From positions 248,001 through 312,000 of the forward strand of contig JAFIFP010000007.1 in the NCBI GenBank assembly GCA_020831965.1: DNA of 64,000 nt, written 5' to 3'. This DNA comes from Idiomarina sp. Its GTDB lineage: Bacteria > Pseudomonadota > Gammaproteobacteria > Enterobacterales > Alteromonadaceae. The notes under the pieces were generated by a model, which was given only the letters and a program-made list of their open reading frames with translations, was not told the origin of the DNA and did no database searches. The first letter of the stretch is position 1. Each line of letters begins with the position of its first letter. Positions 1 through 64,000 of this stretch are shown here, one piece after another. The position numbers were made by a program, and so were the translations under genes.

Positions 1-1407
1 AAGCTCTACATTGTGCAGGCGCGGCCAGAAACCGTGCGGTCGAATGAGACGGGACAGAGCATTGAACGTTTCGCGCTCAAAGAGAAATCAGATGTGCTCG
101 CGACAGGGCGTGCTATCGGACAAAAGATTGGTCGAGGTGTTGCACGCGTCTTAGATTCAATTGAAGACATGGACCAAGTACAGCCCGGCGACGTACTTGT
201 TACTGATATGACGGATCCTGACTGGGAGCCGATCATGAAGCGGGCATCGGCCATAGTAACGAATCGAGGCGGCCGTACCTGCCATGCCGCCATTATTGCG
301 CGTGAATTGGGCATTCCAGCCGTTGTCGGTTGCGGTGATGCGACTGAGTTTGTGGCTGATGGCCAGCATGTCACGGTGTCATGTGCAGAGGGTGATGAAG
401 GCGTGATCTACCGTGGTTTGCTCGACTTTGAAGTGAGCCATTCTGAGATTGGTAGTATGCCGACATTGCCGTTGAAAATTATGATGAACGTCGGTAACCC
501 TGATCGCGCTTTTGATTTTGCTACGTTACCTCATGAAGGTGTCGGGCTTGCGCGACTGGAGTTCATTATCAATCGAATGATCGGCATTCATCCGCGCGCA
601 CTGCTTGAGTTCGACGACCAAACTGAAGAGATGCAAGCTGCTATTAAAGAGCAGATCGCCGGCTATCCCGATCCGGTAGAATTTTATATTCGTCGATTGG
701 TGGAAGGTATCGCGACTATTGGTGCGTCCTTTGCGCCTGAACGCGTCATAGTGCGCATGTCTGACTTTAAGTCCAACGAGTATGCTAACTTGCTCGGTGG
801 ACGTCGCTACGAGCCGGAGGAAGAGAATCCAATGCTCGGCTTCCGCGGAGCATCGCGTTACTTATCAAAAGACTTTGAGGCCTGTTTTGCACTCGAGTGT
901 GAAGCGATCAAGCGCGTCCGTAATGACATGGGGCTGACAAACGTCGAAATCATGATTCCATTCGTACGTACTTTAGACGAGGGACGTAAAGTGATCGAGT
1001 TATTGGCGAAGCATGGATTACGTCAAGGAGAGCATGGTTTGCGTGTGATCATGATGTGTGAGCTTCCTTCTAACGCTCTCTTAGCGGATAAGTTCCTCGA
1101 TATCTTCGACGGCTTTTCAATCGGTTCCAATGATCTCACTCAGCTCACATTGGGCTTGGATCGTGACTCAGGGTTGATAGCTCATTTGTTTGATGAGCGC
1201 GATCCAGCGGTGAAAGCTTTGTTAGAAATGGCTATTAAAACAGCTAAAGCGCGCGGTAAATACGTAGGTATTTGTGGCCAAGGACCATCTGATCATCCCG
1301 ATTTTGCCAAGTGGTTGGTGGAACAGGGGATCGATTCAGTTTCTTTGAATCCAGATACAGTCGTTGAAACTTGGACTTATCTTGCGAAGGAATTAAGTCA
1401 GCAGTAG
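1..1407 (+). CDS. ppsA: Phosphoenolpyruvate synthase, C-terminal part (5' end outside window)
   Basis: The reading frame is open from base 1 ([10 protein letters not shown]) and ends in TAG, giving 468 residues of a protein that is about 790 residues in E. coli. PEP synthase makes PEP, AMP and Pi from pyruvate, ATP and water in gluconeogenesis. The visible part begins at the end of the ATP-binding domain. It then has the mobile phosphohistidine domain with the motif [19 protein letters not shown] (His is the phosphorylated residue) and the C-terminal PEP/pyruvate-binding barrel, including [10 protein letters not shown], the cysteine-bearing MMCELPSNA and the C-terminal [11 protein letters not shown]. 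The next gene starts 9 bases downstream on the same strand, so the two are probably co-transcribed. The identification is firm; only the N-terminus is missing. Confidence 0.96.
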
Positions 1408-1416
1408 GGGAGTTGC

Positions 1417-4400
1417 ATGTCGACAGTATTACCGGTACTTGATGTTACGCCTGGCGTGCACTCGAAAACCCAACACTTTGTGAGTGCGCTTCGCACAGCC
1501 GGTTTTATTGGTGATCTGGACTTAAGTTACAGTGGCCGGCTAGTGGCGGCCACTGACAACAGTATTTATCAGCAATTACCTCAAGCAGTCATCTACCCAA
1601 AGGCACAGAATGATGTGGCCTTACTCATGCGTATTGCTGCGAAAGAGGAGTTCCAAGAGGTCGCCTTTGCGCCGCGCGGCGGCGGTACAGGAACCAACGG
1701 TCAGTCACTTACGCCTGGGATTGTTATCGATCTCAGTCGTTATCTTACCCGTATTTTGGAACTCAATCTGAAAGAAGGTTGGGTTCGGGTTGAAGCCGGT
1801 TTGGTGAAAGATGCGTTAAACGAGTTTTTAGCACCTCACGGTTATTTCTTCGCCCCAGACACTTCTACCAGTAATCGCGCGACCATTGGTGGCATGATTG
1901 CAACAGATGCATCGGGCCAAGGTTCGCTGGTATATGGCAAAACGAGTGATCATGTGCTTGGATTGCGCAGTTTTCTGACGACGGGTGTTTGTTTAGAGTC
2001 AACGCCTGTAACGCGTGCGGAAGCCGAAGAGTTAGCTCGTGAGGACTCAGTCATAGGGCGAATTTATCAACAAGTTATCGCAAGTTGTGTGAATCAACGG
2101 CAGGCAATTGAAGAAAAATTCCCACCTTTAAATCGCTTTCTGACCGGATACGACCTAAAGCATGCCTGGAATCCCCAGACCGACACTGTCGATATTTCGC
2201 GTTTACTAACAGGTGCCGAAGGTACTCTTGCCTTGGTTACTGAGGCAAAACTCAGTATTACGCCGATTCCACGCGAGAAAGTCTTAGTGAACGTTAAGTA
2301 TCAAGATTTTCAAGCGGCTTTACGACATGCGCCGTCAATTGTAAAAGCTAATGCAACTTCGGTGGAAACTATAGATAGCAAGGTTTTGAACCTTGCTCGA
2401 GAAGATATCATCTGGCACGAAGTTCGTGAGTTGCTCACGGATGTGGAAGGCTTTCGGATGGACGGTATCAATATGGTGGAATTTACTGCCATTGATGCTG
2501 ATGAGCTCAATTCGAAGCTTGCTGCGTTATGTGCGCAACTGGATCAAGATATTCAACAATGTCTTGGTGTCATTGGCTATCAAATTTGCCGGGATAACCC
2601 CAGTATTCAGCGTATTTACGCCATGCGCAAGAAAGCGGTGGGGTTGTTAGGTGCTACGAAAGGCCGACAAAAACCTGTCGCTTTCGTTGAGGATACCGCC
2701 GTACCACCGGAAAAGTTGGCGGATTTCATCGCCGAATTTCGCGCTTTACTCGATTCAGAAGGCTTGCATTACGGGATGTTTGGTCATGTGGACGCAGGAG
2801 TTCTGCATGTGCGGCCTGCGCTCGATCTCACCGAGGAAGTACAAGAGCAAACTGTCCGACGTCTTAGTGATCAAGTAGTTCAGTTAACCGCCAAGTACGG
2901 TGGCTTAATGTGGGGCGAGCACGGTAAGGGGTATCGCTCGGAATATGGACCAGAGTTTTTCGGAGAGCAGTTGTTCAGCGAGTTACGCAGGCTGAAGACT
3001 GTCTTTGATCCACTCAATCGACTCAATCCAGGTAAGATCTGTACGCCGATTGATTCAGCGGCGGAGCTCGTGTCGGTGGACGCGCGTAAACGGGGCTGGT
3101 TTGATCGACAAATTCCGATAGACACTCGTGAAACTTGGCAAGGTGCGATGGATTGCAATGGCAATGGTCTGTGTTTTAATTTTGATGTGCGCACCCCCAT
3201 GTGTCCCTCATATCGAGGCACTGGCGATCGACGCAACTCACCTAAAGGCCGAGCATCGCTACTTCGGGAGTGGCTTCGGTTAAATGCCGAGAGAAAACAT
3301 GATCTTTCGGTGGCACCGACACCCAGTTCACTGCCGGCTCGGTTTATTCGCTCAATAAGCAAACAAGCTGATTTTAGCCATGAAGTGCGGGCAGCAATGG
3401 ATTCTTGTCTGGCCTGCAAAGCGTGTACAACGCAATGTCCTGTCAGTGTAGATATTCCCAAGCAACGGAGTCGGTTCTATACGCACTATTACAGTCGTTA
3501 CATGCGGCCATTGAAGGATTATTTGGTTCGTGATGCAGAAGCCGTGCTACCCAAACTCGCGCGTTATCCAAGGCTTTCGAATATTCTGATCGGCAATCCG
3601 ATGAGCCGGTTTATCCAGCGTATTGCGGTGGGTTATGTTGACACCCCTGAGTTTGCAGTTCCGTCTCTGACTCAACGACTTAGAGAACGCCCTATGACAA
3701 CTTGGGCTGAGTTTGAAGGGCAACGTGCTGAACCCAATTTTGTTGCTGATGATTATGTTGTGATCATTCAGGACGCATTTACTCATTGTTTTGAACCAGA
3801 GCTTATCGAGGCAATGCTTGATCTGATTCATGTCGCCGGCAAGGTTGGTGTGGTGATGCCTTATCAGGTCAATGGCAAAGGAATGCATGTAAAAGGCTTT
3901 ATGCCAGAATTCAAGCAAGTGGCAGAACACATGGTCAGCCAGCTGCGACCGCTGAGCAATCAGGGGGTGCATCTGATTGGAGTCGATGCCGCGACGACGC
4001 TATGTTTTCGTGACGAGTACATCGAAGTTCTTGGCGATCGTGCCAAGGATCTTAACGTGAAATTACCTCATGAATGGCTACTTGAGCATCTGCCAGAGTT
4101 GTCAGGTGAGAATGAGGATGATTCCTCAAGCTATCGAATCCTGAGCCATTGTACCGAGCAAACAGCACTACCGAGCAGCAAAGCAGAATGGCAGACGGTT
4201 TTCAAGAAGGCTGGATTAGTGGCGCAATCTGTTGCAACGGGGTGTTGTGGAATGGCTGGAAGCTTTGGTCATGAAGCGGATCAACAAGCAACAAGTCGTC
4301 GCATATATGGACTGAACTGGGAAGCTGAGGTAAAAACACAAGGAAGTAGGGTACTTGCAACAGGTTTTTCATGTCGCTGCCAAGTGAAACGCTATAGTCA

Positions 4401-4458
4401 GGTTCAGGTTGTTCACCCACTTGAAATTCTGGCAGCGCGCTATCGTCAGACTGAATGA
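1417..4458 (+). CDS. ydiJ: YdiJ-type FAD/4Fe-4S D-2-hydroxyacid (D-2-hydroxyglutarate) dehydrogenase
   Basis: This 1013-residue protein matches the length of E. coli YdiJ (about 1018). The N-terminal third is an FAD-binding PCMH domain (PRGGGTGTNG near residues 87-96). A FAD-oxidase C-terminal domain follows, including GMFGHVDAGVLHVRP. Next come the YdiJ-specific segment beginning CNGNGLCFNFD and the Fe-S motif CLACKACTTQCPVSVDIPK. The last part is a CCG-type domain with CCGMAGSFGHE. YdiJ-family enzymes oxidise D-2-hydroxyacids, with D-2-hydroxyglutarate the best supported substrate, and pass electrons to the respiratory chain. The start has a good ribosome site (GGGGAG, 5 bases before ATG) and lies 9 bases after ppsA. 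The exact substrate here is inferred from the family. Confidence 0.9.
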   Translation: MSTVLPVLDVTPGVHSKTQHFVSALRTAGFIGDLDLSYSGRLVAATDNSIYQQLPQAVIYPKAQNDVALLMRIAAKEEFQEVAFAPRGGGTGTNGQSLTPGIVIDLSRYLTRILELNLKEGWVRVEAGLVKDALNEFLAPHGYFFAPDTSTSNRATIGGMIATDASGQGSLVYGKTSDHVLGLRSFLTTGVCLESTPVTRAEAEELAREDSVIGRIYQQVIASCVNQRQAIEEKFPPLNRFLTGYDLKHAWNPQTDTVDISRLLTGAEGTLALVTEAKLSITPIPREKVLVNVKYQDFQAALRHAPSIVKANATSVETIDSKVLNLAREDIIWHEVRELLTDVEGFRMDGINMVEFTAIDADELNSKLAALCAQLDQDIQQCLGVIGYQICRDNPSIQRIYAMRKKAVGLLGATKGRQKPVAFVEDTAVPPEKLADFIAEFRALLDSEGLHYGMFGHVDAGVLHVRPALDLTEEVQEQTVRRLSDQVVQLTAKYGGLMWGEHGKGYRSEYGPEFFGEQLFSELRRLKTVFDPLNRLNPGKICTPIDSAAELVSVDARKRGWFDRQIPIDTRETWQGAMDCNGNGLCFNFDVRTPMCPSYRGTGDRRNSPKGRASLLREWLRLNAERKHDLSVAPTPSSLPARFIRSISKQADFSHEVRAAMDSCLACKACTTQCPVSVDIPKQRSRFYTHYYSRYMRPLKDYLVRDAEAVLPKLARYPRLSNILIGNPMSRFIQRIAVGYVDTPEFAVPSLTQRLRERPMTTWAEFEGQRAEPNFVADDYVVIIQDAFTHCFEPELIEAMLDLIHVAGKVGVVMPYQVNGKGMHVKGFMPEFKQVAEHMVSQLRPLSNQGVHLIGVDAATTLCFRDEYIEVLGDRAKDLNVKLPHEWLLEHLPELSGENEDDSSSYRILSHCTEQTALPSSKAEWQTVFKKAGLVAQSVATGCCGMAGSFGHEADQQATSRRIYGLNWEAEVKTQGSRVLATGFSCRCQVKRYSQVQVVHPLEILAARYRQTE

Positions 4459-4477
4459 AGTTTTCAATTTTAGAAAC

Positions 4478-4508
4478 AAAAAAGCCAGTTCAGTGAACTG
4501 GCTTTTTG
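4478..4508. terminator. Bidirectional intrinsic terminator
   Basis: This is a perfect inverted repeat (arms 4479-4492 and 4494-4507). The GC core GCCAGTT/AACTGGC is flanked by A-runs on the left and T-runs on the right, so it can end transcription from both sides. It lies between the convergent ydiJ and leucine dehydrogenase genes. Confidence 0.9.
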
Positions 4509-4524
4509 ATTTATATGGTTCGAC

Positions 4525-5574
4525 TTATACGCGCTTTTCTGCAGCCTTGGCTGCTAGAATTTCACGTGCCATCTCGTCCGCAATTTCACCTGTTGGGCGA
4601 TCTTCCGCCGTTGCACGAGAGAAGATACGATCCAGTGTATTATAAATTCCACGTACACGGGCTGCAGTCTCTTCTCTGCTGAAGCTCGCGGCCTCAGAAC
4701 AGACATGAATTACGCCGCCAGCATTAATGACATAGTCTGGTGCATAAAGAATGCCCATGTCTTTTAAAATGCGGTCATGCTGAGGGGTAGCTAACTGGTT
4801 GTTAGCACTTCCTGCAATGACTTTGGCTTTGATGCGTTTTAAAGTATCGTCATTTACCGTCGCACCCAATGCACAAGGTGCATAAATATCGCAATCAACG
4901 TCGCAGATCTCGTCGATGCTAACGGCAGTCGCACCAAGTTTGCTAACCGCACGATCAACGCTATCTTGGTTGACGTCACAGACGAATAACTCAGCACCGT
5001 CTTTGGCGAGATATTCAGCGAAATCGTAACCGACAGCGCCGAGGCCTTGAACCGCTACTTTTAGACCTTTCAGCTCTTCGGAACCAAAGGCATGCTTTGC
5101 TGCGGCTTTAACGCCTAGATAAGTGCCGAGGGCGGTGTGTGGCGAAGGGTCGCCAGCTTTGCCTTCAGTACCGGCGACAAAGCGAGTCTGACTGGCAACG
5201 ATTTCAATGTCGGAAGTTCGAATGTTCACGTCTTCAGCGGTAATATATTTACCACCAAGTGAGTCTACAAAGCGGCCATAAGCTTTAAATAATGCGTCAC
5301 TCTTTTGGGTTTTCGCATCACCAATGATGACCGCTTTTCCGCCACCCAAAGGCAAGCCTGCGAGTGCGCTCTTATAGGTCATACCGCGCGAGAGGCGTAA
5401 GACGTCGGTCAACGCTTCTGAAGAGCTCGCGTAGTTCCACATACGTGTGCCGCCCAGAGAGGGACCCATAGTCGTGTCATGTACGGCAATAATGGCTTTC
5501 AGACCACTCGCTTGATCGTGACAGAATACGACTTCTTCGTGATTATCAAACTCTTTGTGTTCGAACAGGGACAT
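4525..5574 (-). CDS. Leucine dehydrogenase (Glu/Leu/Phe/Val dehydrogenase family)
   Basis: The 349-residue protein belongs to the NAD-dependent branched-chain amino acid dehydrogenases, which reversibly deaminate leucine, valine and isoleucine to 2-oxo acids. Visible signatures are LGGTRMW, the glycine-rich catalytic lysine motif LPLGGGKAVIIGD (about residue 80), AEDVNIRTSDIE, and the Rossmann NAD motif GLGAVGYDFAEYLA in the C-terminal half. The frame extends 35 codons further upstream, but the ATG at 5574 is chosen. MSLFEHKEFDNHE is the family N-terminus, and AAGGG precedes it by about 9 bases. The gene faces ydiJ across a shared terminator. Leucine is the most likely substrate, but valine dehydrogenase activity cannot be excluded from sequence. 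Confidence 0.9.
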   Translation of the reverse strand: MSLFEHKEFDNHEEVVFCHDQASGLKAIIAVHDTTMGPSLGGTRMWNYASSSEALTDVLRLSRGMTYKSALAGLPLGGGKAVIIGDAKTQKSDALFKAYGRFVDSLGGKYITAEDVNIRTSDIEIVASQTRFVAGTEGKAGDPSPHTALGTYLGVKAAAKHAFGSEELKGLKVAVQGLGAVGYDFAEYLAKDGAELFVCDVNQDSVDRAVSKLGATAVSIDEICDVDCDIYAPCALGATVNDDTLKRIKAKVIAGSANNQLATPQHDRILKDMGILYAPDYVINAGGVIHVCSEAASFSREETAARVRGIYNTLDRIFSRATAEDRPTGEIADEMAREILAAKAAEKRV

Positions 5575-5822
5575 GAAATTAACCCTTTTAGTTGTCCTAA
5601 AAACGCTGCGTAAACTACCACTTTGCGTACATAAGTACCAGTGAGAGGTAGATAAAAATTCGCTGATCGTACCTGCCAAGTCAGCAACTCTAGTTTACAG
5701 TGATGGATAACTCGCTGATTCCAACCTAAATCGAATTTGCAGCGTGACGTTACAACGGATTCCCTGAATCCGCGGGCGATGATAAACTCTATTTTTTACA
5801 ATAATTATAGAAGTAGACAATC
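5575..5822. other. Divergent intergenic region with a palindrome
   Basis: These 248 bases separate the leucine dehydrogenase gene (leftward) from the small gene at 5823 (rightward) and must hold both promoters. The clearest structure is the inverted repeat CGGATTC-CCT-GAATCCG at 5756-5772, with 7-base arms. An AT-rich stretch (5789-5810) just before the rightward gene could supply a -10 element, but I see no convincing -35/-10 pair. Confidence 0.4.
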
Positions 5823-6245
5823 ATGGACAATGAACAACCACTGACAGAAGAGCAACGTGCGGAATGGGTTCGTGAACAATTCCAAGCTGCCAATGCTTAC
5901 CTCTCTGAGCGCGGTATTCTTACGGAGCGTGTGCTCACTAAAGAAAGTAGATATCTCGCTCCAGTCGTCGCGCTCTGGAAATTTTCTGTGCAAGGTACTA
6001 CTGAGAAAGTTTGGGCAATTTCGGGTAGTGTTCCGTCTGACCATATCGAAGCAACTGCAGCTAGCAATGCACGGGAAGCACTGAAGTACTTCTGCATGCG
6101 CTGGCAAATGCGAGCATTTCAGATTGAAACCGCTGAGCCGCCGGCAGACGCCACTCAACAAGACTTTGCTCGTATCTTGGTGCGTTCTGCCGAAGGTTTA
6201 ATGCCTTTAGTTGAGCAAGAAGATATCTGGACTGAGCAAGCTTAG
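5823..6245 (+). CDS. Small conserved protein of unknown function (DUF4826-like)
   Basis: This is a 140-residue acidic soluble protein with no signal peptide or membrane segment. It opens with a charged helix (LTEEQRAEWVREQFQ), followed by a mixed region containing LWKFSVQG and KVWAISGSVPSDHI, then a helix (NAREALKYFCMRWQ). It ends in an acidic tail. From memory this resembles the small proteins annotated as DUF4826 in Alteromonadales, but I cannot confirm that without a profile search. It stands alone on the plus strand, and its stop overlaps by 3 bases the stop of the convergent roxA gene. No function can be assigned. Confidence 0.7.
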   Translation: MDNEQPLTEEQRAEWVREQFQAANAYLSERGILTERVLTKESRYLAPVVALWKFSVQGTTEKVWAISGSVPSDHIEATAASNAREALKYFCMRWQMRAFQIETAEPPADATQQDFARILVRSAEGLMPLVEQEDIWTEQA

Positions 6246-7420
6246 TCTTCTGCTTCGATGGACTCTTCGTTTTCGACCAGAAACCCTTCGTTGACGAGCC
6301 AGAGTGTTAGCGTGCGCGCAGCTTCAGAGCTTTGACTGAGTGAGCCAACGACTTGTGCCGACACATTCTCTGATTGACGAATTAAATGGTCAATCAATGT
6401 GAGTGTGTCGGTATCGGTCTCAAAGCGTTGCCCTTGAACATACGCAATAACACCGTGTGGCTCGTCGACGGTGAGTAACCTCAATCCTGGCACCGTCACA
6501 AGCTCTGTGACTTGGTTCAGCCACAAGGTCAAAGACGCTTCAGTAAATGGCTTATTGGGCCAGAACTGCAGTGGTGGCCGAGGGTTTTGAGACAAACTCG
6601 TCGCACAAAGGCGACGTATGATTGTTGGGTCAGCGAGCGCGTCCTGAAGAAGCTTTCGAAATCCATCGATAGACGTATCTGTTAAATGCCAAGGCGCAAC
6701 CTTCGCCTGCGATTGCAAAGACGCCGCACTGTCTCGATATCGCTGACCAAGCAAGTTCTGATCAATCGCAAGATCCGCAAGACTCGATAGCAACTCACTC
6801 TGACTCGGCGCGCGGAAGCCGACGGAGTAGTTGAGTGACGCGGTTAAACTCTCGCCTGCATGAGGATGATTTGCTGGAATGTACAGCATGTCACCCGGCT
6901 CGAGTACTTCATCAATAACTGCTGAAAACCCACGAATCTGCTTGAGTTCTGGATGGGGGAGATAGGTTTCAAATTCACCGGGTAAACCCACTTGCCAGCG
7001 GCGCTGTCCTTGTCCCTGAATAATAAAGACATCATATTGATCAAGATGAGCTCCAACGCCTCCCTTCGGAACCGAATAGCTCACCATCAAGTCGTCGATA
7101 CGCCAAGCAGGAAGAAAGAAGAACTGCTGTAACAAGGCTCGAGCAGGCGGAAAATGCTCGTTGACCGCTTGTACCAATAAACTCCAATGACTTTCATTCA
7201 AATGCTCAAAGCTTTGAAACGGACCGTGCTGCACTTGCCATCGTCCGCGGTTACAAGACACGATCCGAGAGTCAACACCATCTTCCATCGCGATACCGGC
7301 AAGTTCATCCGGGCTGATGGGGTCCACGAACTTCGGGAACACCTGACGAAAGACGGCAGGGCGTTGTTGCCAAGTGTCCTCAATGAACGCCTTAGCGTCG
7401 AAGTTCGTGAGTTGATTCAT
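6242..7420 (-). CDS. roxA: Ribosomal protein L16 arginine 3-hydroxylase (RoxA/YcfD-like JmjC cupin oxygenase)
   Basis: The 392-residue protein is close to E. coli YcfD (373). These are Fe(II)/2-oxoglutarate oxygenases that hydroxylate an arginine of ribosomal protein L16. The N-terminal half holds the JmjC/cupin core. The iron ligands are seen as the H-x-D pair in GVGAHLDQYDVF and the distal histidine in YIPANHPHAGESL. The sequence YSVGFRAPS follows and matches the family. The C-terminal part is the winged-helix/dimerisation region. The gene lies 9 bases downstream of purB on the same strand, at the end of the mnmA-hflD-purB-roxA run, which ties it to translation-related functions. The substrate is inferred from the family. 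Confidence 0.88.
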   Translation of the reverse strand: MNQLTNFDAKAFIEDTWQQRPAVFRQVFPKFVDPISPDELAGIAMEDGVDSRIVSCNRGRWQVQHGPFQSFEHLNESHWSLLVQAVNEHFPPARALLQQFFFLPAWRIDDLMVSYSVPKGGVGAHLDQYDVFIIQGQGQRRWQVGLPGEFETYLPHPELKQIRGFSAVIDEVLEPGDMLYIPANHPHAGESLTASLNYSVGFRAPSQSELLSSLADLAIDQNLLGQRYRDSAASLQSQAKVAPWHLTDTSIDGFRKLLQDALADPTIIRRLCATSLSQNPRPPLQFWPNKPFTEASLTLWLNQVTELVTVPGLRLLTVDEPHGVIAYVQGQRFETDTDTLTLIDHLIRQSENVSAQVVGSLSQSSEAARTLTLWLVNEGFLVENEESIEAED

Positions 7421-7429
7421 GGTGTGATC

Positions 7430-9467
<2,038 letters not shown>

Positions 9468-9471
<4 letters not shown>

Positions 9472-10583
9472 AAGGCCACCTCAAAGTCTGTGATACGTTG
9501 TTCGATGATGGCGCCGCCTAGGCACACTTCACCAAGATAGAACACGGCTGATTGTCCGGGCGTCACGGCTGGAACAGGTGAGTCAAAGAGCACCTCCAGT
9601 CGGCCGTCGGCTTGGGGCGACACTGTGCAGGGAATGTCCTCTTGGCGATAACGTGTTTTCACCATGCACTTTAGCGGCTGCTTGAGGTCAACGCGGTCAA
9701 CCCAATGAATCTGGCCTGCAACTAAACCTTTGGAGAATAGCCGAGGATGCTGACTTCCTTGAGCTACAATCAAATGGTTCTTCTCCACGTCTTTATCAAC
9801 CACATACCAAGGCTCGTTACCGGCATCTGCCATGCCTCCAATATGCAGGCCTTTACGCTGTCCTATGGTGTGATACATCAAACCCTCATGTTCGCCAATG
9901 ACCTGACCATCCACAGTGACGATTGGACCCGGTTGGGCGGGCAGGTATTGTTGCAAAAAGTCTTTGAATTTACGCTCACCAATAAAGCAAATCCCAGTTG
10001 AGTCTTTCTTGTTAGCCGTTACAAGATCTTGCGCTTCGGCTATTCGTCTCACTTCGGGTTTCTCGAGCGAGCCTACTGGAAATAGCGTTTGTGCGACTTG
10101 GTCGTGGCTAAGCGGATAGAGGAAGTAACTTTGATCTTTATTGGTGTCTCGACCCCGCAGGAGCTCGAACTTACCGTTCGATTCGCGTTTTTGACAGTAA
10201 TGACCAGTGGCAATGTAGTCCGCTCCCAATACTTCGGCGGCGAACTCAAGAAAGGCCTTAAATTTAATCTCTTTGTTGCACATGATGTCAGGGTTTGGCG
10301 TACGCCCAGCACGATATTCAACGAGGAAGTGCTCGAAGACATGATCCCAATATTCTGCTGCGAAGTTTACGGTATGTAGATGAATTCCGAGTTTGTCACA
10401 AACTGCTTGCGCGTCTTCCAGATCAGTGGCTGCTGCGCAATACTCATCGGTATCATCCTCTTCCCAGTTTTTCATGAAGAGGCCTTCCACTTGGTAGCCT
10501 TGTTGCAACAAAAGCCAGGCCGACACGGATGAGTCGACGCCACCTGACATACCAACGATTACACGAGGTGCTGATTTGTCCAT
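9468..10583 (-). CDS. mnmA: tRNA-specific 2-thiouridylase MnmA
   Basis: The 371-residue protein catalyses 2-thiolation of U34 in tRNA-Lys, -Glu and -Gln using ATP and sulfur relayed by the TusABCDE proteins. The N-terminus has the PP-loop [15 protein letters not shown]. The two active cysteines are in [12 protein letters not shown] and [13 protein letters not shown]. The latter is followed by QYLPAQPG and the central [13 protein letters not shown], all diagnostic of MnmA. The C-terminal beta-barrel ends near [10 protein letters not shown]. It is the first gene of the run mnmA-hflD-purB-roxA and overlaps hflD by 4 bases. Confidence 0.97.
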
Positions 10584-10684
10584 GCTCTTCCTAAACAGAG
10601 TGATTGCGATTCGTATCCATGCAGCGGACGCTGTCGACGCTGTGGAAACCAGTAAAGATGAGTATTAAGTTGGCGCGGATTCTA

Positions 10685-11338
10685 TCATTTTTTCGTGACG
10701 TCGAGAAGTGAGAAATCCTCGATAGAGTCGCTGAGATCACGGATTTCACCGGGTGCGAGGCCATTGAGTTGAAAGGGGCCTATGCTGGCACGAATCAGGC
10801 GTAAGGTGGGGTGATTAACGGCGGCGGTCATTCGTCGCACTTGACGATTCTTACCTTCATGAATAGTGAGTTCAAGCCAAGTATCGCGTATACTCTTGCG
10901 TATACGCACTGGGGGATCTCGCTCCCACAATCCATTGGGTTCCTCAATAACTGTAACGGTAGCAGGACGCGTGCGTCCGTCAGATAAGGTAACGCCATCA
11001 CGAAGCTGCTTCAGGGCTTGCTCAGTCGGCTCACCCTCAACCAGTACCCAATAAGTCTTCGGGAGTTTGTGTTCTGGGTCGGTCAGCCGCGCTTGCAGTT
11101 TCCCATAGTTAGTCAATAACAATAGGCCTTCACTATCTTTATCTAATCGCCCTGCGGGATAGATATCTGCTTCACTCACAAAGTTCGCAAGCGTGATGTC
11201 ATCCGCCTCTCCGGTAAACTGGCAAAGGGTATTGAAAGGCTTATTCAGTGCAATCAGTCTTATGCTACTGGGAGTAGGTCGGCGCTTTTGTTGTCGCTGT
11301 CGCGACGGGCGACGCTGAATATTTGAGTGATTTCGCAA
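10685..11338 (-). CDS. rluE: 23S rRNA pseudouridine(2457) synthase RluE
   Basis: This is a RsuA/RluB/E/F-family pseudouridine synthase that isomerises a uridine in the peptidyl-transferase region of 23S rRNA. The catalytic-Asp motif AGRLDKDSEGLLLLTN is present, with KPFNTLCQF at the start of the domain and the family C-terminal motif EGKNRQVRRMTAAVNHPTLRL. There is no S4 domain; instead there is a short basic N-terminus, as in RluE. No ATG exists in frame. I choose TTG at 11338, which has GAGGA 8 bases upstream and gives 217 residues. The more upstream TTG at 11353 overlaps that ribosome site and is less likely. Confidence 0.9.
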   Translation of the reverse strand: MRNHSNIQRRPSRQRQQKRRPTPSSIRLIALNKPFNTLCQFTGEADDITLANFVSEADIYPAGRLDKDSEGLLLLTNYGKLQARLTDPEHKLPKTYWVLVEGEPTEQALKQLRDGVTLSDGRTRPATVTVIEEPNGLWERDPPVRIRKSIRDTWLELTIHEGKNRQVRRMTAAVNHPTLRLIRASIGPFQLNGLAPGEIRDLSDSIEDFSLLDVTKK

Positions 11339-11409
11339 TCGGGGGATCCTCAAAACAAAGATTATTTCAGGTACAATAGGAGCATAACTAGTTTGTACGG
11401 AATTTCATA

Positions 11410-12177
11410 ATGAACGAACCGTCTTATTCAGACCGTAAACGCATAGGCGGAAGTCCGCAAGCGGCATTGAGTAATAGTTTCAAGTTAGACACCGGGGCCA
11501 TTCTTAAAGAAGCATGGGAGAAGTCGCAGGCGAATCGTTGGCCGCTTCTGCAAGGTGCGCTAGTGGCATTTGCGATTGCATTTTTGGTAGCGCTGGTAAT
11601 TTTTTCCTTCGCCTCAGAGGGCTCCGAAGAAACCACAATGCTGTTGACCTTGTTTGTTTTGCAAGCGATTGTCGTGCCACCTTTTATTGCGGCACTTAAT
11701 GTGATGGGGATCCAAAGGTCAGTAGGACGAGACATCAAATCTTCAGATGTTTTTATGTTCTGGCGCAATCCATGGGCTCTCTTAACCGCTAATATTTTTG
11801 CGTTAATTATTGTTGGTATTGGTCAGTTCTTGGCAAGTGTACCGATACTCACGATGATTTGGTCCTTGGTATTTCAAGCCGCATTTTCTTTCGTTCTACC
11901 ACTTGTTGCATTCGATGCGCTTGGTCCATTTCGTGCCATTCATGTTTCAGCCTTAGTCGTATTCCGACGGTTGTTGCAGTTCCTTCTGATCTACGGCGTC
12001 ATGCTCGGTTTATTTCTGTTGGCCTTGATTCCTTTTGGGTTAGGACTAATCTGGATTATACCGATGTTTTACACATTGAAAGGGATTCTATATCGTGAAA
12101 TCTTCGGTGTTGAAGCTGACTCGGTGGTTGTGAGCGAGTCATCGAATCATGATGATAGTGATAACTTTACAGCTTAG
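11410..12177 (+). CDS. Polytopic inner-membrane protein of unknown function
   Basis: The protein has 255 residues. A hydrophilic N-terminus of about 45 residues is followed by six likely membrane helices, roughly at residues 46-68, 76-98, 120-140, 143-165, 178-198 and 202-225. The tail is acidic and serine-rich (SESSNHDDSDNF). It resembles the uncharacterised membrane proteins that commonly occur in Alteromonadales and shows no transporter or enzyme motif. It is transcribed divergently from rluE, and a TACAAT at 11371 may be its -10 element. The Bax-like gene follows 55 bases later on the same strand. I do not recognise a specific family. Confidence 0.75.
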   Translation: MNEPSYSDRKRIGGSPQAALSNSFKLDTGAILKEAWEKSQANRWPLLQGALVAFAIAFLVALVIFSFASEGSEETTMLLTLFVLQAIVVPPFIAALNVMGIQRSVGRDIKSSDVFMFWRNPWALLTANIFALIIVGIGQFLASVPILTMIWSLVFQAAFSFVLPLVAFDALGPFRAIHVSALVVFRRLLQFLLIYGVMLGLFLLALIPFGLGLIWIIPMFYTLKGILYREIFGVEADSVVVSESSNHDDSDNFTA

Positions 12178-12232
12178 TGAATCGCCAAAATATGGCCTCT
12201 AAGGTCATAGGCAACATAGAAGGGGAAAGAAT

Positions 12233-13114
12233 ATGGGGCAGTGGTTGATTCGGTTTGCGTTAATTCTATTGGTTTTGGGTGCACTAGCAGTTCCTTGGTT
12301 GCAACAATGGGGAGTGGAGCCTGTCGATGTAGGAAAGACGCCTACTGAGGTAACTCCGGCTTTAGCGTTGCCACCCATTTTTGAGTCGCCGCGAACGCGC
12401 ACCTATGAGGTTCCAGAATTCAGTTCAATTCACGATATTACCGAGCGGAAGGTGGAGTTTTTTGGCTACCTCATGCCGGCGATTCGATTTGAAAACGATC
12501 GGATCTTAGCGCAACGGGATACGTTGCTTACCTTGCACGAGAAGTGGGCTTCTCAAGAAAGCCTGTTACCAGAAGAAAACGTCTGGTTAGAGGATCTTGC
12601 GAGCTATTATCGTGTCGACAGCGATGATTTTGCACGTCGTTTCGCTACGCTGATTCGTCGAGTGGACGTAATACCTGAGACGTTGGTTTTGATTCAAGCA
12701 GCTAATGAGAGTGGCTGGGGAACATCGCGGTTTGCGCAAGATGCCCGCAACTTTTTCGGGCAGTGGTGCTGGAGCGCGGGTTGCGGCATTGTACCTGCAG
12801 CGCGGCCCGAAGGTGAACGTTATGAGGTGCGCAAATTTGAAACTATGGAAGCGTCAGTTCGCAGCTATATTCGGAACTTAAATACCCATTTTGCTTATGA
12901 AGACCTTCGAACCATTCGCTATCAGTTACGTTTGAATGAGGAGCCAGTCACTTCAGTTCCGCTTACTGCAGGGCTGATGAGTTACTCTGAACGCGGCGAA
13001 GATTACATTGACGAGCTCAACCAGATGATTCGGGTGAATCGACCGATTATTATCGAGGTTGGTGAAGAGCTCGCCGTGAACGATGATTGTGAATTTGAAG
13101 AGGTGTGCGCTTAG
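12233..13114 (+). CDS. bax: Bax-like peptidoglycan hydrolase (glucosaminidase domain)
   Basis: The 293-residue protein has an N-terminal membrane anchor (residues 4-22) and a large extracytoplasmic part. The C-terminal half is a glucosaminidase domain related to E. coli Bax and to mannosyl-glycoprotein endo-N-acetylglucosaminidases. The catalytic glutamate lies in AANESGWGTSRFAQDARNFF, followed by GQWCWSAGCG and the typical FETMEASVRSYIRNLNTH. Such enzymes cleave glycan strands of the cell wall. The ribosome site GGGGAAAG precedes ATG. It is convergent with ttcA, 22 bases away, and no terminator hairpin is evident between them. Confidence 0.88.
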   Translation: MGQWLIRFALILLVLGALAVPWLQQWGVEPVDVGKTPTEVTPALALPPIFESPRTRTYEVPEFSSIHDITERKVEFFGYLMPAIRFENDRILAQRDTLLTLHEKWASQESLLPEENVWLEDLASYYRVDSDDFARRFATLIRRVDVIPETLVLIQAANESGWGTSRFAQDARNFFGQWCWSAGCGIVPAARPEGERYEVRKFETMEASVRSYIRNLNTHFAYEDLRTIRYQLRLNEEPVTSVPLTAGLMSYSERGEDYIDELNQMIRVNRPIIIEVGEELAVNDDCEFEEVCA

Positions 13115-13136
13115 CCCCTCGAATTAAAACCTTATT

Positions 13137-14078
13137 TTATAGCTGGATTTGAATTGGAATAGGGCGAGCGTTACGCTCGTCCTGATCTTCCGGGTCGAGA
13201 AACTCAAGCGGGTTACCAACACTCGGCGCGTCAAATGCAGTGTCGCCCAACTCAGGAGTGGTACCATCTGCCTGCACTCCTTTAAAATTATAGAGTTGAT
13301 GGTCGGCTAGGTGCGAAGGAACAACTTGGGTCATCGCTCGGAACATGCTTTCTATCCGGCCTGGAAACTGGCGATCCCATCCTTGTAACATTGCTTTGAT
13401 ATTCTGCCGCTGAAGGTTTTCCTGAGAGCCACAGAGGTTACAGGGAATAATTGGGTACGCCATGGCCCGAGCGTAACGTTCAATCTCTTTCTCTTTCACA
13501 TAAGCTAGCGGTCGAATCACGACATGCTCACCGTTGTCAGTGACAAGTTTGGGAGGCATTGACTTCATGGTGCCTCCGTAAAACATATTTAACAGCAATG
13601 TTTCAAGCATATCATCACGATGATGACCGAGAGCTATCTTAGTACAGCCTAGTTCCTTCGCCGTGCGATATAGAATACCGCGGCGTAGCCGAGAGCAGAG
13701 CGAGCAGGTCGTTTTTCCTTCAGGGATTTTGTCTTTGACAATAATATAAGTGTCTTCTTCGATAATGCGAAAATCGACGCCCTCAGCGCGCAAATAGTCA
13801 GGTAAAACATGTTCAGGAAACCCAGGCTGCTTTTGATCTAAATTCACTGCGATCAATTCAAACCGTACCGGAGCGATACGCTGAAAGTAACGCAAAGTCG
13901 TTAGCAAGGTATAACTGTCCTTGCCGCCGGACATACAGACCATGATTCGATCACCGTCTTCTATCATATTGAAGTCTTCGATAGCTTGTCCGACCGAACG
14001 GCGAATACGTTTCTCAAGCTTGTTGACGTTGGTGCTTTGACGTTGTCCGGGAATAGTGGCTTGAACGTTCAGACTCAT
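13137..14078 (-). CDS. ttcA: tRNA-cytidine(32) 2-sulfurtransferase TtcA
   Basis: TtcA inserts sulfur at C32 of certain tRNAs using a 4Fe-4S cluster and ATP. The PP-loop [12 protein letters not shown] and the two CxxC motifs that hold the cluster ([10 protein letters not shown] and [17 protein letters not shown]) are all present. The frame allows an ATG at 14096, but the ATG at 14078 (M-S-L-N-V-Q) is preferred. It has AGGTAAG 7 bases upstream, while the longer start has none. This gives 313 residues, like E. coli TtcA (311). It lies 82 bases downstream of uspE, in the conserved ttcA-uspE-fnr order. Confidence 0.95.
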
Positions 14079-14160
14079 AGCGTGACTTACCTGCATTGCC
14101 GAGGTGCAAAAGGGCGGCTAGTATACTGCCGCCACAGATTTCTGGCAAACGTGCAACCCC

Positions 14161-15084
14161 CTAATCTGCGAGCGGCGAGGTGAATCCAGGTGGTTTGACA
14201 GCGAGCAAGTCACAATTAAGCTGCTCAATGACATGCTCAGCAGTATTACCGAGCAGAGCCGCAGATATTCCTGTGCGTCCAATCGTGCCTAATACAACTA
14301 GCTCAGCATCAATTTCCTTAGCCAATGCAGGAATCTCATCTTCCGGCATACCTTCTCGAATATGCAAACCCGCATAATCGCGGTCTACCGCCTGACTTGC
14401 CGCCGTCAACGCCTTTTGATGAAATTCGCGAACGCTTGTTTGATAGTGACGAGAGTCAAACTCAGGTATTTCAACAGCTATCGAGGTAGGGGCACCCGGG
14501 TGGCAATTAACTAAATGTAAACTTGAGTTGAGTTTATTGCTCATGTAATGAGCCGCCTCTATGATTCGTTTATTCAGTGCCTGATGGGTATCACTGTCAG
14601 ACGCGGCATGCACAGCTGCAAGTACTTGGCCATGCTCCGGCCAACCATGGTCTTTCACTAAGAGTACAGGGCAAGCGGATTTCCGAAGAAGACTCCAATC
14701 GGTAGGTGTGAAAATTACGCTGTGTAGCGTGTCATGCTTGTGCGTCCCCTTAACGATTAAGTCGACATCGTTTTTTAGTGCAAAGCGAATAATCGCCTCA
14801 AATGGACGATGGTGCCACACCACTTCAAGAGTAATAACTTGCTCGTCTGTCTCATAATCCTCGAGTAAGTCTTTCATCCACTGAATGCGATCTTCAATAA
14901 GACTATGGCGCATTTGTTCCCGTTCTTCGCCAGATAACATGGTTGTCATTTCATAGGCAAAGTCATAAATCGAAATAAACAGGGTTAAGCGAGTGGGTTG
15001 CAGGGAGGCGATATGAAGTGCGCGTGAAAGCGCTTTTTGTTCTGTTGACTCAGGTTCAAGAACAACGAGTAGGTGTTGATACAT
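14161..15084 (-). CDS. uspE: Universal stress protein E
   Basis: The 307-residue protein has two tandem Usp domains, as in E. coli UspE (316). The second domain ends with the nucleotide-binding-type motif GTIGRTGISAALLGNTAEHVI; the first has IVKGTHKHDTLHSVIFTPTDW. UspE proteins are cytoplasmic and linked to stress survival, motility and adhesion. The frame begins at a TTG (15093), but the ATG at 15084 (MYQHLLVVLEPES) matches the family start and has GGAG 10 bases upstream. It is encoded between fnr (79 bases) and ttcA (82 bases). Confidence 0.94.
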   Translation of the reverse strand: MYQHLLVVLEPESTEQKALSRALHIASLQPTRLTLFISIYDFAYEMTTMLSGEEREQMRHSLIEDRIQWMKDLLEDYETDEQVITLEVVWHHRPFEAIIRFALKNDVDLIVKGTHKHDTLHSVIFTPTDWSLLRKSACPVLLVKDHGWPEHGQVLAAVHAASDSDTHQALNKRIIEAAHYMSNKLNSSLHLVNCHPGAPTSIAVEIPEFDSRHYQTSVREFHQKALTAASQAVDRDYAGLHIREGMPEDEIPALAKEIDAELVVLGTIGRTGISAALLGNTAEHVIEQLNCDLLAVKPPGFTSPLAD

Positions 15085-15163
15085 AGTGCCCAATCTCCAT
15101 CACAGTTTCTAATAGCTTAGTCTAACTGAATGAAAAGTGCGCCATTTTGACCTAGCGCAAGTG

Positions 15164-15901
15164 TTAAGGTTGACAGGGAACGAGCGGAACGCCTGCAATC
15201 GAAGAAAGACCATTGATGGCAGTCAGGTGAATTAACCGGCCTTCCACTCGAACCAACTGCTCGCGTTGAAATTTTCCTAGTAATCGACTGACAGTTTCAA
15301 CGGTTAAGCCTAAGTAATTGCCAATTTCTGCACGGGTCATGGTAAGGCGGAATTCTCTCGGCGATAAACCGCGGGTACGAAAGCGCCCCGAGAGCTCCAA
15401 TAGGAAGGTGGCGAGTCGCTCTTCAGCACTGCGCGAAGTCACTAGGCTAAGCATGCGCTTATCGGCACTAATTTCTTCACTCATGAGTCGCATAATTTGT
15501 TTACGCAGCGCTGGAAGTTGTCCCGTGAGTGTGTCGAGCAGATCATAGGGGATTTCGCACACCATACTTGTTTCTAACGCTTCGGTGTAGCCCTTATAGA
15601 TTCCGTCACTGATTGAAGAAAAGCCAATGAGGTCACCCGGTAGATGAAACGCAGTAATTTGCACGTCACCTTGACTGTCAACGATATAGCTCTTCATGCT
15701 GCCAGAGCGTAATGCGAACAATGAGCTTAATGGTGTTCCATCCTGATAAAGCTGCTCGCTACGTTGATAAGGGCGCTTCCGTTCAATGATGGAATCGAGT
15801 TGTGACAAGGAACTGTCGTCCAAGGTATACGGCAGACAAAGCTGGTTAATACCACAGTTCTGGCATCGAATATGATTTAGCTGACGCTTAGCATCATTCA
15901 T
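15164..15901 (-). CDS. fnr: FNR-type oxygen-responsive transcriptional regulator (EtrA/Fnr)
   Basis: This is a 245-residue CRP/FNR-family regulator. It has the three N-terminal cysteines C13, C16 and C22 plus the internal C115, with the same spacing as the four 4Fe-4S ligands of E. coli FNR (20, 23, 29, 122). It therefore very likely senses oxygen through an iron-sulfur cluster. The helix-turn-helix [19 protein letters not shown] contains the E..SR recognition residues that read TTGAT-N4-ATCAA sites. The gene begins 15 bases after the tauE-like gene, so it appears to be the distal gene of the cbb3 oxidase transcription unit. Confidence 0.96.
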
Positions 15902-15916
15902 TGAAGTCTCGCTGCC

Positions 15917-16570
15917 TCAAGTGATTTGTAAAAGCCCGATCACAATCGTACTTAATCCGAATACTATGAGAATTATAGCGGATAGCCATCTGAATCCTTT
16001 CGACTGTAATACGTTATTAAATCGCTGACTGGCCACACCAATCAAAAGCATACTAGGTAAGGTACCAATACCAAAAAATAACATCAAGAGGGCACCATTA
16101 ATCGGGTCAGCACTTAAAGCCGCCCAACTTAAGGCGCTGTATACCAAACCGCAGGGTAGCCAACCCCAAAGCATGCCCGCGAGATAAACATGACCACCGG
16201 TGCCTTGTCTGTTTATGTGTCGTTGTAGGGGCTGAAGTTTGCGCCATAAAACCCCGCCGATCCGTTCTAACCAGAGCAGTGTTCGGCGGTATTGGATAAG
16301 GTAAAAAGCCAAGAGGATCATCATAACGCCAGCAAAAATTCGTAACATGATGAGGCTACGTGCATCGATTTGCGTCACGCCCCAGAGTGCACCACCAATC
16401 ACTGCACCAGCGAGCATATAGCTGGTAATACGGCCTGCGTTGTATATCAGCAATCGGCTGGAACGCTGTTGCATTCCCATTGCTCCAGCAAGCCCACCAC
16501 ACATGGCAAGACAATGACCACTGCCCACAAGCCCCATAAGTACAGCTGCGAATAAGTCAGTTGGATTCAT
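15917..16570 (-). CDS. TauE/SafE-like membrane protein of the cbb3 oxidase cluster
   Basis: The 217-residue protein has about six membrane helices and two similar halves. The first helix carries GLVGSGHCLAMCGGLAGAMG, a conserved H-C-x-x-M-C-G-G pattern that looks suited to metal binding. The middle has GMLWGWLPCGLVYSALSWAAL. Proteins of this type, often named sulfite exporter TauE/SafE or UreH-domain proteins, sit next to ccoS in many gammaproteobacteria and are suspected of copper or heavy-metal handling for the oxidase. It overlaps ccoS by 14 bases. The role is inferred from neighbourhood. Confidence 0.85.
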   Translation of the reverse strand: MNPTDLFAAVLMGLVGSGHCLAMCGGLAGAMGMQQRSSRLLIYNAGRITSYMLAGAVIGGALWGVTQIDARSLIMLRIFAGVMMILLAFYLIQYRRTLLWLERIGGVLWRKLQPLQRHINRQGTGGHVYLAGMLWGWLPCGLVYSALSWAALSADPINGALLMLFFGIGTLPSMLLIGVASQRFNNVLQSKGFRWLSAIILIVFGLSTIVIGLLQIT

Positions 16571-16754
16571 CTGAACTCTTGGTGTCCTGCTGCTTCTTTT
16601 GCTCAGAGGGCTTTACGTCATCATCAAGTAACACATTGAAGCCTTGACGTTCTAGGTCATCGAACTGTCCGGATTTCACTGCCCAATAGAACACCGCGAT
16701 AAACGCAATAACGAGTAAGATCGCGACAGGAACCATGATATGTAGGTATTCCAT
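16557..16754 (-). CDS. ccoS: Cytochrome oxidase maturation protein CcoS
   Basis: This small (65-residue) single-span membrane protein begins MEYLHIMVPVAILLVIAFI and has the CcoS signature FYWAVKSGQFDDLERQG. CcoS is needed for insertion of heme b and CuB into cbb3 oxidase subunit CcoN. The charged tail (SEQKKQQDTKSSDESN) is longer than in minimal family members. It lies 4 bases downstream of ccoI and overlaps the tauE-like gene. Confidence 0.94.
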   Translation of the reverse strand: MEYLHIMVPVAILLVIAFIAVFYWAVKSGQFDDLERQGFNVLLDDDVKPSEQKKQQDTKSSDESN

Positions 16755-16758
16755 TGTT

Positions 16759-19158
16759 TTAGCCTTTTTTTCGAGCTAAGCGTAAGGAGTTTGTCATCAC
16801 AATAAGTGAACTCATCGACATCCCAAGCATAGCAAGAAGTGGCCCCACATACCCAGTGACCGCCAAGGGTAAAATTAATGCGTTGTAGCCGAGCGCCCAG
16901 GTGAAGTTTTGGCGAATAATGCGGCGTGCGCTGGATGAGGTTGCAAATAGCTGCCGAACCCCAGCTAACTCGCCGTTGAGTATGACCACATCAGATCCCG
17001 ATTGCGCTAAGTCAGCGCCCGAAGCAAAGGTCACAGAAGCATCAGCTTGCGCGAGCACAGGGCCATCATTGATGCCATCGCCAATCATAAGTACTGCACC
17101 CTGGGACTGAATCTGGGCGAGTACAGCGAGTTTGTCTTGTGGTGACAGCTCGGCGTGCACTCGGTTGATACCCACGGTCTGAGCTAGTTCATGAGCACGG
17201 GACTCTAGATCCCCAGTGAGCATGACAACTTCGAAATCTCGACCTTGTAACCATTGAATTGTTTCGTGAGTGTCCTTGCGCAGTGCATCATTCACGCACC
17301 AAGCCGCTAAGACTCGCTCCTTAGTGGCAAGATAAACGTTTGCGTCACGAAGCGGTGATGAAAAATTAGGATGCCACGCTTGAATAAAGCTGAGGCTTCC
17401 AATACGGTAATTGGTGTCGTTGATCTGAGCAGTTAAACCTGCCCCTGTTGTATTCTCGACGGCACTGACGTTTTGGCTTGGAGCCAAGCGTTTAAATGGA
17501 CGGGAAATAGGGTGCTCGGAATAGCTCTCGATACTTGCTGCAACAGAATTAATAAAATCTCGGTCTTCGGTTGCTTCGTACCAACTGTCGCCGATTCGGA
17601 AGTGCCCCTCGGTCAACGTACCTGTTTTGTCTACGCAGACCGTTCTTATTAGCGGTAGTTTTTCGACCACATCGCTTTGTTTTAGCAGGATGCCATGCTG
17701 ATTTAATCTACTTACCGCGCCACTCATCGCTGTCGGCGCTGCGAGGGACAGTGCACAAGGACAGGTTGCTACCAGAACCGCGAGTACTACCCAGAATGCT
17801 CGATCGGGGTCCACGAACATCCACGCCGCATAAGTAAAGGAAGCCACGATAAGGGTTCCCAAGACGAAGTACTTACTTAAATGATCGGCCATGCGGACAA
17901 TACGAGGTTTTTGCCCCAGAGCATGGTCTTGCATATGAATGATTTTTGCGAGCAAGGTATTTTGATGGGTTGCAGTCACGGCTATTTCCATTGGACTGTC
18001 TTGGTTAATACTACCCGCGTAGACCAAGTCACCTGCGTATTTTGCAATAGGTCGACTTTCTCCGGTGAGTTGAGCCTCATTACACCAACCTGTGGCGTTC
18101 ACAAGTTCACCATCGACAGGAATAGTGTCACCCGGTTGCACCCGAATAATATCTCCAACAGCCAGCTCTCGTACGATAATCCGTTCCCAATCCTCTTCGA
18201 CCTTGCGTTCAGCAATGGCAGGAATGAGCTTCATCAAGTTCGCGGCATGAGTAATGGCTCTCTGACGTGCGAGAAGCTCAAGATATCGACCCGAAAGTAG
18301 GAAGAATGCAAACATAGTCACGCATTCGTAATAAATCTCTCCGGTGTCGGTAAGGGTCGCATAGAAGCTCGCAACAAACGCGAAGATCATTGCTAGCGAC
18401 ACAGGCACATCCATGTTTAATGTTCGGGCTCGCAAAGCACGCCATGCGTTCGCAAAGAAAGGTTGGCAACTGTAGACAATGACCGGGGCGGTAAAAAGAA
18501 GTGATAGCCACCAAAAGTAAAGACGGTGTGCATCGTCAATATCGTCATAATATAAACCGAAGGCGACCATCATGGTTTGCATCGACGCAACGCCGGCAAC
18601 ACCAAGTCGCATAATGTAACTTCGACGTTGCTTCGTATAACTTTCTTCGAGGTCTGCGTGCTGAAAAGGTAATGCTTTGTAGCCGACTTGGTGAATAGCT
18701 CGAAGGATCTCGCTGAGTTTTTGCTGTTCCGGATCCCAACGCACGTGTACCCGGTCGGTGCTCGCATGAACTACCACTTTGCTCACGCCTTCGAGAGTTC
18801 GTACTTGACGTTCAATCAACCAAGCACAGGCCGCACAAGTCATACCTTCGACGGCGAGAGTTGTTTCTAGTTGCCCCTGTTCGGATTGTACAAACTCTTT
18901 CTGAATGTCGGGCTCATCATAAGCATTGAGTTGCAGGTCGGAGGTGGACAACTCATCAGGTATCAGTGGAAGCGCGCTGGTCTCGTCTAGCTGCCTAAAT
19001 TTATAGAAGTTAACTAGGCCTTGATCGACAATAGTTTGCGCAACAGCTTGGCAGCCGTAACAGCACATGGGCTCCATACGGTCGAGTATCTCAACCTTGA
19101 GGTCAAGACCGCGTGGAACGGGCTGATGACAATGAAAACAAAGCAGGCTATCGGACAT
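16759..19158 (-). CDS. ccoI: cbb3 oxidase-associated copper P1B-type ATPase CcoI/FixI
   Basis: The 799-residue copper-transporting ATPase exports Cu(I) for assembly of the cbb3 CuB site. The N-terminus has a cysteine-rich segment (C7, C10, then MCCYGCQAV at 31-39) typical of CcoI. A heavy-metal-associated domain with GMTCAAC (C108, C111) follows. The transmembrane metal site CPC is in LVATCPCALSLAAPTA. The phosphorylation motif DKTGTLTEG and the hinge MIGDGINDGPVLAQAD are intact. Eight membrane helices can be placed. It lies between ccoH (16 bases) and ccoS (4 bases). Confidence 0.96.
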   Translation of the reverse strand: MSDSLLCFHCHQPVPRGLDLKVEILDRMEPMCCYGCQAVAQTIVDQGLVNFYKFRQLDETSALPLIPDELSTSDLQLNAYDEPDIQKEFVQSEQGQLETTLAVEGMTCAACAWLIERQVRTLEGVSKVVVHASTDRVHVRWDPEQQKLSEILRAIHQVGYKALPFQHADLEESYTKQRRSYIMRLGVAGVASMQTMMVAFGLYYDDIDDAHRLYFWWLSLLFTAPVIVYSCQPFFANAWRALRARTLNMDVPVSLAMIFAFVASFYATLTDTGEIYYECVTMFAFFLLSGRYLELLARQRAITHAANLMKLIPAIAERKVEEDWERIIVRELAVGDIIRVQPGDTIPVDGELVNATGWCNEAQLTGESRPIAKYAGDLVYAGSINQDSPMEIAVTATHQNTLLAKIIHMQDHALGQKPRIVRMADHLSKYFVLGTLIVASFTYAAWMFVDPDRAFWVVLAVLVATCPCALSLAAPTAMSGAVSRLNQHGILLKQSDVVEKLPLIRTVCVDKTGTLTEGHFRIGDSWYEATEDRDFINSVAASIESYSEHPISRPFKRLAPSQNVSAVENTTGAGLTAQINDTNYRIGSLSFIQAWHPNFSSPLRDANVYLATKERVLAAWCVNDALRKDTHETIQWLQGRDFEVVMLTGDLESRAHELAQTVGINRVHAELSPQDKLAVLAQIQSQGAVLMIGDGINDGPVLAQADASVTFASGADLAQSGSDVVILNGELAGVRQLFATSSSARRIIRQNFTWALGYNALILPLAVTGYVGPLLAMLGMSMSSLIVMTNSLRLARKKG

Positions 19159-19174
19159 GGTCGATGCACTGCTC

Positions 19175-19687
19175 CTAAATGCCGTAATTCACCGGCTCAA
19201 TAACAAGCCGGTTAGGAACAGGCAAGAAAACGTTTTGCGAAACTCGCCATTCTCGATCGAAAGGCTCAATATCAATCCGCCAATGCCCTGAAATTTCCCG
19301 AGGCATCATTTGCCGATACTGACCATCTTGAGAATGTGGTACACGTAGCTCAAAATCTTTCGAGCTCAGTGTCGGGTGATAGAAATTAACGAGTAGGGCG
19401 CTCCGATCGGCAGGTTCACCGGTTCGAAATTCAAAGACGACCTGATCACTTGATATATCAGCATAAAATGACAGCCCAAGCTCTTCTGCACGTGCGACCC
19501 TGGTTAGCTGCAGGTTGATTGTCCGGCCTTCATTGTAATAGTCGTCAACGACCATAGACACGGGGTTCTTGTAAATAAGCACACCTGTGGCGATACATGC
19601 ACTGATTACGGCAAATTTCATGAAAACCAAATACCAAGGCCAAAAGTGCTTATACCAAGGGCCGGTGTTTGCAGGGTTACGACTCAT
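19175..19687 (-). CDS. ccoH: Cytochrome oxidase accessory protein CcoH/FixH
   Basis: The 170-residue protein has a short cytoplasmic start (SRNPANTGPWYKHFWPW), one membrane span (about residues 21-42) and a periplasmic beta-rich domain containing MVVDDYYNEGRTIN, a FixH hallmark. FixH/CcoH associates with cbb3 oxidase and is needed for its assembly. It is separated from the upstream ccoP by 177 bases that contain a hairpin. No ccoG gene is found in this cluster. Confidence 0.92.
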   Translation of the reverse strand: MSRNPANTGPWYKHFWPWYLVFMKFAVISACIATGVLIYKNPVSMVVDDYYNEGRTINLQLTRVARAEELGLSFYADISSDQVVFEFRTGEPADRSALLVNFYHPTLSSKDFELRVPHSQDGQYRQMMPREISGHWRIDIEPFDREWRVSQNVFLPVPNRLVIEPVNYGI

Positions 19688-19816
19688 ATCTACCTCATGC
19701 GTTCTTACCGCGTACTCATTGTTGTGCTGAATGCTATCAATCTACTATCTCAAAGGGGGCCGAGAAGTCTTACAGATTAAAGCACCAGCAATTTCAGTCC
19801 CGATCGATTATACGAA

Positions 19817-19834
19817 AGCCCCTAAAGTGGGGCT
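19817..19834 (-). terminator. Hairpin between ccoP and ccoH (possible attenuator or partial terminator)
   Basis: AGCCCC and GGGGCT form a 6-base-pair GC-rich stem with a 6-base loop. In the direction of transcription (minus strand) it is followed by only TTTC. The short U-run suggests a weak terminator or an RNA-stabilising 3' end that separates structural subunits from assembly genes. The surrounding 177-base gap (19688-19864) holds no gene. Confidence 0.4.
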
Positions 19835-19864
19835 CTCGATGATACTCTCAAACTCCCAGATGTA

Positions 19865-20815
19865 TTACTCGGCGTTTAGGCTCAATACGTATCCGGACAA
19901 GATTTTGACTTTGTCTTCTCCTAGAATCTCATCCCAGCGTGGCATAACACCATTTCTGCCATAGCGAAGTGTTTCCTCTACAGCACGTTGAGACCCGCCA
20001 TAGAGCCACACATTGTTTGTTAAATCTGGCGCACCCAAGGCAATGTTTCCTTTACCGTCCATACCGTGACAAGCGGCGCAGACTGCGAACTGTTGTTCGC
20101 CGCGGCGAGCGGCCTCACGATCCACAGCACGACCGCTTAAGCTCAGTACGTAAGTTGCCACGTCGCTAATACCTTGTTCGCCCAATTGGTCAAGAAATGC
20201 CGGCATTTCTGCTACGCGACCTTCCATCAAGGTGACGTACACATGTTCTGCTGTGCCTCCCCAATTGAAAACACCATCAGTTAAGTTTGGGAAACCTAAT
20301 GAGCCACGGGCGTCTGAACCATGGCATTGCGCACAGTTCTGTAAGAACAAACGCTGCCCAATGCGAAGTGCCTCGGGGTTCTTTGCGATCTCATCAATAC
20401 TCAGTGACGCGTACTGTTGGAAAATAGGCCCATAGACTTCTTCAGCCCGTTGACGCTCTCTGACATATTGTACGTTTCGGCCTTCAGCAATCGCTTGAGC
20501 GGTCATTTCACGCGACTCTTCAAGTGAACGAATGCCTTGGTTTGAGCTAGTCCACCCTAATAGACCAGGAAAGTTACCAAGCCCTGGATACAGCGCTAGG
20601 TAGAGGAAGCCCCAAGCAAAACAGGCCCAAAACAAAATGGTCCACCACTTCGGTAACGGGTTATTGAGTTCTTCAATACCGTCGAAGCTATGGCCCATCG
20701 ATTCGCCTTCTTCAACATCCGTGAAGTTGCTCATGTTCCATTTTAAAAGGATCATCAGCGCAATTAGCGTGCCTAGGGTCAAGACAATAATCCAAGCACT
20801 CCAGAAGCTACTCAT
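19865..20815 (-). CDS. ccoP: cbb3-type cytochrome c oxidase subunit III (diheme cytochrome c)
   Basis: The 316-residue protein has two N-terminal membrane segments and two c-type heme motifs, CAQCH and CAACH, with axial methionine candidates in VAEMPAFLDQ and GVMPRWDE. CcoP passes electrons from soluble cytochromes to CcoO and CcoN. The first part has SFDGIEELNNPLPKWWTILF, typical of CcoP. It overlaps ccoQ by 8 bases, which fits translational coupling. Confidence 0.96.
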   Translation of the reverse strand: MSSFWSAWIIVLTLGTLIALMILLKWNMSNFTDVEEGESMGHSFDGIEELNNPLPKWWTILFWACFAWGFLYLALYPGLGNFPGLLGWTSSNQGIRSLEESREMTAQAIAEGRNVQYVRERQRAEEVYGPIFQQYASLSIDEIAKNPEALRIGQRLFLQNCAQCHGSDARGSLGFPNLTDGVFNWGGTAEHVYVTLMEGRVAEMPAFLDQLGEQGISDVATYVLSLSGRAVDREAARRGEQQFAVCAACHGMDGKGNIALGAPDLTNNVWLYGGSQRAVEETLRYGRNGVMPRWDEILGEDKVKILSGYVLSLNAE

Positions 20816-21002
20816 CGCTATTTGACTCCTGTTTGCGACGCGAATTATCTTCCTTCGCGTCAGGTGTATCCTCGTCGATCACTGACTTCGCAATGTCATT
20901 GAACCGTTCTTTATTTTTTGGTCGGTATGCCCAGAAAATCACCACCAAGATGACTCCAAAAACGAGCAGGGTATACCAAGCATGAAAGGATGGGCCGCCC
21001 AC
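20808..21002 (-). CDS. ccoQ: cbb3-type cytochrome c oxidase subunit IV CcoQ
   Basis: This is a small single-span subunit with the pattern hydrophobic helix, then FWAYRPKNKERFNDIA, then a charged tail. That is the CcoQ signature; CcoQ stabilises the oxidase complex. No ATG is available. I choose GTG at 21002 because AAGGAG lies 6 bases upstream, just after the ccoO stop, and it gives a 64-residue product of normal CcoQ length. A TTG at 21032 would lengthen the protein by ten residues inside ccoO and has no ribosome site. Confidence 0.9.
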   Translation of the reverse strand: MGGPSFHAWYTLLVFGVILVVIFWAYRPKNKERFNDIAKSVIDEDTPDAKEDNSRRKQESNSDE

Positions 21003-21012
21003 AGTGAACTCC

Positions 21013-21621
21013 TTACCGCAATGCGGTGCCAAGAGATTGTAAATACGCGATCAACGCTTCCATTTCAGTCTTGCCACGTACTTCCTCGCCTGCACCTTCA
21101 ATGTCTTCATCGGTGTAGGGCACGCCTAAGCGTTGAAAGGCGCGCATCTTGCGTTCTGTCAGGCGACCGTCAAGAACACGTTCGGCTAGCCACGGATAAG
21201 CGGGCATATTCGATTCTGGAACCACGGCACGTGGGTCCATTAAATGAACGTAGTGCCATTCGTCTGAATAGCGCCCACCAACGCGGGCTAAATCTGGCCC
21301 TGTTCTTTTTGAGCCCCATAAGAAAGGATGCTCCCAAACCGATTCACCAGCGACCGAGTAGTGACCATAACGTTCTGTTTCAGGGCGAAACGGACGAATC
21401 ATTTGGCTATGACAACCCACGCAGCCTTCGCGAATGTATATGTCACGACCTTCCAACTCTAGAGCAGTGTAGGGACGCAAATTCTTAACTGGCTCATTCA
21501 CCTGTTTATCGAAAAGCAGTGGTGTTATTTCAACTAAACCACCGATCGAAATTGCGATGATTGCAAAAACAGCAAACCAGCCAACGTGTTTTTCTACTAA
21601 TTCATGTTTGTTCTTCTTCAT
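21013..21621 (-). CDS. ccoO: cbb3-type cytochrome c oxidase subunit II (monoheme cytochrome c)
   Basis: The 202-residue protein has an N-terminal membrane anchor (about residues 14-34) and one heme c motif, [16 protein letters not shown], characteristic of Cco[14 protein letters not shown] supplies the axial methionine. It relays electrons from CcoP to the catalytic subunit. It sits 14 bases after ccoN and 10 bases before the ccoQ start. Confidence 0.97.
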
Positions 21622-21635
21622 GAGTCAGCAACTCC

Positions 21636-23072
21636 TTACGCTGGTTGGGCAGCAGGAAGCGGTTCGCCTTGGCGAACTTCACTGCTACGAATGGTTTTGT
21701 ATACGTTGTAAGCCATGACAAGCATGCCCGCGACCACAAATACGCCGCCAACGAAACGAACAAAGTAGAACGGATATGACGCTTCTAAGCTTTCAATAAA
21801 GCTGTAGGTCAAGGTTCCGTCTGGGTTGGTTGCTCGCCACATAAGGCCTTGAGTCACACCTGAAATCCACATAGCGACAATGTATAAGACCACGCCGATA
21901 GTATGGAGCCAGAAATGAGTATTGATAAGCTTAATGCTGTACATACGCTCTCGGTCATACAGAATTGGGACTAAGTGATACATAGCACCAATCGAAATCA
22001 TTGCGACCCAACCAAGCGCTCCAGAATGCACGTGGCCAATGGTCCAGTCGGTGTAATGGGAGAGGGCGTTCACAGACTTAATTGCCATCATCGGGCCTTC
22101 GAAGGTCGACATACCGTAAAATGACAAAGAAACAATAAGGAACCGAAGAATCGGGTCAGTGCGGAGTTTATGCCAAGCACCTGACAGGGTCATAATCCCG
22201 TTGATCATTCCGCCCCATGAAGGTACGAACAGAATCACTGACATCACCATCCCCACATTCTGCGCCCAATCTGGCAGTGCGGTGTAGTGCAAGTGGTGAG
22301 GCCCCGCCCAAATGTAAATCGAGATCAGTGCCCAGAAATGCACGATGGACAGCCGATACGAATAGACCGGACGTTCCGCTTGCTTGGGTACGAAGTAATA
22401 CATCATTCCCAAGAAGCCAGCCGTCAACAGGAAACCTACCGCGTTGTGCCCATACCACCATTGCATCATGGCATCGACGGCTCCAGCATAGATAGAGTAC
22501 GACTTAGTGAATGACACCGGAATTGCGAGGTTATTACCGATATGCAGCAACGCAACAGCGATAATAAATGCTGCGTAAAACCAGTTTGCCACATAAATAT
22601 GTGAGGTACGGCGAATCGCTAGAGTACCGAAGTAAACGACGATGAATGCGACCCAAACCACCAGAATAAGCAATGAGATAGGCCATTCAAGCTCAGCGTA
22701 TTCTTTACTCGTGGTGATGCCCATCGGCAAGGTAATAACAGCCGATACAATCACCGATTGCCAGCCCCAAAATGTAAATGCGGCTAACTTGTCGGAGAAC
22801 AGACGAACCTGACAGGTTCGCTGCACCACATAATATGCGGTAGCAAACAGAGCACTGGTGCCGAATGCAAAAATAACGGCATTAGTGTGCAATGGACGCA
22901 GGCGGGAGTAGGTTAGCCAAGGCGTGTCGAAGTTTAATGCAGGCCAGACAAGCTGTGCTGCAATTAAGACGCCGACTGCCATGCCAATAATACCCCAAAA
23001 GATAGTCGCAAGCGTGAACTGCTTGACGACTTTCATGTTGTATTCGATAGGCTGAGAACTGGTTTGACTCAT
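21636..23072 (-). CDS. ccoN: cbb3-type cytochrome c oxidase subunit I (catalytic)
   Basis: This is the heme-copper catalytic subunit with about 12 membrane helices. Heme b and CuB ligands are visible in [32 protein letters not shown] and [16 protein letters not shown] late HSGALGW motif also fits. It reduces oxygen to water with high affinity under microaerobic conditions. The frame extends to 23105, but the ATG at 23072 ([12 protein letters not shown]) matches the usual CcoN start and gives 478 residues. It is the first gene of the minus-strand run ccoN-O-Q-P-H-I-S, tauE-like, fnr. A candidate FNR box lies about 130 bases upstream. Confidence 0.96.
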
Positions 23073-23201
23073 CACATTATTCATCCGCTTTCGGTTGCTG
23101 GACATACATCAGTACGGAAGCCGTTATCTAAATAGACCACCGACAACTGTCAGAATTGTACGGATTTCAGCAATGAAAAGACACTGCACTCATGTGGTTT
23201 C

Positions 23202-23215
23202 ATGACGCTGATCAA
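23202..23215 (-). promoter_or_regulatory. Candidate FNR box upstream of ccoN
   Basis: Read on the minus strand, TTGAT-CAGC-GTCAT matches 8 of 10 defined positions of the FNR site TTGAT-N4-ATCAA. It lies about 130 bases before the ccoN start, and an FNR gene closes the same gene cluster. I could not find a clear -10 element at the expected 41.5-base distance, so this stays tentative. Confidence 0.4.
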
Positions 23216-23272
23216 TCCTTCGGGTATTATATCAGTAAATTAGCAGGTTGCGTGACGAAGGTTGGTTATCAA

Positions 23273-23713
23273 GTGTTCAAACAGACCATATTTTTAATAG
23301 TTTTCTGTGTTCTACTAATGTCCGCATGCACGGAGCAAGCTCCGGTCACGCCTTTGAATGGATTCTGCATGCCAAATTCTATGAGTGAAAGCTGTAAGAT
23401 CAAGGTGGGTGGCCAGCACCTGTTTTTATTGAGTTCTAATCCGGCGATGCCAGAAGAGGAGTTGTTAGCGTTGGGGCTGGTTATCCCGAATTCTTGGCAG
23501 GTTGTCGGTAGCCGCTTAACTGGCGAAAGTATGTATATGGGAAGTATCCCAGTTGTTTGGCGGGCTGAATCGAACACGGAACGTGGTCAATGGGCTACAG
23601 ACGTTCGACTTGGTGCCTGCGTGCTGCCTGATATGCAATGGCGTCTATCAATTGAGTTCGACACCCCAGACGGACCGGAAGCGTTAGCCGTCGTATTCAC
23701 AGCATCAAATTAA
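23273..23713 (+). CDS. Small predicted lipoprotein of unknown function
   Basis: The frame is open from an ATG at 23192, but that would put 27 atypical residues before a clean lipoprotein signal. The GTG at 23273 gives a 146-residue product starting with F-K-Q-T, a hydrophobic stretch and the lipobox LMSAC. GAAGG lies 11 bases upstream. The mature part has three more cysteines (in GFCMPN, ESCKIKV and GACVLPD) and an immunoglobulin-like or beta-rich pattern ending DTPDGPEALAVVF. It is transcribed divergently from ccoN, and a second lipoprotein gene follows 44 bases later. I do not recognise the family. Confidence 0.65.
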   Translation: MFKQTIFLIVFCVLLMSACTEQAPVTPLNGFCMPNSMSESCKIKVGGQHLFLLSSNPAMPEEELLALGLVIPNSWQVVGSRLTGESMYMGSIPVVWRAESNTERGQWATDVRLGACVLPDMQWRLSIEFDTPDGPEALAVVFTASN

Positions 23714-23757
23714 AAACTGATACACTAAGTGTTGAACTAAATTTTGGAGATTTTGCT

Positions 23758-24657
23758 ATGCATTCATTAAATGTTTGGGCTTTAGCGTTTGGGCTATTAC
23801 TCGCCCTGGCAGGCTGCACTCAGCCGTCCTCGTCAACCGATTCCACACTGGCGGAGGATAGCGGAACAACCTTGGCGCAAGCTCGTATTGATGGGCATGC
23901 AGAAATCACTGTGCTCTACGTTCCGGCACAAGGCTTTGCTTATTATGACGGTGGTGCGCTAACGGGAGTGACGGTCGAGGTCATGCAGGACTTTGTTCGT
24001 TGGGTTGAACGTTTTCATGGCGTACAAGTCACGGTGAATTACCAGGAGGACACCGATTGGAGTCGCTTTTACCAGCGCATCGTGGATAGCGAGGGTGGTG
24101 TTTTTGGGCTCGGTAATGTGACTATTACAGAAGCCAGAAAAGAAGCTTTGCAGTTTTCTCCTGCTTATATGAACAACGTCGCCGTGCTTATTACACACAA
24201 TTCGATAGATGACTTGGATGCACTGAGTGACATTGCAGAGCAGTTCAGTCATTTAACCCCTCTTGCTTTCGCAGGCACGCTCCATGAAACACGCATTCGG
24301 CGGTTACGTGATCGCTATCAGTCTGGGGTTTCAATTGCGCGAGCAAGTACGAATGACGAGATTATTGAACGAGTGAGCGAAAATACTCATTACAGCTATA
24401 TTGATGCGTACAATTATTGGCGAGCAAAAGACCAAGGAGTGCCGATTAAGCATCACAGCATTGCTGATGATGCAGGCGAAACGTTTGGCATTATTATGCC
24501 GCACTCTAATGATTGGACGCCGTTACTGAATGCGTTTTTTGCTGCAGATGGCGGCTATCGGAATACGTATCGTTATCGCGAAGTGCTCGAGCGGCATCTC
24601 GGCGAAGCATTAACTGAGACGCTCGAACGAGCACGACTAGAGGCAGAAGGTAGCTAA
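23758..24657 (+). CDS. Periplasmic substrate-binding lipoprotein (family 3 solute-binding fold)
   Basis: The 299-residue protein has a signal peptide ending in the lipobox LALAGC. The body is a bacterial family 3 solute-binding protein, as in amino-acid ABC receptors and the N-terminal half of MltF. Visible parts are TVLYVPAQGFAYYDGGALTGVTVEVMQDF split around the ligand cleft, GLGNVTITEARKEALQFS, and the late GIIMPHSNDWTPLLNAFF. A good ribosome site (TTTGGAG) precedes ATG. No permease or ATPase gene adjoins it, so it is an orphan receptor. It could work in sensing or with a transporter elsewhere. The ligand is unknown. Confidence 0.8.
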   Translation: MHSLNVWALAFGLLLALAGCTQPSSSTDSTLAEDSGTTLAQARIDGHAEITVLYVPAQGFAYYDGGALTGVTVEVMQDFVRWVERFHGVQVTVNYQEDTDWSRFYQRIVDSEGGVFGLGNVTITEARKEALQFSPAYMNNVAVLITHNSIDDLDALSDIAEQFSHLTPLAFAGTLHETRIRRLRDRYQSGVSIARASTNDEIIERVSENTHYSYIDAYNYWRAKDQGVPIKHHSIADDAGETFGIIMPHSNDWTPLLNAFFAADGGYRNTYRYREVLERHLGEALTETLERARLEAEGS

Positions 24658-24667
24658 AGGTAGATTA

Positions 24668-25282
24668 CTACTCATAACCCCAGGGAGTCGGTGGTGTTGC
24701 AACCGGGCGCGTTAGGTCGAAGTCAACGCGCATCTCCCGTCCTTCTCTCGTTAGGCGATAACTAAAGAACTCTCCCGGATAGATATACATGTACCAAGTG
24801 TTCCCGACAGACTGGGGCGTTCTGCGGCGGATAAAATCCTCCTTCGAGAACTGATCTGCAGGAAATGCCTGAGCGTTTGCCCAACCTGCATCCTGGGTGT
24901 GACCACCATACATAGTCGCGTCATCAGGCGCGCCGTCACGTGTTCTGTGGTCATGCTTCAATGAAATGCCGTTACCCGTTTTAGTAAGTACCCATGTTCG
25001 TGAATGGTCATCTCCCACGTGGAAGGGAATCTGGATCTCATTTTCGGTGCAAGAACGTACGTGCATAACCAAGCGGTTCTCGCGGAAGGTCTCGATACCA
25101 CGAAAGTTATCTTCGACAACTGTCCCCTCAAATGACTGACCACAGTACTGAGAGATCTTTGCGAAGAATTGATCATGAGTCGGAATGCTCACCGGGCGTG
25201 GCTGTGGCTCAGCGACTGCCGTAGATAACACCACACAGGCTGAGCAGGTAAGAGCAATTAGGTATTTAGATAAACGCATCAT
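24668..25282 (-). CDS. Secreted protein of unknown function
   Basis: The 204-residue protein has a typical Sec signal peptide (MMRLSKYLIALTCSACVVLSTAVAE, cleavage after A-V-A). The mature part is about 180 residues with two cysteines (YCGQSFEG and RSCTENE) that may form a disulfide. It contains HVGDDHSRTWVLTKT and LKHDHRTRDGAPDDATMYGG, and aromatic-rich segments near the end. I recall similar conserved secreted proteins in marine gammaproteobacteria without known function. It is divergent from the Pho-box-controlled ABC importer. Its stop is convergent with the lipoprotein gene 10 bases away. Confidence 0.75.
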   Translation of the reverse strand: MMRLSKYLIALTCSACVVLSTAVAEPQPRPVSIPTHDQFFAKISQYCGQSFEGTVVEDNFRGIETFRENRLVMHVRSCTENEIQIPFHVGDDHSRTWVLTKTGNGISLKHDHRTRDGAPDDATMYGGHTQDAGWANAQAFPADQFSKEDFIRRRTPQSVGNTWYMYIYPGEFFSYRLTREGREMRVDFDLTRPVATPPTPWGYE

Positions 25283-25356
25283 CGGTTTTGTCTCGTGTTA
25301 TTCAAAAAATCCATGGTACGTGGCTTCAAATGCTGCTGCAAACCAGTGCATCAAAG

Positions 25357-25390
25357 TTGTCATATGTTTGTCATAGTTCTGCAATAGAAT
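25357..25390 (+). promoter_or_regulatory. PhoB-dependent promoter of the ABC importer: Pho box plus -10
   Basis: Two direct repeats TTGTCAT (25357-25363 and 25368-25374) are separated by 4 bases, the 11-base period of a PhoB box (consensus CTGTCAT). The second repeat ends exactly 10 bases before TAGAAT (25385-25390), a 5/6 match to the -10 consensus. This is the standard geometry of PhoB-activated promoters, which lack a -35 box. The ABC ATPase start codon lies 32 bases further on. Confidence 0.8.
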
Positions 25391-25422
25391 GCCGTCGTAA
25401 ATCCACGCGGAAGAGAGCACTC

Positions 25423-26502
25423 ATGGCATTTCTGTTTGGGGAAGGAATACATAAGTCCTTTGGTACCACCCAAGTGCTAAACGGTATCGACTTCAGCTTG
25501 TCACGCGGCGAGTGTTTAGTTCTGTTAGGGCCTTCAGGCTGCGGGAAAACGACACTCCTAAATATCATTGCTGGCCTCGCTCAGGCTGATACGGGCGTAC
25601 TGTCATGCGATGACCAGCTCCTTGATGCGCCGGAGCAAGGCGTGTTCGTACCTATGGAACAACGTCAGTTCGCTATGGTATTTCAAGACTTCAGCCTTTG
25701 GCCTCATATGACAGTTGCCGAAAATGTGAGTTTTGGATTAAAGCTGAACAAACCCCATAAGTTAGATAGTGCCACTATTTATAGTCGTACTCGCGACGCC
25801 TTAGCAAAAGTACAAATGAGTCATTTTGCCGAGCGCAAACCCAGTGAATTGAGCGGTGGACAGCAACAACGTGTTGCGATCGCGCGAGCGATCGCAGTGC
25901 AACCGAGGGTATTATTACTTGATGAACCTCTGTCTGCGCTTGATGCACGGTTGCGTGACGACTTAAAGCGTGAACTACGTTCGCTTTTAAAAGAATTTAA
26001 TCTTACTGCTGTTTACGTGACCCATGATCAGTCTGAAGCTTTCTCCCTTGGAGATCGGGTTGCTCTCATGAATAAAGGCAGAATTGAACAAATCGCTAAG
26101 CCTGAAATACTCTATCGAAAACCCAGCTCAAAATTCACCGCCAATTTCATTGGACATGCTAATTTACTGCCATTTACGTTTCAGCAGAACGAGCTACGGG
26201 TCTGTGACTTAGTCATCGACACCACAACCAATGTTGCGTTACCCGCGAGTGGCGAGCTTGTTGTGCGCCGAGAGTTAGTCGCTATCAGTCGACCACAGCA
26301 GAGTGTGACGAATAAGTACGCTGTGATTTATGGGGAGTGCATTGAGCAGCTATTCATTGGGGAACAGCATGAAGTAGTTATTCGTGTAGGCTCTCACCAC
26401 ATCCGCGGATATTGGCAAGGGGATGCTCAGCCGCTGCCATTACCCGGTGAACGCATGATCGCGTCGTTTGATCTGAACGCTCTGCATGTGGTGACGGCGT
26501 AG
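25423..26502 (+). CDS. ABC importer ATP-binding protein (FbpC/PotA-like)
   Basis: The 359-residue ATPase has Walker A GPSGCGKTT, Q-loop FQDFSLWPHM, signature LSGGQQQR, Walker B LLLDEP and the switch histidine in YVTHDQSEAFSLGD. A C-terminal TOBE-like regulatory domain follows from about residue 240. This architecture fits the ferric/spermidine/phosphonate importer group. The frame runs 45 codons further upstream, but those codons cover the Pho box. The ATG at 25423 (MAFLFGEGIHKSFG) has AAGAGAG just upstream. The next gene's GTG overlaps the stop by one base. The substrate is discussed under findings. Confidence 0.92.
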   Translation: MAFLFGEGIHKSFGTTQVLNGIDFSLSRGECLVLLGPSGCGKTTLLNIIAGLAQADTGVLSCDDQLLDAPEQGVFVPMEQRQFAMVFQDFSLWPHMTVAENVSFGLKLNKPHKLDSATIYSRTRDALAKVQMSHFAERKPSELSGGQQQRVAIARAIAVQPRVLLLDEPLSALDARLRDDLKRELRSLLKEFNLTAVYVTHDQSEAFSLGDRVALMNKGRIEQIAKPEILYRKPSSKFTANFIGHANLLPFTFQQNELRVCDLVIDTTTNVALPASGELVVRRELVAISRPQQSVTNKYAVIYGECIEQLFIGEQHEVVIRVGSHHIRGYWQGDAQPLPLPGERMIASFDLNALHVVTA

Positions 26503-27545
26503 TGAAAGCTCTGAAATCCTTTTTAATTATCTCAAGCGCTGCATTAGGCATAGGGTATTTGTTGCTTGTGCTTTTCTCTAAACAAAGTGAAAACACAGAC
26601 CTAGTGATCTATTCCGCTGGCCCTCGTCCGGTAATCGAACGCTTGGTGGCTGATTTTGAAGCACAACATAATGTAAGAATACGGCTATTTGTCGCGACGA
26701 CCGGGCAACTGATGGCAAAGCTTGAAGCCGAACGTTTTCGCCCGCAGGCAGATATTGTCATTTTTGCCAGCCCAGTTGCCGCTGAAGCACTACATCGGCA
26801 AGGGCGACTCGCATCTTTGGCTGATATCGAACTGCCAAATCAAGAGCAGCCTGAATGGCATCATGACGACGGATATTATTTAGCAACCTCCGCTGCTTAT
26901 GTGGGTGTTGCATTGAATGATCGTCAGCGCGAGTGGTCTCCGTCGTGGTTGGAGCTCTTTAACTCGACAAACCAATATCGTCTTGCGATGCCGTCACCAT
27001 CGCGATCCGGTACCGCAGGCGACTTTGTGGTTGATTATGTACTTCGGGATGACTCCGCATTTTCTAGAATTCTCGCGGCACGTCAAGCGGGTCTTGAGTT
27101 TCCGGCTGCGAATAGTCAAGCGTTAACGGGGCTGTTAATCGGGACTTATGATGGCATTCTCGCTGCGGTTGACTACCTCGTATTCGCGCAACAAGCGCGA
27201 GGCAACAACATTGTGATGCATTATCCGTCAGATGGTGTTCCGCTTATTACACGCCCGATCGCCATGCTGCAGCATTCAACGCAACGGGAGTCGGCACGAC
27301 TTTTCATTCAGCACCTGTTTACGGTCGAAAGCCAAAGCGTCATGGCTGACGCACATCTACTGCCAATTCGAAGTGACGTAGCACTAAGCCCGCAACGAGC
27401 AGCTGTAACGCCAACAACTGCGTGGCTTCCTGACAATGTCGAGGGTTTAACTCACCAGGGACCTATTTTACGTCGCTTCCAGTACGAAATAGAGCGTGCG
27501 CCGATACGCTCAGGGAATCAGGCACCTAAAGAGAATCTGCGATAA
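26502..27545 (+). CDS. ABC importer periplasmic binding protein (FbpA/AfuA-like)
   Basis: The 347-residue protein has an N-terminal hydrophobic segment (about residues 6-24) that serves as signal peptide or anchor; no lipobox cysteine is present. The mature part is a type 2 solute-binding protein: DLVIYSAGPRPVIERLVADFE, FVATTGQLMAKLEAE, AMPSPSRSGTAGDFVVDY and GIPL-like GVPLITRPIAML. It resembles the extracellular family 1 receptors for ferric iron, phosphonates or sugar phosphates. SPSRSGTAG could bind an anionic ligand. The start is GTG, overlapping the ATPase stop by one base; its own stop overlaps the permease ATG by one base. Confidence 0.88.
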   Translation: MKALKSFLIISSAALGIGYLLLVLFSKQSENTDLVIYSAGPRPVIERLVADFEAQHNVRIRLFVATTGQLMAKLEAERFRPQADIVIFASPVAAEALHRQGRLASLADIELPNQEQPEWHHDDGYYLATSAAYVGVALNDRQREWSPSWLELFNSTNQYRLAMPSPSRSGTAGDFVVDYVLRDDSAFSRILAARQAGLEFPAANSQALTGLLIGTYDGILAAVDYLVFAQQARGNNIVMHYPSDGVPLITRPIAMLQHSTQRESARLFIQHLFTVESQSVMADAHLLPIRSDVALSPQRAAVTPTTAWLPDNVEGLTHQGPILRRFQYEIERAPIRSGNQAPKENLR

Positions 27546-29197
27546 TGAAGTTTTCTGTAACCCGTTCCTTACCCGTTATTCTATGCCTCGGCTTCCTTAC
27601 GCTTACCATCGGTTATCCGTTACTTATTTTGTTCTTACAGAGTTTGTTTCCTGAGTTCTTAGGTGGCAAATTTCACGGCTTTTTGGACGCTTACAAGGCA
27701 ATAGGGCGCACCGATGGTTTAGGTCAACTGATCTGGAATTCTTTAACCTGGGCTGGAGCAGTAACCGTTGTCAGTTGGTTGTTCGGCATTCCGTGTGGTT
27801 ATCTTCTCGCACGCACTCATTTACCAGGAGCACAGTGGGCGCGTTTGTCGCTTCTCGTACCTATTATGACGCCACCCTATATTGCAGCATTAAGTTATAT
27901 CCTCATGTTGCAACCCAATGGATTTATTGATCAATTTCTATTTTCAGTCCCCGAATCCGTACGGAGCCAGTTTTTTTCATTCTGGGGGGTGACGTTAGTC
28001 ATGGCGTTGTCGTCATTCGGTTACGTTGCACTTGCGGTCGAAGCGACACTATCGAAGATCCCGAATCGGCTGGAACATGCCGGACGCTTGTTGGGCGCAC
28101 GGCGCATTGAGGTTCTGCGTTACATTACTATTCCGCTATTAATCCCGGCAATTATCAACTCTGGTTTACTTGTGTTCTTAGAGTCGTTGTCTAATTTTGG
28201 CGTTCCGGCAGTTCTGGGTACACGGGCAAATTTACCCTTATTGCCCGCTGAGATTTTTTACTTAGTAACGACGTGGCCTGTTGACTTGGCTTTAGCAACG
28301 TCACTTTCGAGCTTGTTGTGTCTCTTTGCTTTGTTCTTGTTATACGGCGGCCGTTGGGTTGCGTCCTTATTTCAACTAGGTCAAACACGGCCGAGTCCGC
28401 AAACCAAAGTGGCTCTCTCCCGTGGTCAAGCAACCTTGGCTTGGTGTTGGTTTGGTGGGCTATTTCTGCTGTCCGCATTATTACCTTATGCCGCAATGTT
28501 ATTGACGAGTGTCGTAAGTCATTGGAACGAAGGAGTGCCGATCTTCACACTCAGCTACTATCTTGAAATCCTTACACCGGGCAAGCGTGGTTTCTCTGCT
28601 TTGGCGACAAGTTTATGGTTGAGTCTCACAGCAGCCACAATCTGCGTGATCGCTGGAACTTATATCGCATACGTCAACTCACGCACAGAAGGGGCCATTC
28701 GTCATGTCATGGATGGTATGGCGATGCTACCTCGTGTAATACCAAAAATAGTGGTGGCCGTTGCGCTGATTCTCGCTTGGAACGCCATATGGGTTCCCTT
28801 AGATATCTACAACACTGTGGGGATGCTGTTGTTGGCCTATGTGGCGATTTATATTACCGATGCATTGAACTATACCAATGCACAACTCGGGACGCTTGGC
28901 GTCAATCTAGAGCGCGCTGCCAGTTTGGTGGGGGCAAATAAATTTCAGGTATTTACTCAAATTGTGCTGCCACAACTAAAGCCCGCCTTGATTGCGGCTT
29001 GGATTACCACCTTTATCGTGTGCATGCGTGAGCTTGTTGCTTCAGTTCTGCTTCTACCACCAGGCACAGACACTTCAGCAACCTTTATCTTTAATCAGTT
29101 TGAACAAGGAGATATTGGGGCAGCGATGGCGATGGCCACCATTACTATTGGTCTGAGTACAGTTGTTTTAATTGCGTTTAAGAAGCGAACTAAGTAA
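27545..29197 (+). CDS. ABC importer permease, two fused membrane units (FbpB-like)
   Basis: The 550-residue protein has about 12 membrane helices arranged as two repeated permease units, as in FbpB/AfuB and PhnU/V fusions. Each unit carries an EAA loop that contacts the ATPase: ATLSKIPNRLEHAGRLLGA in the first half and LGVNLERAASLVGANKFQVF in the second. Segments such as ARLSLLVPIMTPPYIAALSY are typical. Together with the two preceding genes it forms a complete importer, all with one-base overlaps. The porin gene and its own Pho box follow. Confidence 0.92.
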   Translation: MKFSVTRSLPVILCLGFLTLTIGYPLLILFLQSLFPEFLGGKFHGFLDAYKAIGRTDGLGQLIWNSLTWAGAVTVVSWLFGIPCGYLLARTHLPGAQWARLSLLVPIMTPPYIAALSYILMLQPNGFIDQFLFSVPESVRSQFFSFWGVTLVMALSSFGYVALAVEATLSKIPNRLEHAGRLLGARRIEVLRYITIPLLIPAIINSGLLVFLESLSNFGVPAVLGTRANLPLLPAEIFYLVTTWPVDLALATSLSSLLCLFALFLLYGGRWVASLFQLGQTRPSPQTKVALSRGQATLAWCWFGGLFLLSALLPYAAMLLTSVVSHWNEGVPIFTLSYYLEILTPGKRGFSALATSLWLSLTAATICVIAGTYIAYVNSRTEGAIRHVMDGMAMLPRVIPKIVVAVALILAWNAIWVPLDIYNTVGMLLLAYVAIYITDALNYTNAQLGTLGVNLERAASLVGANKFQVFTQIVLPQLKPALIAAWITTFIVCMRELVASVLLLPPGTDTSATFIFNQFEQGDIGAAMAMATITIGLSTVVLIAFKKRTK

Positions 29198-29201
29198 CCC
29201 G

Positions 29202-29257
29202 CTGTCATGTAACTGCAACACGACTGCAATCTCTATGTCATAGGTCCGACTCATACT
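29202..29257 (+). promoter_or_regulatory. Double Pho box and -10 of the porin gene
   Basis: Four 7-base repeats follow each other with 4-base spacers: CTGTCAT (29202), CTGCAAC (29213), CTGCAAT (29224) and ATGTCAT (29235). This makes two 18-base PhoB boxes in phase. The last repeat ends at 29241, exactly 10 bases before CATACT (29252-29257), the presumed -10. The geometry is the same as at the promoter of the ABC importer. Confidence 0.85.
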
Positions 29258-29296
29258 GTTCACCGAACTACCAATCAACCTATCAGGAGTTTCGTC

Positions 29297-30715
29297 GTGA
29301 ACAAACGATTTCATCGTCCAGTAGTATCTTCAGCAATTGCAGCGCTATTTTTGCCTATGGCCTTTAGTGCAGCTGCTGACGATACTACTCCAGCAGTAGA
29401 GCAATTTGCAGAGCTAGATTACGAGCCTGTTCGCTCAATCCCTGAAGAACAATTTCGTGCACGTGCGAATAAGTTCGCCATCGAGTCTGCAGATGGTCAA
29501 CACCGCTTTGGTGTGCGCGGCCGTTTTCAGTTTGACTCTGCCTTTATAAGCAATAGCCGCGATACCACTGACAACGATCGTCTCGGTCGTGGTGATCTGG
29601 GTAATTGGGGCACCATCGTCCGTCGGGCACGCATTGGCATGCTCGGAATTATGTATGATCGTTGGGAGTGGCAGCTGGAAATCGATTACCGCGATCCCGT
29701 CACTTATGATATCGAGGAAGGGGATAGCATTGAAGGTATTCGCTTCGCAAACGCTTATCTCGCGTACTTGTTCCCTCGTGGTCGTTTAGCTTTTGGTCAT
29801 TTCAAAGAACCCTTCAGCTTAGAAAGCGCCACAAGTTCGCGTCGTATCTCGTTTATCGAGCGGGCAACACCAGTTGATGCTTATCGCCCAAGCCGTCAGC
29901 TTGGTGTGATGTACGAAACATTGATACCAGAGTTTTATGCTGCGATTGGTGTTTTCGGTACCGATGTATCGCGTCGTCGAGATATCACGGAAGGCTACAG
30001 TATCGCCGGACGTGCGTCATTTGCACCGATTTATGATGAAGCCGCAGGCGTCTGGTCTCATTTAGGTGTGTCTTTGAATCACCGGGTGAACGGTTATTTG
30101 CATGAACCTTCTCGTGGTCGAGATCGTGAATATAACTCAGTTCGCCTTCGTTCGCGTTTAGGAACGCGCGCGGTAGACGGCCGAATTATTGGGCGCCGAG
30201 ACTTCGCGGATGTGAAAGATTTCACGACTTATGCATTAGAAGCGGCTTACGGTAATGGCCCGTTCTCTGTGCAGGGCGAATATATTGGTGTGCGTCTGAA
30301 TCGCGACGAAAATGCACGTGGCTTCTCAGTGCCTGAAGTGACTAGCATCGACAATGGTGGTTACTACGTTCAAACCAGCTATTTCCTGACCGGTGAGCAC
30401 CGCAATTACCGTCGCTTTAGCGGTGACTTTGGGCGCACCTCTGTGCGTAATCCACTTAACCGCGGTGGCTTGGGAGCATTCGAAGTGCTTGCTCGTTACT
30501 CGTATGCTGACCACTTGGAGCATCACGATGAGCGCGGCCAGCAAGAAGCTCATCACTATACGTTAGGCATGAACTGGTATCCGGTAGACGATATCGTGTT
30601 TAAAACTAATTTGATGTATGTGGACGCGAAAACATCGAGCCGGGTCCTTGCTCCAGGACAGTTCAAGGAATGGGACACATACGTCCTCGCATTCCGAGTT
30701 CAGTTTGAGTTTTAA
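29297..30715 (+). CDS. Phosphate-selective porin O/P family outer-membrane protein
   Basis: The 472-residue protein starts at GTG with AGGAG 7 bases upstream. It has a signal peptide ending near AFSAAADD, then a long region of alternating short strands typical of a 16-strand porin, and it ends in the outer-membrane signature F-R-V-Q-F-E-F. QHRFGVRGRFQFDSAF, RRARIGMLGIMYDRWEWQLEIDY-type strands, FGHFKEPFSLE and the final WDTYVLAFRVQFEF are characteristic of the OprO/OprP family, which passes phosphate and polyphosphate. The Pho boxes upstream support induction under phosphate starvation. A strong terminator follows. Confidence 0.92.
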   Translation: MNKRFHRPVVSSAIAALFLPMAFSAAADDTTPAVEQFAELDYEPVRSIPEEQFRARANKFAIESADGQHRFGVRGRFQFDSAFISNSRDTTDNDRLGRGDLGNWGTIVRRARIGMLGIMYDRWEWQLEIDYRDPVTYDIEEGDSIEGIRFANAYLAYLFPRGRLAFGHFKEPFSLESATSSRRISFIERATPVDAYRPSRQLGVMYETLIPEFYAAIGVFGTDVSRRRDITEGYSIAGRASFAPIYDEAAGVWSHLGVSLNHRVNGYLHEPSRGRDREYNSVRLRSRLGTRAVDGRIIGRRDFADVKDFTTYALEAAYGNGPFSVQGEYIGVRLNRDENARGFSVPEVTSIDNGGYYVQTSYFLTGEHRNYRRFSGDFGRTSVRNPLNRGGLGAFEVLARYSYADHLEHHDERGQQEAHHYTLGMNWYPVDDIVFKTNLMYVDAKTSSRVLAPGQFKEWDTYVLAFRVQFEF

Positions 30716-30727
30716 TCCTTAGAAATG

Positions 30728-30761
30728 AAAAGCCTCTGCTTTTTTGGGCAGGGGTTTTTTT
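30728..30761 (+). terminator. Intrinsic terminator after the porin gene
   Basis: AAAAGCCTCTGC pairs with GCAGGGGTTTTT (one G-T pair in the GC part) around an 8-base loop, followed by a T-run ending at 30761. It closes the phosphate-responsive locus. Confidence 0.88.
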
Positions 30762-30871
30762 CGTTTACAACTTGCAACGCTTTCCTGCATGAAAAAACTA
30801 CGCGACCGCTGTTAATTTTGTTAAAGTCTCGTTAGTGAACTGTTAAGACTTATTTCAGCGGGAGGCTGTGA

Positions 30872-31762
30872 ATGGTTCAAGAGAACCACGTGAACTATGG
30901 AAGTTCACAAGCTTTGCCAGACCTACCAGGCATGCTATTGCGTGCTATTCCCACGGTCGTGCGAAAAGGTGTGATAGAAGAGGGGTTTGAAGCCCTCTCT
31001 GCGTCTTTTCGCTGCCCCGCGATTGACCGCGCGCACTTGGCCGCCTATCGCCGCCAAATTCCGGGCTTTGTAAGCGATATTCCGCTAACCTATTTTTACT
31101 TGATTGCTCAGCGAGCCCACTTAGCATTAATGCTCGATGATCAATTTCCTTGGCCCATCCTCGGAATGGTACACGTTGCAAATAAAATGCTGCTGCACGA
31201 TGAAGTGCGTCTCGGAGAAACTTTCACTTTGCAGGTGAAAATTGAATTTCCCCCACGTGCCGCTACACGTAAGCGCGTACGTCCGGTCTATCATGTGGAT
31301 TTCTATCAAGGTAAGCGCCTCGTGCTCGAATGTGTCAGCGCCTATCAAGTCGGTGGTGGGACAAAAAACTCCGAAGGTCGCCGGCAACGCGCGGAAGTAC
31401 CGGAGCTCGCCGGTTGGTCGCGAACAGAACTCTGGCATTTAGATAGTCACTTAGGTCGGCGATACGCACGATTGTCAGGGGACTACAATCCTATTCATTT
31501 GCATCCATGGTTATCGCGTTGGTTTGGCTTTTCTCGACCAATTATTCATGGCATGTATTCTGTTGCCCGTGCACAAGCATCGCTAGAGGAAAGTCTGCAG
31601 GCCCCCGTGACTATGTTGGATATAGGATTTAGACGCCCGGTGGTACTACCAACGCAATTGCATTGCTGGTTTGAGAGAGACGCAGGCCGGCTACTGGTGT
31701 CTGATGTGAGAAATGAAAAAAGTTTTCTTGATGGTACATTTGAGATTGGAGAAACCCTGTGA
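30872..31762 (+). CDS. MaoC-like hotdog dehydratase-family protein
   Basis: The 296-residue protein carries in its C-terminal half the hydratase-2 motif SGDYNPIHLHP followed by FSRPIIHGMY, which holds the catalytic Asp and His of MaoC/R-specific enoyl-CoA hydratases. The N-terminal half looks like a second, degenerate hotdog unit, including VHVANKMLLHDEVRLGETFTL. Possible roles are hydration of enoyl-CoA or binding of acyl-CoA/ACP. The ribosome site GGGAGG lies 6 bases before ATG. Its stop overlaps the NfeD start (GTGA), so it is cotranscribed with the nfeD and SPFH genes. The natural substrate is unknown. Confidence 0.85.
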   Translation: MVQENHVNYGSSQALPDLPGMLLRAIPTVVRKGVIEEGFEALSASFRCPAIDRAHLAAYRRQIPGFVSDIPLTYFYLIAQRAHLALMLDDQFPWPILGMVHVANKMLLHDEVRLGETFTLQVKIEFPPRAATRKRVRPVYHVDFYQGKRLVLECVSAYQVGGGTKNSEGRRQRAEVPELAGWSRTELWHLDSHLGRRYARLSGDYNPIHLHPWLSRWFGFSRPIIHGMYSVARAQASLEESLQAPVTMLDIGFRRPVVLPTQLHCWFERDAGRLLVSDVRNEKSFLDGTFEIGETL

Positions 31763-32220
31763 CTTTAGCCTGGATTTGGATTTTTATTGGTATTTTACTC
31801 ATTTTGTCTGAGCTCTTGGCAACGAGTGTGATCGCTGTGTTTCTTGGAATCGGCGCCATTGTTGTGGGCCTTGCGTTGAAACTCGGACTTGTGGAAACCA
31901 CAGCTGCACAATACACATTATTCGGTATTGTCAGCTTGGCTTCATTGCTAGTTGCGAGAAAACAATTTAAACGTTGGTTCGTCGGTTTTACGAACGACGA
32001 AACCGAACAACAACAACGTTTTCAACAAGACCTTGGTGAGCGTGTGACAGTTCACACAGATTTTGTGAATGGCGCAGGCCGTGTCGTTTTGAATGGTGTG
32101 CAATGGGATGCCGTTTCAGAGGAAGGCCTAGTTTCTGGCGATGTAGCCTGGGTGGTCGAGAATGACGGTATCCGTTTGACAGTATCTCGCACTAAGCCCA
32201 TGTCGGAACAGGCATCATAG
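31759..32220 (+). CDS. NfeD family membrane protein
   Basis: The 153-residue protein has two to three N-terminal membrane helices (about residues 3-25, 28-48 and 52-68) and a C-terminal OB-fold domain (GERVTVHTDFVNGAGRVVL, then DAVSEEGLVSGDVAWVVE). This is the short NfeD form without a protease domain. Such proteins pair with SPFH/stomatin proteins in adjacent genes, as here. They are thought to help membrane-domain organisation or quality control. The start is GTG, overlapping the upstream stop by 3 bases. Confidence 0.9.
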   Translation: MTLAWIWIFIGILLILSELLATSVIAVFLGIGAIVVGLALKLGLVETTAAQYTLFGIVSLASLLVARKQFKRWFVGFTNDETEQQQRFQQDLGERVTVHTDFVNGAGRVVLNGVQWDAVSEEGLVSGDVAWVVENDGIRLTVSRTKPMSEQAS

Positions 32221-32276
32221 TTTTTAAGTCAATTGAGCTTTGAAAGCCAAAGCTCTCACGAGAACAGAGGTAACTA

Positions 32277-33212
32277 ATGGAAGATTTTAGTATCAGCAAC
32301 TTGTTAGCTATTGGTTTTGCAATTGCTGTGATTTTTACGATTTTCAAAACGGCGCGCATTGTGCCGCAACGAAGCAACTTCGTCATTGAGCGTTTAGGTA
32401 AGTATTCCCGAACGTTGGATTCGGGTTTCCACCTGTTAATTCCGTTCGTTGACAAGGTTGCTTACATTCAAACATTGAAAGAAGAAGTGATCGATGTAAC
32501 GCGCCAAGCCTGTGTAACGAAAGACAACATTCAGGTCGGTATTAATGGTGTGCTTTATATTCAAGTGATTGATGCTCATCGCGCGAGTTACGGTATTAAT
32601 GACTACCGCTATGCCGCATCACAGTTAGCGCAAACAACAATGCGTAGTGTCATTGGCCAAACTGACCTCGATAAAACTTTTGAAGAGCGTGCAAAGATCA
32701 ACGAAGCCGTGGTCGAAGCGCTTGATGAAGCTGCGAACCCATGGGGAATCAAGGTTCTTCGTTACGAGATTTCAGATATTGAACTGCCAGCAAGCATCAA
32801 AGATGCACTTGAACAGCAAATGCGTGCAGAGCGTGAACGTCGCGCAGCTATTGCAAAGTCGGAAGGTGAACGGCAAGCTATGATTAATGTCTCTGAAGGT
32901 CAGAAACAAGAAATCATTAACCTTTCAGAAGCTGAGAAACAGAAACAGATCAATGAGGCTGAAGGCCGAGCGAAAGAAATTGAGCTTATCGCTATTGCCA
33001 CAGCTGAAGGATTGAATAAGATAGCAGAAGCTATTAGTCAACCTGGTGGTCAGGACGCAGTTAACCTGCGGGTTGCAGAGCAGTACGTTAAAGAGTTTGG
33101 TAACCTTGCCAAAGTGAATAACAGCATGATTATTCCGGCTGAGTTAGCAAGCGTTGGCGGAGCTGTTGCAAGCATTACAGACATTTTGAGAAAAGTGACC
33201 CCGGACAAGTAG
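32277..33212 (+). CDS. qmcA: SPFH/Band 7 (stomatin-like, QmcA-type) membrane protein
   Basis: The 311-residue protein has one N-terminal membrane helix (about residues 8-24) and a full Band 7 domain (IVPQRSNFVIERLGKYSRTL, then AANPWGIKVLRYEISDIELP). A coiled-coil region rich in Ala, Glu and Arg follows (QQMRAERERRAAIAKSEGER). It resembles E. coli QmcA in length. SPFH proteins form large membrane-associated oligomeric cages and can modulate FtsH. It is next to its usual NfeD partner and ends 48 bases before the first Ser/Thr kinase gene, with no terminator in between. Confidence 0.92.
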   Translation: MEDFSISNLLAIGFAIAVIFTIFKTARIVPQRSNFVIERLGKYSRTLDSGFHLLIPFVDKVAYIQTLKEEVIDVTRQACVTKDNIQVGINGVLYIQVIDAHRASYGINDYRYAASQLAQTTMRSVIGQTDLDKTFEERAKINEAVVEALDEAANPWGIKVLRYEISDIELPASIKDALEQQMRAERERRAAIAKSEGERQAMINVSEGQKQEIINLSEAEKQKQINEAEGRAKEIELIAIATAEGLNKIAEAISQPGGQDAVNLRVAEQYVKEFGNLAKVNNSMIIPAELASVGGAVASITDILRKVTPDK

Positions 33213-33260
33213 TAACGTTCCCGGCGCTTCAGTGGTTCGGCTGTTGCAGGATGGGATTAT

Positions 33261-36200
33261 ATGACACAACACAGAAAGGATGCTCTTGAAGCAGGAGCTT
33301 CGCTGCATTCATATCGAGTGATTGATGTTTTAGGTTCTGGCGCGTTTGGTATTACGTACCTCGCCGAACATAATTTATTGAACACGCGTCATGTCATAAA
33401 AGAATACCTGCCCGACAGTGCCTTAAGAGACCACGCAAGTAGTACTGTCACACCAAAGAGCTCCAGCGATACAGAAATGTTTCGCTGGGGTCTTAATAGC
33501 TTCTTTCAAGAAGCTCGCTTCTTACACGAACTTAACCATCCTAATATTGTAAAAGTCAGTGACCTGTTCGAGGCCAATGGTACTGCTTACTTTGTCATGC
33601 CTTATCTCGAAGGGATTACGCTACACGAATGGATTAAAAAACATAAATCACCTTCCCAAAGCCAGCTTTTAGATGTTTTTGTCCCCGTACTCGAGGGGTT
33701 GAAGCATATTCATCAAAAGAACTTACTCCACAGAGATATCAAACCTGAAAATATCTACATCACGGACAATGGCAATCCAGTGCTCATTGACTTTGGTGCA
33801 GCCCGCCTTGCTATCGGCGAGAAAAGTAGAGCGCTCACTCAAGTCTTAACGCCGCACTTCGCGCCATGGGAGCAGTATCGTTCGAAGGGGGAGTTTGGTC
33901 CTCCACTTGATTTCTACTCTTTAGCTGCCTGTTTGTATCAAGCCATCACGCAAGAGATGCCAGAAGAGGCACCGAATCGGCTTGAGGACGACCCGCTCAT
34001 TCCGCTCGCTCAACGCAGCGAATATGTGAAACGCTACAGTTCTGAATTTCTAGCTGCGGTGGATAAAGGTTTAAGTGTTCATGCAAAAGACCGCTTTCAT
34101 AACGCTTTCGAATTCCAACTGGCCCTCATGGAACATCCCGCGCCTGTTCAAGACGGCGCGGGACCAGCAAGTCTCGGTCCAGCAACAGCTCCGATAGCCC
34201 AAGGCCCAGCCTCGATGTCGCCTAGGCCCGCTTCCATGTCACCGGCGGCTCAGCAGTCTAAGAAGCCTATTTTTATTGGCGTCGGTGCATTAGTCGGCGT
34301 GCTAGCTATTGTCGGAGTGTTGGTATTTATGGGGGGGGAAGATGATATCGATGACCCTAGCGCCGGAACGCAAACAACAATTACAGAACAGGGTACTGAT
34401 GCTCCAGAAGATGTCACCGTTGATGCTGGAGGACGCGCAGAGCCTATTGATACCGCAGAAACTGAAAGTGAACCTGCAACTCCTTCTGACCAAGAGGAGA
34501 TTGTCGATCCGCGTCAAGCGACCGAGCGCGCGCAATGGCGCAGTGCACAGCAACAGAATACAGTCACAGCAGTGAATCAGTATTTAAGTAGCTGTGAACT
34601 ATGTGAGTATCGCCCAGATGCCGAATTGTTGGTGCGTGAACTGCGTGATGCGGAGGCCGCCGCAGCCGCTCAGCGACAGGCTCGTCAAGCCGATCAGCAA
34701 TTGTGGAATAGGGCACAGCAACAAGGCAGTGAGTCTGCTTATCAAGCCTACATTGATGGTTGCCAACTTTGTGAGCAGCGGGATCAGGCACGTCAGGCGC
34801 TGAATCGTTTGGTGGCCGCGCGCCGGGCAAGTGAGCAAGATCGGCGTTTATGGCAAGAAGCTCAGGAGCAAGATACAGAGCGTGCTTATGGGCGCTATCT
34901 CGAGCAGTGTACACAATGCGAACAACGTACAGCTGCGCAGCAGAACTTTAATCGTTTACGCAATGAACGTCTTGCACAAGAAGCAGCAATGGAGACGGAA
35001 GCAAGGGAGACTGCTGCTTGGGAACGTGCTGAGGAAAGTAATACTGAGGAAGCTTACATGGCATACCTTGAGGCCTGTGAGTTATGTGAGTACCGCGACG
35101 CTGCAGATGTTGCTATTGAGCGTCTTTCTCGCCTTGATGGGGAAGTTGTAGTGGCATCCTCGGGCGGTCACTTTGAACGGATCCAAGATGCGATTGATGC
35201 CGTCGTTGACGGTGCAACAATTTATATTGAGCCGGGCACATATAACGAAGCTCTGGTGGTGAATAAGCAGATATCCATTATCGGACTGGGCGAGCCGGGT
35301 AATGTGCGAGTTCGCAGTCGTGACCAATATGCGCTTCATGCGACAAGTAATGAACTGAGAGTTGAGAATATCTCATTTCAACAAGAATCCTCAAATGAGT
35401 CGGTCTTCGCGATTCTGATTGATCAAGGTGATGCTACGTTCGAGAATATTGAGGTAGTATCTCGAAGTGGCGCGGGCATCGCCGTGCGCGATGGCGCAAA
35501 CCCAACTGTTCGCAATAGCCGCATTCACAGTGGTGCGCAAGCAGGTATTTTTGTGCACGAGGGAGGCCGAGGATTATTCGAGCACAATAGAATTTATGGT
35601 AACCAGTTGGCGAATGTTGAAGTTCGTGATGCGAACACGAATCCAGTATTTCGTGAAAATCAGATTTATGGCGCGCAACAGAGTGGTGTGCATATTCACA
35701 ACTCAGCGCGTGGACAGTTTGAACTCAATGAGATCTATGAAAACCGCCAAGCTGGCATTTCAATTCGGTCCCAAGCAGATCCACTCATTAAGAATAATAT
35801 TGTACGCAATGGTCAAGAAGAAGGGATTCTAGTATACGACCGCGGCGCTGGGCGTATCGAAGAGAATAAAGTGTTTCAAAATGCGCGCGCCGGGATTGCT
35901 GTATACCAACAAGGGAACCCGCGTGTCGTGGCCAATACCATTCAGCGCGGGCGGGCAAGCGGTGTGTTTATCTACGATGGTGGACGCGGTCGCTACGAAA
36001 ACAACGATATTTCCGCCAATCGCCTATCTAACGTAATTGTTGCCGACAATTCTGAGCCTCAGTTTTATGAGAACCGAATATTTGATGGGAATGAAGTAGG
36101 TATCTTCATGTACGACGGCGGGCGAGGTATTTTTGAGCGTAATGAGATATGGGGAAATACCTTAGCTGGTGTCGAACTACGTACTGAAGCCCATGGTGTA

Positions 36201-36485
36201 TTCCGCGAAAATGTGATTCGCGATGGTAAAGAGTTTGGCGTGTTCGTCCACGAACAAGGCCGTGGGGAGTTTGTGAATAATGAAATCCGGGACAATGCAG
36301 CATCGGGTTTTGCGGTTGCCGCACAAGGTGAGCCCTTAGTACAAAATAACCGAATTGTAAGAAACCGCGAAGGTGTTGCTGCCTACGACAGAGCTCGTGG
36401 CACGTTCCGTGGTAATGAAGTTCGCCAGAATCGCGACCAAGACTGGGCAATTGCCCGTGGCGCGAATATAACACGACGTAATTAA
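33261..36485 (+). CDS. Transmembrane Ser/Thr kinase with C-x2-C repeats and beta-helix sensor (kinase A)
   Basis: The protein has 1074 residues. Residues 19-290 form a complete kinase domain: glycine loop GSGAFG (25-30), ATP lysine K47 in HVIKEYLPD, HRD at 157-159 with K161 and N164, DFG at 177-179, and an activation end TPHFAPWEQY. A Pro/Ser/Ala-rich linker leads to one membrane span (about 335-357). The acidic extracytoplasmic start is followed by four repeats of about 50 residues, each W..A-(S/T)..AY..YL-C-x2-C-R..A. Their cysteine pairs are at 445/448, 501/504, 550/553 and 606/609. From about 635 to the end is a right-handed beta-helix. It starts with a pectin-lyase-like cap (FERIQDAIDAV, IYIEPGTYNEAL), then about 14 coils of 23 residues. 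It should phosphorylate cytoplasmic FHA partners in response to an envelope signal. This role is inferred from domains and neighbours. Confidence 0.9.
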   Translation: MTQHRKDALEAGASLHSYRVIDVLGSGAFGITYLAEHNLLNTRHVIKEYLPDSALRDHASSTVTPKSSSDTEMFRWGLNSFFQEARFLHELNHPNIVKVSDLFEANGTAYFVMPYLEGITLHEWIKKHKSPSQSQLLDVFVPVLEGLKHIHQKNLLHRDIKPENIYITDNGNPVLIDFGAARLAIGEKSRALTQVLTPHFAPWEQYRSKGEFGPPLDFYSLAACLYQAITQEMPEEAPNRLEDDPLIPLAQRSEYVKRYSSEFLAAVDKGLSVHAKDRFHNAFEFQLALMEHPAPVQDGAGPASLGPATAPIAQGPASMSPRPASMSPAAQQSKKPIFIGVGALVGVLAIVGVLVFMGGEDDIDDPSAGTQTTITEQGTDAPEDVTVDAGGRAEPIDTAETESEPATPSDQEEIVDPRQATERAQWRSAQQQNTVTAVNQYLSSCELCEYRPDAELLVRELRDAEAAAAAQRQARQADQQLWNRAQQQGSESAYQAYIDGCQLCEQRDQARQALNRLVAARRASEQDRRLWQEAQEQDTERAYGRYLEQCTQCEQRTAAQQNFNRLRNERLAQEAAMETEARETAAWERAEESNTEEAYMAYLEACELCEYRDAADVAIERLSRLDGEVVVASSGGHFERIQDAIDAVVDGATIYIEPGTYNEALVVNKQISIIGLGEPGNVRVRSRDQYALHATSNELRVENISFQQESSNESVFAILIDQGDATFENIEVVSRSGAGIAVRDGANPTVRNSRIHSGAQAGIFVHEGGRGLFEHNRIYGNQLANVEVRDANTNPVFRENQIYGAQQSGVHIHNSARGQFELNEIYENRQAGISIRSQADPLIKNNIVRNGQEEGILVYDRGAGRIEENKVFQNARAGIAVYQQGNPRVVANTIQRGRASGVFIYDGGRGRYENNDISANRLSNVIVADNSEPQFYENRIFDGNEVGIFMYDGGRGIFERNEIWGNTLAGVELRTEAHGVFRENVIRDGKEFGVFVHEQGRGEFVNNEIRDNAASGFAVAAQGEPLVQNNRIVRNREGVAAYDRARGTFRGNEVRQNRDQDWAIARGANITRRN

Positions 36486-36534
36486 TACCGATTTGTGGTG
36501 TTCACTGTGGTAATCGGTCAGACAAGGAACTGAC

Positions 36535-37530
36535 ATGCAAGCCAACTTCTATGATGGCTCAATCATTGGCCAACGAGATGAACAACAAGATGATCGTACT
36601 AACGTGATTCTGGACGATGACTATCGTTTGTATGTCCTCGCCGATGGCATGGGTGGGCAACAAGCAGGTCAACTAGCAAGCAAAACCGTTTGTGGCGCGT
36701 TTCGTGAGTTTTTCAGAGCTAATCCAAGTATTTCGGCGCCAGAAGATGCACTTCTAAGTGCTCTCGAGTTTGCAAATCAAACGGTAGCCGATTTATTGAC
36801 GAGAGACCCGGATCTCGTTGGTATGGGAACTACTGCCATAGCAGTTCTTCTGCATGAACCCACACGCCGATTTAGTTTTATTAGTGTTGGTGATAGTCCT
36901 CTGTATGTTTTTGATGGAAATAATCTGCGCCGAATTAATGCAAATCATGCTTTCTTTGAGGATTTGAGAAAACTTATTGCGGCAGGAGAAATGACAGAAG
37001 AGGAAGCCGCAACACACCCTGACAGGCATGCGATTACAAGTGCAGTGATGGGGAAACCTATTGAGAAATATGATCTCCAATCTAGTGAACTCGCAGCTCA
37101 TGAAGTCTTAGTATTAGCGAGTGATGGCGTTCAAAGCTTGAGCGATGATGCGCAAGGAGAGATCGCGACTGTTCTGAAAGACAGTTATCCTGACTTGGAA
37201 GCCATGGTATCTCAGCTCCTGACCGCCGTGGAGGCTAAGGCATTATCCCATCAAGACAATACAACCATTCTAATCGCCAGCGCTGCGCCAGTGGAAATTC
37301 CCGCGCCTTCCACTGAGGTAGATTTAACCCCGAAAACACAAGCTGCTCCAAGAACTCAGCGTCATCAGCGAAACGAAGAGCCAGACACCCACAGAAAGCG
37401 CGGGCGATGGCTGTTCTGGCTGATTTTGCTCATTCTAATCCTCGTTGCAGTTTGGGCGGTTAACCCACAGTATCAAGCAGAGACCGCATTGAATTTAATC
37501 GACTTCTTTATTGCCGTGGACGTCAGCTAA
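36535..37530 (+). CDS. PP2C-type Ser/Thr phosphatase with C-terminal membrane anchor
   Basis: The 331-residue protein has the PP2C metal-binding motifs: N-terminal RDEQQDD (in place of the usual R-x-x-N-E-D), VLADGMGGQQAG (Asp and Gly ligands), GMGTTAIAVLL, FISVGDSPLYVF, VLASDGVQSL and QDNTTILIA. The catalytic domain spans residues 5-250. A linker with PKTQ and PRTQ motifs (T268, T274) leads to a single membrane helix at about 292-310 and a short extracytoplasmic end. It presumably reverses phosphorylation made by the adjacent kinases at the membrane. It lies 49 bases after kinase A and abuts the next phosphatase gene. Confidence 0.9.
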   Translation: MQANFYDGSIIGQRDEQQDDRTNVILDDDYRLYVLADGMGGQQAGQLASKTVCGAFREFFRANPSISAPEDALLSALEFANQTVADLLTRDPDLVGMGTTAIAVLLHEPTRRFSFISVGDSPLYVFDGNNLRRINANHAFFEDLRKLIAAGEMTEEEAATHPDRHAITSAVMGKPIEKYDLQSSELAAHEVLVLASDGVQSLSDDAQGEIATVLKDSYPDLEAMVSQLLTAVEAKALSHQDNTTILIASAAPVEIPAPSTEVDLTPKTQAAPRTQRHQRNEEPDTHRKRGRWLFWLILLILILVAVWAVNPQYQAETALNLIDFFIAVDVS

Positions 37531-38433
37531 ATGACTGATGCAAATCAGCTTTCTTATCGAAGCCGCGCTTATGAAGATGATAAACAGCGCGCAGAGTTAC
37601 TCGTTGAAGTGCCGAATTTAGGTACACTTTGTGTTGTAACCGATCCGGGTGGACGTACTGAGAACCAGGATGCGTGGGGCCTATTTGAAGCCACAGATGG
37701 AAGTACAGTGGTGTGTGTAGCTGATGGCTTAGGCGGTCATCGAGGTGGACGGTTTGCAGCACAATGTGCCATAGAAGGGGTGGGACAAGTTGCTGCAAGT
37801 AATGACTTTCAATTTGCGGATGCAGGGTGTTTAGCGCGTTTGTTCGACGCAGCTCAGCGTGCGATTCATCAGCAACAGCTAGCATCACCAGAGCTGAATT
37901 CAATGCGCTCGACCTTAGTCGTTGCAGTATTCAATGGAACACAGGTGAAGTGGGGCCATGTGGGAGACGTACGATTCTATCTTTTTCGCGATCAGGCCAT
38001 AGCGGTGCAAACAAAAGATCATAGTGTGCCGCAAATGTTAGCGGATACGGGCGATATTCAACCAGAGGAGGTTCGTCGCCATCCAGACCGTAGCCGTCTT
38101 CTGCAAGCGCTTGGTAAGCCCGATGGGCAGTTCAAAATGAGCGAAGGTGAAGCCTCTTTAGAGCTGAAATTTGGCGACAGTATTCTTTTGGCAACCGATG
38201 GCTTTTGGGAGTGGGTAGACGAAAATACGATGGTGACCGATCTGGCGCAAGGGGCGCAAAGTGGGCTATTTGAATTAGAAACCAAAGTGCGTCGCAACGC
38301 TGAGCCCTATGAAGACGAGTTTGATAATTTTACGGCCATGGTATTAATACTCGATGACATCCAAGTAGGAAAAGGCTTCTGGCAGAAGTCTCGATTTATG
38401 CCTAAGTTTTTAGGCGGGAAAGGCTCCCGTTAG
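37531..38433 (+). CDS. Soluble PP2C-type Ser/Thr phosphatase
   Basis: The 300-residue protein has an intact PP2C core: DPGGRTENQDAWG, VCVADGLGGHRGGRFAAQ, MRSTLVVAVFNG, WGHVGDVRFYLF, DHSVPQML, LLATDGFWEWVD and DNFTAMVLIL. It lacks a membrane segment, unlike its neighbour, and the final 20 residues are basic. The start codon directly follows the stop of the first phosphatase with no gap, so the two are translationally linked. Two different phosphatases next to two kinases suggest separate membrane-bound and cytoplasmic dephosphorylation. Confidence 0.9.
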   Translation: MTDANQLSYRSRAYEDDKQRAELLVEVPNLGTLCVVTDPGGRTENQDAWGLFEATDGSTVVCVADGLGGHRGGRFAAQCAIEGVGQVAASNDFQFADAGCLARLFDAAQRAIHQQQLASPELNSMRSTLVVAVFNGTQVKWGHVGDVRFYLFRDQAIAVQTKDHSVPQMLADTGDIQPEEVRRHPDRSRLLQALGKPDGQFKMSEGEASLELKFGDSILLATDGFWEWVDENTMVTDLAQGAQSGLFELETKVRRNAEPYEDEFDNFTAMVLILDDIQVGKGFWQKSRFMPKFLGGKGSR

Positions 38434-38477
38434 ACCCACTATAATAACAATTAAAGCAGTTCAGGAGATCTCAACCT

Positions 38478-39302
38478 ATGCCTATGATTATGTGCGCAGC
38501 GGGCAAACACTTTTACAACCCAGATATTCACGGTGAATGCCCCTCGTGTAAGGAGGATGGCGTCGCCAGTGGCGATAACGATCGTTCTAGTGAGGCCGTA
38601 TCAAATAACCCGGCAGTAAAAACCGATGTAGTGCATGCAGCAAAAACCACAACAGTAGGCGCTACTACCGCGAAAACAACAGCCCTCAATGAAACTTCAA
38701 CGGCGAAGACGACCGTGCAATCAAGTGCCGAGTTTTCCGCAGCAACCAAACCACCTGCTGCAAAAGAGTCCAATGCGGCCTCGGGTAAGCAAGCAGAACA
38801 GAAGCCTGAGCACAAAGTAGAGTCGCAGCAGGCAGCTGCAAACAACCTGAAAACTCGTGTGGTGATAGGGCAAAAGCAAACCGGCACAAATAACAATGAA
38901 GCGACCGTGGAAACCCCGTCTCACAATACAGTAGGGGGAGAGAAGGGCGTTGCCGAGTTTCCTGTTGTCGGTTGGTTGGTCGTGATGTCAGGCACCGGAA
39001 GTGGCACGGACTTTCGTTTGATTCAAGGGGAGAACCGCATTGGTCGCGGTGAAGGAATGGAAATCTGCCTAGATTTTGGGCCATTAAGTGATCAAACCGT
39101 TAGCCGCGAAGCTCATGCAATTGTGGTCTACGATAACAATGCGAATGAGTTCTTCATCGAGCGTGGAAACAGTCGAAACTTACCTATGTTGAATGGGCAA
39201 ACCATTCGACGAGACCAAAATCTTAATTCAGGGGACACCATACAGCTCGGTGCAACTGAGTTGAGGTTTGTCGCGTTTTGCCAAGGCGCTTTCTCCTGGT
39301 AA
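38478..39302 (+). CDS. FHA-domain protein with N-terminal zinc-ribbon-like motif and Thr-rich linker
   Basis: The 274-residue protein has a C/H cluster at the N-terminus (C6, H11, C21, C24) of the kind that can hold one zinc. A 140-residue low-complexity linker follows, with three AKTT motifs and KTRVV at T126. A C-terminal FHA domain (about 165-268) has NRIGRGEGMEICLD, the phospho-Thr contacts TVSREAHA and RGNSRNLPMLNG. It has no enzyme domain and is probably a phosphopeptide-binding adaptor whose linker may be phosphorylated by the neighbouring kinases. It lies 44 bases after the phosphatase pair and 32 bases before kinase B. Confidence 0.85.
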   Translation: MPMIMCAAGKHFYNPDIHGECPSCKEDGVASGDNDRSSEAVSNNPAVKTDVVHAAKTTTVGATTAKTTALNETSTAKTTVQSSAEFSAATKPPAAKESNAASGKQAEQKPEHKVESQQAAANNLKTRVVIGQKQTGTNNNEATVETPSHNTVGGEKGVAEFPVVGWLVVMSGTGSGTDFRLIQGENRIGRGEGMEICLDFGPLSDQTVSREAHAIVVYDNNANEFFIERGNSRNLPMLNGQTIRRDQNLNSGDTIQLGATELRFVAFCQGAFSW

Positions 39303-39334
39303 GAACTAAATAACTCGAAAGTTATAGGATTACT

Positions 39335-42300
39335 ATGCAGTCACAAGCACGGATCGATGCATTAGCCGAAGGTACTATTCTCCACGCCTATCGAATCAAG
39401 CAAGAGCTCGGTTCGGGTGCGTTCGGAATTACCTACCTCGCCGAACATACGTTGCTAAATACGCTGCATGTAATTAAGGAATATTTGCCAGAAACTGCGC
39501 TGCGTGACCATGCAAGCAGCACTGTCGCGCCGAAAAGTCACAAAGAAGAGGATATTTTTAACTGGGGAATGAGTAGTTTCTTCAATGAAGCGCGAATCCT
39601 CAATCAGCTCAGCCATCCTAATATTGTCAAAGTAAGCGATTTGTTTGAAGCCAATGGCACGGCTTATTTCGTGATGCCTTATCTCAAAGGTATTACTTTG
39701 CATGATTGGATTAAGCAACATCCCAACCCGAATCAACAACAGCTAGAACAATTATTTATCCCGTTACTTGAGGGATTAGCTTACATTCACGAGCGAAACC
39801 TACTTCACCGCGACATAAAGCCTGAAAATATCTATATCACTGAAAACGGTACGCCCGTATTAATTGACTTTGGAGCTGCCCGCTTAGCCATTGGTAATAA
39901 GAGTAAGGCACTGACGCAGGTCTTAACACCGCATTTTGCGCCATGGGAACAGTACCGGTCCAAAGGCGATTTCACTCCGGCACTCGATTTGTATAGCCTT
40001 GCGGGCTGCATGTACCAAGCGATTGCGCAGACACTTCCTGAAGAAGCGCCCAATAGGCTAGAGCACGATCCGCAACCGCGACTTGCTGGAAGTTCGCATG
40101 AAGGACGTTTCGCTAGACATTTTCTCGAGTCTATTGATGTTGGCCTCAATGTTTGGGCGAAAGATCGTTTTCAAACGGCGAGTGAATTCCAACACGCTAT
40201 GACCGGAGGATCATATACAGCAACGACAGTCCATCCTTCTATAGCCTCATCGAGCACACCCGAACAAGCAACGAGTCAACGCGATAACGATCGAAAGCGA
40301 CCGATACTCCTCGCAAGCATTGGTATTGCAGTCGTAGCAGTTTTTGGTGCTGTTTATTTACTTCTTCCAAGCGAAGATCCTGAGACACGAATGGCGCGGC
40401 TAGACACCGAGTTATGGGAGCAAGCAGAGTCGGTTGGCACCGAACAAAGCTATCAATCCTACCTAGACGACTGCAATCTTTGTGCGCGGCAAGATGATGC
40501 CGACGAAGCTTTAGAGTCGTTACGACTAGCCCGCGTCGCAGAAGAAGAAGCAGCCGCAGAGCGTCGAGCGGAAGAGGAAGCATCACAACGTGCAGCTGAA
40601 GAAGCAGAGGCACAGGCTGAAGCAGATAGGATTGCACGTGAAGAGGCAGAAGCACGAGCTACCGCAGAGCGTGAACGCAGAGCGCAAGCTGAACAACAAC
40701 GCCACAGAACAGCGGACAACAACTTATGGAATGCAGCTCGAGAGACGAATAGTGTTGAGAGCTATCGCAACTACCTCACGCAATGTCAACTTTGTGACAA
40801 CCGTGCCGACGCGCAACAGCGTATTCAATCTATCCAAGCGCAACGTCAGCAAGCCGAAGAACAAGCACGGCGGGAAGAACAACGTCGCCAAGCCTTAGCG
40901 GCCGACAGTGCATTGTGGGATGAAGTGGTTGCTGAAGATACTGAAAGTGCTTATCGACGCTATTTAGCAGACTGTCGTGAATGTGCTGATGGGCCGGCCG
41001 CTCAAGAGGAAATTCGGCAACGAGAGGAAGCGCGAGCAAATGCCGCAGCGGATGCCGAACTTTGGACGGCTACCCAAGACGATGGCAGCGAAGAAGCATG
41101 GGCCAATTATGTCGCTAATTGCATTACCTGCGAGCAACGTGAAGCTGCTGAGCAACAACTTGCAGACATCGAAGCCAACAGAGAACTGAGAGCTGCAGAC
41201 CGTGCGCTTTGGGAAACCGCAGTCTCAATGGCCTCGATTGAAGGCTACAGTAATTACTTAGACGCGTGTCAGTATTGTGCGGAGCGTGAAGTCGCCGAGC
41301 GTCGACGCAGACAGTTCGTCGGGCAACGTGATGGCTTTGTTGTTGCTCCGAGTAATGGAGACTTTAGCTCCATTCAAGAAGCGATTGAATTTGCTTTACG
41401 AGATACAGAGATCAAGATTCGGCCCGGTCAGTATAACGAAAGTATTCGATTGCGGGATCGTGTGAATCTTGTCGGTGACGGTGACCGTGATGCCATTATT
41501 ATTGAAAGTACTGAAGGTGACGGTCTTTACTTCAATGGGGAAGTCGGCAAAGTAGAAAATCTTACTATTCGCGTTCGAACCTCAGGACAAGTGAGCTATG
41601 GCGTTTTTATTGATGGTGGAGCCTTAGAGCTGGTAGGGAACGACATTAGTTCTAGGACTGGCTCTGTGGTAGCTGTGAACAACGCAGCGAATCCGAAGAT
41701 TTCCAATAATGTTTTATCTGGAAGTCGCCAGAGTGGCATCGTGATCTATAACGAAAGCACTGGCACCTATGAAGGCAATGAAATTCGTGACAATGAAGAC
41801 TTTGGTATTCGACTCGAAACAGCAACAAGCCCATCGTTTCGTAATAATACCATCGAGAATAACCAACGGGGTGGCGTCATCATTCTCGATCGTGGCGAAG
41901 GTGTCTTCGAATCGAATCGTTTCCTTAAGAATGGTTTAGCAAATATATTGATTACTGCTGACGGTAATCCTACCTTTATCGACAATGATATTGCGCAAGG
42001 GCTCAGTAATGGGGTGTTTATCTTTGAGGGAGGTCTCGGGGTTTTCCGCAATAATCGTATTGTTAAAAATGAAGACTTTGGTATTCGCTTAGAAAACCAA
42101 GTCACTCCAGAATTCTTGGGAAATGAGATCGCAGAGAATCAACGCGGAGGGGTTCTGGTGATGGATGGTGCGCTTGGGGAATTTAGAGGAAACTCAATCA
42201 CACGCAATCAAAGTGCAGGCGTGCTAGTCACAGCGCAAGGAAACCCAACCTTTATCGACAATCAGATTTTTGCTAACGAACAACATGGCGTACATGTATT

Positions 42301-42955
42301 TGACCAAGGCGAAGGGCGTTACGAAGATAACGATATTTATCAAAATCCACTCTATGGTTTTGTGAGTCGTAATAATGCAAACCCGTCATTGATCAATAAT
42401 AGAATTTACGAAAACCGTGAAGGCGTGGGCTTTTTGAATGAAGGAGGAGGCCAGTTGCGGGACAACGATATTCGCAACAATGAGCTCTACGGTGTCATCG
42501 TTCGTGACGATTCGAACCCGCGCTTAGTCACAAATCGTATTCGTAATAATCAGCAGGGTGGTATTGCTATCTTTGACGAGGCGCGTGGCGAGTTTACCGG
42601 CAATGAAATAACAAATAATGCCTTCGCTGGTGTACTCGTCGCTACAGGCGGTAACCCTATTTTCGATAACAATCGCATCAGTCAAAGCGAAGAAAGCGGG
42701 TTGTTCATTCGAGACAATGCGAGCGGTACCTATACTAATAATGAGATTCACGACAATGGGTTTTCCGGCATCGCTGTGCGCAGTGGCGCAAGCCCCACAG
42801 TTCGGCGGAACAAGATCTTCATGAACCGTGAGGGTATCCGTATTTACGATGCAGCGGCAGGTACCTATGAAGAGAACGAAATCACAGGAAATATAAGCTC
42901 GGCGTGGGATATAACTGAAGATTCAACGCCCGTAAGGCGAGATAACCGGGATTAA
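39335..42955 (+). CDS. Transmembrane Ser/Thr kinase with C-x2-C repeats and beta-helix sensor (kinase B)
   Basis: This 1206-residue paralog of kinase A has an intact kinase domain (GSGAFG, K48, HRD 158-160, DFG 178-180, TPHFAPWEQY) very similar to that of kinase A. A membrane span lies at about 322-344. The outer part has five repeats with cysteine pairs at 380/383, 484/487, 547/550, 596/599 and 645/648. The first and second repeats are separated by a charged Ala/Glu/Arg-rich coiled coil (about 398-460). The beta-helix begins near 675 (FSSIQEAIEFA, IRPGQYNESI) and continues to the end with about 19 coils of 23 residues. It is longer and more diverged than the kinase domain, so the two kinases probably detect different ligands. 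It belongs to the same probable operon. Confidence 0.9.
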   Translation: MQSQARIDALAEGTILHAYRIKQELGSGAFGITYLAEHTLLNTLHVIKEYLPETALRDHASSTVAPKSHKEEDIFNWGMSSFFNEARILNQLSHPNIVKVSDLFEANGTAYFVMPYLKGITLHDWIKQHPNPNQQQLEQLFIPLLEGLAYIHERNLLHRDIKPENIYITENGTPVLIDFGAARLAIGNKSKALTQVLTPHFAPWEQYRSKGDFTPALDLYSLAGCMYQAIAQTLPEEAPNRLEHDPQPRLAGSSHEGRFARHFLESIDVGLNVWAKDRFQTASEFQHAMTGGSYTATTVHPSIASSSTPEQATSQRDNDRKRPILLASIGIAVVAVFGAVYLLLPSEDPETRMARLDTELWEQAESVGTEQSYQSYLDDCNLCARQDDADEALESLRLARVAEEEAAAERRAEEEASQRAAEEAEAQAEADRIAREEAEARATAERERRAQAEQQRHRTADNNLWNAARETNSVESYRNYLTQCQLCDNRADAQQRIQSIQAQRQQAEEQARREEQRRQALAADSALWDEVVAEDTESAYRRYLADCRECADGPAAQEEIRQREEARANAAADAELWTATQDDGSEEAWANYVANCITCEQREAAEQQLADIEANRELRAADRALWETAVSMASIEGYSNYLDACQYCAEREVAERRRRQFVGQRDGFVVAPSNGDFSSIQEAIEFALRDTEIKIRPGQYNESIRLRDRVNLVGDGDRDAIIIESTEGDGLYFNGEVGKVENLTIRVRTSGQVSYGVFIDGGALELVGNDISSRTGSVVAVNNAANPKISNNVLSGSRQSGIVIYNESTGTYEGNEIRDNEDFGIRLETATSPSFRNNTIENNQRGGVIILDRGEGVFESNRFLKNGLANILITADGNPTFIDNDIAQGLSNGVFIFEGGLGVFRNNRIVKNEDFGIRLENQVTPEFLGNEIAENQRGGVLVMDGALGEFRGNSITRNQSAGVLVTAQGNPTFIDNQIFANEQHGVHVFDQGEGRYEDNDIYQNPLYGFVSRNNANPSLINNRIYENREGVGFLNEGGGQLRDNDIRNNELYGVIVRDDSNPRLVTNRIRNNQQGGIAIFDEARGEFTGNEITNNAFAGVLVATGGNPIFDNNRISQSEESGLFIRDNASGTYTNNEIHDNGFSGIAVRSGASPTVRRNKIFMNREGIRIYDAAAGTYEENEITGNISSAWDITEDSTPVRRDNRD

Positions 42956-43018
42956 GCAGTACCGGCAGCGAGCATTCGAGATGCTCGTTATATTTAAATA
43001 TTCACGATAAGAAGGAAT

Positions 43019-45826
43019 ATGCTTGTGCTGTTAATCTCAGGAAATTCGATATCTGGCGATGTGACACTGACTGAAGGCACGACAAGTGTGGGCCGTGGTC
43101 CTCAGAATAAGCTCATTTTAACGGCTGAGTTTATCTCGGGAACACATGCACAGTTTGTGAAACAGGGTAACGAGGTGACCATTGAGGACTTAGGCTCGAC
43201 TAACGGGACCTACTTGAATGGTCACAAAATTCCAGTAAAGGAGCCAGTGCGTGTAGTAAATGGGATGCAGATTGCGTTTGGGGATGTGGAGAAGGCAAGT
43301 TTCACCGTTGAGATTAACCTGACCGAAACAGACGCATTGAAAACTCAAGTTGCCTCAACACCTGAGCAGGACCCGCGAACTCAAGTGAGCGCGCAAGCAG
43401 TATCAGCAGATGACCATAGTACACGAGTGTTTCGGCCGAAAACGGAATTCTCAATTGGTCGAGCCGTTGGGAACGATATCGCCATAGATTCGCCGGTAGT
43501 GTCCTCCGTGCATCTAAAAATCAAGCGAGCGACCGACGGTTCATGGCATGCGCACGACAATAAAAGTACGAATGGAACCTATCTAAACTCTCCAAATAAT
43601 CGAATGAATGAGTTCCGCATTGAGCCGGGGCAGACCATTTATTTAGGCAGCTATAAATTATTGTCTGACCGTATTCTAAGTATTCTCAAGAACGATAAAG
43701 TTGAGAAAGCAGGGCGGATTAAGGTTTCAAAAGATACAGTGATCATTGGACGCAACCCAGATGCCGACGTTGCCGTTTCACATCCAAGCGTCTCTTGGCG
43801 ACATGCAAAGCTCACGAAGTCAGGAGACCATTACATTGTCGAAGACCTAGGCTCCACCAATGGAACCTACGTGAATGGTGCGCGAATCACGCGGCCTACG
43901 GAATTGAAGAAGAATGATGAAATTCTGCTCGGGATCTATGCCTTCACTTTAGATTTTGACAGTGATCGAGTGACGTCATTGGTGAAGAAGACAACTCTTG
44001 ATGGGTTAACGCTCGAAGCGAAAGGAATCACTAAAATCGTGGGTAAAGATGTCGCATTGCTGGACGATATCAGCCTCACGGTGAATCCGGGTGAGTTCGT
44101 TGGACTCATGGGCTTGTCAGGAGCAGGTAAAACAACCTTCCTAAAGACTCTAAATGGTTATGATAAGCCGACCCGGGGGTCTTCATATATCAATGGTATG
44201 GACATCTATAAGCATTACCATCTCTTCAAATCCATGATTGGCTATGTCCCCCAAGACGATATTGTTCATCCAGAGCTGACGGTCTACGAAGCACTCGACT
44301 ACTATGCGAAGCTGCGGTTGCCATCGGATATGAAGAAGGAAGAAATTAAGCGTCGTATCAAAGATACATTAGCTAAACTCGGGCTGGCAGGTGTGGAGAA
44401 TACCTTGATCGGTTCGCCTGAAACTGAGAAAGGCATTAGTGGCGGGCAACGCAAGCGCGTCAACCTTGCGATGGAATTACTGGCTGATCCTAAGATCATT
44501 TTTCTAGATGAGCCCACCTCAGGCTTATCTGCTGTTGATACGAAAATGGTGATGGAGTTATTACGGCAACTTGCCGACGAAGGGAAAACCATCATTATTA
44601 CCATTCATCAACCCAGCTTCGATAACTACAAGATTATGGATAGCCAGATTATTCTGTCATACGGGAAGCTCACGTATTATGGGCCAACCTATCCGAATTC
44701 AATTCAATTCTTTAACCCAGGCAACGACAATCCGAATCTTTTAAACAATCCAGATAACGCCCTCATTGGCCTGAACGACGGTGAAATGAAAGCAGGGGAA
44801 GACAAGCTCGATCCGAGGAAGGATAGAAACCGCAAAGGCTTGTATTGGAAACAGAAGTTCCTGCAAGCACCCGAATATCAAGATTACGTGGTGAAACGTC
44901 AAGGGCAGGCTAAGAACCTTGAGGGTAGTACGTCAAAATCAGCTTCGGGCTTCAAACAGCTTTTTATACTGGCAGGGCGTTTCATTCGGGTAAAACTGAA
45001 AGACCGGGTGAACACCACAATTTTGCTTGCTCAGGCGCCTTTGATTGCCTTAATGGTAAGTTTGCTGTTCTCTGAAGAAGCTTATTTAGGCACGGTGTCC
45101 CGTCCTGGCATGGCATTTACCTTAATGTTTGTACTTGCGATTGCAGCCGTCTGGTTTGGAAACACGAACGCATCAAGGGAAATCGTCGCAGAAAAAGCGA
45201 TTTATGAACGTGAGCGGATGGTCGGGATCAAGATTCTTCCATACGTGTTCTCTAAATTCATTGTTCTTGCACCTCTCTGTCTGTTTCAAAGTGCATTACT
45301 CGTGGGGATTACCTATGTATTAACGCCTTTTGAGCTAGGTTTTGGCGATGATATCTGGTTTATTGGACTACTAGTGTTCCTTACATCACTGGCTGGCTTG
45401 AGTATTGGCTTATGGGTATCTGCTTTCTCGAAGTCTCAATCTCAAGCGCTTGCACTCATTCCATTGGTGTTGCTGCCAATGATTATTTTTGGGGGCGGTA
45501 TGATGACCGTCAAGCAAATGCATGAGAGCGATGGCAAAGTCGCCTACGTGATAGCCCAAGCTATTCCGACTCGTTGGGCACTGGAAGAAATGACAGCGAT
45601 ATATGACGCCAACACGGATCATCGGGCCTTCTGTGAGGAACGTATAGATGAAGCCCTGCATGAATCTGAAGCAATGAGCAGCTGCTTACAGTTGCGTAAC
45701 TTAACTGAGCGGAATTATGGTGATGCCGCGACCAATCGAAAAACCGTATTGTCCGTGTTAGGCGGCTTTATTGTGATTCCACTATTATTCGTTATCTTCA
45801 TTCTGAGACGTAGAGACAATGCTTAA
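43019..45826 (+). CDS. ABC transporter with three FHA domains, ATPase and membrane domain (ABCG/ABC-2 type)
   Basis: The protein has 935 residues. Three FHA domains lie at about 20-100, 140-215 and 235-315, each with the R-S/T-N-G-T core (GSTNGTYLNG, KSTNGTYLN, GSTNGTYVNG). The linker between the first two carries T-[QR]-V motifs at T109, T121 and T135. The ATPase has Walker A GLSGAGKTT (364-372), signature ISGGQRKR and Walker B IIFLDEP followed by TSGLSAVD. The last 260 residues hold about six membrane helices of ABC-2/ABCG type. AAGGAA sits only 1-2 bases before the ATG at 43019 but 7 bases before an in-frame GTG at 43025, so the real start may be the GTG. It is probably an exporter or lipid/polymer transporter gated by phosphopeptide binding. 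The substrate is unknown. Confidence 0.9.
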   Translation: MLVLLISGNSISGDVTLTEGTTSVGRGPQNKLILTAEFISGTHAQFVKQGNEVTIEDLGSTNGTYLNGHKIPVKEPVRVVNGMQIAFGDVEKASFTVEINLTETDALKTQVASTPEQDPRTQVSAQAVSADDHSTRVFRPKTEFSIGRAVGNDIAIDSPVVSSVHLKIKRATDGSWHAHDNKSTNGTYLNSPNNRMNEFRIEPGQTIYLGSYKLLSDRILSILKNDKVEKAGRIKVSKDTVIIGRNPDADVAVSHPSVSWRHAKLTKSGDHYIVEDLGSTNGTYVNGARITRPTELKKNDEILLGIYAFTLDFDSDRVTSLVKKTTLDGLTLEAKGITKIVGKDVALLDDISLTVNPGEFVGLMGLSGAGKTTFLKTLNGYDKPTRGSSYINGMDIYKHYHLFKSMIGYVPQDDIVHPELTVYEALDYYAKLRLPSDMKKEEIKRRIKDTLAKLGLAGVENTLIGSPETEKGISGGQRKRVNLAMELLADPKIIFLDEPTSGLSAVDTKMVMELLRQLADEGKTIIITIHQPSFDNYKIMDSQIILSYGKLTYYGPTYPNSIQFFNPGNDNPNLLNNPDNALIGLNDGEMKAGEDKLDPRKDRNRKGLYWKQKFLQAPEYQDYVVKRQGQAKNLEGSTSKSASGFKQLFILAGRFIRVKLKDRVNTTILLAQAPLIALMVSLLFSEEAYLGTVSRPGMAFTLMFVLAIAAVWFGNTNASREIVAEKAIYERERMVGIKILPYVFSKFIVLAPLCLFQSALLVGITYVLTPFELGFGDDIWFIGLLVFLTSLAGLSIGLWVSAFSKSQSQALALIPLVLLPMIIFGGGMMTVKQMHESDGKVAYVIAQAIPTRWALEEMTAIYDANTDHRAFCEERIDEALHESEAMSSCLQLRNLTERNYGDAATNRKTVLSVLGGFIVIPLLFVIFILRRRDNA

Positions 45827-46346
45827 AACTATGGCAAGACTTATGAACCGAACACGCCTTTATCAGCTTATTGCGCTAGGCGTGTTCGTCACATTAACAT
45901 CAAGCGGCTGTTCGCTATTACGGCAAAACATCGTTGATAACGTGCACTATCGGCTGCAGTCAGTGGATGTTCAGGTTGGGATGCGTCAGGGGACAAGCTT
46001 GTTGCCAAATCTTGTGGCCGATGTAAACGCGGCACTGGAAATTCGCAATGATAGTTTGATTAATTTGTTTATTGAGCGCATTAACTACGACATTTACCTA
46101 GGAGACACTTTGGTTGCTTCGGGTGTTACTGGTGAAGGGGTTCAGCTTGATTCCGGCGGCGATAGTCAGCTGATTAATTTTAATATTCAATTGAGCGCTG
46201 CGTCGTTATTGAACGAAGGCATTACCTTAAGCCGCACGCGCGCTTTACCTCCAGTGCGTGTGGACGGAAGTAGTTCAATTGCCACAAGGTTTGGTGTTCA
46301 TGAGGTGCCATTCAGTGTGCGTTATGAACGTCCGCAAATTGACTAA
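45819..46346 (+). CDS. LEA14-like (LEA type 2) lipoprotein
   Basis: The 175-residue protein has a signal peptide with lipobox L-T-S-S-G-C (cysteine about residue 31 if the first ATG is used). The mature domain resembles LEA type 2/water-stress hypersensitive domains: NLVADVNAALEIRNDSLINLFIERINYDIYLG is split here around the first strands. These are immunoglobulin-like folds. The first ATG overlaps the transporter gene by 8 bases; ATGs at 45831 or 45843 are possible. It is the last gene of the kinase locus, before a terminator, and may serve as the periplasmic partner of the ABC transporter. Confidence 0.8.
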   Translation: MLKTMARLMNRTRLYQLIALGVFVTLTSSGCSLLRQNIVDNVHYRLQSVDVQVGMRQGTSLLPNLVADVNAALEIRNDSLINLFIERINYDIYLGDTLVASGVTGEGVQLDSGGDSQLINFNIQLSAASLLNEGITLSRTRALPPVRVDGSSSIATRFGVHEVPFSVRYERPQID

Positions 46347-46389
46347 ACATTTAATGGCCGGCGATAAGCTCTAATGACGGAAAGTAGGG

Positions 46390-46424
46390 AGAACGAGTGT
46401 GCGATTTGGCATTCGTTCTTTTAT
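46390..46424 (+). terminator. Intrinsic terminator closing the kinase-phosphatase-FHA locus
   Basis: AGAACGAGTG pairs with CATTCGTTCT (10 pairs, one G-T) around a 10-base loop and is followed by TTTTA. It is the first terminator-like hairpin I see downstream of the porin terminator at 30761, which suggests one transcription unit from 30872, or from an internal promoter. Confidence 0.75.
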
Positions 46425-46453
46425 GTCCTTACGTATCTCCATGATTGATTTAA

Positions 46454-46492
46454 CATAATATATATTATGCGAAGTAATGGATATGGTATAAT
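46454..46492 (+). promoter_or_regulatory. Extended -10 promoter with overlapping palindromic operator
   Basis: CATAATATATATTATG (46454-46469) is a perfect 16-base palindrome that covers the -35 position of a TGG-TATAAT extended -10 element (46484-46492). This arrangement fits a repressor operator. Transcription would start near 46499 and leave an unusually long leader of about 150 bases before the yfaZ start. Confidence 0.55.
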
Positions 46493-46647
46493 AGACAATA
46501 TCTCCAAAGGCTACGGCAATCCACGCATGTTGTTAAAGTTGCAGTATTTGCCGTTCTTTTACATCACCTTACTGGCACGTTCCTGTGTCTTTTAATATGC
46601 TTTAGTCGAACTGTTGCGCATCAGCGCTCTAAACAAGGAATAGTAGT

Positions 46648-47151
46648 ATGGACATGAAAAGAAAGTTGCAATTGACCTTATGTGCAGTCGTCCTTGGGTC
46701 AGCGAGCTCCAGCGCCTTAGCAAATCAAATTGGTGTTGGCTATTACGACTTTAATGGCACCGGGATTTACGTCCATGGTGCTATCGGACTTCAGCCAAAC
46801 CTCAGTTTAATGGGTGAACTGGGCGAAACCAACGACACAATGTTCCGCGTCGGACTTCGCTACAACACCGCAGCTAAGCTCTCAAACGCACCCGTACACG
46901 TTATTGGTGGTTTAAGTAGCTACCCTGGCGACAACGGCGTATATGTTGGTGCAGGTATCAGTTCTGGTTTAGCAACAGATCTTCGTGGCACTGCAGAAAT
47001 CATTCATGACACTGCCGGCCCCGGCTTTTTTAGAATGAATCTGGGCTTAGAATACGCGATTGACCGTCAGCTATCTCTGCAAGGCGGCTATAGCGTGAAC
47101 ACCGACCGTGTCAGTGACGAGTTTCGCTTGGGTGTAAGCTATCGCTTTTAG
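46648..47151 (+). CDS. yfaZ: YfaZ family outer-membrane protein
   Basis: The 167-residue protein has a signal peptide ending SSSALA-N and a small beta-barrel body with strands such as IGVGYYDFNGTGIYVHGAIG and a final aromatic strand GVSYRF, the outer-membrane end signature. It matches the YfaZ family in length and pattern; the function of that family is not established. The ribosome site AAGGA lies about 8 bases before ATG. A terminator follows. Confidence 0.82.
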   Translation: MDMKRKLQLTLCAVVLGSASSSALANQIGVGYYDFNGTGIYVHGAIGLQPNLSLMGELGETNDTMFRVGLRYNTAAKLSNAPVHVIGGLSSYPGDNGVYVGAGISSGLATDLRGTAEIIHDTAGPGFFRMNLGLEYAIDRQLSLQGGYSVNTDRVSDEFRLGVSYRF

Positions 47152-47174
47152 GTCAAGCCACTCAAGAGTTCTTT

Positions 47175-47198
47175 AAAGGCCGGTCTTCCGGCTTTTTT
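47175..47198 (+). terminator. Intrinsic terminator after yfaZ
   Basis: AAAGGCCGG-TCTT-CCGGCTTTT forms a compact stem with a UUCU-type loop, followed by T6. It may serve both yfaZ and the convergent mipA-like gene, since the left arm begins with three A residues. Confidence 0.85.
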
Positions 47199-47203
47199 GA
47201 TGG

Positions 47204-47968
47204 TTAAAGGCGATAGGTCACGAAAATAATAATATTCCGACTATTACGATCCTCTGTCATTGGACTGTTTCTAATTTCACTGTCGACAAAGGTACGTGTC
47301 AGGTTACCAAATACACTCCAACGGTCATTAAAACGATAGAAACCTCCCAAGCCAAGACTCGTATTCCAAGCGGCGCTTGCCTCATAAACAGGCAGACCTG
47401 AGCGCACAGCCTCCTCATTCGAGACCCCATAATAGTAGTCAATGTAACGACCGCTTAAATAAGCTAGCGTGAGACTTGGTCCAAACTGCCAGTTCTGGGG
47501 CTGACGGCTAAGCGGAAATGTATAAGTTAACGAACCTCGCTCACCAGAGCTGAGATTCCTTGCGTTAAGCAACGCTTGCCCTCGAAACTCGCCCCAACGT
47601 CCAAAGGTTCGGTAGCTCAGTCCAGTTTCAATTCGAAAATTCCGACGGTCCAGCTGCTGCAGTGCTAAATCGTCATTTTCTGCAGGCTTGAAACGAAACG
47701 GCGCCCAACTTGCAACCCATGTCCATTGACTACGTCGATCATCATTCAAGTTATAGCCGAGTTCGATACCGCGAAAGTACAGCCGTTCACCTTCATAAGA
47801 AATAGCCGGCACCACAAACACATCTGAAGTTTGTCCGCGATAGTTGGCATCGGCACTGATCATCCCTGCTCCCACACTCCAGCGATCTTGAGCGCTAGCG
47901 CTGACCGAAAATAAACATGCCATAACTATCGCTGGAAGACTTATATAATAAGGCTTTGGTTGATACAT
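47204..47968 (-). CDS. MipA/OmpV family outer-membrane protein
   Basis: The 254-residue protein has a signal peptide (cleavage near VSASAQ-D). The body consists of amphipathic strands, including RWSVGAGMISADANYRGQ, VVPAISYEGERLYFRGIELGY and the final NIIIFVTYRL. This is the MipA/OmpV family of scaffolding or porin-like proteins; in E. coli MipA links MltA and PBP1B. The YRGQTSDVFVVPAISYEG segment is the conserved start of the family. It is convergent with yfaZ. The exact role cannot be told. Confidence 0.85.
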   Translation of the reverse strand: MYQPKPYYISLPAIVMACLFSVSASAQDRWSVGAGMISADANYRGQTSDVFVVPAISYEGERLYFRGIELGYNLNDDRRSQWTWVASWAPFRFKPAENDDLALQQLDRRNFRIETGLSYRTFGRWGEFRGQALLNARNLSSGERGSLTYTFPLSRQPQNWQFGPSLTLAYLSGRYIDYYYGVSNEEAVRSGLPVYEASAAWNTSLGLGGFYRFNDRWSVFGNLTRTFVDSEIRNSPMTEDRNSRNIIIFVTYRL

Positions 47969-48166
47969 CTAAGAACACTCCTTGTTGTTTTCTTGTGATA
48001 TTAAGTAATACTGAATTAACAATAACTAAAGTAAGTAGAGCTAGGCTTTTTACTAAGTACGCAGCCGCTTTGGAATCAGTTTAGTCTTCCTTAGAACTTC
48101 TGATGTGGTGTACTCGAACTCGGTTTAGCGTATCATGCTTAATGAATTATTTAGGACACTGAATCT

Positions 48167-50167
48167 ATGCCCGAGCGCACTTCTTCGAATCAACTTCCGT
48201 TGCCTCAGTCACTCCATGCAGAACAGCTAACCGCGCAGACGACTAAATGGCTTTCACAAAAGCCTGATACTCCGCCGCGCCCTAACCCATTGGCTGGGCA
48301 AACACGTGCATTGTCTGCGCTACAGCAGGCATTACGCAGTAAGTCTTCTTTCAGTCATGCATATATGGCATTGCCTGCAGGACTAATTGCTGAAGATATC
48401 ATTGCAGCCGTTGCTGCTGAACAGGACTGGCCGATTCGAAGCCGTTATGACTGGGTTTACCTAGCAAATCCTCAAGATGGCAACGCCCCACTCTGTATTT
48501 GGCTCCCTGCCGGCTTGGCTGAGAGCGCAATCAAAGAGCTTTGGTGTTTATTAGAATCTCCAGTCGCTGACCGTAGCGCACATTTGGAGGCGATGAAACG
48601 TACTTATGCCTCGGCGCCTTTCGTTCAGTATTTAGAGCAGGTCAAAACACTTGGGTTTGATGATTTACCGGGGAATGAGCTTGCAAATATCATTGTGTCA
48701 CACACGCAAGAAGGAAAGTCTTGGGTGTACTGTGATCGCGTTACGCCAGAGCGCTTGTTCGGTGATATTCGCTTGCAGAGTATCGAGGGAACTATTAGCA
48801 CTGAGCTGCACTTAATTCGTCCAGGAGCACTATTAAAGGCTAATGGTGCAACACTTATCATTGACGCATCAGAGCTACTGCTGGAGCCCAAGCTTTGGCG
48901 TGAGCTCAAGCATGTATTAAAGCAACAAAGTTACGACTGGCCCCAGCCAGGTGAGGGTAAGTCGGCTATATTTTACGAACCTGAGCCGGTACCACTCGAT
49001 CTTAAGGTTATCCTGACAGGGCCGGCAGGCTTGTTTAATCAGCTCGATGAACTCGACGCTGACTTTACCAATCTGTTCCCCTACTTCGCCGATTTCTCTG
49101 CTCAGTTCTTACCGGCTAAGACACCTGTGTCCGAGTATTTTGGTTACTTAGCCTATCTAGAGCAACGTGCAAAACATCGTCCGCTAGATGAGTCTGGCTT
49201 AGACACGCTGTTAAAACTATCTTCAAGCTTGTGTGAACATCAAGATGAATTAAGTTTGGATTCAGTGCGCCTGGTTCAGCTGCTCGAAGAGGCTGATAGT
49301 ATTGCAAGCGAAGCCGGAGCTGCTGAAATAGCCGCAAACCATCTTACACAAGCTGACTTCCTTCAGCGTTTTCGCGGTGCACGACTTGCGGAAATGAGTT
49401 GGCAGAATATTCTCGAAACCCAAATTCAGATTGATACCGCAGGTGAAGTCATTGGTCAGATTAATGGCTTAACCGTTGTCACCATGGGTGGCGCTGAGTT
49501 TGGCGAACCATCGCGGATTACCGCGACAGTGCACTATGGCGACGGAGATATCATTGATATCGAGAGGAAAGCGGAGCTGAGCGGCAGTATTCATACTAAA
49601 GGTGTAATGATCCTGACAGCCTATCTGGCCAACCTATTTGCTCAGCATGAGCCTATGCCGCTCTCTGCGACCTTAGTGTTCGAACAGTCATACCATGAAG
49701 TGGATGGTGACAGTGCGTCGCTTGCAGAGCTGTGCTGCCTGCTTTCTGCCCTATCTGAAGTACCGATCAAGCAAAACGTTGCGGTCACTGGCGCAATTGA
49801 TCAGTTTGGCAACGTGCAAGCTATCGGTGGTATCAATGAAAAGATTGTCGGCTATTTTGAAATTTGTCATGCACGCGGGCTTGATGGCACACATCGGGTC
49901 ATCGTCCCTGAGTCCAATCGCTCTAACCTCCATCTACCTCAACGAGTCATCGACGCGGTTGCCGCGAAAAAGTTTCACGTCATTCCCGTGAGGCATGTAA
50001 GCCAAGCGATAGAGCTCCTCATGGGACTTCCTTGCGGAGCTCCTGACGCGGTCAATGATCATAGTATTTTCGGTCGCATCCAATCGCGATTGAAAGAATT
50101 ACACAACCAAGACCTTGAGAAAGCTTCATTCTTACAGCGTTTACGCAAGAGATTGGTCGGAAGTTAA
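48167..50167 (+). CDS. ycbZ: Lon-like protease (YcbZ/LonH type)
   Basis: The 666-residue protein has a C-terminal Lon protease domain with the Ser-Lys dyad S516 (DGDSASLAEL) and K559 (GGINEKIVGYF). The N-terminal half resembles the AAA-like part of Lon-related proteins, with a possible Walker B (ATLIIDASELL), but I find no Walker A P-loop anywhere. The gene is followed by fabA, 71 bases away, and by rmf, the same neighbourhood as E. coli ycbZ. It is a cytoplasmic protease of uncertain substrate. It is longer than E. coli YcbZ (586). Confidence 0.88.
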   Translation: MPERTSSNQLPLPQSLHAEQLTAQTTKWLSQKPDTPPRPNPLAGQTRALSALQQALRSKSSFSHAYMALPAGLIAEDIIAAVAAEQDWPIRSRYDWVYLANPQDGNAPLCIWLPAGLAESAIKELWCLLESPVADRSAHLEAMKRTYASAPFVQYLEQVKTLGFDDLPGNELANIIVSHTQEGKSWVYCDRVTPERLFGDIRLQSIEGTISTELHLIRPGALLKANGATLIIDASELLLEPKLWRELKHVLKQQSYDWPQPGEGKSAIFYEPEPVPLDLKVILTGPAGLFNQLDELDADFTNLFPYFADFSAQFLPAKTPVSEYFGYLAYLEQRAKHRPLDESGLDTLLKLSSSLCEHQDELSLDSVRLVQLLEEADSIASEAGAAEIAANHLTQADFLQRFRGARLAEMSWQNILETQIQIDTAGEVIGQINGLTVVTMGGAEFGEPSRITATVHYGDGDIIDIERKAELSGSIHTKGVMILTAYLANLFAQHEPMPLSATLVFEQSYHEVDGDSASLAELCCLLSALSEVPIKQNVAVTGAIDQFGNVQAIGGINEKIVGYFEICHARGLDGTHRVIVPESNRSNLHLPQRVIDAVAAKKFHVIPVRHVSQAIELLMGLPCGAPDAVNDHSIFGRIQSRLKELHNQDLEKASFLQRLRKRLVGS

Positions 50168-50238
50168 CTGTTCGGACTTGTTCAGCGTACACCTGTTCGC
50201 TAAGCTAGGCGCGAATTTTAAATTGATGGGAACACTTT

Positions 50239-50748
50239 ATGCAATCCTCGTACACTCGAGAAGAACTTCTGGCTTGTAGCCGCGGTGAAATGTTTGGACC
50301 TGGTAACAGCCAGTTGCCCGCTCCGAATATGTTAATGATGGATCGTGTCACACGGATGGAAGAACTCGGTGGCGAACACGGATTGGGCTATGTTGAAGCT
50401 GAGCTCGATATTCATCCTGATCTATGGTTCTTTGCATGCCACTTCCCGGGGGATCCTGTCATGCCAGGATGTCTGGGGCTCGATGCGATGTGGCAGTTAC
50501 TTGGCTTCTTCCTCGCTTGCTCAGGTGGTCCTGGCCGCGGTCGTGCGTTGGGTGTCGGTGAAGTGAAGTTCACCGGACAAATTCTGCCAACTGCAAAGAA
50601 AGTTACTTACAAGATAACGATGAAACGACTCGTGAAGCGAAAGTTGTTCATGGGTATTGGTGACGGCGAAGTTCTTGTTGACGGTCGCGTTATCTACACC
50701 GCAAAGGATCTCAAAGTTGGTTTATTCACAGATACGTCTGGTTTCTAG
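50239..50748 (+). CDS. fabA: 3-hydroxydecanoyl-ACP dehydratase/isomerase FabA
   Basis: The 169-residue protein (E. coli 172) has the active-site histidine H68 in [21 protein letters not shown] and the aspartate shortly after it. FabA dehydrates 3-hydroxydecanoyl-ACP and isomerises the product to the cis-3 form that starts unsaturated fatty acid synthesis. The whole hotdog domain is intact. It is preceded by ycbZ and followed by a strong terminator. Confidence 0.97.
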
Positions 50749-50783
50749 TCCTCATTCCGCCAGCATATCCGCAAAGTATAACG

Positions 50784-50811
50784 AAAAAGGCCCGGTTCAC
50801 CGGGCCTTTTC
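50784..50811. terminator. Intrinsic terminator between fabA and rmf (bidirectional)
   Basis: AAAAGGCCCGG-TTCA-CCGGGCCTTTT is a perfect 11-base-pair stem with A-run on the left and T-run on the right, placed between the convergent fabA and rmf genes. Confidence 0.92.
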
Positions 50812-50899
50812 ACTATCTCAATTTAGTTCTGTTGAATTTGATGCTGATTAACTCTACGTTCGAGAATCTGCGGCTTATTCATTGATGTCTACCGCTTAC

Positions 50900-51076
50900 T
50901 TACCGCTGATAGAGTCCGTCGTTCCTGGCTTCCATGGCATCACGCCAACCTCCGAGCCACTGTGAGCGAATATCACTTGTTTGATACGGACAGTTTTCTT
51001 TTGAACGGCCTGATACTCCTGCTTTGAAACCTTGTGAATGCGCTCTTTCTAGACGATCTCTCTTTTGTCGCTTCAT
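50900..51076 (-). CDS. rmf: Ribosome modulation factor
   Basis: The 58-residue basic protein begins MKRQKRDRLERAH, identical to the start of E. coli RMF, and keeps GRSKENCPYQT and RSQWLGGWRDAM. RMF dimerises 70S ribosomes into hibernating 100S particles in stationary phase. A longer frame exists (to 51238), but the upstream part is not RMF-like. The ATG at 51076 has AGAGGA 8 bases upstream. The convergent position next to fabA is conserved with E. coli. Confidence 0.96.
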   Translation of the reverse strand: MKRQKRDRLERAHSQGFKAGVSGRSKENCPYQTSDIRSQWLGGWRDAMEARNDGLYQR

Positions 51077-51164
51077 TCTTTGTTCCTCTTGTCGTAAAGC
51101 AAAAATTTGTACCGAAAAAACAAACGGCACATATACTGTGATAGTGACAAAAGGAGGAAAGTTC

Positions 51165-51225
51165 AAATAAAAAAACCGCGACCCAGACCCTGTTTTGATT
51201 AAAGGATTGAGATCACGGTTCTTTT
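51165..51225 (-). terminator. Possible terminator between the DUF3466 gene and rmf
   Basis: On the minus strand, AACCGTGA and TCGCGGTT (one mismatch) can pair across a loop of about 31 bases, followed by a run of seven T. The long loop makes it a weaker call. Confidence 0.4.
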
Positions 51226-51244
51226 TCGGATAGAACAATTGGGC

Positions 51245-52975
51245 TTAAGAAAGAGCCTTTCTGCGGCGGCGAGTTATAACAGCGAATGCGCCTACAAAAG
51301 CTAGTAATCCGCCCATGAAACCCAAGTTCATCGAGGCGCCTTTGCGACTTACAGAGGATGAGTCACTTGGACAAACTGCTGCATCAGCAGAGGGACGAAG
51401 GAGGTACGTAAAGACCGCATTGTAGCTCTCTGAGTCTCCATCGATCACCCGCTCGGCACTGCGTACGGCCGTTACTACAATTTCTCCGAGCTCATTGATT
51501 CCATGAGCATCAACGATGTTTATACCCGCATCACAAGCAACCAGAGTATTAAGATCGGTAATAGTATCTGTGTTGATGTCGTACAGGAAGCCTGTAGTCC
51601 GACGTGCTTGTACCGCCGCCGGTTCTGCGCGGCCAACCACCTGATTCTGATTGTTGATTGCACGTGGGCGCCAAGATGAATCACCAAAGAATCCGCGTGG
51701 GAAAGTCACTTCAAACTGACTTGGGTCATCCGCATTAGTGTCGGCCACAAACATTCGATCCCGCAAGGTTTGTGAAGTAGAACGGCGCGCTATACCTACC
51801 ACAATGCCGTTATCATTAATTGCAAAGGCGTCGCTGTTCGTCGCGCCACTTTCATCCTCGGGCACAATTCGTAGTGCTTCTCCATCACGGAAAAGCGTGG
51901 CAAAACGTCGAGCAAAGCCGCTAGCAAATTCTTCACTCACCCCGACTGCAACACCATCGCTATTGACCGCCCGTGCAACACTGCGATCCCAATCACCAAC
52001 TGGCAGCTCGTCCTCACCTTCTGGCGGTTCACGAGGTTCAATCGCCGTACCTAATTCGCGCTGTGAAATAACGTCTCCGCTTGGATCAATTTCCCACAGG
52101 TACGCACGTTCGATGAACATTGGAGAACGGAACTCGGAGCCACCATCAAGCGCCCACCACGCACGCCATAAACAAACAGGCACTGGTTCGAGGAAAATTT
52201 CCTCAATTTCACCGTCGTCGTTTTCACGTTCACTTGTGGTACACACTTCATATGCGTTTAAAAGTGCCTGGCGATTATCGATTGAGGCAAAACCAACCAC
52301 ATAACCATTGTCATTTACCCCATAAGCACGAGACGCGCCGCCTTGGATTAGCTCGGGCTCATTACTACTGAGAGTTAAGCTTGTTAAACCGTCGGTCCAA
52401 AAACCTTGCGGGAACGTGTCACGGGTGAAGTAGCTGACTAAATCACCGGCGCTGTTTTCTGCTTCGAGACGATAATAAGGTAAACCGACATCGCCAACTA
52501 AGTGACCAAAGTTATTCATACCTAGAGGACGTACGTTAACGCTATCTGTCAGCTCTCCGGTCTCAGGATCAACCACATCGTATAGATTGTTCAATGATAA
52601 GAAGTCCCCATCATAAAAATAACCTAAGTCACGAGTTAGTTTTTGGAATCGAGGGCTACTCACGATACCGCTACCGCTTTGCAGGTAATTGCGAACAGCA
52701 AAATATTGGCGGTCAGTCAGATTATCGAAATCTTCGATCGTAGGAAATTGCTGTTGATCGATAAATTCTCCACGAATGTTCAGCCCCAAGAGGTTCCAAG
52801 CGATGCCGAGAACATGTCCCGAGTCGTTTAATGCGCGCGGAGAGCTATTGTAGCTATTTGAAGGAGTTCCGATTTCAACTACTTCATATCCTTGTGGGTT
52901 GCCATGGGCGATGCTGCTTGTTCCGAGTGCTGCGGCAATCGCGCATGCCACTCCATACTTCTTTGTTAATCGCAT
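51245..52975 (-). CDS. DUF3466 family surface protein with C-terminal sorting signal
   Basis: The 576-residue protein has a Sec signal peptide (MRLTKKYGVACAIAAALGTS, cleaved near SIAHG). The body has repeated ALNDSGHVLG-type units (NNFGHLVGD, NDNGYVVGFAS, NSDGVAVGVS, NDNGIVVGIAR, NNQNQVVGRA, NELGEIVVTA). These are HAF-like blades, probably forming a beta-propeller. The C-terminus has a Gly-rich motif, a hydrophobic helix (about residues 548-568) and RRRRK, the three-part layout of C-terminal sorting tags such as GlyGly-CTERM. Its ATG directly follows the stop of uup (TGAATG), so the two are coupled. The function of the family is unknown. Confidence 0.85.
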   Translation of the reverse strand: MRLTKKYGVACAIAAALGTSSIAHGNPQGYEVVEIGTPSNSYNSSPRALNDSGHVLGIAWNLLGLNIRGEFIDQQQFPTIEDFDNLTDRQYFAVRNYLQSGSGIVSSPRFQKLTRDLGYFYDGDFLSLNNLYDVVDPETGELTDSVNVRPLGMNNFGHLVGDVGLPYYRLEAENSAGDLVSYFTRDTFPQGFWTDGLTSLTLSSNEPELIQGGASRAYGVNDNGYVVGFASIDNRQALLNAYEVCTTSERENDDGEIEEIFLEPVPVCLWRAWWALDGGSEFRSPMFIERAYLWEIDPSGDVISQRELGTAIEPREPPEGEDELPVGDWDRSVARAVNSDGVAVGVSEEFASGFARRFATLFRDGEALRIVPEDESGATNSDAFAINDNGIVVGIARRSTSQTLRDRMFVADTNADDPSQFEVTFPRGFFGDSSWRPRAINNQNQVVGRAEPAAVQARRTTGFLYDINTDTITDLNTLVACDAGINIVDAHGINELGEIVVTAVRSAERVIDGDSESYNAVFTYLLRPSADAAVCPSDSSSVSRKGASMNLGFMGGLLAFVGAFAVITRRRRKALS

Positions 52976-54901
52976 TCAGTTGTCCTGCAAAGTCTCAAGA
53001 TAATTCCATCGTTCCAAGGCTTCATCTAGTTCTTGTTCGAGCGCTTGGATGCGTTCCATGACTGGTTGCGTCACGTCTAAGGGGTGAGTGAAGAAATTTG
53101 GCTCACTCACCTTGTTTTGTAACTCTTCAAGTTCTTGCTCAATGGTTTCTAGCTGAGCGGGTAACAATTCGAGCTCACGTTTTAACTTGTATGATAACTT
53201 GTTCGGCTGCTTACCTGAAGCCCGCTTTCCCTGTGAGTCTGTTTGAGCCTTCGAAGTTCCCTCAATTGGCTTATTTTGTTTGTTCTTTTGCTCTTCTTGC
53301 GCAGTTAGGTACAGGTTCACTTCATGGAAGCCCCCGACTATCTCGGTAAGTTGCCCCTGCCCTTCGAATAACACCACGGTTGTCGCTGTGTTCTCTATGA
53401 ATTCTCGGTCATGACTCACTAACAACACTGTACCATTGTAATCCGTCACTAAGTTCTCAAGTAATTCAAGCGTCTCAACGTCAAGGTCGTTGGTTGGCTC
53501 ATCAAGAATTAAGAGGTTACTTTCCTGCAACAGTATCCGCGCCAACAAAACTCGGTTTCGTTCGCCACCGGAGAGCGCTTTCAAAGGCATTCTGGCCTGG
53601 TGAGGTGTAAAGAGAAAGTCCTGTAAGTAGCTGTATATATGTCGTGTACGACCACCATAGGTGACTTCTTGTTTACCGTCGCTCACGTTATCCGCAACAC
53701 TCACCTCTGGATTCAAGCCTGCACGGTGCTGATCATAGTATGCCACATTGAGCTTGGTGCCCTGCTCACAGCGCCCTTCAGTCGGCTGAATATCGCCAAT
53801 GATCAGGCGTAGTAATGTACTTTTACCAATACCGTTAGGACCCACTAGGGCAATCTTGTCCCCTCGCTGAATGGTAAAGGTGAAGTCTTTAATTAAATCC
53901 TTATCGGCAACGCTGTAATGCATATCATGACTACGCCAAACTAGCTTGCCAGATTTCTCGGTATCTTGCGCACCAAACTGTGCCGTCTTCTGCCGCTCTC
54001 GTCGCTGCATGCGCTCGGCGCGCAATGCTTTCAGTGCGCGGACACGCCCTTCGTTACGCGTTCTGCGAGCTTTAATGCCTTGCCGGATCCAGACTTCTTC
54101 TTCCGCCAGTCGTTTATCAAACTCAGCGTTCTGCGCCTCTTCCACTTCAAGTAGCCGTTGTTTTTCAACGAGGTAGTTTGCGTAATCCCCAGGAAACGAG
54201 GTGAGCTTGCCACGATCCAAATCCACGATCCGGGTCGCGAGGCTGCGAATAAAGGCACGGTCATGGCTAATAAAGACGATAGACCCCCTGAACTCCTTCA
54301 ACGCACTCTCCAGCCATTGTACTGTTGTGACATCAAGATGGTTCGTTGGCTCGTCTAAGAGCAAGATATCGGGCTCTGATACCCATGCACGCGCTAACGC
54401 AACACGTCGCAACCATCCGCCAGAAAGACTTTCGAGCGACAAAGTTGGGTCCAGTTCGAGACGTGTGAGAGTTTGTTCAATGCGTTGTTGAATCTCCCAA
54501 CCATTCTTAGCCTCCAGCTCTTCTTGAATACGGCTGAGCTTGAGCAATAATGCGTCATCATATTCGCCAGCGGCTAAACGAGAGGATACCTCTGCGTAGT
54601 CTTTCAGCAGCTCACTTAACTCGGCAAAAGCTTCCGCTACGAATTGATAAACTTGAGTGTTTGCGCGTGCAGGCGGATCCTGCGGCAACATGGCAATCTT
54701 GACGTGAGAATCCTTTAAGATCTGTCCGTCATCAAGCACTTGACTACCTAATAAAACCTTTAGCAGGGTCGACTTGCCTGCGCCATTGCGACCGACAATA
54801 CAGAGACGCTCATCTCGTTCGATATTGAGGTCGGCTTTATTTAGTACCGGTGCGGTTCCAAAAGCTAATGACGCGTTACTTAACCGCATTAATGCACTCA
54901 T
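52976..54901 (-). CDS. uup: ABC-F ATPase Uup
   Basis: The 641-residue protein has two ABC ATPase units and no membrane part. The first unit has GRNGAGKST, LSGGWLRRVALA and LLLDEPTNHLD; the second has GPNGIGKST, LSGGERNRVLLA and LILDEPTNDLD. A C-terminal coiled coil (about residues 565-640) is the Uup-specific DNA-binding region. ABC-F proteins act on the ribosome; Uup also limits precise excision of transposons and binds branched DNA. It overlaps the glutaredoxin-like gene by 4 bases and abuts the DUF3466 gene. Confidence 0.95.
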   Translation of the reverse strand: MSALMRLSNASLAFGTAPVLNKADLNIERDERLCIVGRNGAGKSTLLKVLLGSQVLDDGQILKDSHVKIAMLPQDPPARANTQVYQFVAEAFAELSELLKDYAEVSSRLAAGEYDDALLLKLSRIQEELEAKNGWEIQQRIEQTLTRLELDPTLSLESLSGGWLRRVALARAWVSEPDILLLDEPTNHLDVTTVQWLESALKEFRGSIVFISHDRAFIRSLATRIVDLDRGKLTSFPGDYANYLVEKQRLLEVEEAQNAEFDKRLAEEEVWIRQGIKARRTRNEGRVRALKALRAERMQRRERQKTAQFGAQDTEKSGKLVWRSHDMHYSVADKDLIKDFTFTIQRGDKIALVGPNGIGKSTLLRLIIGDIQPTEGRCEQGTKLNVAYYDQHRAGLNPEVSVADNVSDGKQEVTYGGRTRHIYSYLQDFLFTPHQARMPLKALSGGERNRVLLARILLQESNLLILDEPTNDLDVETLELLENLVTDYNGTVLLVSHDREFIENTATTVVLFEGQGQLTEIVGGFHEVNLYLTAQEEQKNKQNKPIEGTSKAQTDSQGKRASGKQPNKLSYKLKRELELLPAQLETIEQELEELQNKVSEPNFFTHPLDVTQPVMERIQALEQELDEALERWNYLETLQDN

Positions 54902-55137
54902 TGTTCAAGAAACTCCTGAAGTTTTTCTGTTTCAAATGGCCATTTAAGTTCTTTATCGTCCATGTCTCGAACCAGCACTGGAACCAACGCGCCGTACTCC
55001 TGAAATAGCGCAGGATCGGTCGTAATATCGACCATATGCAATGCGATCGGATCTTCCAGGGGTACGCCATGAATATGCTGAATAGCCAAGGTACATAGTG
55101 GACACTCTGGCTTCATTAACAAATAAAAATCACGCAT
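54898..55137 (-). CDS. Glutaredoxin-like (DUF836) small thioredoxin-fold protein
   Basis: The 79-residue protein has a redox motif CPLC in LLMKPECPLCTLAIQ, the cis-proline VPVLV and a thioredoxin-fold pattern. This family of small glutaredoxin-like proteins is usually found between rlmL and uup in gammaproteobacteria. It is a probable cytoplasmic thiol oxidoreductase with unknown partner. It overlaps rlmL by 8 bases and uup by 4. Confidence 0.87.
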   Translation of the reverse strand: MRDFYLLMKPECPLCTLAIQHIHGVPLEDPIALHMVDITTDPALFQEYGALVPVLVRDMDDKELKWPFETEKLQEFLEQ

Positions 55138-57253
55138 GTGAAAGATACCAACAATGATGAATCAGCCGTTGTCGCTTAAAGTCTTCGGGGATGGATTGCT
55201 GCGTTCTATCGACTGCGCTATAGCCAAGGTTTGACGCCTCATCGGTAGAGAACTTAAAACGTCGTTTATTGGTCGAGAAAATAAGCAATCCATTAGGCGC
55301 CAATAATGGCTTCACCCACTCTAGCAATTGCAGGTAATCCCGTTGAATATCGAAGCTTGCTTCCATTCGTTTCGAGTTGGAAAAGGTTGGTGGATCAAGG
55401 AAGATCAAATCCCATTGCGGTCCACCTTCTTGCATCTCTTGTAGCCACTCCAAACAATCAGCCTGAATAAACTCATGTTTATCTAAGGTTAAATGATTCA
55501 ACCGAAAATTGTCCTTTGCCCAATTTAAATAGGTCCGCGACATATCCACAGTTGTGACATGCTCCGCTCCACCAAGAGCTGCATGCACCGAAGCGGTTCC
55601 AGTGTAGGCAAAAAGATTAAGGACGCGTTTGTCCTTACTGAGTTTTTGGATGTCTTTGCGCACTAAACGGTGGTCAAGAAACAAACCTGTATCCAAATAG
55701 TCCGTCAGGTTGACCCAGAAGCGAGCATTGTATTCTTGTGACTCTAGACGTTCGCCCTGCTCTGCCTGGCGCGTGTATTGAGCATCACCTTTCTGTTGAC
55801 GGCGTTGCTTGGTTACCAACTGGTCTGCAGTAAAAGGTAAAACACTCAGTACAGCATCGATCAGATCCCACCAGCGACCTTCGGCGACGTGATCAGGAAT
55901 ATCTTGCGGTGCTGCATACTCCTGAATAACGAGATGCTCGCCATAACAGTCAACGGCAGCGTTGTAATCCGGTAGGTCAGCATCATAAACGCGAAACGCT
56001 TCGACGCCTTGACGTTTTGCCCACTTGTGACGTTGCTGCCAGTTTTTCTTGAGCCGATTGGCAATATCAGTATGGTCGCGAGCACCAAAGTCCTCTTGGT
56101 TCGCTAGAGGAAAGACACCAAGCTTGATAGCCAGTGGACCACTGTAGAAGTTGTACTTCTTCGCACTACGAAGTCGAATAGCCTTTAGCATAGTGTCGTC
56201 AGGTGCTAATACAGCAGCAGTCCAGCTGTCAGGCAAAGTACGCACTGCTGAGCCGAACTTCCGATAAAAAATGCGAGCTGCTAAAGGTGTTTCCAAGCGC
56301 TCGCCATAGGGCGGGTTCGTTAACAGTAAGCCATTTTCAGCATCTGCAAATTGACTAAATGAATCAGCCTGGGTTGCATCTGCAATGGTGAAGTTAAATA
56401 GTCGGTCTACGCCGGCGGCGTAGGCTGCTTGATCCGCATGGTTAATGACTTTGGGATCAATGTCTTGGCCAATGAATTGAGTTTCACAGGCTGCCAAGCC
56501 TTCACTAAAACGCTGCTCAGCGGCAGCAAGTACTTCGCTGAAAAGCGCTTCATCATGCCCTAACCAGCTACGGAATCCCCAAAAGTTGCGGAGCAATCCA
56601 GGCGCACAGTTGGTAAGAATCATTGCCGTCTCAACCAGCAAGGTGCCGCTGCCACAACATGGGTCGAGGACTAATTTTGGGGTTTCGGGATGAAGTGCCA
56701 GCACACGAATGGCAATCGCGGCAGCAAGAGTTTCACGAATAGGAGCGGCGCCCGTTGCTTTGCGATAGCCACGTTCGTGCAAACCAGAGCCCGATAAATC
56801 GAGAAAGAACCGTGCCTTTCCCTTGCTCAGTTGAACCGCGATGGTAACGCCAGCCTCATCTTTGTCTACCGCGGGGCGTAAACCCTTGGTGCGCCAGAAG
56901 TCCAGAACGCCGTCTTTTACTACTTGTGAAGAGAATCCGGTATGGCGAAGAGTTTCACTGGTACCACTAAAGCGCACAACGAAGCTCTCATCACCTCGGA
57001 CAAATTGACTCCAAACGATGGATTGCGTTTGTTTGAGTAAAGAGTGACGGTCATGCACTTCCCCCTCATGTATGAACAATAGCACTCGGCTTGCTGTTCT
57101 CAGCTGTAGGCACAGCGTATAGATCTCTTTTTTTTCCGCTTTGCAAAACAAACCACCATGCGTAAGACGCACGTCAGACACGGGAAATGACTCAAGTTCT
57201 TGAGCGAGTAATTCTTCCAAACCACGAGCACAGGTAATAAAAAGATCGTACAT
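55130..57253 (-). CDS. rlmL: Bifunctional 23S rRNA methyltransferase RlmKL
   Basis: The 707-residue protein (E. coli 702) has a THUMP domain (residues 1-160). The first methyltransferase, RlmL for G2445, has LDPCCGSGTLLVE and the catalytic LLTNPPYGERL. The second, RlmK for G2069, has VLNLFAYTGTASVHAALGGA and LIFLDPPTFSNSK. The frame is open for 35 codons upstream, but the ATG at 57253 (MYDLFITCARGLEELL) matches the family start. It overlaps the glutaredoxin-like gene, so rlmL, the glutaredoxin-like gene, uup and the DUF3466 gene appear to form one operon. It is divergent from the initiator tRNA. Confidence 0.95.
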   Translation of the reverse strand: MYDLFITCARGLEELLAQELESFPVSDVRLTHGGLFCKAEKKEIYTLCLQLRTASRVLLFIHEGEVHDRHSLLKQTQSIVWSQFVRGDESFVVRFSGTSETLRHTGFSSQVVKDGVLDFWRTKGLRPAVDKDEAGVTIAVQLSKGKARFFLDLSGSGLHERGYRKATGAAPIRETLAAAIAIRVLALHPETPKLVLDPCCGSGTLLVETAMILTNCAPGLLRNFWGFRSWLGHDEALFSEVLAAAEQRFSEGLAACETQFIGQDIDPKVINHADQAAYAAGVDRLFNFTIADATQADSFSQFADAENGLLLTNPPYGERLETPLAARIFYRKFGSAVRTLPDSWTAAVLAPDDTMLKAIRLRSAKKYNFYSGPLAIKLGVFPLANQEDFGARDHTDIANRLKKNWQQRHKWAKRQGVEAFRVYDADLPDYNAAVDCYGEHLVIQEYAAPQDIPDHVAEGRWWDLIDAVLSVLPFTADQLVTKQRRQQKGDAQYTRQAEQGERLESQEYNARFWVNLTDYLDTGLFLDHRLVRKDIQKLSKDKRVLNLFAYTGTASVHAALGGAEHVTTVDMSRTYLNWAKDNFRLNHLTLDKHEFIQADCLEWLQEMQEGGPQWDLIFLDPPTFSNSKRMEASFDIQRDYLQLLEWVKPLLAPNGLLIFSTNKRRFKFSTDEASNLGYSAVDRTQQSIPEDFKRQRLIHHCWYLSHA

Positions 57254-57366
57254 GACAGATATCCAAACCGAGCGAAGCTGCATAGTATACATGACTTGCG
57301 GGGGCCATGTCCTTGTCTGGAATTGGTTGTTTTTAAAGCAAACGAACCACTTTTTCACGAATTGTC

Positions 57367-57395
57367 TTGCAACTCCCCAAGGGGAGCTCTATAGT
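57367..57395 (+). promoter_or_regulatory. Strong promoter of the initiator tRNA gene
   Basis: TTGCAA (57367-57372) and TATAGT (57390-57395) are 17 bases apart, a near-consensus sigma-70 promoter. The bases after the -10 are GCGCGC, a GC-rich discriminator typical of stable-RNA promoters under stringent control. The spacer contains the inverted repeat CTCCCC-AA-GGGGAG (57373-57386). Confidence 0.75.
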
Positions 57396-57410
57396 GCGCG
57401 CAGTTTCGGA

Positions 57411-57487
<77 letters not shown>

Positions 57488-57593
57488 ATCTCTTCCGAAA
57501 CATTTACAGCGCTCATTTCCCACGGCGCTTGCTGTCAAAATCCTCTCTCGGTATATTAAGTTCATCACGTAATAACCTTTTAGGCGAATCCCT

Positions 57594-59024
57594 GTGCAGA
57601 TTTCCGACTTTTGGTTGGTAGTCTATTGGCTTATTCTTGCCTCAGTATTTCTGAGAGTTGTTTTTAAACGAAGAAGCGTCGGTGCGTCACTCGCATGGAT
57701 GTTGATTATCGTTATTTTTCCTATTTTAGGTGTCCTGCTCTACCTGATGTTTGGTGAGGTTCAACTCGGTAAGCGGCGAGCTGAACGTGCCCAAGCCATG
57801 CGCGACCCCTTTATTCAGAATCTCACCAGCCAGATTGAAAGTCACCACACGGAAGAACCCACTCACCCGGCTGCCAAAGCGATGTTCAATATTATGGAAC
57901 GTCATCTCGGTACCGGTGCCTTGGGTTATCATCATCTCGACGTGTACAGCGAACCTGATGCTATTTTTGACGCTTGGTTAAACGACATTAATAAGGCCAA
58001 AGTAAATATCCGCGCAGCTTTCTACGTTTGGCACGCGAAAGGACGCGTCATCGAGGTTACAGATGCATTGATTCGTGCGCAGCAACGAGGTGTCAAAGTT
58101 GAACTACTGCTCGATCATGCCGGCAGTTGGCGTTTTTTTATGCTTGCTCGGTGCTATCGACGTATGCGAAATGCCGGGATCGAGATAACTCAAGCACTAC
58201 CCGTTTCCATATGGCGAAATTTATTTCGTCGGGCAGACCTGAGGTTGCATCGTAAGCTCCTGATTATCGACCATCGAATTGCATACAGTGGTTCCATGAA
58301 TATGGCTGACCCCAAGTTCTTTAATATTGGCCGTCAAGTTGGCCCTTGGATTGATATGGTGATTCGCTTCAATGGTGCCGCTGCTTTTGGTGTATCAAAA
58401 GTTTTTTCTTGGGACTGGGAAGTAGAAACGGGCGAAAGACGTTTTCCCGAGCTCACGACACCTTTAAAAGAAAGCCATCAATGGATGACAATGATTCCCT
58501 CTGGCCCCGATTTAGGGACGGACGTAATTAGCCAAGTCATGCTAGCGAGTATTTACCGAGCGGAAACGAGCATCACATTATCGACGCCCTACTTTGTCCC
58601 ATCTGAGGAAATTCATCATGCGCTTTGCCACGCCGCACAACGAGGGGTGAAAGTCGTAATTTTGCTGCCAGAACGTTGTGATTCGCGATTAGCGGGCTGG
58701 GCGAGTCGTTCGTTCTATTCAGAATTACTACAAGCAGGTGTCGATATTCGACTATTTAGCGAAGGCTTGTTGCATACAAAGGCTCTAGTTGTCGACGACC
58801 ACGTAGCCCTAGTGGGTAGTGTTAACCTCGACATGCGAAGCCTACAGCTCAATTTCGAGCTTTCTTTTGCACTTTACAACAGAGATTCTTGCGCGAAGAT
58901 TTCGGCGCTACTGGGTGAGTATCATAATGCAAGTGTTTCGGTCTGTTCTAACCGATGGAAAAACCGCTCTAGAGCACATCGACTCGCCGAGCGCCTGACT
59001 TATTTTCTAAGCCCGCTGCTCTAA
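57594..59024 (+). CDS. cls: Cardiolipin synthase
   Basis: The 476-residue protein has two N-terminal membrane helices (about residues 5-25 and 34-54) and two phospholipase D motifs: HRKLLIIDHRIAYSGSMN and HTKALVVDDHVALVGSVN. It condenses two phosphatidylglycerols (or PG and PE) to cardiolipin at the inner membrane. The length matches ClsA (486). The start is GTG at 57594 with a weak TAGGCG site upstream; no ATG lies near. It is convergent with zapC. Confidence 0.93.
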   Translation: MQISDFWLVVYWLILASVFLRVVFKRRSVGASLAWMLIIVIFPILGVLLYLMFGEVQLGKRRAERAQAMRDPFIQNLTSQIESHHTEEPTHPAAKAMFNIMERHLGTGALGYHHLDVYSEPDAIFDAWLNDINKAKVNIRAAFYVWHAKGRVIEVTDALIRAQQRGVKVELLLDHAGSWRFFMLARCYRRMRNAGIEITQALPVSIWRNLFRRADLRLHRKLLIIDHRIAYSGSMNMADPKFFNIGRQVGPWIDMVIRFNGAAAFGVSKVFSWDWEVETGERRFPELTTPLKESHQWMTMIPSGPDLGTDVISQVMLASIYRAETSITLSTPYFVPSEEIHHALCHAAQRGVKVVILLPERCDSRLAGWASRSFYSELLQAGVDIRLFSEGLLHTKALVVDDHVALVGSVNLDMRSLQLNFELSFALYNRDSCAKISALLGEYHNASVSVCSNRWKNRSRAHRLAERLTYFLSPLL

Positions 59025-59075
59025 GCTCACAATTTTAAAAGAAGGGAATCGAGGGACACGCAACTGAAAAGAAAC

Positions 59076-59615
59076 TTAGGCGAACTTCTGCCAATTATCT
59101 GAGTTCTGAGAAATGGGATGAAGGTCGCTTGAAAGAAGTCTGTCCTGAAGCACCCGAATTACCTCATAGCGCTTCATGATTTTGGTGGTCGCTACTTCGA
59201 AACTTGCATCAATCAGCATGCACAACACTGTCCGTTCGTCACGATCAATAATTAAGAAATTACCTTTCGCAAAGCCCGAATTAAGCGTGCAAAACAAATG
59301 CTCTTGTGGCCAAGGTTCAATCACACCAGTTTGAAAATGCCAGCTTTGAGGCATTAAAGCCTTCCCGAAACGTCGCATGGCAACGCCATGAAAGCCAACT
59401 TGAAGCTGCTCGGTGGTTGAGTAAGGGCTGTGATTTTCTTGATAATCGAGGAGTGATGAAAAGAACTCCGCATCTTCCATGGTGAAGCTCGCTTCTTCCG
59501 GCATATCAGGACGAAGGTGCTTCTTACGGTATTCAAGACTGTGGAGTAACCCACCGTCTACCGCAATCTGCAACAATTCTTCTGTCTGATTGTAGTGCCA
59601 CTGCCAGCTTTGCAT
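59076..59615 (-). CDS. zapC: Cell division protein ZapC
   Basis: The protein matches E. coli ZapC (180 residues) in length (179), in the opening WQWHYNQTEELLQIAV, the central MPQSWHF and the late KIMKRYEVIRVLQDRL. ZapC stabilises FtsZ polymers at the Z-ring. The frame allows an ATG 16 codons upstream, but the ATG at 59615 (MQSWQWHYN) matches the family start and has AAGGA about 11 bases before it. The gene lies next to pyrD, as in E. coli. Confidence 0.85.
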   Translation of the reverse strand: MQSWQWHYNQTEELLQIAVDGGLLHSLEYRKKHLRPDMPEEASFTMEDAEFFSSLLDYQENHSPYSTTEQLQVGFHGVAMRRFGKALMPQSWHFQTGVIEPWPQEHLFCTLNSGFAKGNFLIIDRDERTVLCMLIDASFEVATTKIMKRYEVIRVLQDRLLSSDLHPISQNSDNWQKFA

Positions 59616-59728
59616 GAAGAAGTCTTTCCTTGAATACGCATAAATGGAGTCCGAATGACTCACTTACGCTCTAGTATACCGAAGCTACAAATTTATAACA
59701 GCCATAATTTACGCATTTGATCAGAGAG

Positions 59729-60745
59729 TTACAAGCGTTTTACGATGTCTTTAATCAATGCGGGACCTTGATAAATAAAGCCTGTATACAGCTGAATTAG
59801 GTTTGCGCCTGCAGCAAGTTTATCGGCAGCAGACTCATAATCTTCAATGCCGCCTACCCCAATAATGGGAAACTCAGGCCCTGCGACGCTTCTTATCCAA
59901 CGAATCACCTGAGTACTTGCTTGCTTGAGCGGACGACCACTTAACCCACCTACTTCATCTGCATAGGCTTCACCCGCAACGGCGTCTCTTGAGATGGTAG
60001 TGTTGGTTGCAATAACACCATCGACTCCGTGCTCAAGTAACAACTCCGTCAAAGCAGTAACTGCGTCTTGGTCTAAATCCGGAGCAATTTTAACGAGTAA
60101 AGGCACGTACTTCTGGTGAACTTCAGTTTGGCGCTTCTGTTCCGCTTTTAAAATACGCAGTAAATCAGCAAGCTGCTGACCATGCTGCATATCTCTGAGC
60201 CCTGGAGTGTTTGGTGAAGAGACATTAATAGTGACATAGCTCGCGTAAGGGTACACCCGCTCGAGGCAGACCCGGAAATCCTCTGGACCCTGCGCCTCGG
60301 GAGTGTCTTTATTCTTGCCGATGTTGATACCTAGAATACCGCGATATTTTGTGCGTTCTAGGTTCGTAATAAAAAGATCTAGTCCGCCGTTATTGAAGCC
60401 CATGCGATTAATGAGCGCGTGAGACTTCTGTAATCGGAACATTCGAGGTTTCGGATTACCGAGTTGTGGGCGCGGCGTCACCGTTCCTACTTCAACGAAG
60501 CCGAATCCCATTTTCGCAAATGCGTCGATGCAGTTGGCATTTTTGTCTAAGCCAGCAGCTAGACCCACAGGATTTGGAAACTCTAAGCCAAGAAGCTGAA
60601 CAGGTTTTTGCGGAACATGCTGGCGCAATATAAAACTTAGCTTCGATCGTCCCAACCATGACAAATGCCGCAGCGTAAAGTCATGGGACCATTCAGCGTC
60701 GCGACTAAATAGCCAGCGACGCACCAATGGATAGAACCAGCCCAT
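59729..60745 (-). CDS. pyrD: Dihydroorotate dehydrogenase (quinone), class 2
   Basis: The 338-residue protein (E. coli 336) oxidises dihydroorotate to orotate, with electrons passed to quinone at the inner membrane. The catalytic serine is in NVSSPNTPGLRDMQ, and FMN contacts are in FVEVGTVTPRPQLGNPKPR and NTTISRDAV. The class 2 N-terminal helix that binds membrane and quinone is present (residues 1-30). The start codon overlaps the stop of the glutamate dehydrogenase gene by one base. Confidence 0.97.
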   Translation of the reverse strand: MGWFYPLVRRWLFSRDAEWSHDFTLRHLSWLGRSKLSFILRQHVPQKPVQLLGLEFPNPVGLAAGLDKNANCIDAFAKMGFGFVEVGTVTPRPQLGNPKPRMFRLQKSHALINRMGFNNGGLDLFITNLERTKYRGILGINIGKNKDTPEAQGPEDFRVCLERVYPYASYVTINVSSPNTPGLRDMQHGQQLADLLRILKAEQKRQTEVHQKYVPLLVKIAPDLDQDAVTALTELLLEHGVDGVIATNTTISRDAVAGEAYADEVGGLSGRPLKQASTQVIRWIRSVAGPEFPIIGVGGIEDYESAADKLAAGANLIQLYTGFIYQGPALIKDIVKRL

Positions 60746-63700
60746 TACTTCATAGAACCGCAGTTGTGACTCAGCAACATAAGCTCGCGCAGTGCGACTG
60801 AGAATTTCGCGAACTCATGGCTCTTCGTTGTTCTAAAGTCGGCAAGCATATGCTTCCAACGATCCACATAGGGCTCGTTTTGATTCATCCAAAGCTCAAG
60901 CATATGGCTTACGTCTTTCGCATCCGAAGCGAAACTCAAGACCGTTGTGGCCAGTGCTCGCTGCTGCCAATCTAACTCTTCTCGGAAGGCGGCACGTGCC
61001 AACGCCTGCCAATGATTCGCAACGGGCTGACTATTAACCTGGGCTAAGAACCAATGTAATTGCAGATCAGCACCGAGCTTGAAGTAAGCCTCGGCAACAA
61101 CTGGGATCTTCTTCTTCGTATTCGCTGCGACTTCTCCGATATCCATCGCAGAGAAAATAGTTGAGAGAATACCCACCTGCTCAGCGAGCTTCTTCGGCAC
61201 ACCCTGGTCTTCAAGGGCTTGAATGTCCGAACGAATATCTGCGGCTTCTTTATCATGCATGTAATTCAAGACGTTCTTACGCAGATCGTCGAAAGCCTTC
61301 TTGTAAAAGTCGATATTCTCTTGAATGGTCGTAAACTGCGGGTTCTTGTGACGTAAGAACCAACGTGTTGAACGACGAACCATGCGACGCACTTGGAACA
61401 ACACTCTATTTTGCACGTCCGCTGGGATCTTATTGTTTAGCTTTTCCACTTCATCACGAAGTTTATGCGCTTCAAAAACCTCACGCGAAATAATATAGGC
61501 TGCAGCAACCTCTGCAACGGTGGCACCTGTTGCTTCTTGCTTACGCTGAACAAAGTTGGGTCCCATATCATTCACGATGTTATTCGCTAACTTCGTTGCA
61601 ATGATCTGAGTTCGCAGCGGATGCTCTTCCATATCATCGCCAAACTTCTCACGCAGCAACGGAGGGAAGGCAGAACGGAGCTCTTTGGCGTGATAGGGGT
61701 CTTGCGCAATCTCGTCAATTGCGAGTTGCTCTTTCAACACCATCTTGCCATAGGCAGTCAGTACCGCGAGTTCAGGACGCGTGAGGCCTTTACCGCTTGC
61801 CACGCGTTCCGCTAATTCATCATCATCCGGTAAGAACTCAAGCGTGCGATCAAGTTGCCCTTCTTTCTCGAGGTGATGAATAAAGCGCTGCATTTCTTTG
61901 ATTTGATCTGCGCCACGCAACAGCGTTACGGAAATGGACTGGCCCTGACGATGACAATCGTCGAGCACCAGACGAGACACGTCGTCGGTCATGTCATACA
62001 ACAGCTGATCACGCTGCTGACGCGTCAGCTTACCTTGAGTCACAAGCCCATTGAGCAAAATCTTAATGTTTACTTCGTTATCTGAGCAATCAACACCACC
62101 GACATTATCGATAAAGTCAGTGTTTACGCGACCGCCTCTCATGGCGTACTCAATTCGGCCAAGTTGGGTAAAGCCTAAGTTACCCCCCTCGCCCACGATC
62201 TTCGCTTTAAGATCACGGCCGTTAATACGAAGCACATCATTCGCTCGATCGCCGACTTCAACGTCAGTCTCTTTGGCTGCTTTTACGTAGGTGCCGATAC
62301 CACCGTTCCAGAGCAGGTCTACTTCTGCGGACAGTAGGCCTTTGATGATCTCCGTTGGTGTCATTGTACGCTTCTGAGTACCGAGTAACTTCTTCATTTG
62401 CGGCGTAAGCTCAATAGCCTTTGCACTCCGCAAGAAAATACCGCCGCCCTCGCTGATCAAGCTGCGATCGTAGTCGTCCCAAGAGGAGCGCGGCAAGTTG
62501 AATAAGCGCTCTCGCTCTTTATAAGACTTCGCGGCGTTTGGTTCTGGGTCAATGAAAATGTGCATGTGGTTAAAAGCACCCACCAAACGCGTGTGTTTCG
62601 ATAACAACATGCCATTACCGAATACGTCCCCACCCATGTCGCCAATACCCACGCAGGTAAAATCAGTAGTTTGACAATCAATACCCATTTCGCGGAAGTG
62701 ACGTTTAACTGATTCCCAGCCGCCTCGTGCGGTAATACCCATCTTTTTATGGTCGTAACCGACAGAGCCACCTGAAGCAAAAGCGTCACCTAGCCAGAAT
62801 TTGTATTCTGCTGAGATGGCATTGGCGATGTCAGAGAAAGTCGCGGTACCTTTATCGGCGGCAACTACAAGATAAGCGTCTTCTTCGTCATGCCGCACCA
62901 CATCGCGAGCCGGCACAATTTCACCATCAATAATGTTGTCTGTAATATCCAACAAACCACGAATAAAGGTGCGATAGCAATTCTGCCCTTCGGCGAACAT
63001 CGCATCACGCTCTTCAGGAAGTTGTTTACAGACGAATCCGCCTTTCGCGCCGACTGGCACGATAACAGTATTTTTTACTTGCTGCGCTTTAACTAAGCCG
63101 AGTACTTCGGTACGGAAGTCTTCGCGACGGTCAGACCAACGTAGGCCACCGCGGGCGACTTTTCCGCCTCGTAAATGGACACCTTCGACACGCGGTGAAT
63201 AGACGAAGATCTCAAACTTCGGCAGTGGCAGTGGCATTTCTGGAATTTCTGACGGTAAGAACTTCACCGACACATAATTTTTTTCATTCCCTTCCAAGTC
63301 ATTTTGGAAGAAGTTTGTGCGCAAGGCGGCCTGAATTAGGTCGATGTAGCGGCAGATAATACGATCATCATCGAGGCTAGCCACGCTATCAAGTTCAGCT
63401 TGCAGCTTTTGCACAATACCTTCGATTTTCTTCTCGACCCCTTTCACGCCCGGCTCGAACTTGGTGTAGAACAACTTAACTAACAGTTTCGCAATTTTCG
63501 GATAACGCGTGAAAGTGCTCTCGATGTAACTTTGGCTAAACGTTACGCCAATTTGACGCATGTATTTCGCGAACATTCGAAGAATGATCACATGTCTACC
63601 TGTCATACCGGCACTGAGAATTAACCGGTTGAAACCGTCATCTTCGTAGTCACCACTCCATACACGTGCAAAAGCTTGTTGGAAATTATCACGGATCTTT

Positions 63701-64000
63701 TCGAGATCTAACGCACCCGCAGTATGGAGCATGAAGAAGTCGAGCACCCAGAATACATGGCCATCATTCGTCTTGATTTGGTAAGGACTCTCATTGATTA
63801 CACGAAGCCCAAAGTTTTCCAACATGGGCAAGACGTCAGACAAATGAATTGGCTCATCCTTATGGAAAAGCTTTAATTTGACCCGGTTCGAGTCATTTTG
63901 TACTTCTTGTGCGCGATAGAACAACATGCCTAAACGGTGGGCGTCATCCAATGCCTCAAGCTGATCAATGTCAGCGAGCGCTACCGAGGGTAATACGTCC
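60745..64000 (-). CDS. gdhB: NAD-specific glutamate dehydrogenase, large form (N-terminal part outside window)
   Basis: The frame is open to the right edge (D-V-L-P-S-V-A-L-A at the last bases), so 1084 residues of a protein that is about 1600 in the GDH-180 class are visible. The catalytic domain has the GDH signature VPVGAKGGFVCKQLPEE, GVGIGDMGGDVFGNG near the NAD site and VNIKILLNGLV further on. A C-terminal helical region follows. It deaminates glutamate to 2-oxoglutarate for amino acid catabolism. An apparent start at 63951 is only an internal TTG. The one-base overlap with pyrD suggests co-transcription. Confidence 0.95.
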   Translation of the reverse strand, partial: DVLPSVALADIDQLEALDDAHRLGMLFYRAQEVQNDSNRVKLKLFHKDEPIHLSDVLPMLENFGLRVINESPYQIKTNDGHVFWVLDFFMLHTAGALDLEKIRDNFQQAFARVWSGDYEDDGFNRLILSAGMTGRHVIILRMFAKYMRQIGVTFSQSYIESTFTRYPKIAKLLVKLFYTKFEPGVKGVEKKIEGIVQKLQAELDSVASLDDDRIICRYIDLIQAALRTNFFQNDLEGNEKNYVSVKFLPSEIPEMPLPLPKFEIFVYSPRVEGVHLRGGKVARGGLRWSDRREDFRTEVLGLVKAQQVKNTVIVPVGAKGGFVCKQLPEERDAMFAEGQNCYRTFIRGLLDITDNIIDGEIVPARDVVRHDEEDAYLVVAADKGTATFSDIANAISAEYKFWLGDAFASGGSVGYDHKKMGITARGGWESVKRHFREMGIDCQTTDFTCVGIGDMGGDVFGNGMLLSKHTRLVGAFNHMHIFIDPEPNAAKSYKERERLFNLPRSSWDDYDRSLISEGGGIFLRSAKAIELTPQMKKLLGTQKRTMTPTEIIKGLLSAEVDLLWNGGIGTYVKAAKETDVEVGDRANDVLRINGRDLKAKIVGEGGNLGFTQLGRIEYAMRGGRVNTDFIDNVGGVDCSDNEVNIKILLNGLVTQGKLTRQQRDQLLYDMTDDVSRLVLDDCHRQGQSISVTLLRGADQIKEMQRFIHHLEKEGQLDRTLEFLPDDDELAERVASGKGLTRPELAVLTAYGKMVLKEQLAIDEIAQDPYHAKELRSAFPPLLREKFGDDMEEHPLRTQIIATKLANNIVNDMGPNFVQRKQEATGATVAEVAAAYIISREVFEAHKLRDEVEKLNNKIPADVQNRVLFQVRRMVRRSTRWFLRHKNPQFTTIQENIDFYKKAFDDLRKNVLNYMHDKEAADIRSDIQALEDQGVPKKLAEQVGILSTIFSAMDIGEVAANTKKKIPVVAEAYFKLGADLQLHWFLAQVNSQPVANHWQALARAAFREELDWQQRALATTVLSFASDAKDVSHMLELWMNQNEPYVDRWKHMLADFRTTKSHEFAKFSVALRELMLLSHNCGSMK

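Follow-up and report, generated by a model that had tools for sequence, protein, structure and literature searches.

A seven-gene locus of Idiomarina sp. with beta-helix kinases and an FHA–ABC exporter, probably an unusual form of a mycobacterial control scheme

Gene content and arrangement of the locus

A cassette of seven + strand genes was identified at positions 33261–46346 in the ORF list of the window, i.e. the whole analysed stretch of Idiomarina sp. DNA (64,000 nucleotides). The first gene encodes kinase 1 (P0001, 1074 aa; 33261–36485; Pfam Pkinase and Beta_helix/NosD) and is followed by a PP2C phosphatase (P0002, 331 aa; 36535–37530; PP2C_2) with a C-terminal TM-like segment at residues 292–310 (hydropathy scan only), a soluble PP2C phosphatase (P0003, 300 aa; 37531–38433; PP2C_2) with zero TM-like segments in the hydropathy scan, an FHA adaptor (P0004, 274 aa; 38478–39302), kinase 2 (P0005, 1206 aa; 39335–42955; Pkinase and Beta_helix/NosD), an FHA–ABC exporter (P0006, 935 aa; 43019–45826) and a LEA_2 lipoprotein (P0007, 175 aa; 45819–46346; Pfam LEA_2). 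From gene 1 to gene 6 the intergenic gaps measure 49, 0, 44, 32 and 63 bases. The original prediction, seven same-strand genes with gaps of 0 to 63 bases, was right in strand and gene number and has to be amended for the last pair, as genes 6 and 7 overlap by 8 bases.

The closing terminator that had been proposed was recovered just 3′ of P0007 as a + strand terminator-like hairpin at 46387–46422 (−17.4 kcal/mol, z −4.80; 0 of 200 shuffles equally good), the 3′ side of which ends CUUUU; the same hairpin was absent from the list of a simple terminator scanner. At the other end, NfeD and SPFH/Band_7 genes (31759–33212, +) run in the same direction. An operon start at kinase 1 is uncertain, because the SPFH gene ends only 48 bases upstream, and NfeD-SPFH is a possible transcript start. 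The LEA_2 gene is kept without the other six genes in two sister species (G013 and G014), so that the core was taken as six genes with LEA_2 as a separable companion, and the seven as an indivisible unit were ruled out. That the arrangement is no chance grouping is shown by its identical order in 4/4 genomes found with the cassette.

Kinase outer domains and linker motifs

Both kinases combine a kinase domain, C-x2-C repeats and a beta-helix, as had been read from the sequence; Pfam domains and CxxC counts (four in P0001, five in P0005) agree. The hydropathy scan, used alone, gave one TM-like segment per kinase, at 337–355 (P0001) and 324–342 (P0005). On the CxxC region Pfam returned zf-FLZ alone, below cut-off, and a regex search of the kinase ORFs of L035–L042, L045–L073 and L093–L109, some of them incomplete, found one unrelated case of such repeats. 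The outer part of kinase 1 was predicted (pLDDT 92.5) to form a long beta-helix mounted on a helical stalk whose turns hold the CxxC motifs. Its closest folds are alginate epimerases, and TM-scores to polysaccharide enzymes are low. The catalytic motif of alginate C5 epimerases is DPH. This motif was missing in all eight kinases, with the looser D-x-H-[DE] occurring once in two of the eight, and the beta-helix as an enzyme was rejected despite its nearest folds. Polysaccharide binding by the modelled beta-helix is plausible because the fold is akin to that of polysaccharide enzymes. The outer domains of the cassette kinases have drifted to about 50% identity among carriers.

Three FHA domains had been assigned to the transporter, and three Pfam FHA stretches were indeed found on P0006, in the order FHA1, linker, FHA2, FHA3, ABC ATPase (ABC_tran) and ABC2_membrane, with six TM-like segments (hydropathy scan only). 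No other cassette protein is as conserved as P0006; by region, conservation reaches 93% in the ATPase, 86% in the TM domain, 83 and 88% in the kinase domains and 26–33% in the linkers. The catalytic and phosphothreonine-binding motifs examined in kinase, PP2C, FHA and ATPase domains are intact in 4/4 orthologue sets. P0004 (Pfam FHA) gave a single weak FHA match in a PDB search, and its N-terminus carries the pattern C..GKHFY..CPSC in 4/4 orthologues, which by our own reading appears zinc-ribbon-like.

Inside otherwise unconserved linkers of the exporter, the adaptor and one phosphatase, islands of T-x-V, often K-T-x-V, were observed: K/R-T-Q-V and T-R-V-F between FHA1 and FHA2 of P0006, LKTRV in the Thr-rich linker of P0004, and P-x-T-[EQ]-V in the P0002 linker of 4/4 orthologues. 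Linker T-x-V was counted 30 times against 8.8 expected, with a maximum of 17 in 2000 shuffles (orthologues being non-independent), and nine times against 2.82 expected (p 0.0004) in the window proteins alone; these statistics are post hoc, the motif having been spotted first and tested later, with linker borders drawn by eye. The ratio in 40 other window ORFs was only 1.10. Taken alone, the P0002 linkers were non-significant (p 0.16–0.36) and those of P0004 borderline in three of four. K-T-Q-V is missing from the P0006 of L034, the kinase juxtamembrane linkers hold one T-x-V motif in eight, and other kinases, too, frequently show T-x-[VIL] ahead of TP in their activation loops. These islands are what is new here, and from their sequence they predict candidate threonines that would be phosphorylated and read by FHA domains.

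Distribution and comparison with known systems

The seven-gene order is identical in 4/4 genomes found with the cassette, at one chromosomal site; a loss of order in all relatives, named beforehand as counting against the original prediction, was thus not observed. The FHA–ABC protein occurs in two of 395 family genomes (source genome included). The cassette is real but narrow in distribution, which is patchy, and the simplest history at the fixed chromosomal site is one gain and one loss. Across the class, the kinase was found in 110 of 369 genomes and an FHA–ABC-like match in five (cut-off 1e-45); kinases and FHA transporter being mostly apart, the outcome that would speak against a link, holds for the wider kinase family but not for the cassette kinases. 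Genome-wide, all four FHA domains and both Ser/Thr kinases above the Pfam cut-off sit in the cassette, which together with the conserved order bears out the idea of one linked circuit. A third kinase-like match, below cut-off, lies elsewhere in the genome.

Functionally, mycobacterial PknF-Rv1747, a kinase with an FHA–ABC exporter, is the best precedent. As described in the cited reports, Rv1747 of M. tuberculosis lies in an operon with PknF and is its substrate, FHA domains being required for the interaction (PMC3908365), and its condensates are promoted by phosphorylation and reversed by phosphatase (PMC9312465). The likeness, taken from published descriptions and domain layout, comprises a kinase gene beside a one-chain FHA–ABC exporter, a disordered linker between FHA domains (PMC3908365, PMC9312465) and reversal by phosphatase, the last as proposed here. 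In the Idiomarina sp. locus, FHA, ABC ATPase and membrane domain were likewise found on one chain (Pfam), and a Ser/Thr kinase gene adjoins the FHA–ABC gene. The PknF-Rv1747 operon, as far as these sources describe it, has one kinase and two FHA domains without adaptor or PP2C gene, whereas the cassette pairs two beta-helix receptor kinases with two PP2C genes, adds an FHA adaptor, and has an exporter bearing three FHA domains.

Beta-helix kinases are not unique to the cassette. Plasmid pDrdA of Deinococcus wulumuqiensis (NZ_CP031159.1) encodes a kinase and beta-helix protein beside kinase, FHA and PP2C genes, but it lacks an ABC exporter and has VWA, and the kinase there includes a zinc ribbon as well as an SH3 domain; its kinase domain is 36% identical and falls outside the clade of cassette kinases in the tree. 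This Deinococcus beta-helix kinase and its FHA/PP2C neighbours have been annotated piecemeal. Since fusions of beta-helix and kinase thus occur in at least two distant lineages, a role of the beta-helix domains as sensors is suggested.

FHA–ABC exporters beside a kinase were also seen in G305 (L090, with PP2C) and G148 (L091), yet without beta-helix and with VWA genes, plus an M48 peptidase gene in L090 (Pfam); no T-x-V was found in the linker of the L090 protein. As near kin these kinases were rejected, being very distant in a quick tree (SH-aLRT only). The nearest kinase domains belong to L035–L038 (Neisseriaceae and deltaproteobacterial MAGs), which share PP2C and, where readable, the FHA adaptor, but lack ABC and Pfam beta-helix; L035 and L036 carry instead an FHA-rich protein with a trypsin-like domain. 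A plasmid search with P0006 returned five cyanobacterial records, about 31% identical and matched by sequence alone.

PASTA receptor kinases, as outlined in PMC6213207, similarly place a cytoplasmic kinase, one TM segment and an outer sensor domain near a PP2C gene, the sensor being a PASTA domain instead of a beta-helix on a CxxC stalk; Pfam found no PASTA repeats in cassette proteins, and NCBIfam PknB_PASTA_kin scored 116.6 and 106.9 bits, below its cut-off of 450. In GarA, OdhI and DgcB, self-binding FHA tails have hydrophobic +2/+3 positions, and Thr with such positions lies upstream of the FHA domain as it does here; according to the same source the FHA domain there governs enzymes or a cyclase, compared with an exporter and an adaptor with candidate phosphosites in the cassette (PMC6733907). 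The main text of a 2005 survey (PMC1262709) contains no 'helix', 'NosD' or 'pectate', and no description of the full gene set was found among the literature matches listed. The claim that no described system has this combination therefore holds for the literature found, with the reservation that PknF-Rv1747 is a close precedent and the Deinococcus parts are annotated. No VWA domain was found by Pfam in the seven cassette proteins; the kinase-PP2C-VWA triad (TerY-P type) has a VWA-domain partner.

Candidate switch and competing explanations

The cassette is probably an unusual new version of the control scheme known from mycobacteria, in which kinases, phosphatases and adaptor switch a membrane export pump. 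As a specific mechanism, a self-contained phosphothreonine switch acting on the exporter is considered somewhat probable from sequence evidence. Two receptor kinases are predicted to display the CxxC-turn helical stalk and long beta-helix in the periplasm, where the beta-helices, judged by fold kinship only, would probably sense a glycan of the envelope or surface. Ligand binding would activate the kinase domains, which may phosphorylate T-x-V threonines in the disordered linkers of the exporter (FHA1–FHA2), P0004 and P0002. Exporter and adaptor FHA domains would then bind these phosphothreonines, intra- or intermolecularly, and may thereby cluster or reshape the exporter and alter its activity, as reported for Rv1747/PknF; the two PP2C enzymes, one membrane-bound and one soluble, would reset it. 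Probable cargo would be an envelope lipid or glycan precursor, with the LEA_2 lipoprotein conceivably assisting. Such a kinase-phosphatase-reader-output loop would be contained in one 13 kb locus of a genome in which no further FHA domain or above-cut-off Ser/Thr kinase was found. With its candidate phosphothreonines named, the locus allows FHA control of an ABC exporter to be tested in a bacterium other than a mycobacterium.

A broader scheme is offered tentatively: a modular kinase/PP2C/FHA-adaptor core would be refitted by swapping the outer sensor and the FHA output, the latter being an ABC exporter in the present locus and a trypsin-like protein in Neisseriaceae and one deltaproteobacterium, and two beta-helix receptors reading envelope glycans, with phosphorylation-dependent exporter clustering via K-T-x-V tags, would amount to glycan-gated, condensate-like export control in a Gram-negative.

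Alternatively, the kinases could regulate envelope or growth broadly, the FHA–ABC protein being one target or a phospho-dependent scaffold and not the main output. This is rather unlikely: the kinase/PP2C/FHA core does recur with another FHA output (the trypsin-like domain of L035 and L036), and PASTA kinases are described as acting widely on envelope functions (PMC6213207), but the most conserved cassette protein is the exporter, inside the cassette in 4/4 carriers, and the genome has no FHA domains elsewhere. Less probable still is that the cassette forms part of an NfeD-SPFH membrane-domain system in which it would govern how the membrane is organised, lipids being moved by the exporter and the LEA_2 lipoprotein. 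NfeD-SPFH lies directly upstream in 4/4 carriers, and in G013 and G014 the SPFH stop and the LEA_2 start overlap; however, NfeD-SPFH is also present at 12/12 cassette-less sites read in the genus.

An anti-phage defence module employing protein kinases is very improbable and was rejected: the distribution is patchy and the mad6 and PD-T4-6 profiles pick up the kinase domains, but the resemblance is limited to the kinase domain, scores (124.5 and 111.2 bits) are far under the NCBIfam MADS6 equivalog cut-off of 460, and the chromosomal site is fixed. The type VI secretion threonine-phosphorylation pathway, which has kinase, PP2C and FHA among its described parts, has a negligible chance and was ruled out, because its sheath gene (PF05943) is absent from the source genome (97.8% complete), as it is from G008, and within the genus occurs in one of 17 genomes, the cassette-less G010. 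The tie to type VI secretion once proposed for such gene sets is not supported at class level either, with PF05943 in 24 of the 110 kinase-bearing genomes against 20.9 expected (369 genomes); in four class genomes, by hand count, the kinase and a sheath gene lie within 20 kb of each other on one contig.

Layout, conservation and history of the cassette

The seven genes were read on the + strand at 33261-46346 and are followed 3' by a terminator-like hairpin (46387-46422; -17.4 kcal/mol, z -4.80), as in the original prediction of seven same-strand genes closed by a terminator. According to Pfam, two proteins combine Pkinase with Beta_helix (kinases 1 and 2), two are PP2C phosphatases, a single FHA protein is present as adaptor, one protein joins three FHA domains to ABC ATPase and ABC-2 membrane domains (the exporter), and the seventh member is a LEA_2 lipoprotein. 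In the genome itself (2.67 Mb, 97.8% complete) all four FHA matches lie inside the cassette, and the two of its three kinase matches above the Pfam cut-off are the cassette kinases. Catalytic and phosphopeptide-binding motifs of typical form are intact in 4/4 orthologue sets.

Gene order was identical in all four carriers found (the window, G008, L033 and L034). Dehydratase, NfeD and SPFH genes lie upstream in 4/4 carriers, and MipA-like and Lon-like genes downstream in 3/3 carriers with sequence reaching there, the L033 stretch stopping short of them. The window's LonB/LonC-like AAA protease is located at 48167-50167; this gene is kept near the cassette site in most relatives read. The full-length FHA-ABC protein was detected in 2/58 relatives and 2/395 family genomes (own genome included in both), corresponding to 1 genus of 52 in the family, and a scan of named genomes retrieved full-length beta-helix kinases from Aliidiomarina sp. 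B3213 and A. celeris, which makes the window probably Aliidiomarina-like. The signalling cassette is real and conserved, but narrowly distributed.

Sites were read in the genus genomes with an SPFH match at the search threshold (14/17), the other three being left out. At 2/12 cassette-less sites (G013, G014) LEA_2 directly follows SPFH without the other six genes; the SPFH stop overlaps the lipoprotein gene start at L081:2821-4226 (G014) and L082:9486-10912 (G013). None of the seven genes occurs at the remaining 10/12, eight of which keep the downstream neighbours, missing at L087 and L088. In two genomes lacking the cassette, related proteins of 478-483 aa stand as a tandem pair after SPFH (L084:6892-9803; L089:3864-6787). 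LEA_2 was found in 4/17 genus genomes (two carriers, G013 and G014), each time at the cassette site. In a tree of four flank proteins, a supported branch (97/98) places both LEA_2-only species together with the four carriers, and the ten without on the opposite side; the carriers by themselves form no single clade. The simplest reading is one gain, then loss of six genes once; the core consists of the six signalling genes, with LEA_2 as a separable companion.

Linker motif and proposed exporter control

Linkers of the adaptor (P0004), the exporter (P0006) and one phosphatase (P0002) are poorly conserved (mean identity 26-33%) except for T-x-V islands, namely LKTRV in P0004 (4/4 orthologues), [KR]-T-Q-V and T-[RK]-V-F in P0006 (3/4, L034 deviating) and P-x-T-[EQ]-V in P0002 (4/4). 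Across five linkers in four genomes, T-x-V was observed 30 times vs 8.8 expected (maximum 17 across 2000 shuffles), in a post hoc test with linker borders drawn by eye and non-independent orthologues. All position-residue pairs with at least 5 cases are led by V at +2, with z 7.3, followed by K at -1, with z 7.2. Window linkers alone gave 9 T-x-V vs 2.82 expected (p 0.0004) and 5 [KR]-T-x-V vs 0.31 (0/20000 shuffles); 40 other ORFs of the window, as control, gave 64 T-x-V vs 58.4. The excess was not significant in P0002 linkers alone, and T-x-V occurs in 1/8 kinase juxtamembrane linkers. The activation loop reads LTQVLTP in 8/8 kinases; T-x-[VIL] preceding TP is common in other kinases also. 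An Eikenella adaptor carries AKTVVMG ahead of its FHA domain. Hydrophobic +2/+3 positions, as in the cassette linker motifs, are described for the self-binding FHA tails of GarA, OdhI and DgcB (PMC6733907).

The original prediction read the genes as one linked circuit, and this reading is correct. The closest worked example is Rv1747, an FHA-linker-FHA-ABC exporter that shares an operon with the gene for its kinase, PknF (PMC3908365). Phosphorylation favours condensate formation by the N-terminal part of Rv1747, and a phosphatase reverses this (PMC9312465). Both systems share a kinase gene and an FHA-ABC exporter, whereas the cassette has two receptor kinases and two phosphatases. Rv1747-type logic would here be run by these four enzymes, and export of the putative cargo may be controlled via phosphorylation and clustering.

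Putative receptor part of the kinases

Each kinase has one TM-like segment, suggesting a topology with an outer receptor part. Cysteines outside the kinase domain are CxxC cysteines, with an exact count match in 8/8 orthologous kinases, a pattern consistent with disulfide bonds formed under oxidising periplasmic conditions. For the outer part of kinase 1, a structure prediction built from six sequences (mean pLDDT 92.5, pTM 0.68) gives helices whose turns carry CxxC, leading into a beta-helix. The beta-helix repeats every 23 and 46 residues. Beta-helices widely resemble one another. Among solved structures, alginate C5 epimerases come closest to that of kinase 1 in both sequence and fold; other enzymes acting on polysaccharides come next, along with tail proteins of phages (query TM-scores 0.13 to 0.51 among the 50 matches listed). 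The epimerase motif (DPH) is absent from 8/8 kinases, and a glycan as ligand is a reasoned guess.

Related kinases and clusters

In a quick tree with SH-aLRT support only, the kinase 1/kinase 2 split precedes that of the carriers (K2 clade 99, K1 clade only 54), and a clade (100) unites the cassette kinases with Neisseriaceae MAG kinases and one deltaproteobacterial MAG, apart from other sampled kinases. Related kinases occur in 110/369 class genomes; in other genomes, among the matches listed, alignments end by query residue 581, ahead of the beta-helix.

A type VI secretion background, proposed for this kinase family, was not borne out. The pathway was rejected because the sheath family (PF05943) is absent from the genome itself and present in 1/17 genus genomes, that one without the cassette. 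In the class, the sheath family was found in 24/110 kinase-bearing genomes vs 20.9 expected, and kinase and sheath genes within 20 kb in 4 genomes, as counted by hand on fragmented contigs with at most two kinase frames scored per genome.

The exporter was matched at 1e-45 in 5/369 class genomes, own included. In G305 (L090) and G148 (L091), kinase and VWA genes adjoin the FHA-ABC protein; L090 additionally has PP2C, not found in L091, and an M48 peptidase assigned by Pfam. Exporter, kinase, VWA, 205-aa and 245-aa proteins (the M48 peptidase in L090) share their relative order (L090:3063-10692, L091:8833-15617) across two families of the class, and no T-x-V was found in the L090 exporter linker. 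G397 has an FHA-ABC protein with no kinase found within the stretch read, and G230 has kinases with no FHA found in the ABC frame. PP2C accompanies the kinase in L035-L038, joined by an FHA adaptor in L035 and L036, where the FHA-rich protein bears a trypsin-like domain (three FHA, L035:3853-6027; two FHA, L036:11558-13354) and kinase and PP2C genes adjoin.

On the Deinococcus wulumuqiensis plasmid pDrdA (L110:3028-11889), VWA, kinase, FHA and PP2C genes stand in a row with one for a zinc-ribbon/kinase/SH3/beta-helix protein, annotated simply as beta-helix protein; pprA and lexA are nearby. Kinase, FHA, PP2C, ABC and beta-helix parts have been combined on more than one occasion. The claim that no such system is described must be qualified by this cluster and by PknF-Rv1747. 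The cassette is a new form of the kinase-FHA-ABC kind, one with beta-helix receptors. At L041:4817-7315 an FGE-sulfatase domain is fused to an IKEYLP-type kinase, with FHA and VWA genes adjoining.
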